Positions 1-64,000 of a DNA stretch of 64,000 nt are shown here, piece after piece (position 1 is the first letter of the stretch; each line of letters starts with the position of its first letter). The position numbers were made by a program, and so were the translations under genes. The stretch spans positions 372,001-436,000 of the forward strand of contig NZ_FOGD01000002.1 of NCBI RefSeq assembly GCF_900111115.1. The letters are read 5' to 3'. A model generated the notes under the pieces. That model was not told the origin of the DNA. It was given only the letters and a program-made list of their open reading frames with translations, and did no database searches. This DNA comes from Giesbergeria anulus (GTDB lineage Bacteria; Pseudomonadota; Gammaproteobacteria; Burkholderiales; Burkholderiaceae_C).

Positions 1-66
1 TGGACTGGCCGTGGCAAGGCCCCGAAATGGATTCAAGGCCAAAACCGCGAGCAATTCGTCATTTAA
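1..66 (+). CDS. H-NS family nucleoid protein, C-terminal end (partial)
   Basis: Only the last 21 codons are in the window, ending in TAA at 64-66. They read WTGRGKAPKWI followed by ten more residues. The TGRGxxPKW motif is the AT-hook-like minor-groove-binding loop of H-NS/MvaT-type xenogeneic silencers. The protein would bind AT-rich DNA and silence acquired genes. The gene starts upstream of the window, so length and start are unknown. A Rho-independent terminator follows at once. Confidence 0.8.
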   Translation, partial: WTGRGKAPKWIQGQNREQFVI

Positions 67-74
67 TAGCCTGC

Positions 75-110
75 CAGCCCTGTCCACTTGAGCGGATAGG
101 GCTGTTTTTT
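75..110 (+). terminator. Rho-independent terminator after the H-NS gene
   Basis: CAGCCCTGTCC (75-85) pairs with GGATAGGGCTG (93-103) as an 11-bp stem with one G-U pair and a 7-base loop. Seven T residues follow. It ends the H-NS transcript before the flavin monooxygenase gene. Confidence 0.85.
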
Positions 111-175
111 CTCCAGTGCCCGCATAAAAATCCTACCAGCACATACAACACACACCCGTGTGGACTCAATTTGGC

Positions 176-1381
176 ATGAGAAAACAAGTCTTGATTGCCG
201 GTGGGGGTATTGGCGGAATGGCATCTGCACTGGGGGCTGTGCGTGCTGGCTGGGATGTTCGTTTATACGAACGCGCTTTGACATTCACTGAAGTGGGTGC
301 CGGTGTGCAACTGGGCCCGAATGTCGTGCGTTGTTTACAAGCCTGGGGATTACAACAGGGTTTGCAAGCCGTAGCAGCATTTCCTGATCGTTTACAGGTA
401 CGCAGCGCACTCAGTGGCCAAACTTTGGGCACGCTGCCACTAGGCACGCAAACCATACAGTCTTATGGTGCCGCTTACGCGACCATTCACCGTGCTGATT
501 TGCACCAGTTATTGCTAGATGCTGTGCGCACTTGCTCTGAGGTACAACTCAATCAAGGCATCGCTATCGACAGCTATACCCAATCCGATAGCGTAGTACT
601 GGTACGCACCAGCCAAGGTAAAGATATTGAAGGTGATGCACTGATCGGTGCCGACGGCGTACGCAGCCGTATCCGCACCCAATTACTGGCCGATGGCCCA
701 CCGCGCAGCACCGGCCATTTGGCCTACCGAGCACTAGCGCGCCAAGCTGCCTTGCCCAAACGCCTGCGCACCCAGCAAGTCACTGCTTGGCTAGGCCCAC
801 GTTTGCATGTCGTGCAATACCCGGTACGTCGGGGAGAATGGCAAAATCTGGTGGTCATTGTGCAAGGCCCGGCCCCCGATGATCTGGAGCACTGGAACCA
901 TGCCGCCAACGCGGCTGATTTGGCCCAAGCCTTGGCCGGAACCTGCACCGCCTTACAAGACATCATTCGTGCTGTGCCCGCCACCGGCCAAGGCTGGCGG
1001 CTCTGGCCCTTGGCCGACCGCCCCCCGGTGCGCCATGCCGACCAAATGGCACAGGGGCTGATAGCCTTGCTGGGCGATGCCGCCCACCCTATGCGCCCCT
1101 ATTTGGCGCAAGGCGCAGGCATGGCTATTGAAGATGCAGTGCAACTACAAAATGCGCTATCCATGCACGACCTCGAAGTGTCCTTGCGTCTGCGCCGCTA
1201 TGCGCTCAACCGCTGGCAACGCAACGCACGGGTGCAGGCACGCTCGCAGCGCAATGGGCGCATTTTTCATGCCACTGGGCTGGTGCGCTGGGGGCGTGAT
1301 CTGTCAATGCGCCTCTTAGGTGAGCGCCTGCTAGATGTGCCTTGGCTCTACAGCGGCGGCCCGATGCAACACCATTTCTAA
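176..1381 (+). CDS. FAD-dependent aromatic monooxygenase (salicylate hydroxylase-like)
   Basis: Class A flavoprotein monooxygenase of about 401 aa, the usual length. Visible motifs are the Rossmann GxGxxG near the N-terminus (AGGGIGG), the central DG motif (GADGVRSRIR) that contacts FAD and NAD(P)H, and the GD motif (LLGDAAHPMRPYLAQGAG) that binds the FAD ribityl chain. Such enzymes hydroxylate aromatic acids such as salicylate or 3-hydroxybenzoate in the cytoplasm; the substrate cannot be read from sequence. I use ATG at 176; a GTG at 158 is in frame but adds six residues ahead of the Rossmann strand. It is convergent with kynB, so any link to kynurenine breakdown is only positional. Confidence 0.85.
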   Translation: MRKQVLIAGGGIGGMASALGAVRAGWDVRLYERALTFTEVGAGVQLGPNVVRCLQAWGLQQGLQAVAAFPDRLQVRSALSGQTLGTLPLGTQTIQSYGAAYATIHRADLHQLLLDAVRTCSEVQLNQGIAIDSYTQSDSVVLVRTSQGKDIEGDALIGADGVRSRIRTQLLADGPPRSTGHLAYRALARQAALPKRLRTQQVTAWLGPRLHVVQYPVRRGEWQNLVVIVQGPAPDDLEHWNHAANAADLAQALAGTCTALQDIIRAVPATGQGWRLWPLADRPPVRHADQMAQGLIALLGDAAHPMRPYLAQGAGMAIEDAVQLQNALSMHDLEVSLRLRRYALNRWQRNARVQARSQRNGRIFHATGLVRWGRDLSMRLLGERLLDVPWLYSGGPMQHHF

Positions 1382-1409
1382 GGGCTTAGGGCCGTTATCT
1401 TTATTGGTA

Positions 1410-2036
1410 TCAGGCAAGGCTACGCAACACAGCGCGCACTGGCGAGGCATCGGCCTGTGTCAAGCGCAAGGGCAGGGCAATCAGCTCATAGTCGCCCTCT
1501 GGCACCGCATCGAGCAGCAAGTTTTCTAGCACACGCAGGCCACGCCGCCACAGCACTTGGTGGCAGGGCAATAGAGCGCTGTCTGCCAAGTCCACGCTGG
1601 CGCTATCGGTGCCCACCAACAACACACCGGCATCAGCCAAGCGCTCTAACGTGTCTGGCGCAAAGGCTGTTAAGCACGCATCCCACTGCGTCGGGGCTTG
1701 ATGGTAGGTGCGCACCAACACACGCGGAGGCAAATCAACCAGCGCATGGGCCAAATGCTGCCACTCAATGAACGGGCCACAGGCCATCACATGGATGACG
1801 CGGCACGGCCCAATAAAAGGCTCCAGCGCCAGCAGGCCCACGGCAGCGCCATCGACGGCATAGTGCAAAGGAGCATCAGCATGGGTGCCGACATGCGGTG
1901 ACAGGGTGATGGCGCTGAGATTGACCGGGCCATCGTCGGGCAGGCGAGCGCACCAGCGCTGCGTATAAGCCACATCACCCGGATACACCGGGCTACCCGG
2001 ATGCACCGGGGCCGAAATATCCCAGAGCTGGCGCAT
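1410..2036 (-). CDS. kynB: Kynurenine formamidase (arylformamidase)
   Basis: Member of the cyclase/KynB metal-dependent hydrolase family, 208 aa, matching KynB. It hydrolyses N-formyl-L-kynurenine to kynurenine and formate in tryptophan catabolism. The N-terminus (LWDISAPVHPGSPVYPGD) and the metal-binding stretch SPHVGTHADAPLHY are typical; the His/Asp residues there ligate Zn. kynA and kynU are not in this window. The gene lies 8 bases after the cysteine-cluster gene on the same strand and may be the last gene of the argD-argF unit. Confidence 0.9.
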   Translation of the reverse strand: MRQLWDISAPVHPGSPVYPGDVAYTQRWCARLPDDGPVNLSAITLSPHVGTHADAPLHYAVDGAAVGLLALEPFIGPCRVIHVMACGPFIEWQHLAHALVDLPPRVLVRTYHQAPTQWDACLTAFAPDTLERLADAGVLLVGTDSASVDLADSALLPCHQVLWRRGLRVLENLLLDAVPEGDYELIALPLRLTQADASPVRAVLRSLA

Positions 2037-2044
2037 GGCGTGCG

Positions 2045-2365
2045 TTAAAGCACCGGCCCTTGCAGCGCGGGCAAGCCGTGGCGCTGGCGGGCCTTGTCAC
2101 AGGCAGGATCACCCGCCGCAAACTCGCGGCAAGGTGACGGACGCCACTCGTAAATGCCGCAGGCCACTTTTTCACCAATCTTGCCCGTCAAGGCAACGCA
2201 ACGCACCCGCAAATGATCCGTGCCGCGCATCCGACAGAGGGTGTCGGTAATGGTATCGGCCAAGCCATCAGGCACCTTGCCACCGCGCTCTTGCAGCTCG
2301 TATACCGAAAAATCGACACGAAAGCTAGCGCAGCAAGCCCCGCAACTCAGGCAAGGATGGCTCAT
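2045..2365 (-). CDS. YkgJ-family cysteine cluster protein
   Basis: 106-aa protein of the CxxCxxCC cysteine-cluster family (UPF0153/YkgJ), recognised by CLSCGACC at residues 5-12 and by the later Cys residues in CGIYEWRPSPCREF. The cysteines probably bind zinc or an iron-sulfur cluster; the biochemical role of the family is not settled. Its ATG overlaps the argF stop by four bases (ATGA), suggesting translational coupling with argF. Confidence 0.85.
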   Translation of the reverse strand: MSHPCLSCGACCASFRVDFSVYELQERGGKVPDGLADTITDTLCRMRGTDHLRVRCVALTGKIGEKVACGIYEWRPSPCREFAAGDPACDKARQRHGLPALQGPVL

Positions 2366-3285
2366 GCGCTTTGGCGTCCCAGCAGCAGATACTCCATCAG
2401 GGCCTTTTGCGCATGCATACGGTTTTCGGCCTCATCCCAGACCACCGATTGCGGGCCATCAATCACCTCTGCTGTCACTTCTTCGCCCCGGTGGGCAGGC
2501 AGGCAGTGCATAAACAGGGCATCGGGCTGGGCCAGCGCCATCATCTCGGCATTGACGCACCAGTCGGCAAAAGCAGCCTTACGCGCTTCATTCTCAGCCT
2601 CGTAACCCATGCTCGTCCAGACATCAGTAGTCACCAAATCAGCGCCCCGGCAGGCATCGAGCGGGTTGCTGAAAAACTGGTAACTGCCCGCGCTGGCACC
2701 ACTGGCTCCCATCGCCAATTGCTCATCCACTTCGTAACCACGCGGCGTACTCACATGGACTTTAAAGCCCAACAACTGCGCCGCCTGCAACCAGGTATTG
2801 GCCATGTTGTTGCCATCACCCACCCAAGCCACGGTTTTGCCAGCAATGCTGCCCCGGTGCTCAATAAAGGTGAAAATATCGGCCAAAATTTGGCAGGGAT
2901 GAAACTCATTGGTCAGACCATTGATAACCGGCACGCGCGAGTGTGCGGCAAATCGCTCGATTTTTGTCTGCTCAAACGTGCGGATCATCACCAAATCGAC
3001 CATGCGGCTAATCACGCGCGCTGAATCCTCAATCGGTTCGGCCCGACCCAACTGGCTGTCGCCAGTGGTCAAATGCACCACACTACCACCGAGCTGGTAC
3101 ATACCGGCCTCAAAACTGACGCGGGTGCGGGTGCTGGCCTTTTCAAAAATCATTGCCAGCGTGCGATCGACCAGCGGGCGGTGCTTTTCGTAGGCTTTGA
3201 ACTTGTGTTTGATGAGGGCGGCACGCTCAAACAGGTAAGCGTACTCGTCGGCGCTCAAGTCGTTAAATTGCAGGTAATGTTTCAT
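2362..3285 (-). CDS. argF: Ornithine carbamoyltransferase
   Basis: Anabolic OTCase of 307 aa. It condenses ornithine with carbamoyl phosphate to give citrulline in arginine synthesis. The carbamoyl-phosphate loop STRTR (near residue 52), the HPCQ motif (FHPCQILAD) and the catalytic HCLPAHRGEE segment are all present. The gene follows argD by 15 bases on the same strand, so the two consecutive ornithine steps are probably co-transcribed. Confidence 0.96.
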   Translation of the reverse strand: MKHYLQFNDLSADEYAYLFERAALIKHKFKAYEKHRPLVDRTLAMIFEKASTRTRVSFEAGMYQLGGSVVHLTTGDSQLGRAEPIEDSARVISRMVDLVMIRTFEQTKIERFAAHSRVPVINGLTNEFHPCQILADIFTFIEHRGSIAGKTVAWVGDGNNMANTWLQAAQLLGFKVHVSTPRGYEVDEQLAMGASGASAGSYQFFSNPLDACRGADLVTTDVWTSMGYEAENEARKAAFADWCVNAEMMALAQPDALFMHCLPAHRGEEVTAEVIDGPQSVVWDEAENRMHAQKALMEYLLLGRQSA

Positions 3286-3300
3286 CAGATTTGCGCGCTT

Positions 3301-4497
3301 TCAGGCAGCCAAGAAAGCCTTGACCAACGGGGTCAGTAGGGCGACGATCGAGTCCGCTTCTGCCTCGGTGAGGATCAGTGGTGGCACCAAACGGATCACG
3401 CTGTCAGCCGTTACGCTAATCAGCAGACCCGAATCCGCTGCCACCCCGACCAAAGCACCGCAGGGCTTAGCCAACTCGACACCAATCATCAGGCCCATGC
3501 CGCGCACGTCAGTGACACCCTCGACATGGCCCAGCGCTTGTTGCAGGCTATTTTTGAGGTAAGCGCCCACTTTGGCGGCGTTGTCTAGCAAGCCCTCTTC
3601 TTCAATGATGCTCAGGGTCTCTACACAGGCGCGCATGGCCAGCGGATTGCCGCCAAAGGTACTGCCGTGGTTGCCCGGCTGCAACACATGGGCTGCCTTA
3701 GGGCCGGCCACCAATGCACCCACAGGCACACCAGAGCCTAGACCCTTGGCCAACGTCATCACGTCGGGCACGATACCGGCCCACTGGTGGGCAAACCACT
3801 TGCCAGTGCGGCCCACACCGGTTTGCACTTCGTCAATCATCAGCAGCCAGCCGCGCTCGTCACAAAGCTGGCGCACCTGTTGCAGGTACTCTAGGCGCAT
3901 GGGGTGCAGGCCGCCCTCGCCCTGAATGGTTTCCAAAAATACCGCCGTGATGTTCGGATTACCTTCGGTGGCCTTTTTCAGTGCTTCAATGTCATCCTTA
4001 GGCACGCGGATAAAGCCTTCGACCAGCGGCGCAAACCCAGCTTGGATTTTGGGGTTGCCGGTGGCCGACAGCGTGGCAATGGAGCGGCCATGAAAGGCTT
4101 TCTCATAGACCACCACCTCAGCGCGCTCAATGCCCTTGTCGTGGCCGTATTTGCGCGCCATTTTGAGCGCTGCCTCATTGGCCTCTAGTCCAGAGTTGCA
4201 AAAGAAAACATTGCTCATGCCAGTCAATGCGACCAGCTTGGCAGCCAGCGTCTCTTGGTGTGGCACATGATAGTAGTTGGAGGTGTGGATCAGCTGCGTG
4301 AGCTGTTCTTGCAAAGCAGACACCAGTTTGGGGTGGTTGTGCCCCAAAGTATTGACGGCAATACCCGCCAGTGCATCCAAATACAATTTTTCATTCACAT
4401 CCCAAACATGGCAGCCCTGGCCGTGCGAGAGCGCAATGGGCACACGGCCATAGGTGTTCATCACGTGGGGCGAGGTGGCCTCAATGAAAGCGGTCAT
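3301..4497 (-). CDS. argD: Acetylornithine aminotransferase
   Basis: PLP-dependent class III aminotransferase of 398 aa. It converts N-acetylglutamate semialdehyde to N-acetylornithine and often also serves as succinyl-diaminopimelate aminotransferase. The PLP lysine lies in TLAKGLGSGVP, and the cofactor-binding region LMIDEVQTGVGRTG is intact. The frame is open 57 codons upstream, but the family N-terminus and a GGAG about nine bases ahead support the ATG at 4497. It is the first gene of the argD-argF-ykgJ-kynB run. Confidence 0.95.
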   Translation of the reverse strand: MTAFIEATSPHVMNTYGRVPIALSHGQGCHVWDVNEKLYLDALAGIAVNTLGHNHPKLVSALQEQLTQLIHTSNYYHVPHQETLAAKLVALTGMSNVFFCNSGLEANEAALKMARKYGHDKGIERAEVVVYEKAFHGRSIATLSATGNPKIQAGFAPLVEGFIRVPKDDIEALKKATEGNPNITAVFLETIQGEGGLHPMRLEYLQQVRQLCDERGWLLMIDEVQTGVGRTGKWFAHQWAGIVPDVMTLAKGLGSGVPVGALVAGPKAAHVLQPGNHGSTFGGNPLAMRACVETLSIIEEEGLLDNAAKVGAYLKNSLQQALGHVEGVTDVRGMGLMIGVELAKPCGALVGVAADSGLLISVTADSVIRLVPPLILTEAEADSIVALLTPLVKAFLAA

Positions 4498-4726
4498 GCA
4501 GAAATCTCCAGACAGGGCAGACAACGGGCCGCAAGCCTTTGCAGCCCCAAAGAACGCTGATTCTAGTGGCGCAAAATGTCTGGCACGGCTGTTGCGTGCA
4601 ATCTGACCCATCAGGACGGTGCGGTGCAAACGCTTCACTCTTATACAAGAGTTAGAATCACGCACCACGCCACCCCCCCCCGCAGCGATCCTGCCCTGGC
4701 CGTTCCACTACCCTTGCTTTACCCAG

Positions 4727-5059
4727 ATGGCTTCTCCTTCCACCCAAGAGGTTTTCATTCAGGGCATCACCCACAGCGGAAAAACCTTTCGTCCCAGCGA
4801 TTGGGCCGAGCGCCTCGCAGGCGTCATGGGCCAGTTTCGCCCTGGCGGTGCCCAGCCCGGTAGCCACCTCAGCTATTCTCCTTGGTGCGTGCCCACCGTG
4901 ATCCACGGTGTCAAATGTGTCATTGTCAATCGTGCCTTGCGCGACCACGAGCCTATGGCTTGGGACTTTGTCATGAACTTTGCACGCGACAACGATTTAC
5001 AGGTGGCCGAGGCTTGCCTGCTACCCGACCCGCCCCCCGCTGCTGCCAAGCGCCCATAA
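4727..5059 (+). CDS. DUF3579 domain protein
   Basis: 110-aa protein typical of betaproteobacteria, usually found between arginine genes and rpsT as here. Recognisable stretches are QGITHSGKTFRPSDWAERL and IHGVKCVIVNRALRDHEP. No function is established and no signal peptide or membrane segment is seen. I start at ATG 4727 because the upstream in-frame extension is proline-rich and not family-like. The stop codon lies at the edge of a bidirectional terminator. Confidence 0.85.
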   Translation: MASPSTQEVFIQGITHSGKTFRPSDWAERLAGVMGQFRPGGAQPGSHLSYSPWCVPTVIHGVKCVIVNRALRDHEPMAWDFVMNFARDNDLQVAEACLLPDPPPAAAKRP

Positions 5060-5084
5060 AAAAACCGCCCAAAGGCGGTTTTTT
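5058..5084. terminator. Bidirectional terminator between DUF3579 and rpsT
   Basis: AAAAAACCGCC (5059-5069) and GGCGGTTTTTT (5074-5084) form a perfect 11-bp stem with a CAAA loop. A-run and T-run lie on opposite sides, so it can stop transcription from both converging genes. Confidence 0.9.
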
Positions 5085-5157
5085 CATTTTGCGGACAGCG
5101 CACCCAGTGCAAACGGCAGACGGGCTTAGCCCATCCGTGCGATTTGCCTGAAGAGGC

Positions 5158-5457
5158 TCAGGCGGCCAGTGCCAGGGCCTTGACCTTGGCAGACAGACGG
5201 CTCTTGTCGCGAGCGGCCTTGTTCTTGTGGAAGATGCCCTTGTCGGCCACGTTGTCCACCACAGATTGCATCTTGGCAAACAGTTCGGCAGCCTTGGTCT
5301 TGTCGCCAGCCAGAACAGCCTTTTCGACGTTCTTGACAGCGGTACGGTATTTGGAACGCAGCGAGGTGTTGGCTGCGTTCAGTTTGGTGTCTTGGCGGAC
5401 GCGCTTGCGGCCAGATGCCAGACGGGGGTTCTTTTTCTTGGGTTTAGCGGATGCCAT
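5158..5457 (-). CDS. rpsT: 30S ribosomal protein S20
   Basis: 99-aa basic protein that binds 16S rRNA during 30S assembly. The start [19 protein letters not shown] and the Lys/Ala-rich body are characteristic. ATG at 5457 is preceded by an AAGGA-type Shine-Dalgarno. Upstream on the minus strand TACAAT (5503-5508) is a plausible -10 box. Its leader overlaps the start of the divergent murJ gene. Confidence 0.97.
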
Positions 5458-5543
5458 TGTGTGTATTCCTTGTGTTCGAGGATGATGCCAGCAAAGCCCA
5501 CGATTGTAGCCCATTGCCCCCTGCCAGCGCATACACTGGCGCG

Positions 5544-7109
5544 GTGTCACTGCTCAAATCCGCCTCCACCGTTTCCCTGCTCACCCTGGCCTCGCGCGTT
5601 ACGGGGTTGGCACGCGACCTCATCATGGCCTCGATGTTTGGCGCTAGTGCGCTCACCGATGCCTTTAATGTGGCCTTTCGCATTCCCAACTTGTTTCGGC
5701 GCTTGTTTGCCGAAGGGGCTTTTAGCCAAGCCTTTGTGCCGGTGCTGGCTGCGGCCAAAACCCAGCATGGTGAGGAGGCCACCCGCCTGCTAATCCACCA
5801 TGTGGCTACCGTACTGGCGTGGATACTGGTGCTGACTTGTATTTTGGGTGTGGCCGGAGCGCCCATTTTGGTCTGGATGCTGGCCAGCGGCTTGCGCCAA
5901 AGTGGCGAAGGTTTTGATGCCGCAGTCCACATGACGCGCTGGATGTTTCCGTACATTGGCTGTATGTCGATGGTGGCACTGTCTGCCGGGGTGCTCAACA
6001 CTTGGAAGCGCTTTGCCGTGCCAGCAGCCACGCCAGTACTGCTCAATCTGTGCATGATCGTGGCCGCTTGGCTGGGCGCACCACTGCTGGCCGCTCGCGG
6101 CATCGAACCCATTTACGCGATGGCAGGTGGGGTGATGGCAGGCGGTGTACTGCAACTGGCGGTGCAGGTGCCTGCGCTGCACCGCTTGGGTCTACTGCCG
6201 CATATCGGCCTGACATGGACAGCCCTGCGCACGGCTTGGCAAGATGCCGATGTGCGCCGCATATTGCGCCTGATGGCACCGGCTCTGCTGGGGGTAGGGG
6301 TGGCCCAGATTTCGCTGATGATTAACACCCAAATTGCCTCTTATTTGGCACCGGGCAGCGTGACTTGGCTGTTTTATGCCGACCGGCTGATGGAGTTTCC
6401 CACCGCCCTGTTGGGCGTAGCCTTGGGTGTGGTGCTCACGCCACAATTGGCCGCTGCCAAAGCAGCCGGTGATGCCGAGCGTTATTCGGCCATGCTCGAT
6501 TGGGGGCTGCGCATTGTGCTGTTGCTGGCGGTACCCTGTGCCATTGGATTACTGGCGTTTGCCCGCCCGCTGGTGGCTACGCTGTTTCACTATGGCGCGC
6601 TGCAAGACAGTGATGTGCAACAAATTGCACTGGCCCTGACCGGCTATGGTGCGGGGCTGCTAGGGCTGGTAGCCATCAAGGTGTTGGCCCCCGGCTACTA
6701 TGCCAGCCAAGACATTCGTACCCCAGTGAAGATCGCGGTGGTGGTGCTGGTCATCACCCAACTGCTCAATGTGGCCTTGGTGCCTTGGCTGGCCCATACA
6801 GGTCTAGCACTGTCGATTGGGCTGGGGGCGTTGGTCAATGCCCTGTGGCTGCTGCTGGGTCTATTGCGCCGAGGCAGCTACCGCCCCCTGCCCGGCTGGG
6901 GCCGCTACGCCTTGCAGGTGGGCACCGCCAGCATATTGCTGGCCGCCTTTTTACTGTGGGGAGAAGCGCGGTTTGATTGGATTGCCCTGCGCAGCCACAG
7001 TGGGGAGCGAGTGGGCCTATTGGCCTTGCTGCTGTGCGCGTCGGTGGGGCTGTATTTTGGCGTGCTGCGCTTGGCAGGTCTGAATTTGCGCCAAACGCTA
7101 CGCCGCTGA
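5544..7109 (+). CDS. murJ: Lipid II flippase MurJ
   Basis: MOP-superfamily flippase of 521 aa (E. coli MurJ is 511) that moves lipid II across the inner membrane for peptidoglycan synthesis. About 14 hydrophobic segments are visible. The N-terminal signature [15 protein letters not shown] and [23 protein letters not shown] matches MurJ closely. The frame is open further upstream, but homology begins at SLLKSAST, so GTG at 5544 is the likely start. It is divergent from rpsT, a common betaproteobacterial arrangement. Confidence 0.95.
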
Positions 7110-7118
7110 ACGCAGCGG

Positions 7119-7133
7119 GCAAAGGATCTTTGC
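7119..7133. terminator. Short hairpin between murJ and the AI-2E transporter gene
   Basis: GCAAAG (7119-7124), GAT, CTTTGC (7128-7133) is a perfect 6-bp stem between two converging genes. There is no T-run, so termination activity is uncertain. Confidence 0.3.
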
Positions 7134-8254
7134 TAAACCAGTCTGGCGGTGCTCAATTCTTTTTTCAGATAGGCATAAAACAAGGGGGCAGCCACCAACC
7201 CTGCCGGGCCAAACACCGCCTCGGCAACAAACATCACGCTCAAGAGCTCCCAAACACCCATGTGGGTGCGTTGGCCCACCACCTTGGCGTTAATCACGTA
7301 TTCGGCCTTGTGAATCAACACCAAAAAGCCCAAACAAGCCAAAGCTGCCACAGGCGAGACCGACAAGCCCACCACAGTGATAATGGCGTTGCAAAGCAAA
7401 TTGCCCACAATCGGTACTAGCCCGGCGATAAAAGTGATGGTGATCAACACTGGGGTATAGGGCAATGCCATATCCCAAAGTGGCAACACCACCAGCAAGA
7501 AAATAGCCGTCAGCAAGGTGTTAAAGGCGGCAATCCAGAACTGTGCCGCCACAATCTGCCTAAACGCATCGCCAAACAGGGCAATGCGCAACACCAGCTC
7601 TTGGGCCAAAGGGCCTCGCACGCCATGAATGTGGCGCACCGCCGCCAAAGCACCAATCAACATCCCCACATAGGCAAACAGCAAACCGCTCAACCAAACC
7701 CGCCCAGCCAGCGCCAGTGCCCCTGCTTTAGCCCCCAAATAGCTGGCAATCGCCCGTTGGATTTCCTGCGCCCCAGCGGGCAACTGTTCAGCCATATCGT
7801 GGGGCAACTTTTCGCGCAACTCCAGTACGGTGCGTGCCATGTAATCGAGCAGTTCACGGTACTGCTGCGGGGCTTCGACCAGATAACCGCGTGAGTGTGA
7901 TAACCCAAGCCCCAGCAAGGCCAGCGGTGACAACATCACCAGTGCCGCCGCCAGCACCTGTGCCCAGCGGGGCACACCGGTGCGCCCCGGCACAGGGCGG
8001 GCCAACAGGGCAAAACGCGGGGCCAGCCAGCGGGTGAGCAAAAACCCAAGGCAAACACACAACAGCCCCGGCAATAGGCCACGCCACATGATGAGCAGCA
8101 AGGCTGCCGCCATCAGCAGATAGCTACTGAGCACCACCCCCGGCGGGCTGCCTTGTTGTGCAGCAAAAGGAGGCGCTGTGTCGGCAGAGGACACTAAGGC
8201 CGGAACAGGGGGCGGCGCAGCAGAGTGCGCAGCCGTGGGTGGCGGCCATTCCAT
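7133..8254 (-). CDS. AI-2E family transporter (PerM/TqsA-like)
   Basis: 373-aa polytopic membrane protein of the AI-2 exporter superfamily (PF01594). Hydrophobic helices alternate with a large soluble stretch between about residues 130 and 210, and a C-terminal GLVPIVGNLLCNAIITVVGL segment is typical. A Pro/Ala-rich N-terminal tail of about 45 residues is cytoplasmic-looking and variable in the family. The substrate is unknown; members export AI-2 or act as Na+/H+ antiporters. It lies 21 bases after purM; purM, a permease of this family and hda cluster in many proteobacteria. Confidence 0.88.
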   Translation of the reverse strand: MEWPPPTAAHSAAPPPVPALVSSADTAPPFAAQQGSPPGVVLSSYLLMAAALLLIMWRGLLPGLLCVCLGFLLTRWLAPRFALLARPVPGRTGVPRWAQVLAAALVMLSPLALLGLGLSHSRGYLVEAPQQYRELLDYMARTVLELREKLPHDMAEQLPAGAQEIQRAIASYLGAKAGALALAGRVWLSGLLFAYVGMLIGALAAVRHIHGVRGPLAQELVLRIALFGDAFRQIVAAQFWIAAFNTLLTAIFLLVVLPLWDMALPYTPVLITITFIAGLVPIVGNLLCNAIITVVGLSVSPVAALACLGFLVLIHKAEYVINAKVVGQRTHMGVWELLSVMFVAEAVFGPAGLVAAPLFYAYLKKELSTARLV

Positions 8255-8275
8255 AAGGGGTGAATAAGCCCTAAA

Positions 8276-9322
8276 TTAGCGCACAACCACGGCAGCGCCT
8301 TCACCACGCGGCGCGATAGCACCGATGGTAAAGACCTGCTCGCCCGCAGCGCGCAAGGTAGCGGCAGTAGCCTCGGCCTGTTCTGCCGCCACCACCACCA
8401 CCATGCCAATGCCATTGTTGAAGGTGCGGTTCATCTCGATATCGTCAATGCCCGCCGTGGCCTGCAACCAAGCAAACAACTCGGTTTGAGGCCAACTGCC
8501 CTTTTGCAGGTGCGCTGCGGTGCCTTCGGGCAGCACACGGGGAATGTTTTCGAGCAGACCGCCACCCGTGATGTGGGCCAGCGCCTTGATGGGGTGTTGT
8601 GCCAATGCTGCCAGCACGTTTTTCACATACAGGCGGGTGGGTTCCATGATGGCCTGCTTGAACGGCTTGCCATCCAAAGTGGCAGGGGCATTGGCCCCGG
8701 CACGTTCAATGCACTTGCGCACCAAACTGAAACCGTTGGAATGCACGCCGCTGGAGGCCAGCCCCAACACCACATCGCCGGGCTGCACGCTCTGACCCGT
8801 CAAAATCTTTAATTTTTCTACGGCACCCACCGCAAAACCGGCCAAATCGTACTCACCAGGCGGGTACATGCCGGGCATCTCGGCGGTTTCGCCACCAATC
8901 AGGGCGCAACCCGACAGCTCGCAGCCCTTGGCAATGCCACCAACGACCGCAGCGGCGGTATCTACATCCAACTTGCCACAGGCAAAATAATCCAAAAAGA
9001 ACAAAGGCTCGGCACCTTGCACCAGCACATCATTGACGCTCATGGCCACCAAATCGATGCCCACGGTATCGTGCATGTTCCACTCAAAGGCCAGCTTGAG
9101 CTTGGTACCGACGCCATCGGTACCCGACACCAACACTGGTTCTTGGTAGCGCTTGGGCACTTCAAACAGAGCGCCAAAGCCACCAATACCGGCCAGCACG
9201 CCCTCGCGCATGGTCTTTTTGGCCAGTGGCTTGATGCGCTCGACCAGCGCGTCGCCAGCGTCAATATCGACGCCAGCATCTTTGTAGGAAAGGGGAGTAG
9301 GATGGAGTGCAGAGGAGCTCAT
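8276..9322 (-). CDS. purM: Phosphoribosylformylglycinamidine cyclo-ligase (AIR synthetase)
   Basis: 348-aa enzyme of de novo purine synthesis that closes the imidazole ring to form AIR with ATP. The N-terminus [20 protein letters not shown] and the motifs [15 protein letters not shown] and [24 protein letters not shown] are diagnostic. It is probably the first gene of a purM-AI-2E transcript and diverges from hda across about 250 bases. Confidence 0.97.
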
Positions 9323-9573
9323 GGCGGGCGTGGCACGGATCAGCGTGCTAACAGACTAAAATTTGCGCAGATTCTACGGGCTACGCGTGCAGCGCTGTCC
9401 AAAGTTGCCCTAAGGGGCGTGCGGTCAACAGCACTAGCCAGCCTGCAACCGCCGCCCACCACAGGCTGTCAGCTTTGCTGGCCGCTACACTGCTCTCGTC
9501 ACTTTGCCCGCTGATCCATGCCACGATTTGCTACCCTTTCATGTGCCATCCCGCCTGTGCCGGGGCTACAGCC

Positions 9574-10269
9574 ATGAAGCAGCTTGCCTTGGACATCGGT
9601 TTAGCGCCCATGCCCACGCTAGAGCGCTTTTTTCCCGGCCCCAATGCAGCGGCCCTAGAGCACCTGCTGCAATCGGTGCATAGCAGCGCCAGCGATGCCC
9701 ATTCGCCCGTGCCTACGTACCTCTGGGGCGAGCCCGGCAGTGGCAAATCCCATTTGCTCAAAGCCGTGCGTGAAGCCCTGCGTGAGCACGGGGCCAGCGT
9801 AGGCTGGCGCGATGCCCGCAGCAAATATGCCCCGGCTTTTGATGAGCGCTGGACAGCGGTCATCCTAGACGACGTACACCTCTACAGCACCTCGCAACAG
9901 GCTGTAGCCTTTAACTGGTTTATCAACGCCATGAGCCCAGCCAACGGCGTGCCGCGCTGGGTGCTGGCCGCTGGCAACCTGCCACCATCAGACTTGCCCC
10001 TGCGCGCTGATTTGCGCAGCCGTTTGGGCTGGGGCGATGTGTTCCAGTTGCACCTGCTAGACGAAGCCGAACGGCGCTTGGTGCTGCGCCAGCAGGCCGA
10101 AGCACGCGGCGTGACGCTGGGGGGCGATGTGGTGGACTACATGCTGCGGCGCTTCTCGCGCGACTTGGGCAGCCTGATGCAACTGCTAGACAAGTTAGAC
10201 CACCACGCCCTGCGCACCCAGCGGGCCATCACCATCCCGCTGCTCAAGGACATGCTCGACACCGAATGA
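9574..10269 (+). CDS. hda: DnaA regulatory inactivator Hda
   Basis: 231-aa AAA+ protein resembling the ATPase domain of DnaA without its DNA-binding domain. With the sliding clamp it stimulates DnaA-ATP hydrolysis and prevents over-initiation. The N-terminus MKQLALDIGL fits the clamp-binding QLxLxx motif, and the Walker A is GEPGSGKSHLLKA with a Walker B VILDDVHLY. I use ATG 9574 because it places the clamp motif at the N-terminus; upstream in-frame codons look non-coding. Confidence 0.93.
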   Translation: MKQLALDIGLAPMPTLERFFPGPNAAALEHLLQSVHSSASDAHSPVPTYLWGEPGSGKSHLLKAVREALREHGASVGWRDARSKYAPAFDERWTAVILDDVHLYSTSQQAVAFNWFINAMSPANGVPRWVLAAGNLPPSDLPLRADLRSRLGWGDVFQLHLLDEAERRLVLRQQAEARGVTLGGDVVDYMLRRFSRDLGSLMQLLDKLDHHALRTQRAITIPLLKDMLDTE

Positions 10270-10312
10270 CGAGCCAGTCCATTTTTTCTATTTTCTCTCT
10301 GCTTCGAACCGC

Positions 10313-11014
10313 ATGACCCTTGATTCCCCGGCATCGCGCCCCCGGCTGGCCCTGTTTGATCTGGACCATACCCTGCTACCCCTTGATTCTGATTACGAAT
10401 GGGGCGAATTCACCACCCGTATCGGCTGGACGGACCCGCAAGAATTTAGCCGCCGCAACGCGGAGTTCTACGCCCACTACCAAGCGGGCACTCTGGACAT
10501 CCACGACTATGTGCGCTTTGCCACCGAGGCCGTGCGCCGCCAAGGCCCGCAAGCGGCAGAAGCGGCCCATGCCCGCTTTATGCAGGAAGTGATTGCACCA
10601 GCTATTCGTCCGGCGGCCCTAGAACTGCTGCGCCAGCACCAGCAGGCAGGCGACCGAGTCATCATCATCACCGCCACCAACGAATTTGTTACCCGCCCGA
10701 TTGCCCAAGCATTGGGCGTACCAGAGATTTTGGCCACCGACCTCGAACGCGGTGCCGATGGCTGGTTTACCGGAGAAATCCGGGGCGAGCCCAACATGCG
10801 CGAAGGCAAAGTGCGCCGCATGGCCCAATGGCTGGCGGCACAACAGCTGGGCTGGGACGATGTGTACAGCACCTTCTATAGCGATTCCACCAACGACATC
10901 CCCCTGCTGGAACAGGTGAATGCGCCTGTGGCGACCAACCCCGATGCCCGCCTGCGCGCCTTGGCGCAGGAACGCGGCTGGCGCACCCTTGACCTGTTTA
11001 CGGCCCAACCATGA
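10313..11014 (+). CDS. HAD-IB family phosphatase (SerB-like)
   Basis: 233-aa haloacid-dehalogenase hydrolase. Motif I is FDLDHTLLP (residues 15-23), motif II lies in VIIITATNEF, and motif III/IV is DVYSTFYSDSTNDIPLL, as in the SerB-like IB subfamily. Substrates of such proteins include phosphoserine and histidinol phosphate; none can be assigned here. Its stop overlaps the pcnB start (ATGA), so it is translated together with pcnB, as in related Burkholderiales. Confidence 0.88.
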   Translation: MTLDSPASRPRLALFDLDHTLLPLDSDYEWGEFTTRIGWTDPQEFSRRNAEFYAHYQAGTLDIHDYVRFATEAVRRQGPQAAEAAHARFMQEVIAPAIRPAALELLRQHQQAGDRVIIITATNEFVTRPIAQALGVPEILATDLERGADGWFTGEIRGEPNMREGKVRRMAQWLAAQQLGWDDVYSTFYSDSTNDIPLLEQVNAPVATNPDARLRALAQERGWRTLDLFTAQP

Positions 11015-12582
11015 TTAAAAAATTTATCGACAAACTCATCGCCAAGGCCAACCCTGGCGCCCGCCGGGCCGCACCCCGGTTTGGCCAACGGGTGGACGTG
11101 CCGCCCGAAGTGCATGGGATTGACCCTGCACTGGTGGACGAACGCGCTGCTGATGTGGTGCGCGTGCTCAAAGATGCTGGCTTTGAAGCCTATATCGTCG
11201 GTGGTGCCGTGCGCGATTTGCTGCTGGGCCTCAAACCCAAAGACTTTGATATCGCCACCGATGCCACGCCCGAAGAGGTCAGAGGGCTGTTCCACCGTGC
11301 TTTCATTATTGGCAAGCGTTTTCGCATCGTCCATGTCGTGTACGGCCACGGCAAAGAAAGCGACGTAATTGAAGTCTCGACCTTCCGCGCCTTTTTGGAC
11401 AACAGCGCCGCAGAACAAGTCAGCGGCAACGAGAAAACCAGCCGCCGGGCGCTGGCCGGAATGCAGCACGCCGTCGATGCCAGTGGCCGCGTGCTGCGCG
11501 ACAACGTTTGGGGGCCGCAGGATGAAGACGCCACGCGACGCGACTTCACCCTCAACGCCATGTATTACGACCCCGAAACCCAAATTCTGGTCGATTACCA
11601 CCACGGCATTGACGACGCCAAAAAGAAACTACTGCGCATGATTGGCGACCCGGCTACGCGCTACCGCGAAGACCCGGTGCGCATCATCCGGGCCGTGCGC
11701 TTTGCTGCCAAGCTCAGTGATTTAGGTTTTGCCCTAGAACTCAAAACCGCTGCCCCGTTGGTGCAATCGCAGCAACTCCTGGCTGACGTGCCCCAAAGCC
11801 GCATGTTTGATGAAGTGCTCAAGCTGCTGCAAACCGGCCATGCCTTAGCCACCATTGAGCAGTTGCACAAACTGGGGCTGGCGCACGGCATTTATCCCTT
11901 GCTAGATGTGGTGGTAGAGCGCGCCGATACCGATTTTGTCCATGCCGCCCTCACTGACACCGACCGGCGCGTGCGTGAAGGCAAGCCCGTGGCCCCCAGC
12001 TTCTTGCTGGCTTGCGTACTTTGGGAAGATGTGCGCAACAACTGGAACCGGCGCTTGCAGGCAGGTGAGTTGTCTCTGCCCGCCTTGTACGAGGCCATTG
12101 ACGACACCCTCAACCTGCGCATTGGTGATATTTCAGGCCGGGGCAAACTGGCTGGTGATATGCGCGAGATTTGGATCATGCAGCCGCGCTTTGAACGGCG
12201 CACAGGCCGCGTGCCCGACAGCATGGTGACGCAATTGCGTTTTCGCGCCGGGTTTGATTTTCTTTGGCTGCGTGCTGAAGTGGGCGAGGTCGATGAAGCC
12301 TTGGCTGAATGGTGGCAAGAGTACAGCACCGCCGACGAGCAGCGGCGCTACGACCTGCTAGAGCAAGCCCGCGAAGAGCAAAAAGCCTTACAACGCGCCA
12401 AACAACCCGTGGTGCGCCGCATCCCCAAAACCAACGCCACCACGACAGCAGAAACGGCAGCCACCGGGCCAGCCCCTGCCGGCGATGCCGCCAGCGATAC
12501 AGCACCCGCCAAGAAGCGCCGTCGGCGCAAACGCAAGCCCGGCAGCACAGACGGTGCCCCGGCTGGCCCTATCGAACCATGA
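11011..12582 (+). CDS. pcnB: Poly(A) polymerase I
   Basis: 523-aa class II nucleotidyltransferase that adds 3' poly(A) tails to RNA and promotes decay. The catalytic region reads YIVGGAVRDLLLGLKPKDFD (about residues 57-76), followed by RRDFTLNAMYYDP and the tRNA-NTase-like RYREDPVRIIRAVRFAAK. The C-terminal 60 residues are Ala/Thr-rich and end in a basic patch (KKRRRRKRKP), as expected for RNA binding. Four-base overlaps join it to the HAD gene upstream and folK downstream. Confidence 0.96.
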   Translation: MIKKFIDKLIAKANPGARRAAPRFGQRVDVPPEVHGIDPALVDERAADVVRVLKDAGFEAYIVGGAVRDLLLGLKPKDFDIATDATPEEVRGLFHRAFIIGKRFRIVHVVYGHGKESDVIEVSTFRAFLDNSAAEQVSGNEKTSRRALAGMQHAVDASGRVLRDNVWGPQDEDATRRDFTLNAMYYDPETQILVDYHHGIDDAKKKLLRMIGDPATRYREDPVRIIRAVRFAAKLSDLGFALELKTAAPLVQSQQLLADVPQSRMFDEVLKLLQTGHALATIEQLHKLGLAHGIYPLLDVVVERADTDFVHAALTDTDRRVREGKPVAPSFLLACVLWEDVRNNWNRRLQAGELSLPALYEAIDDTLNLRIGDISGRGKLAGDMREIWIMQPRFERRTGRVPDSMVTQLRFRAGFDFLWLRAEVGEVDEALAEWWQEYSTADEQRRYDLLEQAREEQKALQRAKQPVVRRIPKTNATTTAETAATGPAPAGDAASDTAPAKKRRRRKRKPGSTDGAPAGPIEP

Positions 12583-13094
12583 CCGCCCCTGAAGCCACCC
12601 CAGCATGGCTGGGCCTAGGGGCCAACCTCGGTGACGCGGTAACGACGCTGGGTTGGGCCTTAGAACAACTGCACACCCGGCCCGGCCTGCAAGTGCAGCG
12701 CATCTCGTCGCTGTACCGCAGCGCCCCGATTGATGCCAGCGGCCCCGACTATGTCAATGCAGTGGCCCAAGTAGCCACTACCCTGGCACCACAAGCCCTG
12801 CTAGAGGCCCTACAGGCCCTAGAACAGGCCGCAGGGCGCGAGCGCCCCTACCGCAACGCCCCACGCACGCTGGACTTGGACATTCTGTGGTTTGGCAAGC
12901 AGCACATCAGCACAAACACCCTTACTGTGCCGCACCCGCGCATTTACGAGCGCGCCTTTGTGCTGCTGCCCTTGGTGGAACTGGTGCCCGAACGCATCAG
13001 CGCAGCGCAATTGCAGCGCGTGCAAGACCAGCGCATTGAGCGCATCGAGCACGCTAGGTGGAGGGTGCCTAGCGGCGGCGCAGAACGTGGATGA
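12579..13094 (+). CDS. folK: HPPK, 6-hydroxymethyl-dihydropterin pyrophosphokinase
   Basis: 171-aa folate-pathway enzyme that transfers pyrophosphate from ATP to 6-hydroxymethyl-7,8-dihydropterin. The GLGANLGD start, YVNAVAQVAT segment and RTLDLDILWFG signature are intact, and HPRIYERAFVLLPL is typical. The ATG at 12579 overlaps the pcnB stop by four bases; the longer upstream frame only shadows pcnB. The 3' end overlaps the convergent TusA-like gene by 26 bases. Confidence 0.95.
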   Translation: MTAPEATPAWLGLGANLGDAVTTLGWALEQLHTRPGLQVQRISSLYRSAPIDASGPDYVNAVAQVATTLAPQALLEALQALEQAAGRERPYRNAPRTLDLDILWFGKQHISTNTLTVPHPRIYERAFVLLPLVELVPERISAAQLQRVQDQRIERIEHARWRVPSGGAERG

Positions 13095-13296
13095 ACTCAT
13101 CCCCCACCGTCTCTTGCTCGACCAGCTCATTGCCCGTTTGTTTGGCAAAGGCTTTGAAGTCGCGCAAAGAGCCGGTGTCGGTGGCACGCACCTTCAGGAG
13201 CTGGCCACTTTCCATGTCGGCCAGTGCCTTTTTGGCTTTGAGAATCGGAAGCGGGCAATTGAGGCCACGCGCGTCAACTTCTTTATTCGTCAGCAT
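13069..13296 (-). CDS. TusA/SirA-family sulfurtransferase
   Basis: 75-aa protein with the family signature ARGLNCPLPILKAKKAL; Cys in CPLP is the sulfur-carrying residue. TusA-family proteins relay sulfur for tRNA thiolation, molybdenum cofactor synthesis or sulfur oxidation. ATG at 13296 has an AAGG about nine bases upstream. It lies downstream of cysM on the same strand, so a sulfur-related operon is likely, and it overlaps the folK 3' end on the opposite strand. Confidence 0.88.
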   Translation of the reverse strand: MLTNKEVDARGLNCPLPILKAKKALADMESGQLLKVRATDTGSLRDFKAFAKQTGNELVEQETVGDEFIHVLRRR

Positions 13297-13313
13297 CTGC
13301 AATACCTTCTGCG

Positions 13314-14219
13314 TTAAGCAGGAAAAACCCCGGTAGAAAGATAGCGGTCGCCCCGGTCACAAACCACAAAAACAATCGTGGCATCGCGCTCGCGGGCGGC
13401 GATTTGTTGTGCCACCCAGCAGGCCCCAGCGGCAGAAATACCCGCAAAAATACCTTCTTCGCGGGCCAAGCGGCGGCACATTTCTTCGGCATCCTCTTGG
13501 CTGACCAAGAGCAGCTCATCCACCGCAGACGGTTCGTAAATGGCGGGCAAATACGCCTGCGGCCACTTGCGGATACCCGGAATGCGCGAGCCCTCTTGCG
13601 GCTGCGCACCAATGATCTGGATGGCAGGATTTTTTTCTTTCAAAAAGCGCGATACGCCGGTGATGGTACCGGTGGTACCCATAGCGGAGACAAAATGCGT
13701 GATCTGCCCTGCTGTCTGCTCCCACAATTCGGGGCCGGTGGTTTCGTAGTGGATGCGTGGATTGTCGGCATTGGCAAATTGATCCAACACCACCCCTTTG
13801 CCTTGCTGCACCATGCTGTTGGCTAAGTCACGGGCGTACTCCATGCCGCCGCTTTTAGGTGTCAGCACCAGCTCAGCACCAAAAGCCTTCATGGTTTGGG
13901 CGCGCTCAATGGACAAGTCTTCAGGCATGATGAGCACCATGCGGTAGCCCTTGATGGCCGCTGCCATCGCCAAGGCAATACCCGTGTTGCCGGAAGTAGC
14001 CTCGATCAGGGTATCGCCGGGCTTGATCGTGCCACGCTCTTCAGCGCGGCGAATCATGGACAGCGCTGGCCGGTCTTTCACCGAACCAGCGGGGTTGTTG
14101 CCCTCTAGTTTTCCCAGTACAACATTGCCACGCTCTGCGTTAGCCTGTGCGGCAATGCGCTGCAAGGCCACCAGCGGGGTGTGGCCGACAGCATCTTCAA
14201 TGGTTGGATATTTTTTCAT
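13314..14219 (-). CDS. cysM: Cysteine synthase B (O-acetylserine sulfhydrylase)
   Basis: 301-aa PLP enzyme that makes cysteine from O-acetylserine and sulfide or thiosulfate. The PLP lysine is in NNPAGSVKDRPALSM, followed by the substrate loop EATSGNTGIALAMAAA. Length and the EGNNPAG motif fit CysM better than CysK. ATG 14219 (MKKYPTIED) is chosen; ATG 14225 would add two residues. Neither start has a clear Shine-Dalgarno. The gene diverges from tRNA-Leu. Confidence 0.93.
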   Translation of the reverse strand: MKKYPTIEDAVGHTPLVALQRIAAQANAERGNVVLGKLEGNNPAGSVKDRPALSMIRRAEERGTIKPGDTLIEATSGNTGIALAMAAAIKGYRMVLIMPEDLSIERAQTMKAFGAELVLTPKSGGMEYARDLANSMVQQGKGVVLDQFANADNPRIHYETTGPELWEQTAGQITHFVSAMGTTGTITGVSRFLKEKNPAIQIIGAQPQEGSRIPGIRKWPQAYLPAIYEPSAVDELLLVSQEDAEEMCRRLAREEGIFAGISAAGACWVAQQIAARERDATIVFVVCDRGDRYLSTGVFPA

Positions 14220-14231
14220 GGGCATAAATGT

Positions 14232-14239
14232 GCCATAAT
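14232..14239 (+). promoter_or_regulatory. Candidate extended -10 promoter for tRNA-Leu
   Basis: CATAAT (14234-14239) matches five of six -10 bases and is preceded by TG one base upstream, an extended -10. It lies 21 bases before the tRNA. No good -35 is visible at 16-18 bases. Confidence 0.4.
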
Positions 14240-14260
14240 TCAGTCCTAGACAAATTACCC

Positions 14261-14345
14261 GCCCGGGTGGTGAAATTGGTAGACGCGCTGGACTCAAAAT
14301 CCTGTTCCGAAAGGAGTGCCGGTTCGATTCCGGCCCCGGGCACCA
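14261..14345 (+). tRNA. tRNA-Leu (anticodon CAA)
   Basis: An 85-base class II tRNA with encoded CCA. Acceptor strands GCCCGGG (14261-14267) and CCCGGGC (14335-14341) pair perfectly, A is the discriminator, and CCA is 14343-14345. The anticodon loop CTCAAAA contains CAA. A long variable arm (TGTTCCGAAAGGAGT) and the T-arm GCCGG-TTCGATT-CCGGC are present. The anticodon stem has a T-T mismatch at positions 28-42. A truncated tyrosine integrase follows, so its 3' end is the likely attachment site of the adjacent element. Confidence 0.96.
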
Positions 14346-14377
14346 AATGACAATATCAGGCTATGTCAGGCCACTTC

Positions 14378-14413
14378 AAAAGCCCCTTACCTCATAGGTA
14401 CAGGGGCTTTTCT
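14378..14413 (+). terminator. Terminator downstream of tRNA-Leu
   Basis: AAAAGCCCCT (14378-14387) pairs with AGGGGCTTTT (14402-14411). The inner TACCT/AGGTA pairs extend the stem, with one bulged C. A T-rich tail follows. Confidence 0.85.
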
Positions 14414-14458
14414 GTTGCTTCACGTCACTTCACAGGGCACCATGACATCGCGGTATTT

Positions 14459-14510
14459 TTACGGTACTTATTACGGTACCCGGTAGATACCGCGCTTTCA
14501 GATACCGTAA
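14459..14510. repeat. TTACGGTA repeats upstream of the integrase
   Basis: TTACGGTA occurs at 14459-14466 and 14471-14478 and inverted (TACCGTAA) at 14503-14510, just ahead of the integrase start. Clustered short repeats beside a phage-type integrase gene are what arm-type integrase binding sites look like. Their role here is inferred. Confidence 0.5.
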
Positions 14511-14522
14511 GGAGCGCAGACC

Positions 14523-14945
14523 GTGGCACTAAACGACACCTTCATCAAGAACAGCACCAAGCACAGCGGCAAACCGGCGGGCGATAAACACAGCGATGGT
14601 GGGGGGATGTTCCTGCACGTCAAAGCAGCGGGCAAATACTGGCGCATGGACTACGCCATCCACGGCAAGCGCAAAACCCTGTCCATTGGTGTCTATCCTG
14701 CTGTCTCGCTGGCACAGGCCCGCAAAGCCCGCGATGATGCCAAGGCCCAATTGGCCCAAGGCGTTGACCCCAGCACCGCCAAGCGCGAAGCCAAGGCCAC
14801 CAGCGCCAGCGCTGCACAGAACACCTTTGAAGCGGTGGCACTGGCATGGCTCAAAAGCACTTCGGCCAAACGCACCCAGCCCGTGGCCTGTACGCTCCTG
14901 TGGCGCAACACCAGCCGCCGCACCCGATCAAACACACATGATTAG
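14523..14945 (+). pseudogene. Truncated P4-type tyrosine integrase
   Basis: GTG start with AAGGAG eight bases upstream. Residues 1 to about 118 match the N-terminal arm-binding domain (DUF4102) of P4-like integrases: MALNDTFIKNSTKHSGKPAG, then DGGGMFLHVKAAGKYWRMDY, KTLSIGVYPAVSLAQARKAR and TFEAVALAWLKSTSAKR. After that the sequence turns into an unrelated basic tail and stops at TAG 14943. The core-binding and catalytic domains (R-H-R-Y) are missing, so it cannot recombine; full-length relatives are about 400 aa. It lies about 180 bases from the tRNA-Leu 3' end, as expected for an integrated element. Confidence 0.85.
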
Positions 14946-15175
14946 CTGATGGCGCAGTCAAAATTGAAGCGGGCGGCAACGTGCTAACACTGATGCCACT
15001 AGAGCACAAGACGCTGGTGCGGATGCTGGGGGGAGTGATGGCCGAGGCGATGCAGATGGCAGCCGAGTCAGCAGCGCTATCCCAACTGGCAGTGCAGGGG
15101 GCGCAGATTGCCCGCCTTGCACAGCGCCTTAACGAGCGCCACAGCCGCAAGCAGGTAGAAAAGCGTAGGGGCTAA
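14942..15175 (+). pseudogene. Unrecognised ORF fragment in the island
   Basis: Open frame of 77 codons starting after an in-frame TGA (14939). It has no ATG near its front; a GTG at 14981 could start 64 residues. The text reads ADGAVKIEAGGNVLTLMPL and then an Ala/Gln-rich helical stretch (MLGGVMAEAMQMAAESAAL) ending in a basic tail. The composition looks protein-like and may be the 3' end of a deleted phage or plasmid gene. I do not recognise the family. Confidence 0.35.
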
Positions 15176-15478
15176 GGGGCCTAACGATTCACACTATCAG
15201 CCCGGCCACTGTGGTCGTGATGACCACGCAGATGCACTACGTACGGCAAGCATATTCATAACGACAATGGTTGCTGGCGCTGGGTGTGGATGGAGGTGTG
15301 GGAGAAATTTCCCGCATCTTGGCCGGGATTGCCAGCCCGGCGCTATTTATTAAATAGCATGAATGAATACAAGCGTTTGCGTAGTATCCAAGGGCAAGGT
15401 ATACAATTCGCAATCCATAGAAAAGCGCATTTGAAGGATGGTTACCAAGTCAGTTACCAGCCAAACAGCACTTTTTGA

Positions 15479-15691
15479 GCTGGTGCGCAGCAAAACCGCT
15501 ATTCAATCTGTAACCACTGGAATCCTGGTGGTTTGGCGCTGATGCACCAAGACTCGGGGATGATGATGCTACGCAAGGCCACGGTACGCACGGAAAGCGC
15601 TATTTCTGAGCGCGTACTTTGGTTAGTGCTGAGCAGGTTAGCGCCATGGTTAACGCAATTTAAGGCGTTAACCAAAGTGGGTTTGCTCTAA
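15479..15691 (+). pseudogene. Unrecognised ORF fragment without a start
   Basis: Open frame of 70 codons after TGA 15476, with no ATG before 15542. The reading (QQNRYSICNHWNPGGLALMH, later SAISERVLWLVLSRLAPW) looks protein-like. Inverted repeats at 15616-15625/15669-15678 and 15647-15656/15665-15674 fall inside it and could fold into alternative hairpins. No family recognised; probably gene debris. Confidence 0.25.
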
Positions 15692-15824
15692 CCGCCAAGC
15701 GGTGGTCTAGCCCAAGCGCACCAGAACGCAACAGCCCAGATGCAGCAAAACGCAGCACGCCCAAGGGGTAGCCGGAAATTAGCCAGTATGCAGGCAGCAA
15801 CCAACCCAACAAGTTTGTCTTTGA

Positions 15825-16061
15825 TGCGTAGGCGCAGGGTTTTGGTGCAGTCCATGCTGTGCATTATCAATTGGACATCCAAGAGTAGCAAACACCCATG
15901 AGGATGCTTACGGCATCCGCGCTCTCAACCTCGGGCTGAACCCCGAGGCTTCCCGCGCACTTGGTGAGAGAATGGCCCGCGAAAGCAGAGAGTACATAGC
16001 TAAACTACCATGGTGGCGACGGTGGATGTACCGGACGCTTGAGGATCGGTTGACAGATTGA
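15825..16061 (+). pseudogene. C-terminal gene fragment in the island
   Basis: Open frame from after TGA 15822 to TGA 16059-16061. The last 55 codons look strongly coding: EDAYGIRALNLGLNPEASRA followed by LGERMARESREYIAKLPWWR and an Arg-rich end (MYRTLEDRLTD). There is no start codon that would give a sensible protein, so this looks like the 3' end of a truncated gene. The family is unknown. Its stop overlaps a following small frame by two bases. Confidence 0.4.
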
Positions 16062-16168
16062 CTCTTTGTGAGGAGGCGCCAGCTTGGTTTGCAAACCGGC
16101 TGTGCAATGGCCTGGCCCAACACGCGCACCACATAGCCCGCCACAAGAAAATCTGGGAGGTGCCTTGA
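16058..16168 (+). CDS. Small overlapping ORF of 36 aa
   Basis: TTG start at 16058 overlaps the preceding stop (TTGA), an arrangement seen in compact phage and plasmid operons. The product MTLCEEAPAWFANRLCNGLA continues with a His-rich segment (QHAHHIARHKKIWEVP). It is short and unmatched in my knowledge. The protein-like composition and coupled start give weak support that it was once expressed. Confidence 0.3.
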   Translation: MTLCEEAPAWFANRLCNGLAQHAHHIARHKKIWEVP

Positions 16169-16400
16169 TCCCGCTGCTGTCGCGAACTTCGCGGAACCTG
16201 CATCTAGTACCCACGACGATGTTTCAAAGTCCTCTGCTCCAATGTATCCGATGACGCTGAACTTTGACTTCTACCATCGGTGGCAGTGAGAGCCAACCTT
16301 GCAAAATTTTTGCAGAGTCACTGCGGCACTGACCGGCCAATCCAAGCGCCGCACAGAAGTTTGGAGCGGTTTGCACCCGAAGCCTTCGCCAGATTAGAGC

Positions 16401-16694
16401 TTGGAGAACTATGGCGCCGATGATGAAGATCAACAGGAGACTCAAGTTGCGGCGTCACCCAGAATTTGGGTAACGTGCTTTGTCGCCTACCTGCTTGCTC
16501 AACTCGACGACAACGAAAAACGCCAGTCATTGCAAGAAGCGAGGAGACTCTAATTGCCCTTGGGCGGCACGAGTGCCACCATTACCTCAAGCCAAGCGAC
16601 CGGCGTTAATGAAATCATACGCTCTGAGCGCATGGTTATCGAATTGGCTAAACATCAGCCAATGTGGTGCTGGCTGGAGATGGTTCACTTTTGA
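16401..16694 (+). pseudogene. ORF remnant with in-frame TAA
   Basis: Frame from TTG 16401 runs 50 codons to TAA 16551-16553, then continues in the same frame to TGA 16692. The first part reads ENYGADDEDQQETQVAASPR then WVTCFVAYLLAQLDDNEKRQ. The second contains GTSATITSSQATGVNEIIRS and MVIELAKHQPMWCWLEMVHF. Both halves look coding, so this is probably one gene broken by a nonsense change, or two tandem small genes. No family recognised. Confidence 0.35.
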
Positions 16695-16715
16695 GCCATA
16701 CCCTACACCGGACAC

Positions 16716-16737
16716 CGAAGCAGGAATTCCTGCTTCG
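16716..16737. repeat. 22-bp perfect palindrome
   Basis: CGAAGCAGGAA (16716-16726) is followed directly by its exact reverse complement (16727-16737), with EcoRI-type GAATTC at the centre. There is no loop, so a protein-binding dyad is more likely than a terminator. It lies in non-coding island DNA. Confidence 0.6.
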
Positions 16738-16912
16738 AGCGTGCTGCGTGCTAGGTGCTGGCGCTGCTGTCCGCTGTAGCATGCATGCAACAGACCCCAG
16801 CAAGGTAGCTGGAAATTTTCCCTGCTATGCCACGGGGAAAAATCCCGCATGTGACACCACTACAAAAACCATAGCTATCAAAGCACACACACTCAGGAGA
16901 TACTTTTCTTTT

Positions 16913-16967
16913 TTACGGTAATTTTGCCATTTTTAGGCCATTCTCATAGGAGAGTTCAATTCCGGCC
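16913..16967. other. Candidate degenerate right attachment site
   Basis: TTACGGTA (16913-16920) repeats the octamer found upstream of the integrase. GTTCAATTCCGGCC (16954-16967) matches 13 of 14 bases of the tRNA-Leu T-arm GTTCGATTCCGGCC (14322-14335). Together they look like an old attR, but the T-loop sequence is nearly universal, so chance similarity is possible. The copy lacks the acceptor end and CCA. Confidence 0.35.
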
Positions 16968-17070
16968 GCGTCCATTTGCTCAACTGGCAATAGGGTCTTT
17001 TTGTGTTGTATCGAGGTCTGCCATCAGAGCGTTTTGTTTTTAGTCGGTGTGCGCATCAATAGCAAAAGCA

Positions 17071-17104
17071 AAAAAGCCACTTGTCACAGTGAACAAGTGG
17101 CTTT
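17071..17104 (-). terminator. Terminator of tRNA-Thr
   Basis: Read on the minus strand, AAAGCCACTTGT and ACAAGTGGCTTT (17104-17093 and 17084-17073) form a perfect 12-bp stem with an 8-base loop. A T-rich tail follows. Confidence 0.88.
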
Positions 17105-17110
17105 GAATGC

Positions 17111-17186
17111 TGGTGCCGATTGTCGGAATCGAACTGACGACCTACCGCTTACAAGGCGGGTGCTCTACCAACTGAGCTAAACCGGC
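17111..17186 (-). tRNA. tRNA-Thr (anticodon TGT)
   Basis: 76 bases with encoded CCA (17113-17111). Acceptor GCCGGTT pairs with AATCGGC with one G-T pair. The D-arm GCTCAGTTGGTAGAGC, anticodon loop CTTGTAA (anticodon TGT) and T-loop TTCGATT are all standard. It lies downstream of sspB on the same strand with its own promoter. Confidence 0.97.
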
Positions 17187-17195
17187 TAAGCTGAA

Positions 17196-17222
17196 ATTAT
17201 AGCATTAAAATCTACTACTCAA
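17196..17222 (-). promoter_or_regulatory. tRNA-Thr promoter
   Basis: On the minus strand a perfect TATAAT (17201-17196) lies 9 bases before the tRNA, with TTGAGT (17222-17217) 15 bases further upstream as -35. The spacing is short but the -10 is consensus. The tRNA is therefore probably transcribed independently of sspB. Confidence 0.6.
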
Positions 17223-17224
17223 TT

Positions 17225-17749
17225 TTATTTCACACGCTTGAGCGCAGGGCGTCCGCTGCCCGTAGGAGGACGCGGTGGCTCATCATCGTGCAGCCCCAAC
17301 GCCGCATCAGTGGACACCAGTTGTATGATGCGATCAGCATCTGCCGCTGGATGGCTGGCCACATCGGCCTCAGACAAGGCTTTAGAGATAGAAACCAAGG
17401 CATCTGTAGCCTCAGAGCTGTCCTCATCGACTGGGTGGGGAAAAGCCATTCCTTGCCCGTTCTCACGCGCGTAAATAGCCACCACACGCTCCACAGGCAC
17501 CATGATGTCACGCACCTTGCCCGCAAAACGGGCCTTGAACTCAATGTAGTCATTGCCCAGCAAGAGCCCACTGGTGGCATCCAAGCCCACATTGAGCACA
17601 ATCTCCCCGTCCTTCACATACTCGCGCGGCACTTGGACAGAAGAGTCCACACGTACGGCAACGTAAGGCGTGAACCCGTTGTCAATGCACCATTCGTGCA
17701 AGGCACGGATCAGGTAGGGGCGCGTGGTGGTGGGTTCCTGTGCGTTCAT
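17225..17749 (-). CDS. sspB: ClpXP protease specificity-enhancing factor SspB
   Basis: 174-aa adaptor that binds ssrA-tagged proteins and delivers them to ClpXP. The N-terminal domain (RPYLIRALHEWCIDNGFTPY, VLNVGLDATSGLLLGNDYIE, ARFAGKVRDIMVPVERVVAI) is conserved. A linker and a C-terminal tail ending GRPALKRVK correspond to the ClpX-docking tail. It follows sspA by 33 bases, the usual operon order. Confidence 0.94.
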   Translation of the reverse strand: MNAQEPTTTRPYLIRALHEWCIDNGFTPYVAVRVDSSVQVPREYVKDGEIVLNVGLDATSGLLLGNDYIEFKARFAGKVRDIMVPVERVVAIYARENGQGMAFPHPVDEDSSEATDALVSISKALSEADVASHPAADADRIIQLVSTDAALGLHDDEPPRPPTGSGRPALKRVK

Positions 17750-17782
17750 GGGCTTGTGGCAGTGGATGAAGAAGGTAGAAAA

Positions 17783-18394
17783 TTACTTGCGCATGACTTT
17801 TTCTGAGGGCGTCAACGCCTCAATATAAGCTGGGCGCGAGAAGATACGTTCAGCATACTTGAGCAACGGTGCCGCGTTCTTGCTCATTTCAATGCCGTAG
17901 TAGTCCAAGCGCCAAAGCAGCGGCGCAATAGCCACATCCAGCATAGAAAAGCTCTCGCCCAGCATGTATTTGTTCTTCAAAAACACTGGGGCTAACTGCG
18001 TCAGGCGGTCGCGGATATGGGCGCGGGCCTTTTCCATCGCCTTCTCGTTGCCCTTGGTGGCACGAGACTCCAGCGTGTTGACATGAACGAACAGTTCTTT
18101 CTCAAAGTTGAGCAAGAACAAACGCACACGGGCGCGATCTACCGGGTCGCCGGGCATCAGTTGGGGATGCGGAAAACGCTCATCAATGTATTCGTTGATG
18201 ATGTTCGATTCGTACAAAATCAGGTCACGCTCGACCAAAATCGGCACCTGACCATAAGGATTCATCACGCTGATGTCTTCGGGCTTGTTGTACAAGTCCA
18301 CATCGCGGATTTCAAAATCCATACCCTTCTCAAACAACACAAAACGGCAGCGGTGGGAAAAGGGGCAGGTCGTACCCGAGTAAAGCACCATCAT
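17783..18394 (-). CDS. sspA: Stringent starvation protein A
   Basis: 203-aa glutathione-S-transferase fold protein that associates with RNA polymerase during stress. The thioredoxin-like N-terminus MVLYSGTTCPFSHRCRFVL and the PQLMPGDPVDRARVRL linker are characteristic. The first codons are two consecutive ATGs (18394, 18391). Upstream lies petC, separated by two hairpins, so the sspAB transcript may be independent of or only partly continuous with petABC. Confidence 0.94.
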   Translation of the reverse strand: MMVLYSGTTCPFSHRCRFVLFEKGMDFEIRDVDLYNKPEDISVMNPYGQVPILVERDLILYESNIINEYIDERFPHPQLMPGDPVDRARVRLFLLNFEKELFVHVNTLESRATKGNEKAMEKARAHIRDRLTQLAPVFLKNKYMLGESFSMLDVAIAPLLWRLDYYGIEMSKNAAPLLKYAERIFSRPAYIEALTPSEKVMRK

Positions 18395-18410
18395 GGCAAG
18401 GAACTCCTAA

Positions 18411-18478
18411 AAATAAAAGAGTGGAACGCATAGTGCGCCCACTCTGAAAAAGATGCGGCCACGCCGCTAGGGCGTGGC
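18411..18478 (-). terminator. Two hairpins between petC and sspA
   Basis: On the minus strand GCCACGCC-CTAGC-GGCGTGGC (18478-18458) is a perfect 8-bp hairpin followed by a T-run shortly after. Next, AGAGTGG (18445-18439) pairs with CCACTCT (18424-18418), with an inner CGCA/TGCG stem and a TTTTATTTTT tail. The second looks like a true intrinsic terminator for the pet transcript. Confidence 0.7.
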
Positions 18479-18495
18479 GTGGCAGGCACAACAGC

Positions 18496-19254
18496 TTACT
18501 TCACGTCTTTCCAGAACGCAGCGTTGAGCTTCCAAGCAGCCACACTGGCCAAGGCCAAGAAGGCCAACACCCAAATGCCAAGGTTAACGCGCTTCTTCTG
18601 CGCTGGCTCACCCATCCATTGCAGGTAGCCAACCAAGTCACCGATAGCCTCATCGTATTGTTCGGGCGTCATCGTGCCAGGGGTAATGGTTTCCCAGCCC
18701 TTGTGCACCTGCACAGTTTGGCCGTGGCTTTCTTGCTGCTCGAACACAGCGTGGCGTTGGCCTTGCAACTGCCACAGCGCATGCGGCATACCCACGTTGG
18801 GGAAGGCCAGATTATTCCAGCCCGTAGCCTTGGCTTCGTCACGGTAGAAGGTGCGCAAGAAGGTGTAGAGATAATCAGACCCGGTACCACCAGCACCAGC
18901 ACGCGAACGAGCGATGACGGTCAGGTCGGGCGGATTGGCACCAAACCATGCCTTGGCTTGCTTGGGATCAATGGCGGCCTTCATGGTTTCACCGATTTTG
19001 TCGGTGGTGAACAGCAGGTTTTCTTTAATCTGCTCATTGTTCAGCCCGATGTCATTCAAGCGGTTGTAGCGCATGAACGCAGCCGAGTGGCAGCTGACGC
19101 AATAGTTGACAAATAGCTTGGCACCATTTTGCAAAGCACCTTGATCGTTGATGCGGTTGGGTGCCTTGTCCCAAGCCATACCACCGCCAGATGCATGCGC
19201 TGCACCGGCCACCAAGCCCAAAGCAGCGATGAACGAGAGAAGGATTTTTTTCAT
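18496..19254 (-). CDS. petC: Cytochrome c1 of the bc1 complex
   Basis: 252-aa haem c subunit of ubiquinol-cytochrome c reductase. It has an N-terminal signal peptide (MKKILLSFIAALGLVAGAAHA), the CxxCH haem site CVSCH, and a C-terminal membrane anchor (LGIWVLAFLALASVAAW) that places the haem domain in the periplasm. ATG 19254 is chosen because GGAG lies nine bases upstream; ATG 19263 directly abuts that GGAG. It is the third gene of petABC. Confidence 0.95.
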   Translation of the reverse strand: MKKILLSFIAALGLVAGAAHASGGGMAWDKAPNRINDQGALQNGAKLFVNYCVSCHSAAFMRYNRLNDIGLNNEQIKENLLFTTDKIGETMKAAIDPKQAKAWFGANPPDLTVIARSRAGAGGTGSDYLYTFLRTFYRDEAKATGWNNLAFPNVGMPHALWQLQGQRHAVFEQQESHGQTVQVHKGWETITPGTMTPEQYDEAIGDLVGYLQWMGEPAQKKRVNLGIWVLAFLALASVAAWKLNAAFWKDVK

Positions 19255-19270
19255 GGTATTCATCTCCAGC

Positions 19271-20686
19271 TCAATGTGCAGCAAAGGTCACGCGGTCAGG
19301 CACGGGCTTAGGCTCGCCCAAGCGGCTCCACCAAGGCATGAGCAGGAAGAAGCCGAAGTAGAACAGGGTACCGACTTGCGACACACGTTCGCCGATGGGC
19401 GAAGGTGGTTGCACGCCCAAGTAAGCCAGCACCACAAAGTTGACGACAAACACGGCATACACATACTTGTGCCAGCTTGGACGGTAGCGGATGGACTTGA
19501 CGGGGCTGTGATCGAGCCAAGGCAGACCAAACAGAATCACTACTGCACCACCCATAACCACCACACCCCAGAACTTGGCATCGATGGACAACATCATGGC
19601 TACCACCACCACGGCAGCACCCAAAATGCCAACCTTGATGAAAGCAGGCAGCTTGCACTTGAGCACAGCCAACAGAGCACCAAGCGACACGCAGGCGATC
19701 AGCACATACATCATCTCAGTGGTGATAGCGCGCAGCATGGAGTAGAACGGCGTGAAGTACCAAACTGGTGCAATGTGCAGTGGTGTTTGGAACGGATCGG
19801 CAGGAATAAAGTTGTTGTATTCCAAGAAGTAGCCACCAAACTCAGGGGCGAAGAAGATCACCGCTGTGAAGGCCATCAAGAACAGGCACACCCCCATGAT
19901 GTCATGCACGGTGTAGTAGGGGTGGAAAGGCACGCCGTCGAGGGGGTGACCATTGGCATCCTTAGGCGCGTTGGGGCCTTTGATTTCAATACCGTCAGGG
20001 TTGTTAGAACCCACATCGTGCAGGGCCAACAAGTGAGCAACCACCAAGCCCAGCAGCACCAGTGGCACAGCAATGACGTGGAAGCTGAAGAAGCGGTTGA
20101 GCGTAGCGTCAGACACCACGTAGTCACCACGGATCAGCAGGGCCAGATCGGGGCCAACAAAGGGCACAGCAGCAAACAGGTTCACAATCACCTGAGCGCC
20201 CCAGTAGGACATTTGGCCCCAAGGCAACAGGTAGCCCATAAAGGCTTCAGCCATCAGTGCCAAGAAAATGGCACAGCCAAAAACCCAGACCAGCTCGCGT
20301 GGCTTGCGGTACGAGCCATACATCAGGCCCCGGAACATGTGCAGATAAACCACCACAAAGAAGGCCGATGCCCCAGTGGAGTGCATGTAGCGGATCAACC
20401 AGCCCCAAGGCACATCACGCATGATGTATTCCACAGAGGCAAATGCTTTGTCAGCATCAGGCTTGTAGTGCATCACCAAGAAAATGCCGGTGACAATTTG
20501 GATCACCAGCACTAGCAGCGCCAATGAGCCAAAGATATACCAGAAGTTGAAATTTTTCGGAGCGTAATACTCCGACATGTGCACGCGGTAGGCGTCAAAA
20601 GCAGTGGGAAACCGGTTTTGAAACCAGTTGGTCAGCTTGGCACCGCCCGAGGCGTTGGGGGAAATTTCCTTGAATTCGTGAGCCAT
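19271..20686 (-). CDS. petB: Cytochrome b of the bc1 complex
   Basis: 471-aa membrane subunit carrying haems bL and bH and the quinol sites. The haem-ligand helices are visible (MHSTGASAFFVVVYLHMFRG and the later FHVIAVPLVLLGLVVAHLLA with paired His), as is the PDNY-like Qo region around FIPADPFQTPLHIAPVWYF. It starts 11 bases after petA and ends 16 bases before petC. The opposite strand shows a long open frame that is only a codon-bias shadow. Confidence 0.97.
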   Translation of the reverse strand: MAHEFKEISPNASGGAKLTNWFQNRFPTAFDAYRVHMSEYYAPKNFNFWYIFGSLALLVLVIQIVTGIFLVMHYKPDADKAFASVEYIMRDVPWGWLIRYMHSTGASAFFVVVYLHMFRGLMYGSYRKPRELVWVFGCAIFLALMAEAFMGYLLPWGQMSYWGAQVIVNLFAAVPFVGPDLALLIRGDYVVSDATLNRFFSFHVIAVPLVLLGLVVAHLLALHDVGSNNPDGIEIKGPNAPKDANGHPLDGVPFHPYYTVHDIMGVCLFLMAFTAVIFFAPEFGGYFLEYNNFIPADPFQTPLHIAPVWYFTPFYSMLRAITTEMMYVLIACVSLGALLAVLKCKLPAFIKVGILGAAVVVVAMMLSIDAKFWGVVVMGGAVVILFGLPWLDHSPVKSIRYRPSWHKYVYAVFVVNFVVLAYLGVQPPSPIGERVSQVGTLFYFGFFLLMPWWSRLGEPKPVPDRVTFAAH

Positions 20687-20697
20687 GTCGTTGTTCC

Positions 20698-21297
20698 TCA
20701 GGCCTTCTTATCTTCACCGATCAGGATCTTGGTCTCTGACAGGTACATGTGGGGAGGCACTTCGAGGTTGTCGGGTGCAGGCTTGTTTTTGAACACGCGG
20801 CCCGCCATATCGAAGGTAGAGCCGTGGCAGGGGCACAAGAAGCCACCCTTCCAATCGGCGGGCAGTGAGGGCTGGGCACCAGTGACAAACTTATCGGAAG
20901 GCGAGCAACCGAGGTGGGTACAAATGCCCACCGCCACGAAAACTTCAGGCTTGATAGAGCGGTGGCCGTTGCGAGCGTACACCGGAGTGAATTCAGCCGG
21001 TTTGCGCTCAGACTTGGGGTCAGCCAGCTGGTCATCAATCTTTGGCAAATCAGCCAACTGCTCTGGGGTGCGCCGGACGATCCAGACGGGCTTGCCGCGC
21101 CACTCGGCGGTCATTTTTTCACCGGGCTTGAGGGCGGAGATGTCCACCTCGACTGCAGCACCGGCTGCCTTGGCTTTTTCGGAGGGCTGAAAAGTACTCA
21201 CGAAGGGGACGGCGGTTGCCAAGCCGCCCACCGCACCCGCGCAGCCGGACGCAATCAGCCACGTCCGCTTGCTGGAGTCGATTGGAGTGTCACTCAT
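20698..21297 (-). CDS. petA: Rieske iron-sulfur protein of the bc1 complex
   Basis: 199-aa subunit with the two cluster-binding boxes CTHLGC and CPCHGS that hold the [2Fe-2S] centre by two Cys and two His. The N-terminus carries a Tat-like anchor (SSKRTWLIASGCAGAVGGLA), consistent with export of the folded Rieske domain. It passes electrons from ubiquinol to cytochrome c1. It is the first gene of petABC, with GAGG ahead of the ATG, and is divergent from mscL. Confidence 0.96.
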   Translation of the reverse strand: MSDTPIDSSKRTWLIASGCAGAVGGLATAVPFVSTFQPSEKAKAAGAAVEVDISALKPGEKMTAEWRGKPVWIVRRTPEQLADLPKIDDQLADPKSERKPAEFTPVYARNGHRSIKPEVFVAVGICTHLGCSPSDKFVTGAQPSLPADWKGGFLCPCHGSTFDMAGRVFKNKPAPDNLEVPPHMYLSETKILIGEDKKA

Positions 21298-21415
21298 GGG
21301 GATCCTCGATGAACATCGCTAGTATTGGGGGTTTAGCCTCAAATTGTAGCGGACTACGTAGGGGTATCCCGCAGCCGCGACACTGCGGGCTTTAACCTTG
21401 GGCAAGGAGATGAAC

Positions 21416-21853
21416 GTGGGAATGGTGCAAGAATTTAGAGAATTTGCCATCAAGGGCAATGTGATTGACTTGGCAGTGGGCGTGATTATTGGTGGGGCTT
21501 TTGGCAAAATTGTCGATTCAGTGGTGGGCGATCTCATCATGCCGGTGGTAGGGCTGGTGTTTGGCAAGTTAGACTTTTCCAACCTGTTTGTCGCGCTAGG
21601 CCATGTGCCCGAAGGCACGGCCATGACGCTGGACGCGCTCAAAAAAGCTGGGGTACCGGTGTTTGCTTATGGCAGCTTCATCACCGTGGCAGTCAATTTC
21701 TTTATTCTGGCCTTCATCATTTTTATGATGGTCAAGCAGATCAACCGGCTGAAACGCAATGCCGAAGCCGCACCAGCCGCTCCGGTGGCTCCCCCCCCCA
21801 CCCCCGAAGATATTGTGCTGCTGCGCGAAATCCGCGACAGCCTCAAGCGCTGA
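21416..21853 (+). CDS. mscL: Large-conductance mechanosensitive channel
   Basis: About 145-aa inner-membrane channel that opens under membrane tension and protects from hypo-osmotic lysis. The amphipathic N-terminus and TM1 ([20 protein letters not shown] then [14 protein letters not shown]) are almost diagnostic. TM2 is [20 protein letters not shown], followed by the C-terminal helical bundle. AAGGAG at 21404-21409 is best spaced for GTG 21416; ATG 21410 abuts it and ATG 21422 is 12 bases away, so the exact start is uncertain. Confidence 0.92.
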
Positions 21854-21858
21854 TCGCG

Positions 21859-22908
21859 CTACGACAGCCGTTTGGCCATGCACACAGCCTCAATCAGACT
21901 GGCCGCGTCGGCCACGCCCTGACCGGCAATATCAAAGGCGGTGCCGTGGTCGGGGCTGGTGCGTACCAGTGGCAGCCCTAGGGTGACATTGACGCCTTTA
22001 TCCACCCCCAAATACTTGACGGGAATCAAGCCTTGGTCGTGGTACATGGCTACCACGACATCAAACTCGCCGGGGTGCGCGGGCGTTTGGCGGGCGCGCA
22101 TAAAAATGGTGTCTGGTGCAAACGGGCCTTGGATGTTCATCCCTTCGGCGCAAGCCGTGGCAATGGCCGGGGCAATGGTGTCAATTTCTTCGCGGCCAAA
22201 CAAGCCACCCTCTCCGGCGTGGGGGTTGAGTCCGGCCACGGCAATGCGCGGCACGCGCCCCAAGCTGCGACTCAAGGCATGGTGGGTGATGCGCAGGGTT
22301 TGCAGCACGTTGTCGTAAGTGACGGCAGCAATCGCCTCGCGCAGGGACACATGGATGCTGACCAGCACGGTGCGCAATTCGTCATTGGCCAGCATCATGC
22401 GCACCGGCATATCGGCCAACGCCACACCCGCATGGGCTGCGGCTTGCGCTTGGAGCAGTTCCGTATGGCCGGGAACATCGACCCCAGCGGCATGGAGCGC
22501 CTCTTTGTGCAGCGGTGCCGTTACCAGCCCTGCAATCTGACCATGCAAGGCCGCTTGGGCGGCCCAGAGCACGCAGTCAGCCGCCGCACGCCCAGCAGCG
22601 GCGCTGATCTGCCCAAAGGGCTGTGGGCTGGGCAGACCGGGTAGTGGCAACACGGGCAAGCAACGCCGTGGCACCTCCAGGGCTTGGGCTGGATACGCAA
22701 TCAAGGCCATGGGCAGCGATGGCAGGCCGGGGCGCAGCACACAGGCGGCGGCACGACGCAGAGTAGCGACATCGCCAACAACAAAACAACCTTGGAGTTG
22801 CTCAGGCGCATCGCGGAAGGCTTTGGCAATAGTTTCTGGGCCAATGCCCGCAGAATCGCCTTGGGTGATGGCCCAAACACGGGGCACAGTGTTGGTGTTG
22901 GTATTCAT
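21859..22908 (-). CDS. pdxA: 4-hydroxythreonine-4-phosphate dehydrogenase
   Basis: 349-aa NAD-dependent enzyme of the DXP-dependent pyridoxal phosphate pathway. The N-terminal ITQGDSAGIGPETIAKAF, the metal-site region GHTELLQAQ, and ALYHDQG-type motif (VVAMYHDQGLIPVKYLG) are conserved, as is the C-terminal VRTSPDHGTAFDIAG. It follows the Nif3-like gene by two bases. The more usual partners surA and ksgA are not present. Confidence 0.95.
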   Translation of the reverse strand: MNTNTNTVPRVWAITQGDSAGIGPETIAKAFRDAPEQLQGCFVVGDVATLRRAAACVLRPGLPSLPMALIAYPAQALEVPRRCLPVLPLPGLPSPQPFGQISAAAGRAAADCVLWAAQAALHGQIAGLVTAPLHKEALHAAGVDVPGHTELLQAQAAAHAGVALADMPVRMMLANDELRTVLVSIHVSLREAIAAVTYDNVLQTLRITHHALSRSLGRVPRIAVAGLNPHAGEGGLFGREEIDTIAPAIATACAEGMNIQGPFAPDTIFMRARQTPAHPGEFDVVVAMYHDQGLIPVKYLGVDKGVNVTLGLPLVRTSPDHGTAFDIAGQGVADAASLIEAVCMAKRLS

Positions 22909-22910
22909 GC

Positions 22911-23672
22911 TCAGGCCGGGTTATCGATGTCAATAAAGTAGTGGTCTAGCCCGTATTGCTCGGCCAACTGTGCAGCCACAGCAGGGGCACCATAGCGCTC
23001 AGTGGCATGGTGACCAGCGGCAATGAAGGCCACACCACATTCACGAGCAAGGTGCATCTGCGGCTCGGAAATCTCTCCCGTGATAAAGGCATCGGCCCCG
23101 GCAGCAATGGCAGCCTCAAAATAACTTTGGGCACCACCACTGCACCAAGCTACTTTGTGAATAAGGCCAGACCCATCGCCCACCAACGTCACAGGCCGCT
23201 CTAGCGCGGCCTCAACGTGTGCCGCTAGAGCGTGGGCACTGGAAAAAGTGCAGCCATCGTCGCGCTGGCCCAGCCAGCCCAAAGACTGCTCGCCAAAACA
23301 AGCCTCTCCCTGCAAGCCCAGCACACAGGCCAGTTGGGCGTTGTTGCCCAAGGTGGGATGGGCATCAAGCGGCAGGTGGTAAGCAAAGAGATTGATGTCG
23401 TGCGCCAATAGCCGTTGCAGGCGCTGCTTCATCCAGCCCGTGACGCGGCCATCTTGACCACGCCAAAACAAACCATGGTGGACAAAGATGGCATCGGCGC
23501 GGGCCTCAATGGCAGCATCAATCAAAGCTCGGCTGGCAGTGACGCCACTAACAATGCGCTCAATCTGTGCCTTGCCCTCCACTTGTAGGCCGTTGGGGCC
23601 GTAGTCCTTGAAACGTTCGGGTTGCAGCAACATATCCAGAGACTGCCGCAGGGTGTCGCGAAAAATGCTCAT
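22911..23672 (-). CDS. Nif3-like dinuclear metal centre protein
   Basis: 253-aa member of the NIF3/GTP cyclohydrolase I type 2 family (YbgI). Metal-binding stretches are IFVHHGLFWRGQDGRVTG, FAYHLPLDAHPTLGNNAQLA and the C-terminal AAGHHATERYGAPAV with its conserved His and Glu. The exact reaction is unknown in most bacteria. The start MSIFRDTLRQ at 23672 is used; the open frame further upstream is antisense to the protease gene. It is co-oriented with pdxA. Confidence 0.9.
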   Translation of the reverse strand: MSIFRDTLRQSLDMLLQPERFKDYGPNGLQVEGKAQIERIVSGVTASRALIDAAIEARADAIFVHHGLFWRGQDGRVTGWMKQRLQRLLAHDINLFAYHLPLDAHPTLGNNAQLACVLGLQGEACFGEQSLGWLGQRDDGCTFSSAHALAAHVEAALERPVTLVGDGSGLIHKVAWCSGGAQSYFEAAIAAGADAFITGEISEPQMHLARECGVAFIAAGHHATERYGAPAVAAQLAEQYGLDHYFIDIDNPA

Positions 23673-23768
23673 ACGCCCATTGTCGCGCCAATAGCCGGTG
23701 TTGGCACCATGGCGTACTGGTTCACAATCGCCACTTGCCTCTTTTGGGCCTATTTTTTCTGATTGCTC

Positions 23769-24923
23769 ATGAAACGCTTCTGGCTGATTTTTTCCCAGGC
23801 GGTGACGGTATTTGTCGCCGCCTATTTTGTCGTTGCCACGCTGCAACCAGATTGGCTGGCGGCGGGGGCTAGACGCTCTGGCGCTGGCGTGACGTTGTTT
23901 GAGGCGGCTCCGATCAGCGATCCTGCACGCCCGGCCCCCGGCAGCTTTAGCCCGGCGGCGCGCAAGGCCGCGCCAGCGGTGGTCAGCATCAACACCAGCA
24001 AGGCGGCAGTACGCCATCCGCGCAGCAACGACCCTTGGTTTCAGTTCTTTTTTGGCGATCAGCAGCAAAGCCAGCCCCAAACCGGGCTGGGCAGCGGCGT
24101 CATCATCAGCCCCGATGGCTACATCCTGACCAACAACCATGTGGTGGAAGGGGCCGACGAGATCGACGTCACGCTCACTGACAGCCGCCGCGCACGCGCC
24201 CGCACCATTGGCACCGACCCCGATACCGATTTGGCTATCCTGAAGATTGAATTGGACAAGCTGCCAGTGATTGTGCTGGGCAATTCGGATCAGTTGGCAG
24301 TGGGCGATCAGGTGCTGGCGATTGGCAACCCCTTTGGCGTGGGCCAAACCGTGACCAGTGGCATTGTCAGTGCGCTGGGCCGCAGCCAGTTGGGTATCAA
24401 CACCTTTGAAAACTTTATCCAAACCGATGCCGCCATCAATCCCGGCAACTCTGGCGGAGCGCTGGTGGATGTGAACGGCAATCTGCTGGGCATCAACACT
24501 GCCATTTACTCGCGCTCAGGCGGCAGTATGGGGATTGGTTTTGCTATTCCGGTATCCACAGCCAAAATGGTGCTCGATGGCATCGTGAAAGACGGGCAGG
24601 TAACGCGCGGCTGGATTGGTGTCGAACCCAACGAGCTATCGCCCGAACTGGCCGAAACCTTTGGCGTTCGGGCCAGTGAGGGCGTGATTTTGACCGGGGT
24701 GCTGCAAGATGGCCCAGCAGCACTGGCCGGTATACGCCCCGGCGATGTGATTGTGCGCGTGGACGATAAAGCCGTGACCAATGTACCCACACTGCTAGCC
24801 ACCGTAGCCTCGCTCAAACCGGGAGCACCTGCCAGCTTTCAGGTGCAGCGCGGTGATCGAATGCTAGAACTGGCCGTGACCCCCGGCGTGCGCCCACGCC
24901 TGCAACGGGCGCTGCGCCGCTGA
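23769..24923 (+). CDS. Trypsin-like periplasmic serine protease (DegS/DegQ type)
   Basis: 384-aa HtrA-family protease with an N-terminal hydrophobic anchor (about residues 3-24), a protease domain and one C-terminal PDZ domain, the DegS-like architecture. The triad is visible: His in TNNHVVEGADEI, Asp in DTDLAILKI, Ser in NPGNSGGALVDVNG. It should act on misfolded or signalling substrates in the periplasm; whether it senses stress like DegS or is a general protease like DegQ is unclear. ATG 23769 is preferred. It diverges from the Nif3-like gene. Confidence 0.9.
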   Translation: MKRFWLIFSQAVTVFVAAYFVVATLQPDWLAAGARRSGAGVTLFEAAPISDPARPAPGSFSPAARKAAPAVVSINTSKAAVRHPRSNDPWFQFFFGDQQQSQPQTGLGSGVIISPDGYILTNNHVVEGADEIDVTLTDSRRARARTIGTDPDTDLAILKIELDKLPVIVLGNSDQLAVGDQVLAIGNPFGVGQTVTSGIVSALGRSQLGINTFENFIQTDAAINPGNSGGALVDVNGNLLGINTAIYSRSGGSMGIGFAIPVSTAKMVLDGIVKDGQVTRGWIGVEPNELSPELAETFGVRASEGVILTGVLQDGPAALAGIRPGDVIVRVDDKAVTNVPTLLATVASLKPGAPASFQVQRGDRMLELAVTPGVRPRLQRALRR

Positions 24924-24932
24924 GGCACAAGA

Positions 24933-25727
24933 TCAAGAGGAGGCGGCAGGGGGGGTGTCGTCTTCTGCTGGGGCTTGGGTGTGGCGGATAAAAATCTGTG
25001 CAGCCCAAATACCCAATTCATACAGCAGGCACATGGGGATAGCCAGTGCCAACTGCGACACCACATCGGGTGGCGTGACGATGGCGGCAATCACAAAAGC
25101 CAGCACAATAAAGTAACCGCGAAACTCCTTGAGCTTGGCCACACTGACCACGCCCATGCGCGCCAGCACCACCACGGCAATTGGCACCTCAAACGACAAG
25201 CCAAAGGCCAAGAACATGGTCAAGACAAAGCCCAGATAAGCCTCAATGTCAGGCGCAGCCGTGATACTTTTGGGGGCAAAGCCTTGGATAAAGGCAAACA
25301 CCTGCCCAAAAACGAAAAAGTAGCAAAACGCCACGCCCACCAAGAACAAAAGGGTGCTGGAGATGACCAACGGCAACACCAGTTTTTTCTCATGCGAATA
25401 CAGGCCGGGTGCCACAAAGGCCCACACCTGCCACAGCACCATCGGTAACGCCAACAAAAAAGCGGCCATGAGCAAGATTTTGAGTGGCACCATAAACGGC
25501 GATATCACCGAGGTGGCAATCAACGTGGCCCCTTTGGGCAAGTGCGCCACCAGCGGCGCGGCCAACCAGTCGTACAGCGTGCCGGGGCCGGGGAAAAAGA
25601 ACAAAAAGGCCGCCGCCACCAGCACGGCTAGCAGGGCCTTGACCATGCGGTCGCGCAGCTCTACCAAGTGCTGCACAAAGGGCTGTTCGGTGCCCGCGAG
25701 TTCGTCTGTGGAGGATGGATCGGACAT
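24933..25727 (-). CDS. tatC: Sec-independent translocase subunit TatC
   Basis: 264-aa six-helix membrane protein that recognises twin-arginine signals. Conserved N-terminal FVQHLVELRDRMVKALLAVL and the region FGLSFEVPIAVVVLARMGVV are intact. It is the last of tatA-tatB-tatC on the minus strand. Likely local clients are the Rieske protein and possibly the SCO protein in this window. Confidence 0.96.
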   Translation of the reverse strand: MSDPSSTDELAGTEQPFVQHLVELRDRMVKALLAVLVAAAFLFFFPGPGTLYDWLAAPLVAHLPKGATLIATSVISPFMVPLKILLMAAFLLALPMVLWQVWAFVAPGLYSHEKKLVLPLVISSTLLFLVGVAFCYFFVFGQVFAFIQGFAPKSITAAPDIEAYLGFVLTMFLAFGLSFEVPIAVVVLARMGVVSVAKLKEFRGYFIVLAFVIAAIVTPPDVVSQLALAIPMCLLYELGIWAAQIFIRHTQAPAEDDTPPAASS

Positions 25728-25781
25728 GTGTAGGGGCGGCGGGAAACTAAGCCCGCCCGCGCCGCGCCAAGCGCTGCGGCA

Positions 25782-26252
25782 TCAGTAAAACCGGGGGGAA
25801 GGACGGTGGCGCGCTACCCGCGCTGCACCAGACTGTACCTTGGTGCGTACACCTTGGCGAGATTTGTACCACTGCGGCATGGTGCCCCGCTTGAGACGCC
25901 AGTTTTTGCCGGGATGGCGGTAGGCTGGCACCACCATGCTACTGGCCGTACTGTCTGCGCCCAAGGCATCAAAGCGGGTGGCATCGGCCCAATCTTGCTC
26001 AAAAGCACTGGTTTGGCTGTGGATGGAATGCTCCACTTCGCGGGCGGCACCCTCGACCGTTTCTTTCATTTTGCGCAGCTCATCCAACTCCATCGAGCGG
26101 TTGACCTCGGCCTTGACATCAGACACATAGCGCTGCGCCTTGCCCAGCAAAGTGCCCACGGTGCGCGCCACACGCGGCAGTTTTTCAGGGCCAATGACGA
26201 TCAGCGCCACGGCACCAATCAAGGCCAGTTTGGAAAACCCGATATCAATCAT
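25782..26252 (-). CDS. tatB: Sec-independent translocase subunit TatB
   Basis: 156-aa protein with the single N-terminal helix and hinge [20 protein letters not shown] then [17 protein letters not shown], followed by an amphipathic helix and a long charged tail. It forms the signal-receptor complex with TatC. The C-terminal 40 residues are basic and poorly conserved in the family. It lies 54 bases ahead of tatC and 20 after tatA. Confidence 0.94.
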
Positions 26253-26272
26253 GCCATTGCCACCTGAAGGAC

Positions 26273-26512
26273 TCAGGCCTTGCGTTTGGCTTCGACATCA
26301 ATCGTCGATTTATCTACTGCTGCACTGCTAGCTACTTGGCCGGAGGGCGGGGGGGCAGCGCCATCAGCGGTGCTGCCGTCTTTCATGCCATCTTTAAAGC
26401 CCTTGACGGCACCACCCAAGTCGGAGCCAATGTTTTTGAGCTTTTTGGTGCCAAACACCATGACCACGATCAGCAGCACAATCAGCCAGTGCCAGATGGA
26501 AAACGAACCCAT
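26273..26512 (-). CDS. tatA: Sec-independent translocase subunit TatA
   Basis: 79-aa pore-forming subunit: [20 protein letters not shown] is the membrane helix, followed by the [20 protein letters not shown] amphipathic helix with the conserved FG hinge. The acidic/polar tail is typical. First of the tatABC set, 43 bases after the HIT gene. Confidence 0.95.
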
Positions 26513-26555
26513 GAAAATCTCCTAAGCGATGCGCTTCATTGTAGAGGTGGGGGTA

Positions 26556-26912
26556 TCAGCCCTTGAGCCAAGGACGCGGGCCACCCATGATGTGCAGGTG
26601 CAGATGGTGGATTTCTTGCCCGCCTTCAAGCCCCGTATTGACCACCACACGAAAGCCCCCATCAGGATAGGGGTTGCAGCCCTGCTCTAGCGCCAAACGT
26701 GGTGCCAAAGCCATCATGCGCCCCAGCAGGCCCGCATGTTCCGGCTGCACCTGTGCCATTGACGGAATGTGCAGCTTGGGCACCAGCAAAAAATGCACAG
26801 GTGCCCAAGGATGGATGTCGTGGAAGGCGAAAAGTTCTTCGTCTTCGTAAACTTTGCGTGACGGGATCTGCCCCGCAATGATTTTGCAGAAAAGGCAATT
26901 CGGATCGTGCAT
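26556..26912 (-). CDS. HIT-family nucleotide hydrolase
   Basis: 118-aa histidine-triad protein (HinT type). The triad motif HLHLHIMGG near the C-terminus and the N-terminal CLFCKIIAGQIPS are diagnostic. Members hydrolyse adenosine phosphoramidates and acyl-AMP. It occupies its usual betaproteobacterial place between the end of the his genes and tatA. Confidence 0.93.
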   Translation of the reverse strand: MHDPNCLFCKIIAGQIPSRKVYEDEELFAFHDIHPWAPVHFLLVPKLHIPSMAQVQPEHAGLLGRMMALAPRLALEQGCNPYPDGGFRVVVNTGLEGGQEIHHLHLHIMGGPRPWLKG

Positions 26913-26939
26913 AAGAGCGCTCTGGAAAAACAGGTGGGT

Positions 26940-27965
26940 TTAGCTGGCGGGTGCCAATTGGAAACTAGAACGCAGGCCAATGTCAGTGCGGTGATCTTGC
27001 AGCCATTGCAGGCCTACCGTGCGGCCCAAGGCGAACAGCTGGCGCATAAAGCCTAGGTCGGCGCGTGTTTTGCCCGCCAAACCAAAATCGGCCAGCACGG
27101 CACCACCATCAATGCGGTGCATATACACCTCTTTAAAGTTGCCGGTGTCGATCTTGCCCTCAGCGCGCAGCCGATGGGCAAACTCTAAGGAACGCAACTC
27201 GGCCAGCAAACCGGCATTGAAGGTGATTTCGTTCACGCGGTCAGTGATTTCGGGCACTGTGGCGGGCACGCGCAAATGCTCCACCGGGTTGATTTGTACC
27301 AGCAAAATATCGCTGCTTTGGGCGCTGTAGATCAAGGGGTAAAGCGGCGGATTGCCCGAATAGCAACCATCCCAGTAAGCCTCGCCATTGATCTCTACCG
27401 CTTTGAACACCAAAGGCAGACAGGCCGAGGCCATCACGGCATCTGCCGTAAGACGATCGCCAGAAAATATCTCACCCTGCCCCGTGCGCACATTGGTGGC
27501 ACAGACAAACACCTGTGGCGCGGCTGTGGAGGCAGCCAACAACTCAAAATCAACTTCGCGCTGTAGCAACTGACGCAAAGGGTTGATATCGAGCGGATTG
27601 GCCTGTGCTGGTGCCAGCCACGGCGTCATCATGGCCAGCCCCGGAAACACCTGCGACAGCGGCGCACCCCAAGCCAGATTGCCCAAGGCCCCGGTGCCCT
27701 CCCACAGGCGGGTGAGGGTAGCGCGGGCCAGATCAGCACCGGCTTGGCGCACATCTTGCGGGTCTTGGTATTGCTGCGCCGCTTGGGCAAAGCCGTGGGC
27801 CACGGCCACGGCATTCATGGCACCCGCACTGGTGCCACTGATGCTATCTAACTCAATCTGACCATCTTCGAGCAAGGCATCGAGCACTCCCCAAGTCAGG
27901 GCACCGTGGGGGCCGCCTCCTTGCAAGGCCAAATTGATCCGTTGCGGTGTTCGGGACTCAGTCAT
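26940..27965 (-). CDS. Patatin-like phospholipase family protein
   Basis: 341-aa patatin-domain hydrolase. The oxyanion glycine stretch is LQGGGPHGALTWGVLDALLE, the nucleophile Ser lies in GTSAGAMNAVA (GxSxG), and the catalytic Asp in YWDGCYSGNPPLYPL (DGG/DG-type). No signal peptide is visible, so it should act in the cytoplasm or at the inner membrane face. Its start overlaps the stop of the upstream small membrane-protein gene by eight bases. It is an insertion relative to the simplest hisE-HIT-tat order but keeps the same strand. Confidence 0.9.
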   Translation of the reverse strand: MTESRTPQRINLALQGGGPHGALTWGVLDALLEDGQIELDSISGTSAGAMNAVAVAHGFAQAAQQYQDPQDVRQAGADLARATLTRLWEGTGALGNLAWGAPLSQVFPGLAMMTPWLAPAQANPLDINPLRQLLQREVDFELLAASTAAPQVFVCATNVRTGQGEIFSGDRLTADAVMASACLPLVFKAVEINGEAYWDGCYSGNPPLYPLIYSAQSSDILLVQINPVEHLRVPATVPEITDRVNEITFNAGLLAELRSLEFAHRLRAEGKIDTGNFKEVYMHRIDGGAVLADFGLAGKTRADLGFMRQLFALGRTVGLQWLQDHRTDIGLRSSFQLAPAS

Positions 27966-28344
27966 ACAGTTCTTGTCCCTTGTTCATAGCCACCATGCCG
28001 CGCACGATGCGGTAGAGAAACCACAGCGAGATCAGCGCCCAAGCAATCCAGCCCGGAAAGAAAAACAGCAACCACAGCGGCGCTGTGAGCACATAGAGCA
28101 CCCCAGCCCAGAGCACGGTACGGATGCGCCAAGAAAAATGGCTGGCCTGCCAAGTGCCCTCGGCATCACCTTTTTTTACCAAATCAATGATGAGCGCGAT
28201 GACGAGCAGGGCAGCACCGGGCTGCGCCCCCGGAATCACTGCCCCCACCGCCACCACCAAATGCAGCAGGTAACTGGCCCAGCCCCAAGCCATCAGGCCA
28301 CGGGCTTTTTCTTCGTTGCTCTGCGCATCAAAAACATCGCTCAT
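27958..28344 (-). CDS. DUF4870-like small membrane protein
   Basis: 128-aa protein with about four hydrophobic segments ([71 protein letters not shown]). This matches the uncharacterised DUF4870 proteins often found after hisE in Burkholderiales. No function is known. ATG 28344 overlaps the hisE stop by four bases, so it is coupled to the his operon. Confidence 0.8.
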
Positions 28345-28709
28345 GGCGCTGCCTGACGCTGGGCTTTTTCTTGCAGGCCACTGGTGCCCTCGCGGCGCTC
28401 CAACTCCGCCACCACATCCACCGGAGACAAATCGTAGTGGGCCAGCGCAATCATGGAGTGAAACCACAGATCGGCCACCTCGTACAGCAACTTGGCCTTG
28501 TCGACACCATGATCGACGTCTTTGGCCGCCATCACCACCTCGGTGGCCTCTTCACCAATCTTTTTCAGAAAGGCATCGGGGCCTTTGTGCAGCAAACGGG
28601 CGACGTAGCTTTTTTCTGGATCGCCGCCATGCGCCGGCTTGCGGCTCTCGATCACCGCAGCCACACGGGCCAGCGCGCCCTCGACAGAAGAATCATCAGC
28701 ACAGGACAT
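28341..28709 (-). CDS. hisE: Phosphoribosyl-ATP pyrophosphatase
   Basis: 122-aa enzyme of step two of histidine synthesis, converting PR-ATP to PR-AMP. The [15 protein letters not shown] segment holds the metal-binding Glu residues. It is a stand-alone HisE, separate from HisI. ATG 28709 has AGAGG eight bases upstream; a GTG at 28727 is possible but less likely. Confidence 0.95.
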
Positions 28710-28727
28710 GGAGCCAACCTCTTTCAC

Positions 28728-29117
28728 TTATTTGTAGATGGATTCGGGGTCTTTGAGCACCGGATCGACCGGCTGCCAATCACCATCACGCAGCACGCTG
28801 TAAAAACAACTGTGCCGCCCAGTGTGGCAGGCAATGCCCGGCTCATGGCCCTGCTGCGTGACTTGCAACAAGATGACGTCGTTATCGCAGTCAATGCGGA
28901 TGTCGTGTACCGTTTGCACATGGCCGGACTCTTCACCCTTAAACCACAGTTTGCCGCGTGAACGGCTGAAATACACGGCACGACCCAACTCGGCGGTTTT
29001 TTGCAGCGCCTCGCGGTTCATCCAAGCAAACATCAGCACGTCACCCGTGCCACGCTCTTGCGCAATCACGGGCACGAGGCCCTGCGCATCCCATTTGACT
29101 TGTTCTATCCAGTTCAT
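28728..29117 (-). CDS. hisI: Phosphoribosyl-AMP cyclohydrolase
   Basis: 129-aa enzyme of the third histidine step that opens the adenine ring of PR-AMP. It shows the metal-binding DxDxD-like [14 protein letters not shown] and the catalytic [13 protein letters not shown], plus [13 protein letters not shown] near the N-terminus. It follows hisF by 23 bases. Confidence 0.96.
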
Positions 29118-29140
29118 CGTGCGATTGTGAACGATTACGA

Positions 29141-29941
29141 TTACAAGCGCACCGGAATACCACGGGCCGCCATGTGCTGTTTGGCCTGTTGCACGGTGTA
29201 TTCACCATAGTGAAATATGCTGGCGGCCAGCACAGCATCGGCGCCGCCTTGTTGCACGCCATCGGCCAAATGGTCGAGGTTGCCCACGCCGCCAGAGGCA
29301 ATGACGGGCACGGCCACGGTATCGCTCACGGTGCGCGTCAGGGCCAAATCGAATCCGGCCTTGGTGCCGTCGCGATCCATGCTGGTGAGCAAAATCTCGC
29401 CTGCACCACGCCGGGCCATGTCCGCCGCCCATTGCACCGCATCTAGGCCCGTGTTTTTGCGGCCACCGTGGCTGTAAACGTCCCAACCCATACCGACGGG
29501 CTGACCATTGGCACCGAGACGGGCTTCGTCTTGGGGCGTGCGGCGTTTGGCATCAATGGCTACCACGATGCACTGGGCACCGTACTTGGCCGAGGCAGCG
29601 TTGATAACGTCAGGGTTGGCAATGGCCGCCGAATTGAAGCTGACCTTGTCGGCCCCGGCGTTGAGCAGGCGGCGCACGTCTTCTACCGTGCGCACGCCAC
29701 CGCCCACCGTGAGAGGAATAAACACTTGGCTGGCTACGGCCTCAATGATGTGTAGGATCAGGTCACGACCATCGCTGGTGGCAGTGATGTCTAGAAAGGT
29801 GAGCTCATCGGCCCCTTGGGCGTTGTAGCGCGCGGCAATTTCTACCGGATCGCCTGCATCGCGCAGTTCAACAAAATTAACGCCTTTGACGACACGGCCT
29901 CCGGTGACGTCAAGGCAGGGGATGATGCGTTTGGCAAGCAT
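29141..29941 (-). CDS. hisF: Imidazole glycerol phosphate synthase, cyclase subunit
   Basis: 266-aa TIM barrel that uses ammonia from HisH to form IGP and AICAR. The N-terminal [20 protein letters not shown] with catalytic Asp, and phosphate loops such as [10 protein letters not shown], are conserved. In related genomes hisF directly follows hisA; here the galE-pel block separates them by 15 kb, so hisF needs a promoter of its own or read-through from galE. Confidence 0.96.
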
Positions 29942-29991
29942 GGCGCGGTAAATGTAGCAATGGAGAACAAGCGCAGGAAGATACCACGCGG

Positions 29992-31002
29992 CTAGGCCAC
30001 ACTGCGGGCCTCACCGTTCTGCCAGCGCCAAGCATCTTGGCACATGCGGTCAATGCCATGCTGGGCTTTCCAGCCCAATAGCTGTTGTGCCAAGCTGGGG
30101 TTGGCCCAACATTGGGCCACATCGCCGGGGCGGCGGCCCACGATCTGATAGGGGATGGAGCGACCGCTGGCGCGCTCAAAGCTGTGCACCATCTCTAGTA
30201 CCGATACCGGACGCCCTGTGCCTAGGTTGACAGTCAGTAAGCCGGGATGCTGGCGCAGATAACGCAGGGCAGCCAGATGCCCTTGCGCCAAGTCGGCCAC
30301 ATGGATGTAGTCGCGCACGCCGGTGCCATCGGGGGTGGGGTAATCGTTGCCATAAATGCTCAGACAACTGCGCTGGCCTGCGGCCACTTGGGCCACATAA
30401 GGCAACAAGTTGCCGGGTACGTCTTGCGGGTCTTCGCCGACCAGGCCACTCTCATGGGCCCCCACCGGGTTAAAGTAGCGCAGCCGAGCGATGTGCCACT
30501 GCCCCGGCTCTGCGGCATCCACATCAGCCAACACCTGTTCCATCATCAGCTTGCTCCAGCCGTAGGGGTTGGTGGCCGAGAGGGGAAAATCCTCACCAAT
30601 GGGCAGGGTGGCCGGTTCACCATACACCGTGGCCGAAGAAGAAAAAACCAAAGTGCGCACCTGCGCCTGCTGCATGGCCTGTAGCAAGGTGATGGTGCCC
30701 GCCACGTTGTTTTCGTAATAGCGCAAAGGGGTGGCTACCGATTGCCCCACGGCCTTGAGTGCCGCAAAGTGGATGACGGCATTGATCGGGTATTGGGCCA
30801 GCAACTGCGCCAGCAAGGCAGCGTCGCGCACATCCCCCTCAATGCACACAGGCACCGCACCGATAATGCGCCCCATGCGCTCCAGCACCGAGCAGCGGCT
30901 GTTGCTGAAATTGTCCAGCATCAAAAAAGGCAAGCCCGCTTGCGCCAATGCGATGCAGGTATGCGAACCGATAAAGCCAGCCCCCCCTGTGACCAAAATC
31001 AT
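29992..31002 (-). CDS. galE: UDP-hexose/UDP-N-acetylhexosamine 4-epimerase
   Basis: 336-aa extended short-chain dehydrogenase. It has the NAD-binding GGAGFIG, catalytic SSSATVYG and YxxxK in NPYGWSK, so it interconverts UDP-glucose/UDP-galactose-type sugars at C4. The residue equivalent to E. coli Tyr299 is Cys298 here ([14 protein letters not shown]), matching the human-type GDVAxCxANPS motif. A small residue at this place is what allows UDP-GlcNAc/UDP-GalNAc. It lies divergent to pelA, and UDP-GalNAc is the expected Pel precursor, so I infer a Pel-dedicated or dual-specificity epimerase, as for PelX in Pseudomonas protegens. It ends 50 bases before hisF. Confidence 0.93.
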
Positions 31003-31090
31003 GCCGTTGCACCCATTAGAAATAGCCCCGCCCCCGAACTAGCGCCACAACCACAGCCGCTTGGACACTTTAAAACAGCCACTGGCGCAT

Positions 31091-31137
31091 AAATTTTAGC
31101 TAATGTTAATTATATTTAGATAGCATTTGTCTATAAT
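31091..31137 (+). promoter_or_regulatory. AT-rich pel promoter region
   Basis: A consensus TATAAT lies at 31132-31137 inside an unusually AT-rich stretch between galE and pelA. No good -35 is seen at 17 bases (ATTATA at 31109), which suggests an activator-dependent or H-NS-silenced promoter. Initiation near 31144 would exclude a TTG start at 31137 and favour GTG 31176. No clear FleQ box was found. Confidence 0.5.
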
Positions 31138-31175
31138 TGAATTTAAAAACAACTGTATTACAGGTTTCACGTTCT

Positions 31176-33986
31176 GTGCCCAAACTCGTCTCTCTGCTGC
31201 TGTGGACTCTGGGCATTTTGTTATCTATGCCAGTCCATGCTTTGCCCGCAGTGGCCTTGCATTACGGTGCAGCAGCCCCGCTGAGCGATCTGAAAGTATT
31301 TGACATCGTGGTGGTAGAGCCAGACCACGGCCATGACCCCCTGCTACACCAGCGCAGTGACAGCCAGTTGTACGCCTATGTGTCGGTGGCAGAGGTGCAA
31401 CCGTCACGCAGCTACTACCAAGACATTCCGGCGGCTTGGAAGCTGGCCCGCAATGGTGATTGGCAATCGGACGTGCTAGACCAAACGCCCGCAGACTGGC
31501 CTGAGTTCTTTGCCAGCCGGGTGGTGGCCCCGTTGTGGGCGCGCGGCTACCGTGGCTTCTTTCTGGACACGCTTGACTCTTACCGCCTAGCGGCCCAATT
31601 TGATGAAGCCGCGCAACAAGCGGGGCTGGTGCGGGTGATCGAGACGCTGCACCAACGCTTTCCGGGCATCCGCCTGATTTTGAATCGGGGCTTTGAAGTT
31701 GTGCCTCGCGTACGCGACAAAATTGAGATGGTGGCCGCCGAATCTTTGTTCCGAGGCTGGAATGCCAACAAAAAACGCTATGAAGAAGTCCCGGCGGCCA
31801 GCCGGGAATGGTTGCTAGGCCAATTGCAAACCATCCGACAGCAACAGGGCCTGCCGGTACTGGTGATCGACTATGTGCCGCCACAAGACCGCGCCTTGGC
31901 CCGTGCCACGGCCACCCAAATTCAGGCCCTGGGGTTTATTCCTTGGGTGAGTGATAGCCAATTGCACACCATTGGGGTAGGCAACATCGAATTGCTGCCC
32001 CGGCGTGTGCTGGTACTTTATGACGGCGACGAGACCGTCTCCCTCAACTACACCAACGCCCACCGCTACCTGCACATGCCGCTCAACCACATGGGCTACA
32101 TCGTGGAGTATGCCGATACCAAACAGCCTTTGCCCCAAGGCATTTATCGGGATCGCTATGCGGGTGTGGCTACTTGGTTCTCAGGCTTTGTGCCTGCTGC
32201 CAAGGGCAAAGAGTTGAGCCGTTGGCTGCTGGCCCGTGCGAGTGAAGGCATGCCACTGGCTTTAGTTGATGATTTTGGCTTTTTGCCCGACCGCAGTTGG
32301 GCCGAGCAGCTAGGGCTGCAAGTGGGCAACCTTGGTATAGAAGGCAGGCTACAGACCGTGCGTCAGCACCCAATGATGGGGTTTGAAATTGCCCCCCCAG
32401 TGCCGGGCCGTGAGTATGAGCCGGTGCGCTTGGTCGGCAAGTCAGCGGCGCAAGCTACCCCGCTGCTAGAGCTGCAAGATCAGCGCGGACAACGGGTGGT
32501 GGCCGGTGCCATCATGCCTTGGGGTGGCTTTATGCTCGACCCGTTTGTGCTAGTCGCACTGCCAGGCACCGAACAACGCCGTTGGGTGATCGACCCCTTT
32601 GCCTTTTTGACCCAAGCACTGCGTTTGCCGCCCATGCCAGTGCCCGATGTCACCACCGAAAATGGCCGCCGCCTGCTGATGGCGCACATTGATGGTGATG
32701 GCTTTCCATCTCGGGCTGAAATGGCTGGCAACCCCTTGGCCTCTGAAGTGCTGCTCAAGGAGGTACTGCAAAAGTACCGTATTCCACACACCATGTCGGT
32801 GATTGAAGCTGAAACTGCACCCGACGGCTTGTACCCACAGCAAAGCGCCCAGATGGAAGACATTGCCCGGCGCATGTTCCGGCTGCCCCATGTCGAAATA
32901 GCCAGCCACAGTTATAGCCATCCTTTTTTGTGGAACCAAGAAGTGAAACATGGCGTGTTCTTGGAAGAAACCCAAAAAGACTACCACCTAGAGTTGCCGG
33001 GCTACACTTTCAGTTTAGAGCGCGAGATTGTCGGCTCAGTCAACTACATCCAGCAACGGTTGGCACCGGCGGGCAAGAAGGTACAAATCATGCTCTGGAC
33101 AGGCGATACTGCCCCCAGTGGTGAAGCGCTGGCCATTGCCCACCGTGCTGGGCTGCTCAATATGAATGGGGGCGATACCTTTATCAATCGCAGCCAATCT
33201 TCGTTGACCGCCGTGCGCAGCCACGGCATCCAAAAAGATGGCTACATCCAGGTATTTGCGCCCATCACCAACGAAAATATCTATACAAACCTCTGGCAGG
33301 GGCCTTTCTATGGTTTTGAACGGGCCATTGAAACCTTCGAAATGACCGGCCAGCCACGGCGCATCAAAGCGGTAGATATTTATTACCACACCTACTCGGC
33401 CAGCAAGCGGGCCGGGCTTGAGGCGCTGCACAAAGTCTATCGTTGGGCCTTAGCGCAGCAGCTGCATCCAGTGTTTACCTCAGAGTACATTCGCAAAGTG
33501 CAAGATTTTTATGGTTACGCTGTGGCCCGTGATGGGCAAGGCTGGCGTGTGCGTGGCGGTGATGCCTTGCGTACTTTGCGCCTGCCTGCCAATTGGGGTG
33601 CGCCCGCACTGGCCCAAAGCCAGCATGTAGCTGGTTACCGCGAAGGCACCGAAGGCACCTACCTGCACCTGACAGGCAGTAGTGCCCACATCCAGACCCT
33701 AGAGAAAACAGCGCCCCCTCCACCTTTGCGCCCCTTCTTGTACGAAGCCAATGCACGCCTGAAAAAGTGGCAGGGCAACCCCCAGGCCACACAAACCGCA
33801 TTCACCCTACAAGGCCATGTACCACTGCAATTTAGCCTAGGCCACAGCAGCCACTGCCAAGTGCGTGCTGGGCAGCGGCTACTGGCCCCCATCCGCACCA
33901 CCACCACACCTGCAGGTGCCAATGTCCAGATGTTTGAGTTAACCGCGACCCATGCCGAGCTCCAGATCGTCTGTCCAAGCCACTGA
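31176..33986 (+). CDS. pelA: Pel polysaccharide deacetylase/hydrolase PelA
   Basis: About 936-aa periplasmic protein (P. aeruginosa PelA is 948). From GTG 31176 it starts with a good signal peptide (PKLVSLLLWTLGILLSMPVHA). The N-terminal glycoside hydrolase domain keeps acidic residues at Asp131 (RGFFLDTLDSY) and Glu189 (VAAESLFRGWN), which align with the catalytic pair of GH166. A Rossmann-like middle region follows. The polysaccharide deacetylase domain has AHIDGDGF (Asp506/508) and SHSYSHPF (His578, His582) as metal ligands. It deacetylates Pel, making it cationic, and can cut it. A TTG at 31137 is an alternative start. pelB overlaps its 3' end by 35 bases. Confidence 0.94.
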   Translation: MPKLVSLLLWTLGILLSMPVHALPAVALHYGAAAPLSDLKVFDIVVVEPDHGHDPLLHQRSDSQLYAYVSVAEVQPSRSYYQDIPAAWKLARNGDWQSDVLDQTPADWPEFFASRVVAPLWARGYRGFFLDTLDSYRLAAQFDEAAQQAGLVRVIETLHQRFPGIRLILNRGFEVVPRVRDKIEMVAAESLFRGWNANKKRYEEVPAASREWLLGQLQTIRQQQGLPVLVIDYVPPQDRALARATATQIQALGFIPWVSDSQLHTIGVGNIELLPRRVLVLYDGDETVSLNYTNAHRYLHMPLNHMGYIVEYADTKQPLPQGIYRDRYAGVATWFSGFVPAAKGKELSRWLLARASEGMPLALVDDFGFLPDRSWAEQLGLQVGNLGIEGRLQTVRQHPMMGFEIAPPVPGREYEPVRLVGKSAAQATPLLELQDQRGQRVVAGAIMPWGGFMLDPFVLVALPGTEQRRWVIDPFAFLTQALRLPPMPVPDVTTENGRRLLMAHIDGDGFPSRAEMAGNPLASEVLLKEVLQKYRIPHTMSVIEAETAPDGLYPQQSAQMEDIARRMFRLPHVEIASHSYSHPFLWNQEVKHGVFLEETQKDYHLELPGYTFSLEREIVGSVNYIQQRLAPAGKKVQIMLWTGDTAPSGEALAIAHRAGLLNMNGGDTFINRSQSSLTAVRSHGIQKDGYIQVFAPITNENIYTNLWQGPFYGFERAIETFEMTGQPRRIKAVDIYYHTYSASKRAGLEALHKVYRWALAQQLHPVFTSEYIRKVQDFYGYAVARDGQGWRVRGGDALRTLRLPANWGAPALAQSQHVAGYREGTEGTYLHLTGSSAHIQTLEKTAPPPPLRPFLYEANARLKKWQGNPQATQTAFTLQGHVPLQFSLGHSSHCQVRAGQRLLAPIRTTTTPAGANVQMFELTATHAELQIVCPSH

Positions 33987-36900
33987 GCGGCCTTTGCTGG
34001 CCCCTTACTGGCTGCTGCTGCTGTTAGCCACCATCGTGGGCGCTGGCCTGTGGCTGCTCTATCCTCGTCAGGATCTGGAGCGCCGTCTCAGCCAAGCAGG
34101 TGACCAATCGGCCCTGTCCACCAGCTACCTGCACAACCTGCTGCGCAGCGACGCCAACAACCCGCAACTGCGTCTGTTATTAGCCAAAGAACAGGGTCAT
34201 GAAGGGGCCATCAATTCGATGAGCGAGACGCTCAGACCGGCCCTCACGTCCGACGATCCCACCCTACGCCGCCAGGCCCTCTGGCTAGTGTGGGAAAGCA
34301 CCTATCGCACCTACCAACAAACCCCCAGCCAAGAAACCACAGTCCGCACCCAATGGCAGGCCACGTTGGTAGAGCAACTGCATACTTTGGTACACGAGAG
34401 CTGGCCCACAGAGCAACTACAACTCTTGACCCAACAAGCATTGGACTTGGAGCAGCAAACGATTGCCATCACGCTGCTGCGCCAGCAGGCCGTACAGCAG
34501 CGCCAGCCAGACAAGGCAGCACGGCTGTACGTACAGGCTGCACAGACTGCATTGGCCCATTCCAATTACGCGGCGTGTGCCCAGTTGTACCTATTGGCCC
34601 GCCAAGCTACACCAAATGGCCCACAGGCCAAGCCGTATTTTCGGGCGGCCATCGCTGCCATCCAGTCGAGCGGACAGCCAGTGCAAGCGCTGGAACTGGC
34701 AGAAAGAGAATTGGGAGCGCTGCACAGCGACAGCGAGATCATTGAGCTGCTGGTACAACTGGCGCGCGCCGCAGGCCGCCCCGACATTGCAGAGCGTTAT
34801 GTCAAGCAACTGCTGCAACTGGCCCTTTTGCAGCAATGGCAAACCAGCCAGTGGGCGCAAACGCTGTTGCCGTCTCCGTTACAAGCTGTCGCAGAGCGAC
34901 GCATGGCAGCTCTGCAAGCCGCGCCGCGCTATGAGGATCGGGCCTATCTGCTCGATCCATCCTTGTTGCAACACCCAAGCCATGATGCCGCCCAAAGCGC
35001 ATGGCAATCCTTGCCCGTCAGTCAGAAATCTCCCCCGGCAGTGGCCCCCGGACTGCCCTTTGACGACAAGGTTTACACCCTAGGCTACCAAGTATTCTTA
35101 GAAAACAAAAACCTAGAAGATGCTTGGCGCGTGGCCAAGGCGGCGGTGCAGCAGGCCCCGCAGCTCATCATCTGGCATGAGCGGCTGGCCCAAGTCTCTG
35201 AATGGACTGGCCGCTTGGAACTGGCGCTACCACACTGGCTGCGGGTAGCCCAACAGACACAAAGCCCAGTGGCTTGGCAGGCCGTGCTGCGTTTAGCGCC
35301 CGGCCAGTTTGATGATGCTGCACTGGTGGAAGCACTGCGTTACGAGCTACGCCGCAAGCCCGGCCAGCCCACTTTGCTGCAAGAGTTGGTGGATGCCTAC
35401 GAGCGTTTAGGCTCGCCCCAGCCTGCGCTCGATTACCTGCGCCAGCAGCCTGCCACCCCCAAAACCCTAGAAATGCTGGCTAACTTGGCCAAACGTGCCG
35501 GAGACCTCGACTTGGCCTTGACCAGTTGGCAACGCCTGTTTACCGATCCCACCCAGTTAACCCCCACGCTGGCCATGCGGGCCGCTGTATTGGCCCTGTT
35601 GCGTGGCCAAGCTGCCCAAGGACTGGCGTGGCTGGAAGCGGCACAAAAGAAGATCACGCCCAACACCACAGACAGCGCAACCTTCTGGCGACTCACGGCT
35701 CAGATGGCACAAGACCAGCAACGAGACCTCTTGGCCGTGCAAGCGTATCGCCAGTTGTTGGAAAACAAGGCTGCTGATGTGGGAGACTTTGATGCCCTGA
35801 TTCGGCTGTTGCAAACCCACCAACCGTTGGAGGCAGCAGAGGTAGCACTGCTAGCTTGGCAACAACTCGATCAGCCCCGCCACCTGATACTGGCTTTGGG
35901 CATTTATGCCAGCCTCAACCAGTGGCGTGATGTGCAACAGGTGCTCCAAAAACTAGACCCCACACCCCAAGCACAGCGACGCGCCTTGCACCGCTTGCGC
36001 CAAGAGCCAGAGTTTTTGCGTTTGGCCGGGCTTTGCTACCAAAACACCGGCCGCCGCGCCCAAGCGCGCCAGTATTACGAAGCTGGACTCAAACTGGCCC
36101 CACAGTCAGCTGCCATGCGCCATGCTCTGCTGTGGCTGTTTATTGAGAGCAACGATGCCGCCGCTTTGCGCGACCTGCTAGGCCGTTACGAGGCGCAATG
36201 GAGCCAAGACAAAGAGTTGCACGACGCACTGGCGTCGGCCTACCAATCGCTGTCGCTGCCCGCCATTGCCTTAGAGCGCTACTTGCAACCGCGCATTCAG
36301 GCCCACCGCAATGACCTGCTCTGGCTGATGAACTATGCCGATGCGCTAGACCAAAACCAGCAATCTGACCGTGCATGGCGTCTGCGTCGTGATCTACTTA
36401 GCCAAGAATGGCAAAAGGCTAACCGTGATGTCAGCACCACCCCATCAAGGGCGCGCTGGTTAACCGAAGAAGGCTTGAACACCACCCGGCGGCTGGCCCG
36501 CGCCCGCCTGCAACTGACGCAACGCCCCGGCGATGCCGGTTTGGCTACCCTGCGCGAGCTGCTGCGGCTAGACCGTGATGCCCGCAATGGTTTATCCAAT
36601 GCCGCCGCAGAAACCGCCATTGGCTGGTTGCAAGATGCTGGTGAATACACCGCCGAACGGGGCTTTTTGTGGCAGCAATACGCGCGCAGCCACAGCGTAC
36701 AGGCCAACCGGCCCCTGTGGGCAGAAATCACAGTAGCCTTGGCCGAGAAAGACAAGCCCGCCACTGGAGAATTGCTCGAAATTTTTGACGAACGCCTGCA
36801 GCGCTACGACCGGGTCAATGCCGCTGTGGCGGTGGGCAATGTGCGCTTGGCACAAAGCGCCGCCTTTGAGACCCAACACAACCAGCCCGACGATAACCCG

Positions 36901-37875
36901 TTGCACCAGCAACTGGCCGAGAACCTATTGGCTTTTAGCCCCTCTGGCACTGGTAATGTCGCTTCGCGCCAACTCGACCGGCTAGAGGAAAAAGAAACCC
37001 AAACACAGCTGCACTATCCATTGAGCCCAGCCCTGTCTTTGGGACTCAAAATGTTGCATACCGAACGGCAGACCACCGGGCGAGAAGGTCTGCGCGAGCT
37101 ATCACAAGAACGTGCCAATTACGGCAGCTTGCGCTGGCAGCAGCGCAGCGGCAGCTCTACCCAACTGCAACTGGGCTGGCGCGAAAGCCTTGCCCACTCT
37201 ACGCCGTGGCAACTTGAGCACCTGCAGCGCCTCGACAATCGCCTGTCATTGCACCTAGACTGGGGCCAGCAACTACCCACCCAAGAAAGTTTGGCCTTGC
37301 GCACAGGTGGCATGAAAGATCGCCTAGGCGTGGGTATGCGCTACCAAGCCACAAGGCTCGACCAAGTCACGCTGAACCATTGGCGCGAAAAATACCAGTG
37401 GCAAACCAGCGCAGAAGTGGGCAATGGGCAGCATTCAGCCCTCAGTTATACCCACAACTACCGCTTAGACACACCCACCGTGGATGTGGGCATTTTTTGG
37501 TCTAGCCACAGTTACGACCGGCGCAACACAGACGATTTTTCTGGCCCAGATCGTGCCTTGATCCGCAACCAGCCGCCCAGCCTGAGCAACGCAGAACGAG
37601 GCCCCTTGCTGCCCGATAATTTCCAGTTTTACGGTGTGCAACTGACCACCAACCTGCGCTTTGAGCACGACTACATCCGCGCTTTTGCGCCTATGGTCAG
37701 TGTGGCACCCACTTGGCACAGCCGCCAAGGGCTGGGCTACAGTTTGCGCCTAGGCTTGGCTGGTAGCCTGCTGGGTGCCGATCACTTGGGTTTGGTGTGG
37801 AGTGCAGGCAAATCTGGCTCACAAACCCCTGGACTGAGCCAAGAAGTGCAATTGAACTATCGCTATCATTTTTAA
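33952..37875 (+). CDS. pelB: Pel outer-membrane secretin-like porin PelB
   Basis: 1307-aa protein, somewhat longer than P. aeruginosa PelB (1193). One N-terminal membrane helix (YWLLLLLATIVGAGLWLLYP) anchors it in the inner membrane. A very long alpha-helical TPR superhelix fills most of the protein and spans the periplasm to bring PelA to the exit. The last 300 or so residues alternate in beta-strand fashion and end in LNYRYHF, a C-terminal Phe typical of outer-membrane barrels. ATG 33952 lies inside pelA, so translation is probably coupled. Confidence 0.93.
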   Translation: MPSSRSSVQATERPLLAPYWLLLLLATIVGAGLWLLYPRQDLERRLSQAGDQSALSTSYLHNLLRSDANNPQLRLLLAKEQGHEGAINSMSETLRPALTSDDPTLRRQALWLVWESTYRTYQQTPSQETTVRTQWQATLVEQLHTLVHESWPTEQLQLLTQQALDLEQQTIAITLLRQQAVQQRQPDKAARLYVQAAQTALAHSNYAACAQLYLLARQATPNGPQAKPYFRAAIAAIQSSGQPVQALELAERELGALHSDSEIIELLVQLARAAGRPDIAERYVKQLLQLALLQQWQTSQWAQTLLPSPLQAVAERRMAALQAAPRYEDRAYLLDPSLLQHPSHDAAQSAWQSLPVSQKSPPAVAPGLPFDDKVYTLGYQVFLENKNLEDAWRVAKAAVQQAPQLIIWHERLAQVSEWTGRLELALPHWLRVAQQTQSPVAWQAVLRLAPGQFDDAALVEALRYELRRKPGQPTLLQELVDAYERLGSPQPALDYLRQQPATPKTLEMLANLAKRAGDLDLALTSWQRLFTDPTQLTPTLAMRAAVLALLRGQAAQGLAWLEAAQKKITPNTTDSATFWRLTAQMAQDQQRDLLAVQAYRQLLENKAADVGDFDALIRLLQTHQPLEAAEVALLAWQQLDQPRHLILALGIYASLNQWRDVQQVLQKLDPTPQAQRRALHRLRQEPEFLRLAGLCYQNTGRRAQARQYYEAGLKLAPQSAAMRHALLWLFIESNDAAALRDLLGRYEAQWSQDKELHDALASAYQSLSLPAIALERYLQPRIQAHRNDLLWLMNYADALDQNQQSDRAWRLRRDLLSQEWQKANRDVSTTPSRARWLTEEGLNTTRRLARARLQLTQRPGDAGLATLRELLRLDRDARNGLSNAAAETAIGWLQDAGEYTAERGFLWQQYARSHSVQANRPLWAEITVALAEKDKPATGELLEIFDERLQRYDRVNAAVAVGNVRLAQSAAFETQHNQPDDNPLHQQLAENLLAFSPSGTGNVASRQLDRLEEKETQTQLHYPLSPALSLGLKMLHTERQTTGREGLRELSQERANYGSLRWQQRSGSSTQLQLGWRESLAHSTPWQLEHLQRLDNRLSLHLDWGQQLPTQESLALRTGGMKDRLGVGMRYQATRLDQVTLNHWREKYQWQTSAEVGNGQHSALSYTHNYRLDTPTVDVGIFWSSHSYDRRNTDDFSGPDRALIRNQPPSLSNAERGPLLPDNFQFYGVQLTTNLRFEHDYIRAFAPMVSVAPTWHSRQGLGYSLRLGLAGSLLGADHLGLVWSAGKSGSQTPGLSQEVQLNYRYHF

Positions 37876-37896
37876 CCGTTATCCCTGCAAGGCTCC

Positions 37897-38448
37897 ATGA
37901 TCCGTCCATCCTTTTTTTTGCGCGTCCTCCAATGGCTGCTGGTTACCACGTTACTGGCTAGCTTGGTAGCTTGCTCCACAGTAGACCACGGCAAGGCACC
38001 AACACTAGAACGCGGAGCAAGCTGGGTAGTGCTGCCGTTTGCCAACCACACAGAGACCCCGCTGGCTGGCAACCGTGCCGAAGCGGTGGCGTTGGCTCTA
38101 TTACAGGCGCAAAACATCGGTCAAATCAAGCGCTACCCCGGCAGCGTGCAACAAGAAGCCCTGTTTGATGGCACAGAGAGCAAACGCCAAGAAGATGCCT
38201 TGGCTTGGGCGCGTGAGCAAAACGTGCGTTACGCCTTAACCGGGGCAGTCGATGAATGGCGCTACAAAGTCGGGGTAGACGGTGAACCCGCCGCTGGCGT
38301 CACCTTAGAAATTGTAGATGTCAGTAGCGGCGATACCCTGTGGAGCGGCACTGGTGGCAAAAGTGGCTGGAGCCGCGAAGCTCTGTCTTCAGTAGCGCAA
38401 AAACTCATCCGCGAACTGCTGCGTGCAGGTTTGGCTAGTGTGCATTGA
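37897..38448 (+). CDS. pelC: Pel outer-membrane lipoprotein PelC
   Basis: 183-aa lipoprotein with signal peptide and lipobox LVAC; Cys26 is the acylated residue. In P. aeruginosa PelC forms a 12-subunit ring under the PelB barrel that funnels the cationic polymer. The body (WVVLPFANHTETPLAGNRAE, YALTGAVDEWRYKVGVDGEP) matches that fold type. Twenty-one bases separate it from pelB. Confidence 0.92.
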   Translation: MIRPSFFLRVLQWLLVTTLLASLVACSTVDHGKAPTLERGASWVVLPFANHTETPLAGNRAEAVALALLQAQNIGQIKRYPGSVQQEALFDGTESKRQEDALAWAREQNVRYALTGAVDEWRYKVGVDGEPAAGVTLEIVDVSSGDTLWSGTGGKSGWSREALSSVAQKLIRELLRAGLASVH

Positions 38449-38460
38449 TTGACCTTGTCC

Positions 38461-39834
38461 ATGTCTAGCGCCAGTGGCAATACACGCCATCAGGAGCCAT
38501 CACCACGCCCCCGCACACACGTCAGTAGTAGATTTGGCGGCTCCCCCTTGGGCAAGTTGGCCCCCACCGGCACACAGCCGTGGATTGTGCTGCTCGAAGC
38601 CTTGTTGCTGCCCGCCTTGGCGTTGGTGCTTGGCTGGTGGCTCAACCCCCAAGACCCGCTGTGGATCAATGCTGATTTTCAATGGGCTTGGCTCGCTCCA
38701 ATGGTGGTAGCACTGCGCTATGGCCCCCTGACGGGTTTGTTATCTGTCGGTGCCTTGTTGGCAGGATGGTGGCTATTGCAGCAAGGGCGCTACGAGCAGT
38801 TTCCGCAGGTATTCTTTTTGGGTGGCCTGATTTTGGTCATGCTGGTGGGCGAATTTTCGAGCCTGTGGGTAGCGCGTACCCGACGCGCCGAAAGCATGCA
38901 GCACTACCTGCACCAGCGCATGGAGCACCTGATCCGGCAGTATTACCTGCTACGCCTGTCGCACGACCGCCTAGAGCATGAGTTGATAGGCCGCCCCATG
39001 TCGATGCGCGACGCCCTCAAAACGCTGCGTGGCTTGGGCAGTACCCAGTCCGACGCCCAAACCTTGCTAGACCTGCTATCGCAATACTGCCAAATCAGTG
39101 CAGCCGCTTTGTACAGCATGCAAGGCGAGCAACTGGATACACAACCCTTGGCCAGCATGGGGGCTCCTAGCGCTTTAGACACCAATGACCCCTTGGTGCG
39201 CCAAGCCCTAGAAACACGCAAACTGTGCCACGTCGTGCAAACCTTAGCACTCAAGCAGCAAAGCCAATACCTCATCACAGCACCGCTACTGGATTTGGGT
39301 GGCGAGATCTATGGCCTGCTGGTGGTAGATGACATCCCATTCTTTGCGCTACAAGAAGAAAATCTACAAACCATCAATCTTCTGCTGGGCTACTACACCG
39401 ATGGATTGACCACCCAAGCGCTGGCACAACCGTTGTTGCAACACTGGCCCGACTGCCCGGCTGAATTTGCCTTTGAAATGCAGCGCCTGTGGCATATGCA
39501 CGAAACCACCGGGGTACCCAGCATGGTGGTAGCGTTAGAGTTCACCCCCACAGCCATTGAGCGCGATTTGCCGCAACAATTGCTGCGCCTGCGCCGTCTG
39601 ATGGACGAGACTTGGCTGATAGAAGGCCCAAGTCGGCAACTGCTGGCGGTGCTAATGCCTTTGGGCGATGCGGCCACCGCCGAAGGCTTTTTGGCCCGGC
39701 TAGAAAACTGGATCCATCAAAAAGCAAGCACTTCTCTGGCCGATGCGGGTATTTTTCCGCACCAGCTGCCCCTGAGCCAAACCCCTCCCCTCGCGCTGCT
39801 GCAACGCCTGCACGAAATCGCTGATGCTCAATAG
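38461..39834 (+). CDS. pelD: c-di-GMP receptor PelD
   Basis: About 457-aa inner-membrane regulator. Four hydrophobic segments near the N-terminus (LLEALLLPALALVLGWWL through LGGLILVMLVGEF) are followed by a coiled region, a GAF domain and a degenerate GGDEF domain. The GGDEF motif itself is lost (LAVLMPLGDAATAEG), but the inhibitory-site motif is kept as RLMD (Arg379, Asp382), the part that binds c-di-GMP in P. aeruginosa PelD. It should activate PelF when c-di-GMP is high. ATG 38461 is used; its end overlaps pelE by 11 bases. Confidence 0.92.
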   Translation: MSSASGNTRHQEPSPRPRTHVSSRFGGSPLGKLAPTGTQPWIVLLEALLLPALALVLGWWLNPQDPLWINADFQWAWLAPMVVALRYGPLTGLLSVGALLAGWWLLQQGRYEQFPQVFFLGGLILVMLVGEFSSLWVARTRRAESMQHYLHQRMEHLIRQYYLLRLSHDRLEHELIGRPMSMRDALKTLRGLGSTQSDAQTLLDLLSQYCQISAAALYSMQGEQLDTQPLASMGAPSALDTNDPLVRQALETRKLCHVVQTLALKQQSQYLITAPLLDLGGEIYGLLVVDDIPFFALQEENLQTINLLLGYYTDGLTTQALAQPLLQHWPDCPAEFAFEMQRLWHMHETTGVPSMVVALEFTPTAIERDLPQQLLRLRRLMDETWLIEGPSRQLLAVLMPLGDAATAEGFLARLENWIHQKASTSLADAGIFPHQLPLSQTPPLALLQRLHEIADAQ

Positions 39835-40840
39835 CAAGCTTGGACTCTCGGCGGTACTGATGGAGCTGTCTGCTTGGAGCGGCCCGGTGCTGCTGCATGA
39901 CCAGTCTGATACCGCACTAGCCAGCTACCTGCTGCTGCATGCTGTGGCCAGCACCTTGTTGGCCCTATTTACACTGCCTTTGCTGCCCAAAGAACAAACC
40001 CAACCGCGCAGCGCCGTCTTGGCCCTGATGGTACTGTGCAGCTATGCCGTGCCACTGGTGGGCTTTATCGGGGTTTTGGCAGCGGTACTGATTTTGCGCT
40101 ACCACCGCCCCACGCAAACCTTGACGCTGTTTGAGTCTTTGCAACTGCCTGAGTTTGACCAGCACCAGCGCCTCACAGGGGCCTTTCGCCAAACGGGCCT
40201 AGGCTCGTTTCTGGGCAACCGCGACGTGCCCATGACCTCGCGCATGCGCGCTATGGTGTCACTCCAACACGTATCGGGGCGCGTCGCATCCCCCTTGCTA
40301 CGCAATGCACTCAATGACCCCAGTGAAGATTTGCGCCTGCTGGCCTACGGCATGCTCGACAGCCTAGAGCAGCGCATCAGCCGGGCTGTAGACGAAGAGC
40401 TGCAAGCCCTGCGCATTGCCCGCGCCCGAGAAGGCACCGCCCGCCCCGGCCCCAGAACGCTCAAAGCGGTGCAGCACCTGTCTGATCTTTATTGGGAGTT
40501 CATCTACCAAGACTTGGCCCAAGGCGATCTGCGCGACTACGCCATTGCCCAATCGCTGCACTATTGCGATGAAGTCTTAAAACTGCAACCCAAAAATGCG
40601 CCACTGTGGCTGCGCAAGGGCCGCTTGCTGCACTCTCTGCGCCGCTTTGATGAAGCCGCACTAGCCTACCAACGCTGCGTCAGGCTGGGGCTGCCGCCCA
40701 CACGGGTACTACCCTACCAAGCCGAACTGAGCTTTGAGCGCCGCGACATCGTGCGCACCTATATGCTCATCGCGCAACTGGATGCCGGCGATTCTCTGCC
40801 CCGACTGCGTCCCATCATCGACTATTGGAAAACCTGCTGA
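39824..40840 (+). CDS. pelE: Pel synthase membrane subunit PelE
   Basis: 338-aa protein with two N-terminal membrane helices (LASYLLLHAVASTLLALFTL and SYAVPLVGFIGVLAAVLILR) and a cytoplasmic TPR-like helical region (GMLDSLEQRISRAVDEELQA, ALWLRKGRLLHSLRR-type repeats). In the Pel system it bridges PelD, PelF and PelG. Its start lies inside pelD and its stop shares a base with the pelF ATG (TGATG). Confidence 0.9.
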   Translation: MLNSKLGLSAVLMELSAWSGPVLLHDQSDTALASYLLLHAVASTLLALFTLPLLPKEQTQPRSAVLALMVLCSYAVPLVGFIGVLAAVLILRYHRPTQTLTLFESLQLPEFDQHQRLTGAFRQTGLGSFLGNRDVPMTSRMRAMVSLQHVSGRVASPLLRNALNDPSEDLRLLAYGMLDSLEQRISRAVDEELQALRIARAREGTARPGPRTLKAVQHLSDLYWEFIYQDLAQGDLRDYAIAQSLHYCDEVLKLQPKNAPLWLRKGRLLHSLRRFDEAALAYQRCVRLGLPPTRVLPYQAELSFERRDIVRTYMLIAQLDAGDSLPRLRPIIDYWKTC

Positions 40841-42387
40841 TGGACACCCCGCGCAAGCCTCCCAAGGCTCCCAGCGCCGACATCGCCCTGCTGCTAGAAG
40901 GTACCTTTCCTTACGTCAGTGGCGGGGTATCGAGTTGGATCAACCAAATCATCCGGGCCTATCCTGAATACCGCTACGCCATTGTGTTTTTGGGCAGCCG
41001 CCGCGCAGACTACAAAGGCTTTAGGTACGAGCTGCCCGCCAACGTAGTGCACTTTGAAGAGCACTATCTATACGACGACCTGGTAGCACCGGGCCTGCCT
41101 GCTCCTCGGTCTGGCAGCCCACTGGCCTTTGAGATGATGAGCGCGCTGATCGAATCCTTGCGCCAAGGAGATGCCAAGCGCACCCTCACCTTGGGGCTGC
41201 TGCGCCATCTGGTGCGTGAAATCATGCCCGACGGCCAACTCCAGTTGGACGATTTTCTCTACAGCGAGCTGTCTTGGCAGCTGCTGTGCGACACCTACCG
41301 GCGCTACTGCACCGACCCATCGTTTGTCGATTATTTTTGGACGGTACGGATCATGTTTCAGCCGCTGTGGCTGCTGGCGCGCATTGCCCACCAATTGATT
41401 CCGGTGCGGGCGCTGCACAGCGCCTCCACGGGTTACGCTGGCTGCTTGGGGGCCATGCTGCGCCAGCGCCGTGGCCTACCACTGATCTTGTCTGAGCATG
41501 GCATTTACACCAAAGAGCGCCAAATCGACCTGCTCAAGAGCGAGTGGATTCGGGACAACCGCAACGTCTTCCAGCGCGACCCCACCGAGCTATCCTATTT
41601 TCGCCAAATGTGGATTCGCTTTTTTGAGTGGATGGGCCGTTACTGCTACGAAGCCGCCAACCCGATCATTGCCCTGTACGAAGCCAACCGTCTGCGCCAA
41701 GTACAAGATGGTGCCAAGCCTGAGCGCACCTCTAACATCCCCAACGGCATCAACCTAGGGCGCTTTGCCCCACTGCGTGCGCAGCGGCCCGCCACGCCGC
41801 CGCCCGTGCTGTGCCTGATTGGCCGCGTTGTCCCCATCAAAGACGTCAAAACCTTTATCCGCGCCATGCGCCGGGTGGTCAATCAATTGCCCCAAGCCCA
41901 AGGCTGGATTGCTGGCCCGGCAGAAGAAGACCCCAGCTACGCCCAAGAATGTGAAAACTTGGTGCAAAGTTTGGGCCTACAAGCCCAAGTGAAGTTTCTT
42001 GGTTTTCAGAAAGTGGAGGCACTGATGCCGCAAATTGGGCTGGTGGTGCTCTCCTCCATCAGCGAAGCCCTGCCCTTGGTGATTTTGGAAGGCTACGCCG
42101 CAGGCGTGCCTACCGTCTCCACCGATGTCGGCTCGTGCCGCCAATTGATTGAGGGTCTAGACGCTGAAGATCGCGCCTTAGGCCCCAGTGGGGCCGTAGT
42201 CAACATTGCCGACCCCCAAGCCTTGGCCGATGCCTCCATTGCCCTGCTCACCGATACACCGGCATGGACACGGGCCAGCACCGCCGCCATTGCCAGAGTA
42301 GAGCGCTACTACACCGACGAGATGATGTTTAGCCGCTACCGCAAAGTATATGAACAGGCGCTGCAAGACCCCAAAGGAGCGCGCTGA
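40840..42387 (+). CDS. pelF: Pel glycosyltransferase PelF
   Basis: 515-aa GT4-family cytoplasmic polymerase (P. aeruginosa PelF is 507). The N-terminal LLLEGTFPYVSGGVSSWINQ is the PelF signature; the C-terminal sugar-nucleotide site shows the EX7E motif in SEALPLVILEGYAAGVP and GRVVPIKDVKTFIRAM upstream. It polymerises a UDP-N-acetylhexosamine, in known systems UDP-GalNAc with possible other sugars, into Pel. Its substrate may be supplied by the neighbouring galE product. Translation is coupled on both sides by 1-base overlaps. Confidence 0.95.
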   Translation: MDTPRKPPKAPSADIALLLEGTFPYVSGGVSSWINQIIRAYPEYRYAIVFLGSRRADYKGFRYELPANVVHFEEHYLYDDLVAPGLPAPRSGSPLAFEMMSALIESLRQGDAKRTLTLGLLRHLVREIMPDGQLQLDDFLYSELSWQLLCDTYRRYCTDPSFVDYFWTVRIMFQPLWLLARIAHQLIPVRALHSASTGYAGCLGAMLRQRRGLPLILSEHGIYTKERQIDLLKSEWIRDNRNVFQRDPTELSYFRQMWIRFFEWMGRYCYEAANPIIALYEANRLRQVQDGAKPERTSNIPNGINLGRFAPLRAQRPATPPPVLCLIGRVVPIKDVKTFIRAMRRVVNQLPQAQGWIAGPAEEDPSYAQECENLVQSLGLQAQVKFLGFQKVEALMPQIGLVVLSSISEALPLVILEGYAAGVPTVSTDVGSCRQLIEGLDAEDRALGPSGAVVNIADPQALADASIALLTDTPAWTRASTAAIARVERYYTDEMMFSRYRKVYEQALQDPKGAR

Positions 42388-43760
42388 TGGCGGGCATTGG
42401 GTTTGAACTGCGCCGCCTGCTGCGCAAAAACACCCTGCTGGGTTTGGCGCAGGCCTATACCTATGCAGGCGTGATTGGCTCTGGCCCGTGGATTTTCTCC
42501 ATTGTGGGCATTTTGCTGGTCGGGATTTTCAGTGCCAGCGTGGTCGTGCCTTCTTTTTTGGTCACACAGTTTCAAACCTCCGTAACCTATCTGGTAGCCA
42601 GCAGCTTGGTGTTTACCGGCTTGGTGCAGCAGGCCTTTACCCGCTTTGTCTCAGACCGCTTGTTTGAAAAGCGCCAAGAACTGATTTTGCCCAACCTGCA
42701 CGGCCTGCTGCTGGTAGTGATGGGTGCCGCCTGCGTGCTGGGCACGGTAGCCCTGTTTTGGCTGCTCCCCGGCGAGCGCCTGCTCTACCGCTTACTGATG
42801 CTGGCCGGGTTTGCCACCATGTGTGCGGTTTGGGTGCTCACGGTGCTGCTCTCGGGCATGAAGCACTACAAAGCCATCACCCTGCTGTTTGCGGGTGCCT
42901 ACACCCTGATTGTGATTGCCGCACTGCTGCTGCGGCCTTGGGGGTTAGAGGGCCTGCTGGGCGGCTTTTTGCTGGGCAATTTGGTGCTCATGGCGGGCAT
43001 GTGGCTGTTTATTGTGCATGACTTCAACCCCTCAGGGCCACTGATTGCTTTTGACTTTGCCCGGCGTGAACTGTGCTACCCCTCCCTGATAGCCGTGGGC
43101 TTTTTGTACAACTTTGGCATCTGGGTCGATAAGCTGATGTTTTGGTACTTTGAACCCACATCCCAGCAGGTGATTGGTAGCTTGCGTGCCTCGTTGATTT
43201 ACGATTTGCCAGTATTTTTGTCGTACCTGTCCATCATTCCGGGCATGGCGGTGTTTTTAGTGCGCATTGAGACCGACTTTGTCGAGTTTTACGACAAGTT
43301 TTACGATGCCGTGCGCGGCGGCGGCTCGTTGGAATACATCGAGTCTATGCACGATGAGATGGTCTACTCCATCCAACAAGGCTTGGTAGAAATTGCCAAA
43401 ATCCAAACCTTGGCCGTACTGGTCACGTTTGTGGCTGGCCCCGTGATCTTAGAGGCCTTGGGCATTTCACAGTTGTACCTGCCACTACTGTATGTGCAGG
43501 TGATAGGGGCGGGCTTGCAAGTGGGGCTGATGGCGGTACTGAATGTGTTTTTTTACCTAGACCAGCGCCGCATTGTGCTGTGGCTATGCGCGCAAGTGGT
43601 GCTACTCAATGTGGTACTGACCGGCATGAGCCAATACTATGGAGCCGCCCTGTATGGCTACGGTTTTACACTGGCCATGCTCATCACGCTGCTGACCGGG
43701 CTGGTTTTACTCACGCGCCAACTTAACCGTTTGGAGTATCAAACTTTTATGCTCCAGTAG
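42387..43760 (+). CDS. pelG: Pel inner-membrane transporter PelG
   Basis: 457-aa polytopic protein with about 12 membrane helices, of the polysaccharide transporter (MOP/PST-like) class. MAGIGFELRRLLRKNTLLGL and the first helix (YTYAGVIGSGPWIFSIVGIL) are typical of PelG. It should pass the growing polymer from PelF across the inner membrane together with PelD and PelE. Its ATG overlaps the pelF stop. It completes pelABCDEFG in the P. aeruginosa order. Confidence 0.94.
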   Translation: MAGIGFELRRLLRKNTLLGLAQAYTYAGVIGSGPWIFSIVGILLVGIFSASVVVPSFLVTQFQTSVTYLVASSLVFTGLVQQAFTRFVSDRLFEKRQELILPNLHGLLLVVMGAACVLGTVALFWLLPGERLLYRLLMLAGFATMCAVWVLTVLLSGMKHYKAITLLFAGAYTLIVIAALLLRPWGLEGLLGGFLLGNLVLMAGMWLFIVHDFNPSGPLIAFDFARRELCYPSLIAVGFLYNFGIWVDKLMFWYFEPTSQQVIGSLRASLIYDLPVFLSYLSIIPGMAVFLVRIETDFVEFYDKFYDAVRGGGSLEYIESMHDEMVYSIQQGLVEIAKIQTLAVLVTFVAGPVILEALGISQLYLPLLYVQVIGAGLQVGLMAVLNVFFYLDQRRIVLWLCAQVVLLNVVLTGMSQYYGAALYGYGFTLAMLITLLTGLVLLTRQLNRLEYQTFMLQ

Positions 43761-43800
43761 CATACAGGCCCGATCCCCTGTTGAATCTATAGCCCAGACC

Positions 43801-44961
43801 ATGCTGCCATTTTCTGCCGTGCAACGCACTCCCATTTGGCTCTGTGCCAGCTTACTGGCCGCCTGTGGTGGCGGCTCAGGCACTGCCCCCAGCATAGCCG
43901 TGGAAGTGACCGCCCCCAGCGCCCAAGCACCGGTGCTAGAGCTGCAAACGCCACTGCCCGTGGGGGCGACAGTAGAACTCGATGCCATGCCTGCCCCTGA
44001 TGCCACCCTAGTGCATTTCAGCAGCTCTGCGGGTTTATTGTCACCAGCCACCGCATCTACCCACCAAGGGCAAGCTAGCAGCTCTTTGCTTGGCACGGTG
44101 CCCGGACAACACACCCTGCGGGCCGAGGTCGAGGTGGCTGGGGTACGCGCCACAAGCAGCACACAAACCTTCTATTTGCGCCAAACGCCGGTGCCGCTAG
44201 AGGTGCTGGTGCCTGCGTATTTTTATCCATCCACAGGTTCGGACTGGACATTGCTAGCCTCCAGCGTGGCCGCGCTGCCCGGCCTGAAAGTTACGGCCAT
44301 TCTCAACCCCTCCAATGGCATTTTTACCAACGCCAATAGCCGCTATCTAGCAGCGGGGCGCGATTTTGTGCATGCGGGAGGACAACTGCTGGGCTATGTA
44401 CACACCAGCTATGGCAGTGGCGAACGCACCCTGGCCGACATCAAAACCAATATTGATCGTTATCTAGAACTGTATGGCCGCGAGTTAATCAGCGGTATAT
44501 TTTTGGATGAAATGAGCAACAAAGGCAGCACACTGGAGTTTTACCAGCAGTTGTACCGCTACATCAAGGCCAAAGACCCCAGCTTGCGTGTCGTTGGCAA
44601 CCCCGGAACCATACCGGCCTCAGAGTTGGCAGCCACCGCTGACGCCCTGATTACCTTTGAAGGCCAAGCGGCAAATTTTGCCCAGTACGATCCGCGCAAA
44701 ACGGGCGGCTGGCTTTACACCTTAAGCAACAGCAAACAAGGGGCGCTCATTCACACTGCCAGCACTTGCACCGCGATGCAAGCAGCCCTGCGTACAGCAG
44801 CCACAGCGCAAAGCAACAGCGGCTTGGTGTATGTCACCCACCGCCCATACGATTACGCCAGCAATACCGGTAATCCTTGGGCCAGCCTGCCCAGTTACTG
44901 GGCCAGCCTACTGAGCAGCGTTCATGCCCTCAACCAAGGCCAGCCCTTGCCCAACTGTTAA
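43801..44961 (+). CDS. Spherulin-4-like (GH135-type) lipoprotein after pelG
   Basis: 386-aa lipoprotein: signal peptide with lipobox LLAAC, Cys22 acylated, then a Gly/Ser/Thr linker and an Ig-like beta region (to about residue 135). From about residue 140 to the end it resembles the spherulation-specific family 4 barrel: [50 protein letters not shown]. Asp236-Glu237 and Glu287 (ALITFEGQ) fall where GH135 (fungal Sph3) has catalytic residues. Sph3 cleaves alpha-1,4-GalNAc polymers, and Pel is one, so I infer a Pel-trimming enzyme. It lies 40 bases after pelG. Its stop overlaps the hisA stop on the other strand. Confidence 0.85.
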
Positions 44962-45701
44962 GCCAGGCTCAGTTCGTCAGCGCGCGCTTGGGCGGCTTCA
45001 AAATCGAGGTCGCCAGAGTAAATGGCGCGGCCACAAATCACGCCCTGCACGCCTTCACTTTCAACGGCGCACAAAGCATCGATGTCGGCCATGCTGCCCA
45101 AGCCACCGGAGGCAATCACCGGGATAGTCACGGCTTGGGCCAACCTGACTGTGGCCTCGACATTGATGCCTGAGAGCATACCGTCACGGCCAATGTCGGT
45201 GTAGATGATGGACTCTACGCCCCAGTCTTCAAATTTTTTCGCCAGATCGGTGACGTTGTGGCCGGTCAGTTTGCTCCAACCATCGGTAGCTACTTTGCCA
45301 TCTTTGGCATCCAAACCCACAATGATGTGGCCGCCAAAGGCGGTGCAGGCATCTTTGAGAAAACCGGGGTTCTTGACGGCAGCGGTGCCAATGATGACGT
45401 AGCGCAAGCCACCATCAATGCAGCGCTCGATAGTGTCCAAGTCACGAATGCCGCCGCCAAGCTGCACCGGAATATCGTCCCCCACCTCACGCAAGATGGA
45501 TTTGATAGCCGCCAGATTTTGCGGCTTGCCAGCAAAGGCACCATTGAGATCGACCAGATGCAAACGGCGCGCACCCGCATCAACCCAGCGGCGGGCCATC
45601 GCTGCCGGGTCTTCACCGAAGGTGGTGGATTGATCCATATCGCCTTGTTTCAGGCGTACACAGTGGCCGTCTTTGAGGTCGATGGCAGGTATGAGCAACA
45701 T
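44958..45701 (-). CDS. hisA: ProFAR isomerase (HisA)
   Basis: 247-aa TIM barrel that isomerises ProFAR to PRFAR in histidine synthesis. [20 protein letters not shown] with the catalytic Asp, and [20 protein letters not shown], are diagnostic. Normally hisF follows at once; here the pel block lies downstream in convergent orientation, with the two stop codons sharing TTAA (44958-44961). Confidence 0.96.
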
Positions 45702-45805
45702 GGTGGGTTTGGCAAGAAAAGGCGGCCATCACAGCAATGGCCTGAACAAACAGAAAACGTGACAAAAAATACGGCAACACCTTGGAGGAGGGTACCGACC
45801 GGAGC

Positions 45806-46471
45806 TTAGGGGTTCCAGTGCAGAAAATTGCGATAGAGCTGCAAGCCCTGATCGGCACTCTTTTCTGGGTGAAATTGTGTCGCAAAAATATTATCGCGTG
45901 CAATGGCGGCGGCAAACCAGCCGCCGTAGTCGGCCTCGCCTGCGCAATGCTCAGGGTTTTGGGGCCGGGCGTAGAAGCTATGCACGAAATAGAAATAGCT
46001 GTTGTCTGGCACGCCTTGCCAGACCGGATGCACCGCGCCAGCATGGCTCACTTGGCGCACTTGGTTCCAGCCCATTTGTGGCACCTTGTAGCGGCTGCCA
46101 TCGGCTTGGCTGCGGCCTTGCAAATCAAACTTGACCACTTCGCCCGGAATCAACCCTAGGCCGGGGGTATCACCCTCGGCGCTGTGGTCAAGCAGCATTT
46201 GCATACCGACGCAAACACCAAACAGCGGCTTGCTGGCGGCGGCCTCTAATACCGATTGGCGCAGGCCCGATTGGGCCAGCTCACGCATACAGTCGGGCAT
46301 CGCGCCTTGGCCCGGCAGCACGACGCGCTGGGCAGCGCGCACTTGTTCGGGGTTGGACGTGACCTGCACCGTCCAGCCACTGCCTTGGGCAGCGGCTTGC
46401 ACAGCTTGCGATACCGAGCGCAGATTGCCCATGCCGTAATCGACTACGGCGACAATTTTCTGAGCAGTCAT
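45806..46471 (-). CDS. hisH: Imidazole glycerol phosphate synthase, glutaminase subunit
   Basis: 221-aa class I glutamine amidotransferase that feeds ammonia to HisF. The nucleophile Cys is in [17 protein letters not shown], and the His-Glu pair in [13 protein letters not shown] completes the triad. The N-terminus [12 protein letters not shown] is typical. ATG 46471 overlaps the hisB stop by one base. About 100 bases without a visible gene separate it from hisA. Confidence 0.96.
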
Positions 46472-47058
46472 CACAAAGAACCCTTGGTGGAGGGGATGGT
46501 GCCTGCGGCACGCGGGTCTAGCTCTAGTGCAGCGCGCAAAGCACGGGCAAAGGCCTTGAAAATGGTTTCGCACTGGTGGTGGGCATTGACGCCCTTGAGG
46601 TTGTCAATGTGCAGCGAAACGCCCGCATGGTTGACAAAGCCTTGGAAGAACTCAAACACCAATTGCGTATCGAGCTGGCCCAGCATACCGCTGGTGAATT
46701 TGACATCCATGTGCAAACCGGGGCGGCCAGAAAAATCCACCACCACGCGGCTTAAGGCCTCGTCCAGCGGCACATAGGCGTGGCCGTAGCGGCGAATGCC
46801 TTTTTTGTCGCCCACGGCTTGGGCAAAAGCCTGCCCCAGCGTGATGCCAATGTCTTCGACGGTGTGGTGGCCGTCAATGTGCAAGTCGCCTTGGCACTGG
46901 ATGTCCAGATCGATCAGGCCATGGCGAGCAATCTGTTCGAGCATGTGGTCAAGAAAACCAATGCCACTGTGCAGTTGCGATTGGCCTGTGCCGTCTAGAT
47001 TGAGACGCACAGTAATTTGGGTTTCCAGCGTATGGCGGGTAACGTCGGCTTGACGCAT
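46471..47058 (-). CDS. hisB: Imidazoleglycerol-phosphate dehydratase
   Basis: 195-aa monofunctional dehydratase without a phosphatase domain. The manganese-binding His-rich repeats are visible: [36 protein letters not shown] and [16 protein letters not shown] 47058 is preferred to GTG 47070. Because hisC upstream is inverted, hisB now begins its own unit; TATCAT on the minus strand at 47103-47098 may be its -10, without a clear -35. Confidence 0.96.
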
Positions 47059-47177
47059 GTCGTGGGGCACTCGTTCAGGGGTGATGGAAAGCTGGGCATG
47101 ATAGCATCCAGCGCCTGAGCGGCAGCCCCTGTCCCTGTCTGTTACAACGCTGCCGCCCCTCCTTGGGAAGCTACTGT

Positions 47178-48251
47178 ATGAGCCGTTTTTGGAGCGCCGT
47201 TGTTCACGGCCTGACCCCTTATGTTCCGGGCGAACAGCCCAAAATTGACAATCTGGTCAAACTCAATACCAATGAGCATCCCTATGGCCCCTCGCCACGC
47301 GCCTTAGAGGCCATTCGCAGCGCCACCAACGACAGCCTGCGCCTGTACCCCGACCCCAATGCCGATGCCCTCAAAGCCGCCTTGGCCCAGCGCCACGGTG
47401 TGCAGCCCACGCAGATTTTTGTGGGTAATGGTTCGGACGAAGTGCTGGCGCACGCCTTTATGGCCCTGCTCGACCACGAGCGCCCACTGTGGTTTCCCGA
47501 TATTACTTACAGCTTTTACCCGGTGTATTGCGGCTTGTATGGGGTGGCGCACAAAACCATCCCACTGACCGAAGACTACGCCATCCGCGCTGACGATTAT
47601 TTGCCGCAGGGCCACGACAAGGCCGGGGCCATCATCTTCCCCAACCCCAACGCCCCCACCGGCTGCTTGCTGCCCTTGGCCGAGATTGAGCGCATCGTGG
47701 CGGGCAACCCCGATGCCGTGGTGCTGGTCGACGAAGCCTATGTCGATTTTGGCGGCGAGAGCGCTATCGCCTTGGTAAACCAATACCCCAATCTGCTGGT
47801 GGTGCACACCTTCTCGAAGAGCCGCTCTTTGGCCGGGCTGCGCGTCGGCTTTGCCGTGGGCCACCCAGCACTGATTGAAGGGCTGGAGCGGGTAAAAAAC
47901 AGCTTTAACTCCTATCCACTAGACCGGCTGGCCTTGGCCGGTGCCGTGGCCTCGGTAGAAGATGAAGACTACTTCCAAGACAGTTGCCGCAAAGTGATTG
48001 CCACCCGCGAGCAATTGGTGGCTGATTTAGCCACTTTGGGCTTTGAGGTGTTGCCGTCGGCAGCCAACTTTATCTTTACCCGCCACCCGCAGCATGATGC
48101 CGCCACGCTAGCCGCCGCACTGCGCCAGCGGGCCATCATCGTGCGCCATTTCAAGCTGGCGCGCATTGACCAGTTTTTGCGCATCACCATTGGCACCGAT
48201 GCGCAATGCGCCGTGCTGGTGGCGGCACTCAAGGAAATTTTGGCAGCTTGA
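47178..48251 (+). CDS. hisC: Histidinol-phosphate aminotransferase, inverted in the his cluster
   Basis: 357-aa PLP enzyme converting imidazole acetol phosphate to histidinol phosphate. [13 protein letters not shown], the substrate/PLP region [14 protein letters not shown], and the PLP lysine in [16 protein letters not shown] are present. It sits at its usual place between hisD and hisB but on the opposite strand, unlike all other his genes here. GGGAAG precedes ATG 47178. A strong bidirectional terminator follows, shared with hisD. Confidence 0.96.
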
Positions 48252-48275
48252 ACGCCCCGCACGCCCACGCACAGC

Positions 48276-48304
48276 AAAAAGCCGCACCCTGTGCGGCTTT
48301 TTTT
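48276..48304. terminator. Bidirectional terminator between hisC and hisD
   Basis: AAAAAGCCGCAC (48276-48287) pairs with GTGCGGCTTTTT (48291-48302) with a CCT loop and flanking A and T runs. It stops hisC transcription from the left and hisD transcription from the right, so hisG-hisD messages should not continue into hisB. Confidence 0.9.
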
Positions 48305-49616
48305 ATTTCAACCGCATTTCGGCGGCACGGGCATGGGCTTGCAAGCCCTCGCCATGCGCTATCACTGAGGCAATCTGACCCAAGGTTTGCGCCCCTTGCT
48401 CGCTGACCTCAATCAGGCTGCTGCGCTTTTGGAAGTCGTACACCCCCAGCGGTGAACTAAAACGCGCTGTACCCGATGTAGGCAGGACATGGTTAGGGCC
48501 AGCGCAGTAGTCGCCCAAGCTCTCGCTGGTGTAGGCACCCAGAAAGATCGCACCGGCGTGCTTGAGCAGTGGCTCCCAGCGGTGTGGCTCGTGGCTAGAG
48601 ACTTCTAAATGCTCTGGAGCAATTTGGTTGCTGATGGCACAGGCTTCTTCCATGCTGCGCGTGTGGATGAGCGCACCACGGCCATTGAGGCTTTTGGCGA
48701 TAATCTCGGCCCGTGGCATGGTGGGCAATAGGCGGTCAATAGCCTCTTGCACAGCATCCAAATAGGCGGCATCGGGGCTGAGCAAAATGGATTGGGCTAA
48801 CTCATCGTGCTCGGCTTGGCTGAACAAGTCCATCGCCACCCAGTCGGGCGGCGTCGTGCCATCGGCCAGCACCAAAATCTCGCTGGGGCCAGCAATCATG
48901 TCGATGCCCACAGTGCCAAAAACGTGCTTTTTGGCACTAGCCACATAGGCATTGCCGGGGCCGGTGATTTTGTCTACCTTGGGCACGGTTTCAGTGCCAT
49001 AGGCCAAGGCGGCCACGGCTTGAGCACCGCCAATGGTAAAAGCCCGCGTCACGCCTGCCACATAGGCGGCGGCCAGCACCAGCGGGTTCTTTTCGCCACG
49101 GGGGGTGGGCACCACCATGATGATCTCGGCCACGCCCGCCACATGGGCCGGAATGGCATTCATCAGCACGCTAGAAGGGTAAGACGCCTTGCCACCAGGC
49201 ACATAAATGCCCACACGGTCGAGCGGCGTGACTTTTTGGCCCAGTAGGGTGCCGTCTTCGTCGCGGTAGCTCCAGCTTTCACCACTGGCCTTTTTTTGCG
49301 CCTCGTGGTAGCGGCGCACGCGGGCGGCGGCCTGCTGCAAGGCCGTGCGCTGTGCCTCTGGCAAGGCGTCAAAGGCGGCCTTGAGTTCTTCTTGGCACAG
49401 TTCTAGCTCTGCCATGCGGGTGGCAGATACGCCGTCAAAGCGCTGCGTGTATTCGAGCACCGCCGCATCACCGCCTTGGCGCACATCGGCCAAGATGTCA
49501 GCCACCCGCTGCTCAATGGCGGCATCGGTGTCGGCAGACCAATGCAGACGGGCAGCAAAATCGGCGGCAAACGAGGCGCTGTCGGTGCGCAAACGAACGG
49601 GGGTGGCTTGAATCAT
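48303..49616 (-). CDS. hisD: Histidinol dehydrogenase
   Basis: 437-aa zinc enzyme that oxidises histidinol to histidine in two steps. The Zn site is visible around [16 protein letters not shown], and [20 protein letters not shown] and [11 protein letters not shown] are typical. The start [11 protein letters not shown] at 49616 is used rather than the longer frame. It follows hisG by 31 bases and ends within the terminator facing hisC. Confidence 0.96.
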
Positions 49617-49647
49617 GGGATATCGTCCTGATGAGGGCTGGGCCGTG

Positions 49648-50313
49648 TTATACCTGCGCCGGAATGGCAGAGGCAAAGCTGTCAATGATGCGCCGCAGCG
49701 GGGCCATCTTGAGCTTGAGCGCTGCTTGGTTGACCACCAGATGCGAGCTGATGTCCATGATGCGCTCTACCTCGACCAAGTGGTTGGCTTTGAGCGTGTT
49801 GCCGGTAGAGACCAGATCGACGATGGCATCGGCCATGCCCGTCAGGGGGGCCAACTCCATGCTGCCATAGAGCTTGATCAGATCAACATGTACGCCCTTG
49901 CTGGCAAAAAATTCACGGGCAATGGCGGTGTATTTGGTAGCCACTTTCAGGCGCGAGCCTTTTTTGACCGCTTGGGCATAGTCAAAACCAGCACGCACCG
50001 CCACACTGACGCGGCATTGGGCAATGCGCAAATCCAGCGGCTGGTACAGGCCAGAGCGGGCGGAACCACCCCATTCGGCGCTGTGCTCAATCAGGGTATC
50101 TTTGCCACACACGCCCATATCGGCACCGCCATGCTGCACATAGGTGGGTACATCGCTGGCGCGCACCATGACCACGCGCACATCGGGCTGGTTGGTAGGC
50201 AAAATCAGCTTGCGCGATTTTTCGGGGTCTTCTAGTACCGTGATGCCAGCGGCAGCCAGCAGAGGCATGGTTTCATCAAAAATGCGGCCTTTGGACAGGG
50301 CAAGGGTAATCAT
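49648..50313 (-). CDS. hisG: ATP phosphoribosyltransferase, short form
   Basis: 221-aa HisG_S enzyme of the first histidine step, lacking the C-terminal regulatory domain. [19 protein letters not shown], and the PRPP-binding [20 protein letters not shown] are diagnostic. Short HisG needs HisZ for activity and feedback control; hisZ is not in the window. It lies three bases after murA. Confidence 0.95.
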
Positions 50314-50316
50314 CGC

Positions 50317-51597
50317 TCAAATTCTTTCTATGTCAGCACCCAAGGCGCGCAACTTGGCTTCCATGCAGTCGTAGCCACGATCAAGGTGATAGATACGATC
50401 TACCATCGTCTCACCCTCGGCCACCAAGCCAGCGATGACCAAGCTGGCCGAAGCGCGCAGATCGGTAGCCATCACCGTAGCACCCGACAGCTTTTGGCCT
50501 CGGTGGCCCAAGCCTTCAATCACAGCGGTGCGGCCATCAATTTGGATGTGCGCTCCCAGACGCAACAGCTCATTGACGTGCATGAAGCGGTTTTCAAAAA
50601 TGGTTTCGGTGACGGTGGCCGTGCCTTGGGCCACACAATTGAGCGCCATAAACTGCGCCTGCATATCGGTGGGAAAGCCCGGATACTCAGTGGTGCGAAA
50701 ACCCTGCGCCTTCAGGTAGGCACCACCAGGGCTGCGCACGCGGATGCCACTGGGTGCAGCCTGCACATCCACCCCAGCATCGCGCAGTTTGTCAGTGACA
50801 GCATCCAAATGATCGGGGCGGGCGTGGCGCAGCACCACATCACCACCAGCAGCGGCGACAGCACACAAAAAGGTACCGGCCTCAATGCGGTCGGCCACCA
50901 CTTGATGGGTGCAGCCATGCAGGCGTTCTACCCCTTGGATACGGATACGGCTGCTGCCGTGGCCCTCAATCTTAGCCCCCATGGCGATGAGCATTTCGGC
51001 CAGATCGACAATTTCTGGCTCTTGAGCGGCATTTTCTAGCACCGTCTCGCCCTCGGCTAGGGTGGCAGCCATGAGGAAATTTTCGGTACCAGTCACCGTC
51101 ACCATGTCGGTGGTGATGCGTGCGCCCTTGAGGCGGGTGCGGCCTTCGGGCAGGCGCGCAATCATGTAGCCGTGCTCGACCACAATCTCCGCGCCCATCG
51201 CTTGCAAGCCTTTGATGTGCTGATCGACCGGGCGCGAACCAATGGCGCAACCACCGGGCAGCGACACGGTAGCCCGGCCAAAACGCGCCAGCAATGGCCC
51301 CAGCGCCAGCACCGAGGCGCGCATGGTTTTGACCAGCTCGTAGGGCGCTTCAGGGTTAGACAGCGCCCCAGCATTAATCTGCACACCGCTGTGGTGGTCA
51401 CGCTGGGCAGTGACGCCCATGTTGCGGATCAACTTGAGCATGGTGGCCACATCTTGCAGATGCGGCACGTTGTTGAGCTGTACCGGCTCTGCTGTGAGCA
51501 AGGCGGCACACAGTTCAGGCAGTGCGGCATTTTTAGCGCCAGAGACCACCACTTCGCCCTCTAGGGGGCGACCACCGCGAATCAGGAGTTTGTGCAT
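50317..51597 (-). CDS. murA: UDP-N-acetylglucosamine 1-carboxyvinyltransferase
   Basis: 426-aa enzyme of the first committed peptidoglycan step, moving enolpyruvate onto UDP-GlcNAc. The N-terminal [20 protein letters not shown] with catalytic Lys, [20 protein letters not shown] with the Cys that fosfomycin attacks, and [19 protein letters not shown] are conserved. It stands upstream of hisG, as in most Betaproteobacteria. ATG 51597 is used; a TTG at 51603 is in frame. Confidence 0.97.
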
Positions 51598-51607
51598 GGT
51601 CAAAATC

Positions 51608-51859
51608 TCAGGTGCCCGATGCCGATTGAGCAGCCCACTCGGCAGGGGTGTAGGTTTTCATGGACAGGGCGTGAACCTCGTCCGTTTGCAGCTTGCTGCC
51701 CAGCGTGGCATACACGCGCTGGTGGCGGGCAATGGCGCGCTTGCCCTCAAATTCGGGCGAGACGATGGTGGCGTACCAGTGGCGGCCATCGCCCTCGACG
51801 CTCAGGTGCTCACAGGACAGGCCTGCGCTAATCAGTTGCTGGAGTTGGTCAGCGGTCAT
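51608..51859 (-). CDS. ibaG: BolA-family protein (IbaG-like)
   Basis: 83-aa BolA fold protein. The stretch [20 protein letters not shown] then [14 protein letters not shown] contains the conserved His for Fe-S or glutaredoxin partnering. IbaG/BolA proteins work with monothiol glutaredoxins and affect envelope processes. It lies ten bases ahead of murA, the classic ibaG-murA pair. Confidence 0.9.
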
Positions 51860-51868
51860 GGAGAAATC

Positions 51869-52624
51869 TCAGTTGCGGATTTTGTAACCTGTGCGCAGCA
51901 GGTGCAGGGCCAGCGCGCTCACGGCCAGCCAAGCCACACCCACAATGCCCAAGCTGAGCCAAGGAGAGACATCGCTCTGGCCGAAAAAGCCATAGCGAAA
52001 GCCGTCAATCATGTAGAAAAATGGGTTGAGGTGGCTCACCTGCTGCCAAAACGATGGCAGCGAATGAATGGAGTAAAACACGCCCGATAGAAACGTCATG
52101 GGCATGATGACGAAGTTTTGGAACGCGGCCATTTGGTCAAACTTGTCAGCCCAAAGCCCAGCAATCAGGCCCAAGGTGCCTAACAGTGCAGCGCCCAATA
52201 TGGCAAACACGGCAATCCACAGCGGTGCCGCAAATTCTGGCGTAGCAAAGCCCAGCGTGACCAAAAACACGCCCACGCCCACCACCAAACCGCGCACCAC
52301 CGAGGAGCCCACATAGGCCACAAACCAAGCCCAGTGCGACAGCGGCGTGAGCAGCAAAAAGACCACATTGCCCATGATTTTGCTTTGCACCAAGCTCGAG
52401 GAGCTGTTGGCAAAGGCGTTTTGCAGCACGCTCATCATCACCAAGCCGGGCACCAAAAAGCTGGCGTAGTCGATGCGGTCATACACTTTGACGTGGTCTT
52501 GCATGACGTGACCGAAGATCAGCAGGTACAGGGCTGCCGTGAGTACCGGGGCCGCGATGGTCTGGAAGCTCACCTTCCAAAAACGCAACACCTCTTTATA
52601 AAAAAGCATTTGCCAGCCGGTCAT
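51869..52624 (-). CDS. ABC-2 type transporter permease
   Basis: 251-aa permease with six hydrophobic segments (for example LVPGLVMMSVLQNAFANSSS and FQNFVIMPMTFLSGVFYSIH), matching the YadH/NodJ-like ABC-2 family. Together with the ATPase gene just upstream (ATGA overlap) it forms an exporter of unknown substrate. The pair precedes ibaG-murA in many Burkholderiales. Confidence 0.9.
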   Translation of the reverse strand: MTGWQMLFYKEVLRFWKVSFQTIAAPVLTAALYLLIFGHVMQDHVKVYDRIDYASFLVPGLVMMSVLQNAFANSSSSLVQSKIMGNVVFLLLTPLSHWAWFVAYVGSSVVRGLVVGVGVFLVTLGFATPEFAAPLWIAVFAILGAALLGTLGLIAGLWADKFDQMAAFQNFVIMPMTFLSGVFYSIHSLPSFWQQVSHLNPFFYMIDGFRYGFFGQSDVSPWLSLGIVGVAWLAVSALALHLLRTGYKIRN

Positions 52625-53541
52625 GCGGCACCTCCGGTGGTGTTGGCAGCCATGACACTGAGGAATACATCCTCCAAGTCCGCGCGGCGGATTTCTACGT
52701 CTTGTACCTGCACGTTGGCCTCGCGCAAAGAGGCCAGATGGCGCTCAATGTCTTGGGCGTCTTGGGCGACCATTTGCACCACACGGCCCGTAATGCGTGC
52801 TTGCGCTGCCAGCGCTGGCGGCAGGGTATCGTCGGTTTTGAACACCAGCACATTGCCCGATACCGCTTTGAGCAGCGCCGAAGTGTCATCGAGTGCCACC
52901 ACCTGCCCGCTCTTGAGCATGGCAATGCGGCCACACAGGGCCTCGGCCTCGTCCAAATAATGGGTGGTCAGTAGCACCGTGTTGCCCTCTTTGTTCAGGC
53001 GGGCGATAAAGTGCCACAGTGTTTGGCGCAGTTCTACATCCACGCCTGCCGTAGGCTCATCGAGCACGATGATGGGCGGCTTGTGTACCAAGGCTTGCGC
53101 CACCAGCACGCGCCGCTTCATGCCGCCCGAAAGCTGGCGCATATTGGCATTGGCTTTTTCGGTCAACCCCAAGCTGTGCAAGAGCTCATCAATCCAGTCG
53201 TCGTTGTGCTTGACGCCAAAATAGCCCGACTGAAAACGCAGGGCCTCGCGCACGTTAAAAAACGGGTCAAACACCAGTTCTTGCGGCACGATGCCCAGTT
53301 TGCGCCGCGCCGCTGCGTAGTCGGCTTGAACATCGCTACCCTGCACCAGCACCCGGCCACTGCTGGCGCGGGCCAGCCCAGCCAAAATGCTAATCATGGT
53401 GGTTTTTCCAGCCCCGTTGGGGCCGAGCAGGCCAAAAAACTCGCCTTCCTGAATGTCTAAGCTGACGTTATTGAGCGCGTGGAACGGCCCTTGGGCCGTG
53501 GTGTAGGTCTTAGAGACCGATTGAAAAGAGATAGCTGGCAT
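52621..53541 (-). CDS. ABC transporter ATP-binding protein (YadG-like)
   Basis: 306-aa ABC ATPase. Walker A is GPNGAGKTTMISIL, the signature is RQLSGGMKRRVLVAQAL, Walker B is IIVLDEPTAGVD, and the H-loop His is in LLTTHYLDEAEAL. A C-terminal extension of about 90 residues is usual for this subgroup. ATG 53541 (MPAISFQSVSKTY) is used. It partners the downstream permease. Confidence 0.93.
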   Translation of the reverse strand: MPAISFQSVSKTYTTAQGPFHALNNVSLDIQEGEFFGLLGPNGAGKTTMISILAGLARASSGRVLVQGSDVQADYAAARRKLGIVPQELVFDPFFNVREALRFQSGYFGVKHNDDWIDELLHSLGLTEKANANMRQLSGGMKRRVLVAQALVHKPPIIVLDEPTAGVDVELRQTLWHFIARLNKEGNTVLLTTHYLDEAEALCGRIAMLKSGQVVALDDTSALLKAVSGNVLVFKTDDTLPPALAAQARITGRVVQMVAQDAQDIERHLASLREANVQVQDVEIRRADLEDVFLSVMAANTTGGAA

Positions 53542-53604
53542 GGGAGTGGGCGATTTTACGGCCACCCCGATCACCGTGCAGGTGATACGGTTGGGGCGGC
53601 GGGT

Positions 53605-54039
53605 TTAGTCGCGGGTGGCGCGGCGCTGCACCGCAGCCACATAGGCATCGCCATCGGGCGGGCGGCCTGAGCGCTGGCTGTCCCACAGCATTTGCCCTAG
53701 GCACTCCATCGCGGCGTGGTGGGCATCGTGCAAAGAGTCTAGCCGCTTGGTCAGCAACTCCACCGCTTGGCGAATGCCCCGTGGCTGGTCAATGCTGCAC
53801 TGCTCGCTGATCGACAGGTGCATCGACAGGTGCAAAAAGGGGTTGGTTTGCTCAGGGGTTTCGTCGTAGTTGCGCGCCAAGGCTACATCAACATCGGCCA
53901 AATCAGCGTGGTATTCGGGGTGCTCGGCGATCCACAGGCTAGCCAGGGTTTCTATGGCTTCCATCGGAGCACCGTTTTGGGCTTTGGCATGGGCAGCGCA
54001 AAAAAAGCGCCGCACATCGGCTTGGGAGGGATTGAACAT
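53605..54039 (-). CDS. DUF1841 family protein
   Basis: 144-aa protein with the family stretches MFNPSQADVRRFFCAAHAK, HPEYHADLADVDVALARNYD and NPFLHLSMHLSISEQCSIDQ. It is conserved in beta- and gammaproteobacteria, with no assigned function. No signal peptide. It lies between the TRIC-type channel and the ABC transporter genes on the same strand. Confidence 0.87.
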   Translation of the reverse strand: MFNPSQADVRRFFCAAHAKAQNGAPMEAIETLASLWIAEHPEYHADLADVDVALARNYDETPEQTNPFLHLSMHLSISEQCSIDQPRGIRQAVELLTKRLDSLHDAHHAAMECLGQMLWDSQRSGRPPDGDAYVAAVQRRATRD

Positions 54040-54066
54040 GGCCGCAAGCGTAGCACGCACCAGCGC

Positions 54067-54705
54067 TTAAACACGCCAGATAGGCAACTGCCAATTGCGC
54101 CACAGCGCCAGCCCGCGCAGCCCTGCCGTGACTACCACGCAAGCCAGCAAAGTGAGCCAAGCTGGGGCCTCCAATTGGCGCAAACCTATATCGGCCCAGC
54201 CGCCCACAAAGGCACACAAAGCGTAGGGCCGGTGGTCATTAAATGCTTGGGGAATCTCATTGCACAGCACATCGCGCAGCACGCCGCCAAACACGCCGGT
54301 AATCAGCCCCATCATCACCGCCACCAGTGCGGGCATCTCGGCAGCACAAGCCACATCTACACCCACCGCCGCAAACAAGCCCAAGCCTATAGCGTCGGGC
54401 AGCAGCATGGCGCGCTCGGTGGGCTGAAAGTGGTGCTGACGCATAAACAGCATGGCTACAGCACACAGGGCCAAAATGCCCCAGACAAAGCCCACATGGC
54501 GCACCCAAAAGAAGGGCCGCTGGTCAAGCAGCAAATCGCGCAGCGTACCACCACCAAACGCCGCAACAAAGGCCACGACACACACGCCCACAATGTCCAG
54601 CCGCTTGCGCGCGGCCATGATGACGCCCGACAAGGCAAAGGCGATGGTGGCTGCTACCTCTAACAAATAGCGCAGCAGCTCAAAGGGGGTTTCAAACCAG
54701 CTCAT
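54067..54705 (-). CDS. Trimeric intracellular cation channel family protein (UPF0126)
   Basis: 212-aa membrane protein with seven hydrophobic segments and two internal repeats containing glycine motifs: AFGGGTLRDLLLDQRPFFWV and GVFGGVLRDVLCNEIPQAF. These are the paired GGGxxRD-type signatures of the bacterial TRIC/YadS family; E. coli homologues have been linked to glycine uptake. It overlaps the trmL stop by 14 bases. Confidence 0.9.
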   Translation of the reverse strand: MSWFETPFELLRYLLEVAATIAFALSGVIMAARKRLDIVGVCVVAFVAAFGGGTLRDLLLDQRPFFWVRHVGFVWGILALCAVAMLFMRQHHFQPTERAMLLPDAIGLGLFAAVGVDVACAAEMPALVAVMMGLITGVFGGVLRDVLCNEIPQAFNDHRPYALCAFVGGWADIGLRQLEAPAWLTLLACVVVTAGLRGLALWRNWQLPIWRV

Positions 54706-55186
54706 GGCTTGCTTTCACCGCTGTATAGGCAAAACCATGCTGCCGCCAAGCTTCAAACACCGTCACGGCTACAGCATTGGACAGATTGAGGCTGCGCTGG
54801 CCCGGCACCATCGGCAGGCGCAAGCGTTGGGCGGGGGCAAAGGTCTCGCGCAGCTCTGGGGCTAAACCACGGGTTTCGGAGCCAAACACCAGCCAATCAC
54901 CGGGGGCAAAAGCTACCTCATGCACCTGCTGCGTGCCACGGGTGGTGAGGGCAAACATACGCGCCGGATCAGGCTGGGCCTGTTGCAAAAAAGCCTGCCA
55001 ATCGGCATGGCGCAATACTTGGGCGTATTCGTGGTAGTCCAACCCAGCGCGGCGCATCAGGCGGTCTTCCATCGAAAAGCCCAGCGGCTCAATCAGATGC
55101 AAGGTGCAGCCAGTGTTGGCCGCAAGGCGGATGATATTGCCCGTGTTGGGGGGGATTTCGGGCTCGACCAGAACGATATGAAACAT
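54692..55186 (-). CDS. trmL: tRNA (cytidine/uridine-34 2'-O)-methyltransferase
   Basis: 164-aa SPOUT methyltransferase that modifies the wobble base of tRNA-Leu isoacceptors. Knot motifs are VEPEIPPNTGNIIRLAANTG, LVFGSETRGLAPEL and PMVPGQRSLNLSNAVAVTVF. One of its usual substrates is the tRNA-Leu(CAA) found in this window. The comF frame upstream runs 94 bases into it, in a different frame. Confidence 0.95.
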   Translation of the reverse strand: MFHIVLVEPEIPPNTGNIIRLAANTGCTLHLIEPLGFSMEDRLMRRAGLDYHEYAQVLRHADWQAFLQQAQPDPARMFALTTRGTQQVHEVAFAPGDWLVFGSETRGLAPELRETFAPAQRLRLPMVPGQRSLNLSNAVAVTVFEAWRQHGFAYTAVKASHELV

Positions 55187-55884
55187 AGCGCGTATTGTAT
55201 ATGCGCGGCTCCAGCCTCACGCAACACCGTAGCTGCCGTGTGCAAGGTGGTGCCAGTAGTCATCACATCATCGAGCAGCACAACACGCTTGCCCTGCACC
55301 TGCAGCTGGCGCTGTGGAGCCAGCGCAAAGGCCCCTTGCAGATTGTCTAGCCGCTGCGCTCGGCCCAAACTGCTTTGCGCGGGGGTGTCGCGCACGCGCA
55401 GCAGCAATTGGGCATCTACCTTGTTGGGAGCCAACGCCCGTGCCAGCAACAGCGTTTGATGAAACCCTCGGTTGCGCAGCCGTTGTGGTGATAAAGGCAG
55501 TGGCAGTAAGCAGTCGGCAGCCTCTAGTGCTGGTTCAGCCCACGGGGTACTGCGCAACAACAGCGCCAGCGTGCGCGCCCAGCCCGGATCACCGTGGAAT
55601 TTATAAGCGCTCAGGATGCGCTCCCACGGAAAACCGTAGTCCACTGCCGCGATACAAGCATCCAGCGGTGGCGGCTGGCGCACACACTGCGGGCAATGCA
55701 CCACGCCTGCGGCTACAGGCAATGCGCAGCTGCGGCAGCGCACACAGGGGCGCGCAAAGCGGGCCACGCAATCCTCGCACAGACGCTGTGCAGGCCAAGC
55801 GTGGCAAACTTCGCACTGGCTGGGAATGCCCGCCAGCAGCCGCTGCCATGCCGGGGAAACCTTGGCAAAAAACGGGTTGGTCAT
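55093..55884 (-). CDS. ComF family phosphoribosyltransferase-like protein
   Basis: 263-aa ComF/GntX-type protein. The N-terminus has a four-Cys zinc ribbon (CEVCHAWPAQRLCEDC, CVRCRSCALPVAAGVVHCPQ). The C-terminal PRTase domain has the PRPP loop VVLLDDVMTTGTTLHTAATV. Members assist DNA uptake or use of external DNA. The reading frame continues about 28 residues past the usual end into trmL, a possible 3' frameshift or lost stop. ATG 55884 is used; ATG 55926 is an alternative. Confidence 0.87.
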   Translation of the reverse strand: MTNPFFAKVSPAWQRLLAGIPSQCEVCHAWPAQRLCEDCVARFARPCVRCRSCALPVAAGVVHCPQCVRQPPPLDACIAAVDYGFPWERILSAYKFHGDPGWARTLALLLRSTPWAEPALEAADCLLPLPLSPQRLRNRGFHQTLLLARALAPNKVDAQLLLRVRDTPAQSSLGRAQRLDNLQGAFALAPQRQLQVQGKRVVLLDDVMTTGTTLHTAATVLREAGAAHIQYALCFISFWSSPKSPPTRAISSALRPTLAAPCI

Positions 55885-55924
55885 GATGGTGTCCAATATA
55901 CGCGCTGCTTTTTTCTGCCTGCCC

Positions 55925-56839
55925 ATGCCATCGTCCCCTACCCCAAGTACCTCCCCACCCACTATGGACCCCGTGGCCGCTGCCCGCTGGCACCACGCTG
56001 CTCCTGCGCCCTCACCTTGGCTGCATGAAGAAGTGGCCCGGCGCATGGAGGGCCGCCTGCAATGGATACGCCAGCCCCCCGCCAGTTGGTGCCACTGGGA
56101 CCCGGTGCGCGGTGGCCTACAAGCCCATGCCCTGCTGCGCCAGCGCTACCCCGATGCCCTGTGCCACGTTTATGAAACCACACCAGCGCACCAAGCCACA
56201 GCCCAAGAAGCCCTCACACCCCCTTGGTGGAGCGCTGCCCGCTGGAAAGGCGGGGCCACCCAGTTTGGCCCACCGCCCGAAGGGGCGGTGCAAATGCTCT
56301 GGGCCAATATGGCCCTGCACATGCACAGCCAGCCGCAAGAATTGCTGGCGCAGTGGCACCGCACCCTAGGCGTAGATGGCTACCTGATGTTCTCTTGTTT
56401 GGGGCCAGACACCCTGCGTGAACTGCGCACCCTGTACGCCGCTTTGGGCTGGCCCAGCCCCAGCCACCAATACACCGATATGCACGACTGGGGCGATATG
56501 CTGGTGCATACCGGCTTTGCCGAGCCAGTGATGGACATGGAACGCATTACCCTGACCTTTGCCAGCCCACAGCGCCTGCTGCAAGAGCTACGCGAACTGG
56601 GCCGCAACCTGCACCCGCAACGCTTTGCCGCCCTGCGCGGACGCGGTTGGCACGGGCAACTGCTAGAGCAAATCACGCAACGCCTAGCAGTACCCAGCGA
56701 AGACGGCCAGTTAGCCCTGACTTTTGAAATCATCTACGGCCACGCCTTTAAACCGGCCCCACGCGTGCGTGTGGCCAGCGAAAGCGCCGTCTCTTTGCAA
56801 GATATGCGCGCCATGCTGCGCGGCAGCACACCATCCTAA
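55925..56839 (+). CDS. BioC-like methyltransferase
   Basis: 304-aa SAM-dependent methyltransferase resembling malonyl-ACP O-methyltransferase, which starts pimelate synthesis for biotin. MFSCLGPDTLRELRTLYAAL and TDMHDWGDMLVHTGFAEPVM are BioC-type. The glycine-rich SAM motif I is replaced by WDPVRGGLQAH, a variant I associate with Burkholderiales homologues. Start could be ATG 55925 or ATG 55964. It diverges from comF and precedes the SCO gene by eight bases; bio genes are not nearby, so the role is inferred. Confidence 0.75.
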   Translation: MPSSPTPSTSPPTMDPVAAARWHHAAPAPSPWLHEEVARRMEGRLQWIRQPPASWCHWDPVRGGLQAHALLRQRYPDALCHVYETTPAHQATAQEALTPPWWSAARWKGGATQFGPPPEGAVQMLWANMALHMHSQPQELLAQWHRTLGVDGYLMFSCLGPDTLRELRTLYAALGWPSPSHQYTDMHDWGDMLVHTGFAEPVMDMERITLTFASPQRLLQELRELGRNLHPQRFAALRGRGWHGQLLEQITQRLAVPSEDGQLALTFEIIYGHAFKPAPRVRVASESAVSLQDMRAMLRGSTPS

Positions 56840-56847
56840 TCACCACC

Positions 56848-57471
56848 ATGCTCAAAAGACAATTCCTGCGGCGCTTGGGTGCCACCACGCTGGCCATCAG
56901 TGCCGGTAGCCTGCTCAGTGCCTGCTCCAAAGAGGGCCCTACCTTCCGGGGCGTAGATATTTCTGGGGCCGACTACGCCCGCGACTTTGCCCTGACCGAC
57001 CACCACGGCCAGCTGCGCCGCTTGCAAGACTTTCGCGGCAAAGTGGTGGTGGTTTTTTTTGGCTACACCCAATGCCCAGATGTTTGCCCCACCTCGTTGC
57101 AAGAACTGGCCCAAGCCAAAGAGCTGTTAGGCAAAGATGGAGAGCGCTTACAAGGCATTTTTATCAGCCTAGACCCAGCGCGCGACCAACCCGACATGCT
57201 CAAAGCCTACATGGCCAATTTTGACCCCAGCTTTCTGGCCTTGCGCCCCACGCCAGAGCAACTGCCCGCCCTGACCAAAGACTTCAAAATTTATTACAAA
57301 AAGGTCGATGGCCCCACCCCCACCAGCTACACCTTAGACCACTCTGCGGGCAGCTACCTGTACGACACCACTGGCCAATTGCGCGTCTATGCGCGCTATG
57401 GCAGCGGTGCCCAAACCTTGGCAGCCGACGTGCGCAGCTTGCTACAAGCAGAAACATCTGCACGCCATTGA
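56848..57471 (+). CDS. SCO1/SenC-family copper chaperone lipoprotein
   Basis: 207-aa protein with a twin-arginine-like signal (KRQFLRRLGATTLAISAGSL) and lipobox LSAC, Cys26. The copper motif CPDVCPT and the distal His in SYTLDHSAGSYL are intact in a thioredoxin fold. SCO proteins deliver copper to the CuA centre of cytochrome c oxidase or act as thiol reductants. It should sit on the periplasmic side of a membrane. Confidence 0.93.
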   Translation: MLKRQFLRRLGATTLAISAGSLLSACSKEGPTFRGVDISGADYARDFALTDHHGQLRRLQDFRGKVVVVFFGYTQCPDVCPTSLQELAQAKELLGKDGERLQGIFISLDPARDQPDMLKAYMANFDPSFLALRPTPEQLPALTKDFKIYYKKVDGPTPTSYTLDHSAGSYLYDTTGQLRVYARYGSGAQTLAADVRSLLQAETSARH

Positions 57472-57608
57472 ATTACTAAGTTACGTACTTATTGCCGACT
57501 ACATCACATTCACGTTCAATAGATGCAAAGATAAGGGATTACCCTATAGTGCTGTCATCAAACTTGCTTAAAGTGAAGGCAGTATGACCACCCCCCGTGG
57601 CCAGTGGG

Positions 57609-57645
57609 CTGCAGAAAAAGTGCTCTGTTGGCGATGTTTCTGCAG
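57609..57645 (+). promoter_or_regulatory. 5' leader hairpin before the PAS-GGDEF-EAL gene
   Basis: CTGCAGAAA (57609-57617) pairs perfectly with TTTCTGCAG (57637-57645) around a 19-base loop. It ends four bases before the AGGAG Shine-Dalgarno (57649-57653). TATAGT (57545-57550) upstream may be the -10 box, so the hairpin would lie in the leader and could affect ribosome access. It does not resemble the c-di-GMP riboswitch consensus. Confidence 0.4.
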
Positions 57646-57662
57646 GATAGGAGCCGCAACCA

Positions 57663-59501
57663 ATGCATTCTTTTGATCTCCCCGGGCTTCGCGAAAGCCC
57701 CAGCACCACCACAGCCTCCAAGCGTTGCCCGTTCCACCACGGCAGCACCCCCGCACCCCTCTATGCTGAGGGCTTGCGCGAGGTGCCTCATGGTTGGCTA
57801 GAGCAGGTGGCTATGCAGGCCGCGCCCGACGGCATCTTGCTGGTCGATGCCGAAGGCATCGTCATCATGGCCAACCCGGCCATTGAGATCATCTCTGGCT
57901 ACCGCACCGATGAACTGATCGGCCAGTCGGTCAGTCTGCTGCTTGCACCCCATTTAAGTGCCAAGCATGCACAGCAAATGCGCAGCTACTTTCAAAACCC
58001 GACCCGCCGCCCGATGGGCATGGGATACGACCTATGGCTGCACCGCAAAGACGGCGCACTCATTTCTGTAGATGTAGCCTTAGGCCACTCCGAGGCTTAT
58101 GGTGGGGCCGCAGTGGCTTTTGTGCGCGATATTTCTGAGGTCAAACGCCTACAAGCGCAAACCTGCTACCAAGCTACCCACGACAACCTAACCGGCTTGG
58201 TCAACCGCTGGCAATTTGGCCAGCGGCTAGAGCAGGCTATCCAGAGCAGCACTCAAGAGGGCCAGCCCTTTGCCCTGCTGCTGCTTGATTTGGATGATTT
58301 CAAGGCCATCAACGATGGCTACGGCCACGCTGCAGGCGATCAAGTGCTGGTCGAGGTAGCCCGCCGCCTCAGAACCGTGCTGCGCGCCAGTGATGTGGTG
58401 GGCCGCTTGGGCGGCGATGAATTTACCGTCCTGCTGCCCACACTGAGCCAAGAACAAGAAGCGATAAGCACAGCTACCAAACTGCTAGAACTGCTGCAAG
58501 AGCCGTACCGGGTACAAGGCTTTGAGCTGACCTGTGGTGCCAGTGCTGGCATTGCGCTATTCCCGCACGATGCCCGCGATGCCGAAACCCTCATGCGCTA
58601 TGCAGACATGGCCATGTACCACTCCAAAGGCCGGGGGCGGGGCCACTACGCCCTGTATGCACCACCCATGGGCGAAAAAATGGCCGAAAAAGTGCTGCTG
58701 CACGACCGGCTCAAGCTGGCGCTGGCCTACGGCGGCTTGTCATTGCACTACCAGCCGCAGGTGGATGTGTTCAGTGGCGAGGTGGTGGGTGCAGAAGCCC
58801 TGCTGCGTTGGACAGATCCCACCTTGGGCGAGGTACCACCCTCGCGCTTTATTCCAGTGGCCGAGGCTACTGGGCTGATTTTGCCGCTAGGGCTGTGGGT
58901 ACTCAATGCCGTGTGTCAGCAAATCTTGGTGTGGCAAGAAGCAGGCACACCGCTGCGCGTGGCTGTCAACGTGTCGGTGCTGCAATTGCAACAACCCGAC
59001 TGGCCCGATCAGTTGCAAGAAGTGCTGCAGCGCCACGGTGTGCCAGCACATCTGCTAGAGCTAGAGCTGACCGAATCCGAGGCCATGGCCGACCCAGTGC
59101 TGGCGCATCAATCGCTAACGCGCATCAAGGCGCTGGGTATCAGCGTCACCTTAGATGATTTTGGTACCGGCTACTCCTCACTGGCTTATCTGCAACAACT
59201 GCCCATTTCGCGCATCAAAATCGCCCGCAATTTTATTGAACCCATGCTCAAAGGCGACAGCCAAGCTGCCTTGGTACGGGCAGTGATTGATCTGTCGCAC
59301 ACCCTAGACATGACTGTGGTGGCCGAGGGCGTAGAGTCTGCGGAGCAACTGCGCCGCCTGCACCGCTATGGCTGTGACATTGTGCAAGGCTGGCTGTACG
59401 CCAAGGCCGTGCCCGCCCAAGAAATGCCACGCTGGATGGGCACACCTGTATTGTTTGCCGCGCTGTGCGCTGCGGCCAGTTGCCCCATGCCCACGCTTTA
59501 A
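57663..59501 (+). CDS. PAS-GGDEF-EAL cyclic-di-GMP enzyme
   Basis: 612-aa cytoplasmic protein with no clear membrane helix. A PAS domain (about 45-160) is followed by GGDEF (motif at 250-254, inhibitory site RASD at 241-244) and EAL (EALLRW at 378-383). GGDEF residues look intact, so it may make c-di-GMP. In the EAL part, NVS, ELTESEA, DDFGTGYSSL (from 498) and VVAEGVES are kept, but the KID motif reads KIA (519-521), so phosphodiesterase activity may be weak. AGGAG precedes ATG 57663 by nine bases. It could set the signal read by PelD. Confidence 0.94.
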   Translation: MHSFDLPGLRESPSTTTASKRCPFHHGSTPAPLYAEGLREVPHGWLEQVAMQAAPDGILLVDAEGIVIMANPAIEIISGYRTDELIGQSVSLLLAPHLSAKHAQQMRSYFQNPTRRPMGMGYDLWLHRKDGALISVDVALGHSEAYGGAAVAFVRDISEVKRLQAQTCYQATHDNLTGLVNRWQFGQRLEQAIQSSTQEGQPFALLLLDLDDFKAINDGYGHAAGDQVLVEVARRLRTVLRASDVVGRLGGDEFTVLLPTLSQEQEAISTATKLLELLQEPYRVQGFELTCGASAGIALFPHDARDAETLMRYADMAMYHSKGRGRGHYALYAPPMGEKMAEKVLLHDRLKLALAYGGLSLHYQPQVDVFSGEVVGAEALLRWTDPTLGEVPPSRFIPVAEATGLILPLGLWVLNAVCQQILVWQEAGTPLRVAVNVSVLQLQQPDWPDQLQEVLQRHGVPAHLLELELTESEAMADPVLAHQSLTRIKALGISVTLDDFGTGYSSLAYLQQLPISRIKIARNFIEPMLKGDSQAALVRAVIDLSHTLDMTVVAEGVESAEQLRRLHRYGCDIVQGWLYAKAVPAQEMPRWMGTPVLFAALCAAASCPMPTL

Positions 59502-59544
59502 GAACGGGGTTGGCAGGCTGATGAGCACGCCACACTCCTTCGCC

Positions 59545-60555
59545 TTACTCAATCCGGATGCCAGCCGAGGCAATCACTCCCCCAAACAAGCGGGTATCGG
59601 CTGCTATGCGCCGCGCCAACCCTTCAGCGCCTGTACCTGCCACCTGCCAGCCTTGGTGAAACAGCTTCTCTCGCACATGCGAGTTGCGTACGATCTGGCT
59701 GCACAGTACCGAAAGTCGTCTCAACACTGGTGCGGGCAAGGAGCGCGGTGCAGCCAGCGCATTCCAGATTTCTAATTCAAAACCGGGCACTCCTACCTCT
59801 GCCAAACTAGGGGAATGCGGTACCAAAGTGCTACGCCCTAATGAACTGATACCAATGACCCGCAACTTGCCTGCCCGCTCTTGAGCAGCGGCCATGGCTG
59901 GGGGCAACAGCGCCAGCTGTATTTGCCCTGCTATCAAAGCTTGGATAACTTGCGGATTGCCCGGATAAGGCACATGCACCGGTGCCATGCCAGTTTTGGC
60001 TTTGAGCAGCTCCATGCCAATGTGGGCGACTGTGCCCACCCCCGGTGTACCGTAGTTCCAAGCGTCTCTTGCTTGGCGGGCCGATGCAAAAAACCCCACT
60101 GCTCCAGCCCCTGGGGCGTTGGCAGGTACTGCCAACGCCAGCGGTGCCATACCAATCAAGCTGACCGGAGCCAAATCTTGAATGGGGTCGTAGCCCAATT
60201 GGGGATTGAGTAAGCGTGCAATGGTCATGTTGCCATTAATCATCACACCCAAGGTATGGTGATCGGTGGCATGGGCCACCGCTTGGGCGGCGATGTTGCC
60301 ACCAGCACCTACACGATTTTCTACAATCACTGGCTGGCCCAGCGCCTGCGCCAAAGGCTCAGCCAAAGTGCGCGCCACCAAGTCTGGCGAAGATCCGCCA
60401 GGAAACCCCACAATTATCTTGATGGGCCGAGTAGGCCAATCTGGCATTGCTGGAGAAGCCACCGACTGCGCCAAAGCCGCCGTAGTGCTACCGCCAACGC
60501 TAGCTGCCAAAGCCCCAACCAAGACGGTACGTCGGTGCAAGAGACAAGAACTCAT
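59545..60555 (-). CDS. Bug-family tripartite tricarboxylate substrate-binding protein
   Basis: 336-aa periplasmic binding protein of the large Bug (TctC-like) family, typical of Burkholderiales. It has a signal peptide with RRTVLVGALAASVGG and AQS cleavage region, then WPTRPIKIIVGFPGGSSPDL and IVENRVGAGGNIAAQ, the family hallmarks. The ligand is unknown; no TctA/TctB membrane genes are adjacent. It begins three bases after rpoH on the same strand. Confidence 0.92.
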   Translation of the reverse strand: MSSCLLHRRTVLVGALAASVGGSTTAALAQSVASPAMPDWPTRPIKIIVGFPGGSSPDLVARTLAEPLAQALGQPVIVENRVGAGGNIAAQAVAHATDHHTLGVMINGNMTIARLLNPQLGYDPIQDLAPVSLIGMAPLALAVPANAPGAGAVGFFASARQARDAWNYGTPGVGTVAHIGMELLKAKTGMAPVHVPYPGNPQVIQALIAGQIQLALLPPAMAAAQERAGKLRVIGISSLGRSTLVPHSPSLAEVGVPGFELEIWNALAAPRSLPAPVLRRLSVLCSQIVRNSHVREKLFHQGWQVAGTGAEGLARRIAADTRLFGGVIASAGIRIE

Positions 60556-60558
60556 CGA

Positions 60559-61488
60559 TTAGACGTAAGCGCTCAAGGCTTTACGCATCTTTTTCATGGC
60601 TGCCACTTCGATTTGGCGGATACGCTCGGCGCTGACGCCATACACCGCCGCCAGTTCGTGCAGCGTCATGCCGCCAGAACCATCGTCATTGACCTTGAGC
60701 CAGCGCTCTTCTACGATGCGGCGGCCACGCTCATCGAGCGAGGCCAAGGCAGTGGCAATGCCGTCGCTAGCGAGCATATCGCGCTGGTGCGACTCAATCA
60801 CGGCGGTAGGCTCGTGCGAGGCATCGGCCAAATAAGCAATAGGGCCAAAGGCTTGTTCACCATCGTCTGGTGGAGATGGGTCGAGCAGCACATCACCGCC
60901 AGACATGCGCGTTTCCATCTCAATCACTTCTTCACGCTTGACGTGCAATTGGCTGGCTACTTGGTCAATCTCAAGGTCAGACAGGCTGTTGCGGTGCGTG
61001 TCTTGGGCGTCGGTTTTAAAACCTTGCTTCATGGAACGCAGGTTGAAAAACAGTTTGCGCTGCGCCTTAGTGGTGGCTACCTTGACCATGCGCCAGTTCT
61101 TCAAAATATATTCGTGGATCTCTGCCTTGATCCAGTGCATGGCGTAGCTGACCAAGCGCACGCCCTGATCGGGGTCAAAGCGCTTGACGGCCTTCATCAA
61201 GCCGATGTTGCCTTCTTGGATCAGGTCGCCGTGGGGCAGGCCATAACCCAAGTATTGGCGAGAAATAGAAATCACCAGCCGCAGATGCGACATGACCAGC
61301 CGTCCTGCGGCCTCCACATCGTTGTGCTCGCGCAAACGCCGAGCGTAACTTTGCTCTTCCTCGTGGGTGAGCATGGGCAGACGGTTGGCCGCCGAGATGT
61401 AGGCGTCCAGATTGCCCAGCGACGGCACCACCGCCCAAGGGTTGGTTGCTGCCAAAGCCGCCGTTGCAGATCCAGATGAGAGTGTCAT
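60559..61488 (-). CDS. rpoH: RNA polymerase heat-shock sigma factor (sigma-32)
   Basis: 309-aa sigma-70 family factor. Region 2 reads GRLVMSHLRLVISISRQYLG, then GDLIQEGNIGLMKAVKRFDP and GVRLVSYAMHWIKAEIHEYI. The RpoH box (AQRKLFFNLRSMKQGF, Q(R/K)(K/R)LFFNLR) is exact, and region 4 ends GVSAERIRQIEVAAMKKMRK. ATG 61488 follows AAAGGA. A CIRCE element lies over the likely promoter, so HrcA probably represses it. Confidence 0.97.
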   Translation of the reverse strand: MTLSSGSATAALAATNPWAVVPSLGNLDAYISAANRLPMLTHEEEQSYARRLREHNDVEAAGRLVMSHLRLVISISRQYLGYGLPHGDLIQEGNIGLMKAVKRFDPDQGVRLVSYAMHWIKAEIHEYILKNWRMVKVATTKAQRKLFFNLRSMKQGFKTDAQDTHRNSLSDLEIDQVASQLHVKREEVIEMETRMSGGDVLLDPSPPDDGEQAFGPIAYLADASHEPTAVIESHQRDMLASDGIATALASLDERGRRIVEERWLKVNDDGSGGMTLHELAAVYGVSAERIRQIEVAAMKKMRKALSAYV

Positions 61489-61516
61489 TCCAGAAGTCCT
61501 TTTTTCCAATTTCTTG

Positions 61517-61546
61517 ATATTAGCACTCTGTTGGATAGAGTGCCAA
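61517..61546 (-). promoter_or_regulatory. CIRCE operator overlapping the rpoH promoter
   Basis: TTAGCACTC (61520-61528), nine bases, then GAGTGCCAA (61538-61546) matches the HrcA-binding CIRCE consensus TTAGCACTC-N9-GAGTGCTAA with one mismatch. On the minus strand TTGGCA (61546-61541) and TAATAT (61522-61517), 18 bases apart, form a likely sigma-70 promoter, so the repressor site covers both boxes. It lies 31 bases upstream of the rpoH ATG. Confidence 0.88.
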
Positions 61547-61577
61547 GATTGGAAGTTCCCGACCCTAGAACAAAACT

Positions 61578-62678
61578 TCAGACGCTCAAATCGACGTGTT
61601 GCACCGTGCCCGCACTGCCGTCTTCTCTCAGATAGACACTGCTGGCGCGCACTGTGCCCAAGCTCTGCTGCTGACTGCCGCGCAACTCAAATGGCGTACT
61701 AGCTGAAGGGGTATAAAGCGCGCCCACGCCCACTTCTTGCAGGGTTTTGAGGCTGCCACTGCCATCGGCTTGGGGTGTCCAAACGCGCAACTGGGCAAAG
61801 GCGGGGTCGGTCTCATCGATCCAGCCATTGCCATCGCTATCGAGCTGGGCCAGCTCGGCAAAACCTTGGCCGGTGTTGGGGCCAAACAGCTCGCTGCCGT
61901 TGTCAATACTGCCATTACCGTTGCGGTCTAGCGCTAAGTAGCCCCGGTTGCCTGCCAGCATGGGTATTTGTTCGGTCGTGCCATCGGCATCTAGATCGAA
62001 AGCAAAACGCTGCTCTTGCAACTGCGCCGCTGTGCCATCAAAGTTAATCACCAGTGGGTCTTGCTGTTGCACCGCTGCTGCACCGCCGCGCACCACGGTG
62101 CTCGATTCAAAACGGAAGCTGCGCTGCATTTCTAGGCGCAAAGCAAAATTGATTTCGCGGCCATCGCTGGTATGCACCGTGCCCTCAGCGGCAAAGCGGG
62201 TGCTTTCGGCTTCTTCATAAACTTCGGTTTTTTCATAAACCCAGCCTAGCCTTGCAGGTGCCTCTGGGGCTGGTGCTGCTGTGGTGTCGTCTGCCACGGC
62301 AAAACGCACCCTGCCCTGACCGGCTGGCGCTTGGGCCGTGGGCGCATCGGCATCACCATAAATGCGGACGGTCTGGCCGGTAAGGCGCTCAATGAGATCG
62401 CGCAAGGCCACCAAGCGCGGCGGCAACTGGGCATTGCGTTCTTCTTGCGAGCCAGAGACTGGATCGATTTCGGCGCTGGCATCAGGTGCAGGGCGGCGCG
62501 GGCGCTGCATTACCGCTGGGGCTGGTGTAGCCACCAAGGGTTGCGCAGCGAGCGGCAAGTCTGGCAGGCGGGTAGCCACCGGCACACCGCTGCTGATGCG
62601 CAACCGCTCGGTGCTGGTTTGGGATTGGCTGGCGCGGTGCTGCGCTTGCAACTGCACCTGCGAGGTTTGAATCTTCAT
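61578..62678 (-). CDS. EF-hand calcium-binding protein of unknown role
   Basis: 366-aa protein beginning MKIQTSQVQLQAQHRASQSQ, without a signal peptide. The N-terminal third is Ala/Pro-rich and low-complexity. The C-terminal half carries calcium-loop-like sequences: DLDADGTTEQIP, DRNGNGSIDNGSELFGPNTG and DSDGNGWIDETDPAF, the last two being EF-hand/dockerin-like. Such proteins occur in many gamma- and betaproteobacteria and are usually annotated only as EF-hand or VCBS-type. It lies between rpoH and ftsY; a weak flagellar-sigma-like promoter is upstream. Confidence 0.82.
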   Translation of the reverse strand: MKIQTSQVQLQAQHRASQSQTSTERLRISSGVPVATRLPDLPLAAQPLVATPAPAVMQRPRRPAPDASAEIDPVSGSQEERNAQLPPRLVALRDLIERLTGQTVRIYGDADAPTAQAPAGQGRVRFAVADDTTAAPAPEAPARLGWVYEKTEVYEEAESTRFAAEGTVHTSDGREINFALRLEMQRSFRFESSTVVRGGAAAVQQQDPLVINFDGTAAQLQEQRFAFDLDADGTTEQIPMLAGNRGYLALDRNGNGSIDNGSELFGPNTGQGFAELAQLDSDGNGWIDETDPAFAQLRVWTPQADGSGSLKTLQEVGVGALYTPSASTPFELRGSQQQSLGTVRASSVYLREDGSAGTVQHVDLSV

Positions 62679-62709
62679 AACCGGGCACCTCTGTGAAGGA
62701 TATACCCAG

Positions 62710-62737
62710 TTATCGACGCAACATAATCAGCGCTTGA
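62710..62737 (-). promoter_or_regulatory. Possible sigma-28-like promoter of the EF-hand gene
   Basis: On the minus strand GTCGATAA (62717-62710) matches seven of eight bases of the flagellar -10 GCCGATAA. TCAA (62737-62734) lies 16 bases further upstream; the usual spacing to TAAA is 15. The match is partial. Confidence 0.25.
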
Positions 62738-62750
62738 GCACTGTTACCTT

Positions 62751-63896
62751 TTAAGACAAGAGTGCTTGGGCAAACTCGCGGGCATTAAAGGTTTCTAGGT
62801 CTTCTAGTTTTTCACCCACGCCAATAAAGTACACCGGCACCGGGCGCTCTTGGGCAATAGCTGCCAGCACACCGCCTTTGGCTGTGCCGTCGAGTTTGGT
62901 CACGATCAAGCCGGTCAGTTGCAGCGCATCATCAAAGGCGCGCACTTGCGCTAGGGCGTTTTGGCCGGTGTTGCCATCAATCACCAACAGCACTTCGTGC
63001 GGGGCAGTGCCATCGGCCTTGGTCACTACGCGCTTGATTTTTTTCAGTTCTTCCATCAAGTGCAGTTGCGTGGGCAAGCGCCCAGCGGTATCGACCAGCA
63101 CTACATCTTTGCCACGGGCTTTACCAGCGGTGACAGCATCAAAGCTGACGGCGGCAGGGTCGCCACCTTCTTGGCTCACGATTTCGACCAAATTGCGGTC
63201 AGCCCACACGCCCAATTGCTCGCGCGCTGCGGCGCGGAAGGTATCGGCAGCGGCCAACAAGACGGAAGCGCCTTCTAGCGCCAAGTGCTTGGTCAGTTTG
63301 CCAATCGAGGTGGTTTTGCCTGCGCCATTGACGCCCGCCACCATGATGACGGTGGGGGTGTGCTGGCCGATCACCAGCGGTTTTTCTAGCGGTGTGAGCA
63401 GTTCGGTCAGGGCATCAGCCAACAGCGCTTTGACAGCGGCGGGGTCGGTGGTTTTGCTGTCTTTGACGCGGCGCTTGAGATCGTCTAGCAGCCATTGCGT
63501 GGCTTTGACGCCGGTGTCGGCCAGCAACAGGGCTTCTTCAAGCTCCTCGTAGAGGGCTTCGTCGATTTTGGTGCCGGTAAACACGGTGGCAATACTGCTG
63601 CCGGTTTTGCGCAACCCAGCCTTGAGCTTGTCCATCCAGCCTTGGCGTTCGGGCTTGGCGGTGGGTTCGGGGGCCGAGGTTAATGGCGATGCGGCTACCG
63701 GCAGCGTGCTGGCCTCTGGGGCTGGCTCTACGGCAGGGGCGGCGCTGGCTTTGTTGGCAAAGGGGTTGCGTAGCCAACTGCGTTTGGCTTCTGTGGCCTC
63801 AGCGGAGGGCACTGGCGGGGCAGAGGCGGGCGCAGCGGCAGCCTCAGGGGTGGGCACTACGGGTGCCGGGGGCTTTTTTTTGAAAAAACTGAACAT
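62751..63896 (-). CDS. ftsY: Signal recognition particle receptor FtsY
   Basis: 381-aa SRP GTPase that docks SRP-ribosome complexes at the membrane. The N-terminal 75 residues are Ala/Pro-rich and variable. The NG domain shows P-loop VAGVNGAGKTTSIGKL, VLVDTAGRLPTQLHLMEELK (DTAGR) and TKLDGTAKGGVLAAI. The gene ends 72 bases before the EF-hand gene on the same strand. Confidence 0.97.
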   Translation of the reverse strand: MFSFFKKKPPAPVVPTPEAAAAPASAPPVPSAEATEAKRSWLRNPFANKASAAPAVEPAPEASTLPVAASPLTSAPEPTAKPERQGWMDKLKAGLRKTGSSIATVFTGTKIDEALYEELEEALLLADTGVKATQWLLDDLKRRVKDSKTTDPAAVKALLADALTELLTPLEKPLVIGQHTPTVIMVAGVNGAGKTTSIGKLTKHLALEGASVLLAAADTFRAAAREQLGVWADRNLVEIVSQEGGDPAAVSFDAVTAGKARGKDVVLVDTAGRLPTQLHLMEELKKIKRVVTKADGTAPHEVLLVIDGNTGQNALAQVRAFDDALQLTGLIVTKLDGTAKGGVLAAIAQERPVPVYFIGVGEKLEDLETFNAREFAQALLS

Positions 63897-63930
63897 TGCG
63901 GGGTGATATGAGCCTGTGCGGTCGGGCGAT

Positions 63931-63950
63931 AGTGGTGAACGGGCACCACT
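63931..63950. other. Stem-loop ahead of ftsY
   Basis: AGTGGTG (63931-63937) and CACCACT (63944-63950) form a 7-bp stem with a 6-base loop. It directly abuts the stop codon of the partial minus-strand frame. There is no T-run, so it may be a weak terminator or RNA 3'-end structure. Confidence 0.3.
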
Positions 63951-64000
63951 TTAGCGCCAAGCGATGATGCCACCGATGGTAGTGGCTTGGGCACGGCCTT
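63951..64000 (-). CDS. Possible 3' end of a gene upstream of ftsY (partial)
   Basis: On the minus strand a frame enters from beyond the window and reads GRAQATTIGGIIAWR before TAA at 63953-63951. It is too short to identify. The stem-loop immediately after the stop is weak support that this is a real gene end. Confidence 0.3.
   Translation of the reverse strand, partial: GRAQATTIGGIIAWR

Follow-up and report, generated by a model that had tools for sequence, protein, structure and literature searches.

Why would a pel operon, whose PelA already has a hydrolase domain, end in a gene for a second putative glycoside hydrolase? The question is raised by the open reading frame that follows pelG in the DNA analysed here (64 000 nucleotides from Giesbergeria anulus, hereafter the window). 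This frame lies on the same strand as pelG, with its start 40 bp beyond the pelG stop codon, and encodes a polypeptide of 386 amino acids. An original prediction, made from the sequence, had described the product as a lipoprotein with an Ig-like spacer and a GH135-like barrel, and had suggested a two-hydrolase Pel system for release or remodelling of the biofilm matrix; the frame was found at the position and in the reading that it gave. Features of the locus are listed in Table 1.

Table 1. Features of the pel locus and of the GH135 lipoprotein gene (positions are those of the window)
Feature	Position	Strand	Basis or remark
galE, divergent from pelA, with Cys in place of E. coli Tyr299; probably supplies UDP-GalNAc	29992..31002	-	
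PelA, GH166 hydrolase and deacetylase domain	31137..33986	+	checked active-site residues kept
PelB	33952..37875	+	B-barrel_PelB_C
PelC	37897..38448	+	position and weak LpoB-like match under cut-off
PelD	38449..39834	+	PelD_GGDEF
PelE	39824..40840	+	position and TPR matches under cut-off
PelF, first ATG 40840	40825..42387	+	NF038011, E 1.1e-239
PelG	42387..43760	+	PF16933, E 4.5e-152
Spherulin4/GH135 lipoprotein gene, final gene of the pel run	43801..44961	+	ORF and profile
Lipoprotein signal peptide with lipobox LAAC, Cys22 then Gly-Gly	43801..43866	+	no Asp at +2
Spacer, weakly Ig-like (Big_1 under cut-off)	43867..44196	+	Pfam
Spherulin4/GH135 barrel, residues 134-373	44200..44919	+	profile and predicted fold
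Codons D236-E237	44506..44511	+	Sph3 alignment
Codon E287, opposite Sph3 Glu222	44659..44661	+	Sph3 alignment; Glu222 named in PMC12054363

The 3' end of the lipoprotein gene overlaps the end of the convergent hisA by 4 bp, and hisF and hisI lie beyond galE, so that the galE-pel-GH135 cassette splits a group of histidine genes. The borders of the cassette comprised galE with hisF/hisI in 28728-31002 and hisA followed by hisH and hisB in 44958-47070 (hisH and hisB were named by eye), and this site inside the histidine cluster was common to many relatives. A search of 43000-45200 for promoter- and terminator-like sites gave none, a result of little weight given that shuffled sequences averaged 1.0 and 2.8. 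In all 15 loci with the upstream side covered, galE adjoined pelA. A small residue at the position of E. coli GalE Tyr299 is described as opening the pocket for N-acetyl sugars (PMC6668579); a Cys occupies this position in the window and in six other gene-bearing loci with galE covered there, and the galE product here probably handles UDP-GalNAc too. The same Cys was also present in galE adjoining pel loci that have no GH135 gene.

Assignment of the product to GH135 was based on profile and structure searches. The Pfam family Spherulin4 (PF12138) matched residues 134-373 well above its threshold (E 2.9e-46; 158.4 bits against a cut-off of 30.2), and the match spanned profile positions 1-238 of 239, corresponding to the whole barrel. 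A phmmer search of the PDB identified as sole credible relatives the entries 5c5g (E 7.5e-16) and 5d6t (E 9.1e-16), the two other matches having E-values of 0.24 and 0.26; both entries represent Sph3 of Aspergillus clavatus, the protein for which GH135 was created (PMC12054363). In the phmmer alignment D236-E237 fell on 'FFDE' of Sph3 and E287 on the Glu of 'VVFE', in agreement with the catalytic places proposed for these acids originally. We take the catalytic residues of Sph3 to be D166, E167 and E222. Glu222 is also named in PMC12054363, whose structural analysis section prints Asp196 as the nucleophile; by hand count in the Sph3 alignment Asp196 falls on the non-conserved Ser261 of the lipoprotein, so that the beta-4 Asp was probably meant and the number misprinted.

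Modelling of the whole protein gave a poor result (mean pLDDT 58.5); the domain alone, predicted from three sequences with two relatives added, reached moderate confidence (mean pLDDT 72.8). Foldseek placed 5c5g (E 3e-10) and 5d6t (E 4.5e-10) on top, followed by a match with E 7.7e-7, and the VIA-align comparison with Sph3 gave a Z of 16.9 and an rmsd of 3.6 over 224 aligned residues, with Z 15.4 for the next row. The predicted barrel was thus nearest to Sph3 rather than unrelated to GH135. PelA structures were not among the best 50 structure-comparison rows listed, which excludes nothing, and the Pfam and PDB searches returned no match of the lipoprotein to PelA or PF03537 (GH114), an absence that proves nothing. 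Searching NCBIfam profiles up to E 1 gave zero matches. Spherulin4 relatives found in a plasmid search were 23–37% identical and annotated as 'spherulation-specific family 4 protein'. Judged by profile and, with less weight than the sequence evidence, by modelled fold, the product is a member of GH135. The domain is near-neutral in charge, which fits a neutral substrate weakly, and its charge differed weakly from that of the PelA hydrolase.

The N-terminal lipobox signal supports the claim of a lipoprotein, and Cys22, Gly23 and Gly24 were invariant in the 20 copies of the gene found adjacent to pelG. In E. coli, lipoproteins without Asp at position +2 are sorted to the outer membrane; because Gly and not Asp follows the Cys here, the mature lipoprotein would probably be sorted there as well. 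Against Pfam Big_1 the spacer gave an E-value of 0.01, under the cut-off, and Big_1 matched at E<=0.1 in 11/20 pelG-adjacent copies. The spacer is not essential, since three loci (L003, L052 and L053) have a short linker in its place. The Ig-like spacer of the original prediction can therefore be kept as a weak, sub-threshold resemblance and not as a constant part of the protein.

Residues 38-913 of PelA in the window could be aligned to a solved structure of PelA, 9cgy. Both GH166 acids and the six checked deacetylase positions were present in PelA of 15/15 gene-bearing loci, so that the hydrolase domain attributed to PelA is intact. With these residues kept, the GH135 lipoprotein is predicted to be a second hydrolase and not a replacement for that of PelA.

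A search for related loci gave L002, with 94% identity, and L003, whose best segment (residues 133-386) reached 52%; in each of them pelB to pelG lie in order ahead of the GH135 gene. Among the 299 genomes of the family set, Spherulin4 was identified in 36, PelG above cut-off in 41 (omitting two sub-cut-off matches, G865 and G975) and both in 26. In one genome (G794) the PelG match is split in two pieces ~66 kb apart. The order set of 399 genomes contained 12 with Spherulin4, 43 with PelG and 11 with both. PelG was thus found in 26/36 Spherulin4 genomes against 15/263 others in the family set (Fisher p 5e-19) and in 11/12 against 32/387 in the order set (Fisher p 7e-11), two sets that overlap in genomes and tests that ignore descent. 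Counted by hand at genus level, PelG occurred in 12 of 19 Spherulin4 genera, and a PelG match at E<=0.001 in 12 of 122 other genera of the family set. The phylum set (398 genomes) held nine with Spherulin4, three of them beyond the family and order sets, and one of these three has PelG. Exceptions in the family set were 10/36 Spherulin4 genomes without PelG and 15/41 PelG genomes without Spherulin4; in 11 of the 26 genomes with both, the genes were not adjacent.

The context survey that the original prediction had proposed bore out the association of the gene with pelG. In 15/36 Spherulin4 genomes of the family set, from six genera, the gene lies directly downstream of pelG on the same strand; with L002 and L003 this makes 17 loci and 20 copies, three genomes (G171, G984 and G1017) having tandem pairs. 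Computed from the earliest start giving a lipobox, the gap to pelG was 8–86 bp in all of the loci that could be placed by script, 16 of the 17. The next gene was hisA in 14/17 loci; two others (L003 and L054) stop at the contig end, and in L046 the 2.4 kb obtained past the gene contain no hisA. As most adjacent copies occupy one site beside hisA, much of the adjacency is a single inherited arrangement and the genome counts are not independent. In G133, G1041 and G895 the GH135 gene lies by hisA with pel elsewhere. Strand, short gap and conservation qualify the gene as a predicted member of the pel operon.

Spherulin4 genes were also found in non-pel contexts (eight loci sampled). The suggestion that order-level relatives carry the gene in an exopolysaccharide cluster was rejected as a general rule, the sampled neighbours being varied (DsbC, methyltransferase, FAD monooxygenase and ABC transporter genes). 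At one locus (L079:8528-15898) the GH135 gene is followed by genes for a GMC oxidoreductase, a sugar transferase, a UDP-glucose dehydrogenase and an epimerase. Nor did the sample of other pel operons scanned show a different hydrolase in the place behind pelG: the 10 scanned ORFs near pelG, drawn from a set of 20 loci without linked Spherulin4, included no glycoside hydrolase (AbrB in three cases, a metallo-beta-lactamase, an FAA hydrolase, a hexapeptide protein, an AAA protein, an aldose epimerase and two unmatched). Five pel operons without the GH135 gene (L083, L084, L086, L087 and L092) have PelB as two ORFs of about 300 aa and about 990-1120 aa with overlapping ends.

Comparison with L002 gave a dN/dS of 0.12 for the GH135 gene (domain 0.10, spacer 0.13) and of 0.04–0.10 for the five pel genes measured; the gene is under purifying selection. 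Over the 17 loci, lipoprotein distances correlate with PelG distances (Mantel r 0.71, p 1e-4), the correlation of PelF with PelG being closer (0.85), and the lipoprotein evolves faster than PelG (mean identity 54% against 82%).

A phylogenetic tree was based on 55 rows, by hand count every Spherulin4 match listed in the related-loci, order, phylum and family searches; partial second envelopes of <180 aa from proteins already included were left out. The pel-linked copies formed one clade of 31 rows with support 100/100. Within it, 25 rows all have the three acids and all come from PelG genomes; the remaining six (L059, L075, L076, L077, L103 and L104) form a subclade of lipoprotein-like, off-locus paralogues, in which L059 keeps all three acids and 5/6 have lost one or two (GEE, DGS, DGA, DGA and DGT). 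These five resemble pseudoenzymes in sequence, and the paralogues of L075 and L076 have an AI-2E transporter gene as neighbour. The 24 rows outside the clade comprised 22 DEE and two DQE, one DQE row (L018) coming from a PelG genome.

Loss of the acids beside pelG would have spoken against a Pel hydrolase, and was not seen: D236, E237 and E287 were kept in 20/20 adjacent copies, compared with 6/11 non-adjacent members of the clade. This contrast is only suggestive, since the Fisher value of 0.003 was calculated on copies and the losses amount to few events in the phylogeny. A dependence of acid loss on the loss of pel was considered and rejected: L075, L076 and L077 are in genomes without PelG, but L103 (GEE) and L104 (DGS), second copies in two PelG genomes that also hold an intact copy beside pelG, have lost acids as well. 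Acid loss therefore marks the off-locus subclade and not pel-less genomes.

Taken together, we consider it fairly probable (roughly 0.6) that the product is an endo-acting alpha-1,4-N-acetylgalactosaminidase of GH135, anchored in the outer membrane and acting on the Pel of its own operon. We infer the reaction and the preference for acetylated GalNAc by analogy with relatives; the sorting to the outer membrane, the side of the membrane and a role in length control or editing are put forward as suggestions. GalE would supply UDP-GalNAc to PelF, PelF and PelG would polymerise the GalNAc polymer and move it across the inner membrane, and the bifunctional PelA would deacetylate and cut it. The GH135 lipoprotein, sitting at the outer membrane near PelB/PelC, would then cut still-acetylated stretches that PelA had not deacetylated, if the preference of Sph3 is kept, so that chain length is set or poorly deacetylated polymer is cleared. 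Our leading reading is such a role in length control or in the removal of badly processed chain; the enzyme could make sense in another way if Pel of this lineage were more acetylated.

According to PMC9135694, the PelA hydrolase tolerates GalN in the chain and Sph3 is specific for poly-GalNAc; Sph3 degraded re-N-acetylated Pel and, unlike the PelA domain, released no oligosaccharides from native P. aeruginosa Pel. It is further described as breaking GalNAc-rich Pel aggregates of Streptococcus intermedius and as not disrupting P. aeruginosa Pel biofilms (PMC12345266). Trimming of acetylated stretches is for this reason likelier than dispersal, in which a surface-flipped lipoprotein would cut the Pel of the finished matrix and free the cells. 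The lipoprotein has a Gly-rich linker and most copies also a spacer, which might extend into the matrix, and loss of PelA hydrolysis in P. aeruginosa led to more adherent biomass, PelA hydrolysis being reported to yield secreted Pel and to alter matrix mechanics (PMC9894940). Mature Pel should, however, be deacetylated, as PelA retains the examined deacetylase residues in 15/15 loci, and we regard dispersal as unlikely. Of the original proposal the two-hydrolase system is supported as a prediction, with GH135 beside an intact PelA, and matrix release is its weakest step. An extra hydrolase can also be dispensable, as S. intermedius showed unchanged aggregation once its stand-alone pel hydrolase had been deleted (PMC12345266).

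An enzyme with a target other than Pel, used in scavenging or in defence against foreign galactosaminogalactan-like polymers and merely inheriting its position by pel, would agree with the family-set genomes that have Spherulin4 and no PelG, with the unrelated neighbours in sampled loci and with the relatives on plasmids. We think this improbable: the pel-linked copies are one fully supported clade, its 25 rows outside the off-locus subclade are all intact and all from PelG genomes, Spherulin4 and PelG co-occur, and the spacing to pelG is short. The acid-less paralogues keep many other invariant residues, which makes binding without cutting plausible for the fold; that the pelG-adjacent copies are themselves idle, tethering Pel to the outer membrane as GalNAc-polymer-binding lipoproteins, is nonetheless very improbable with D, E and E kept in every one of them.

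Beyond the trimming hydrolase that we favour, we put forward more tentatively a broader proposal, which may well not hold in full: that two hydrolases read acetylation, PelA cutting partly deacetylated and GH135 acetylated chain, in parallel with the fungal galactosaminogalactan (GAG) cluster, and with paralogues that bind polymer without cutting. If so, one bacterial locus would repeat all activities of that cluster with largely different parts (a UDP-GalNAc-type GalE, the PelF synthase, the PelA deacetylase and two hydrolases), and the escaped paralogues would now be non-cutting polymer-binding lipoproteins.

GH135 in a pel operon was not reported among the literature matches listed, a set with most subscription journals outside its scope and some sources available in part, and in that range the original statement of knowing no described canonical pel operon with this gene held. 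The words 'spherulin', 'GH135' and 'Sph3' occur neither in the main text of PMC7112194, a survey of pel operons, nor in that of PMC7112168. The enzyme family is already known; its arrangement in a pel operon is, within the literature covered, a new one. Most members of these hydrolase families are described as bacterial, and the GH135 enzyme named as characterised is fungal (PMC12054363); bacterial GH135 enzymes here gain a genomic context. Why Pel systems carry hydrolases has been answered in part only, as far as PMC9894940 goes, and a naturally evolved two-hydrolase version, probably with differing acetylation preference, makes the question testable. A bacterial GH135 enzyme tuned to Pel might also serve as a tool for reading Pel acetylation and breaking biofilms.

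Among known systems, Sph3 of Aspergillus has the profile family, the predicted barrel and the aligned acids in common with the lipoprotein. A further likeness is that the GAG cluster, in which Sph3 acts, also provides a GalNAc polymer synthase and a deacetylase; in fungi synthesis of the polymer requires Sph3, whose proposed function is to keep clogging from occurring (PMC12054363). The lipoprotein is ~25% identical to Sph3 and differs in being bacterial, lipobox-anchored and part of a pel operon in which a GH166 hydrolase is already present. The latter, the hydrolase domain of PelA, belongs to the same operon, is expected to act on the same polymer and is a barrel whose matching strand bears an Asp, but is of another family and fused to a deacetylase. 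Separate hydrolase genes at pel loci are known from Bacillus cereus (BCE_5582/PelAH) and S. intermedius (SIR_1591), Gram-positive loci whose PelA is described as having no hydrolase domain of its own (PMC7112168, PMC12345266), whereas PelA here keeps one. Unlike those stand-alone enzymes, the extra enzyme here belongs to GH135 and is predicted to be lipid-anchored. The fungal GAG cluster comprises an epimerase, a synthase, the deacetylase Agd3, Sph3 and Ega3, its synthase and export machinery differing from those of pel. It offers the same activities as the locus described here, namely epimerase, synthase, deacetylase and two galactosaminidases, with the second hydrolase belonging to GH114 in the fungal cluster and to GH166 in the pel operon.
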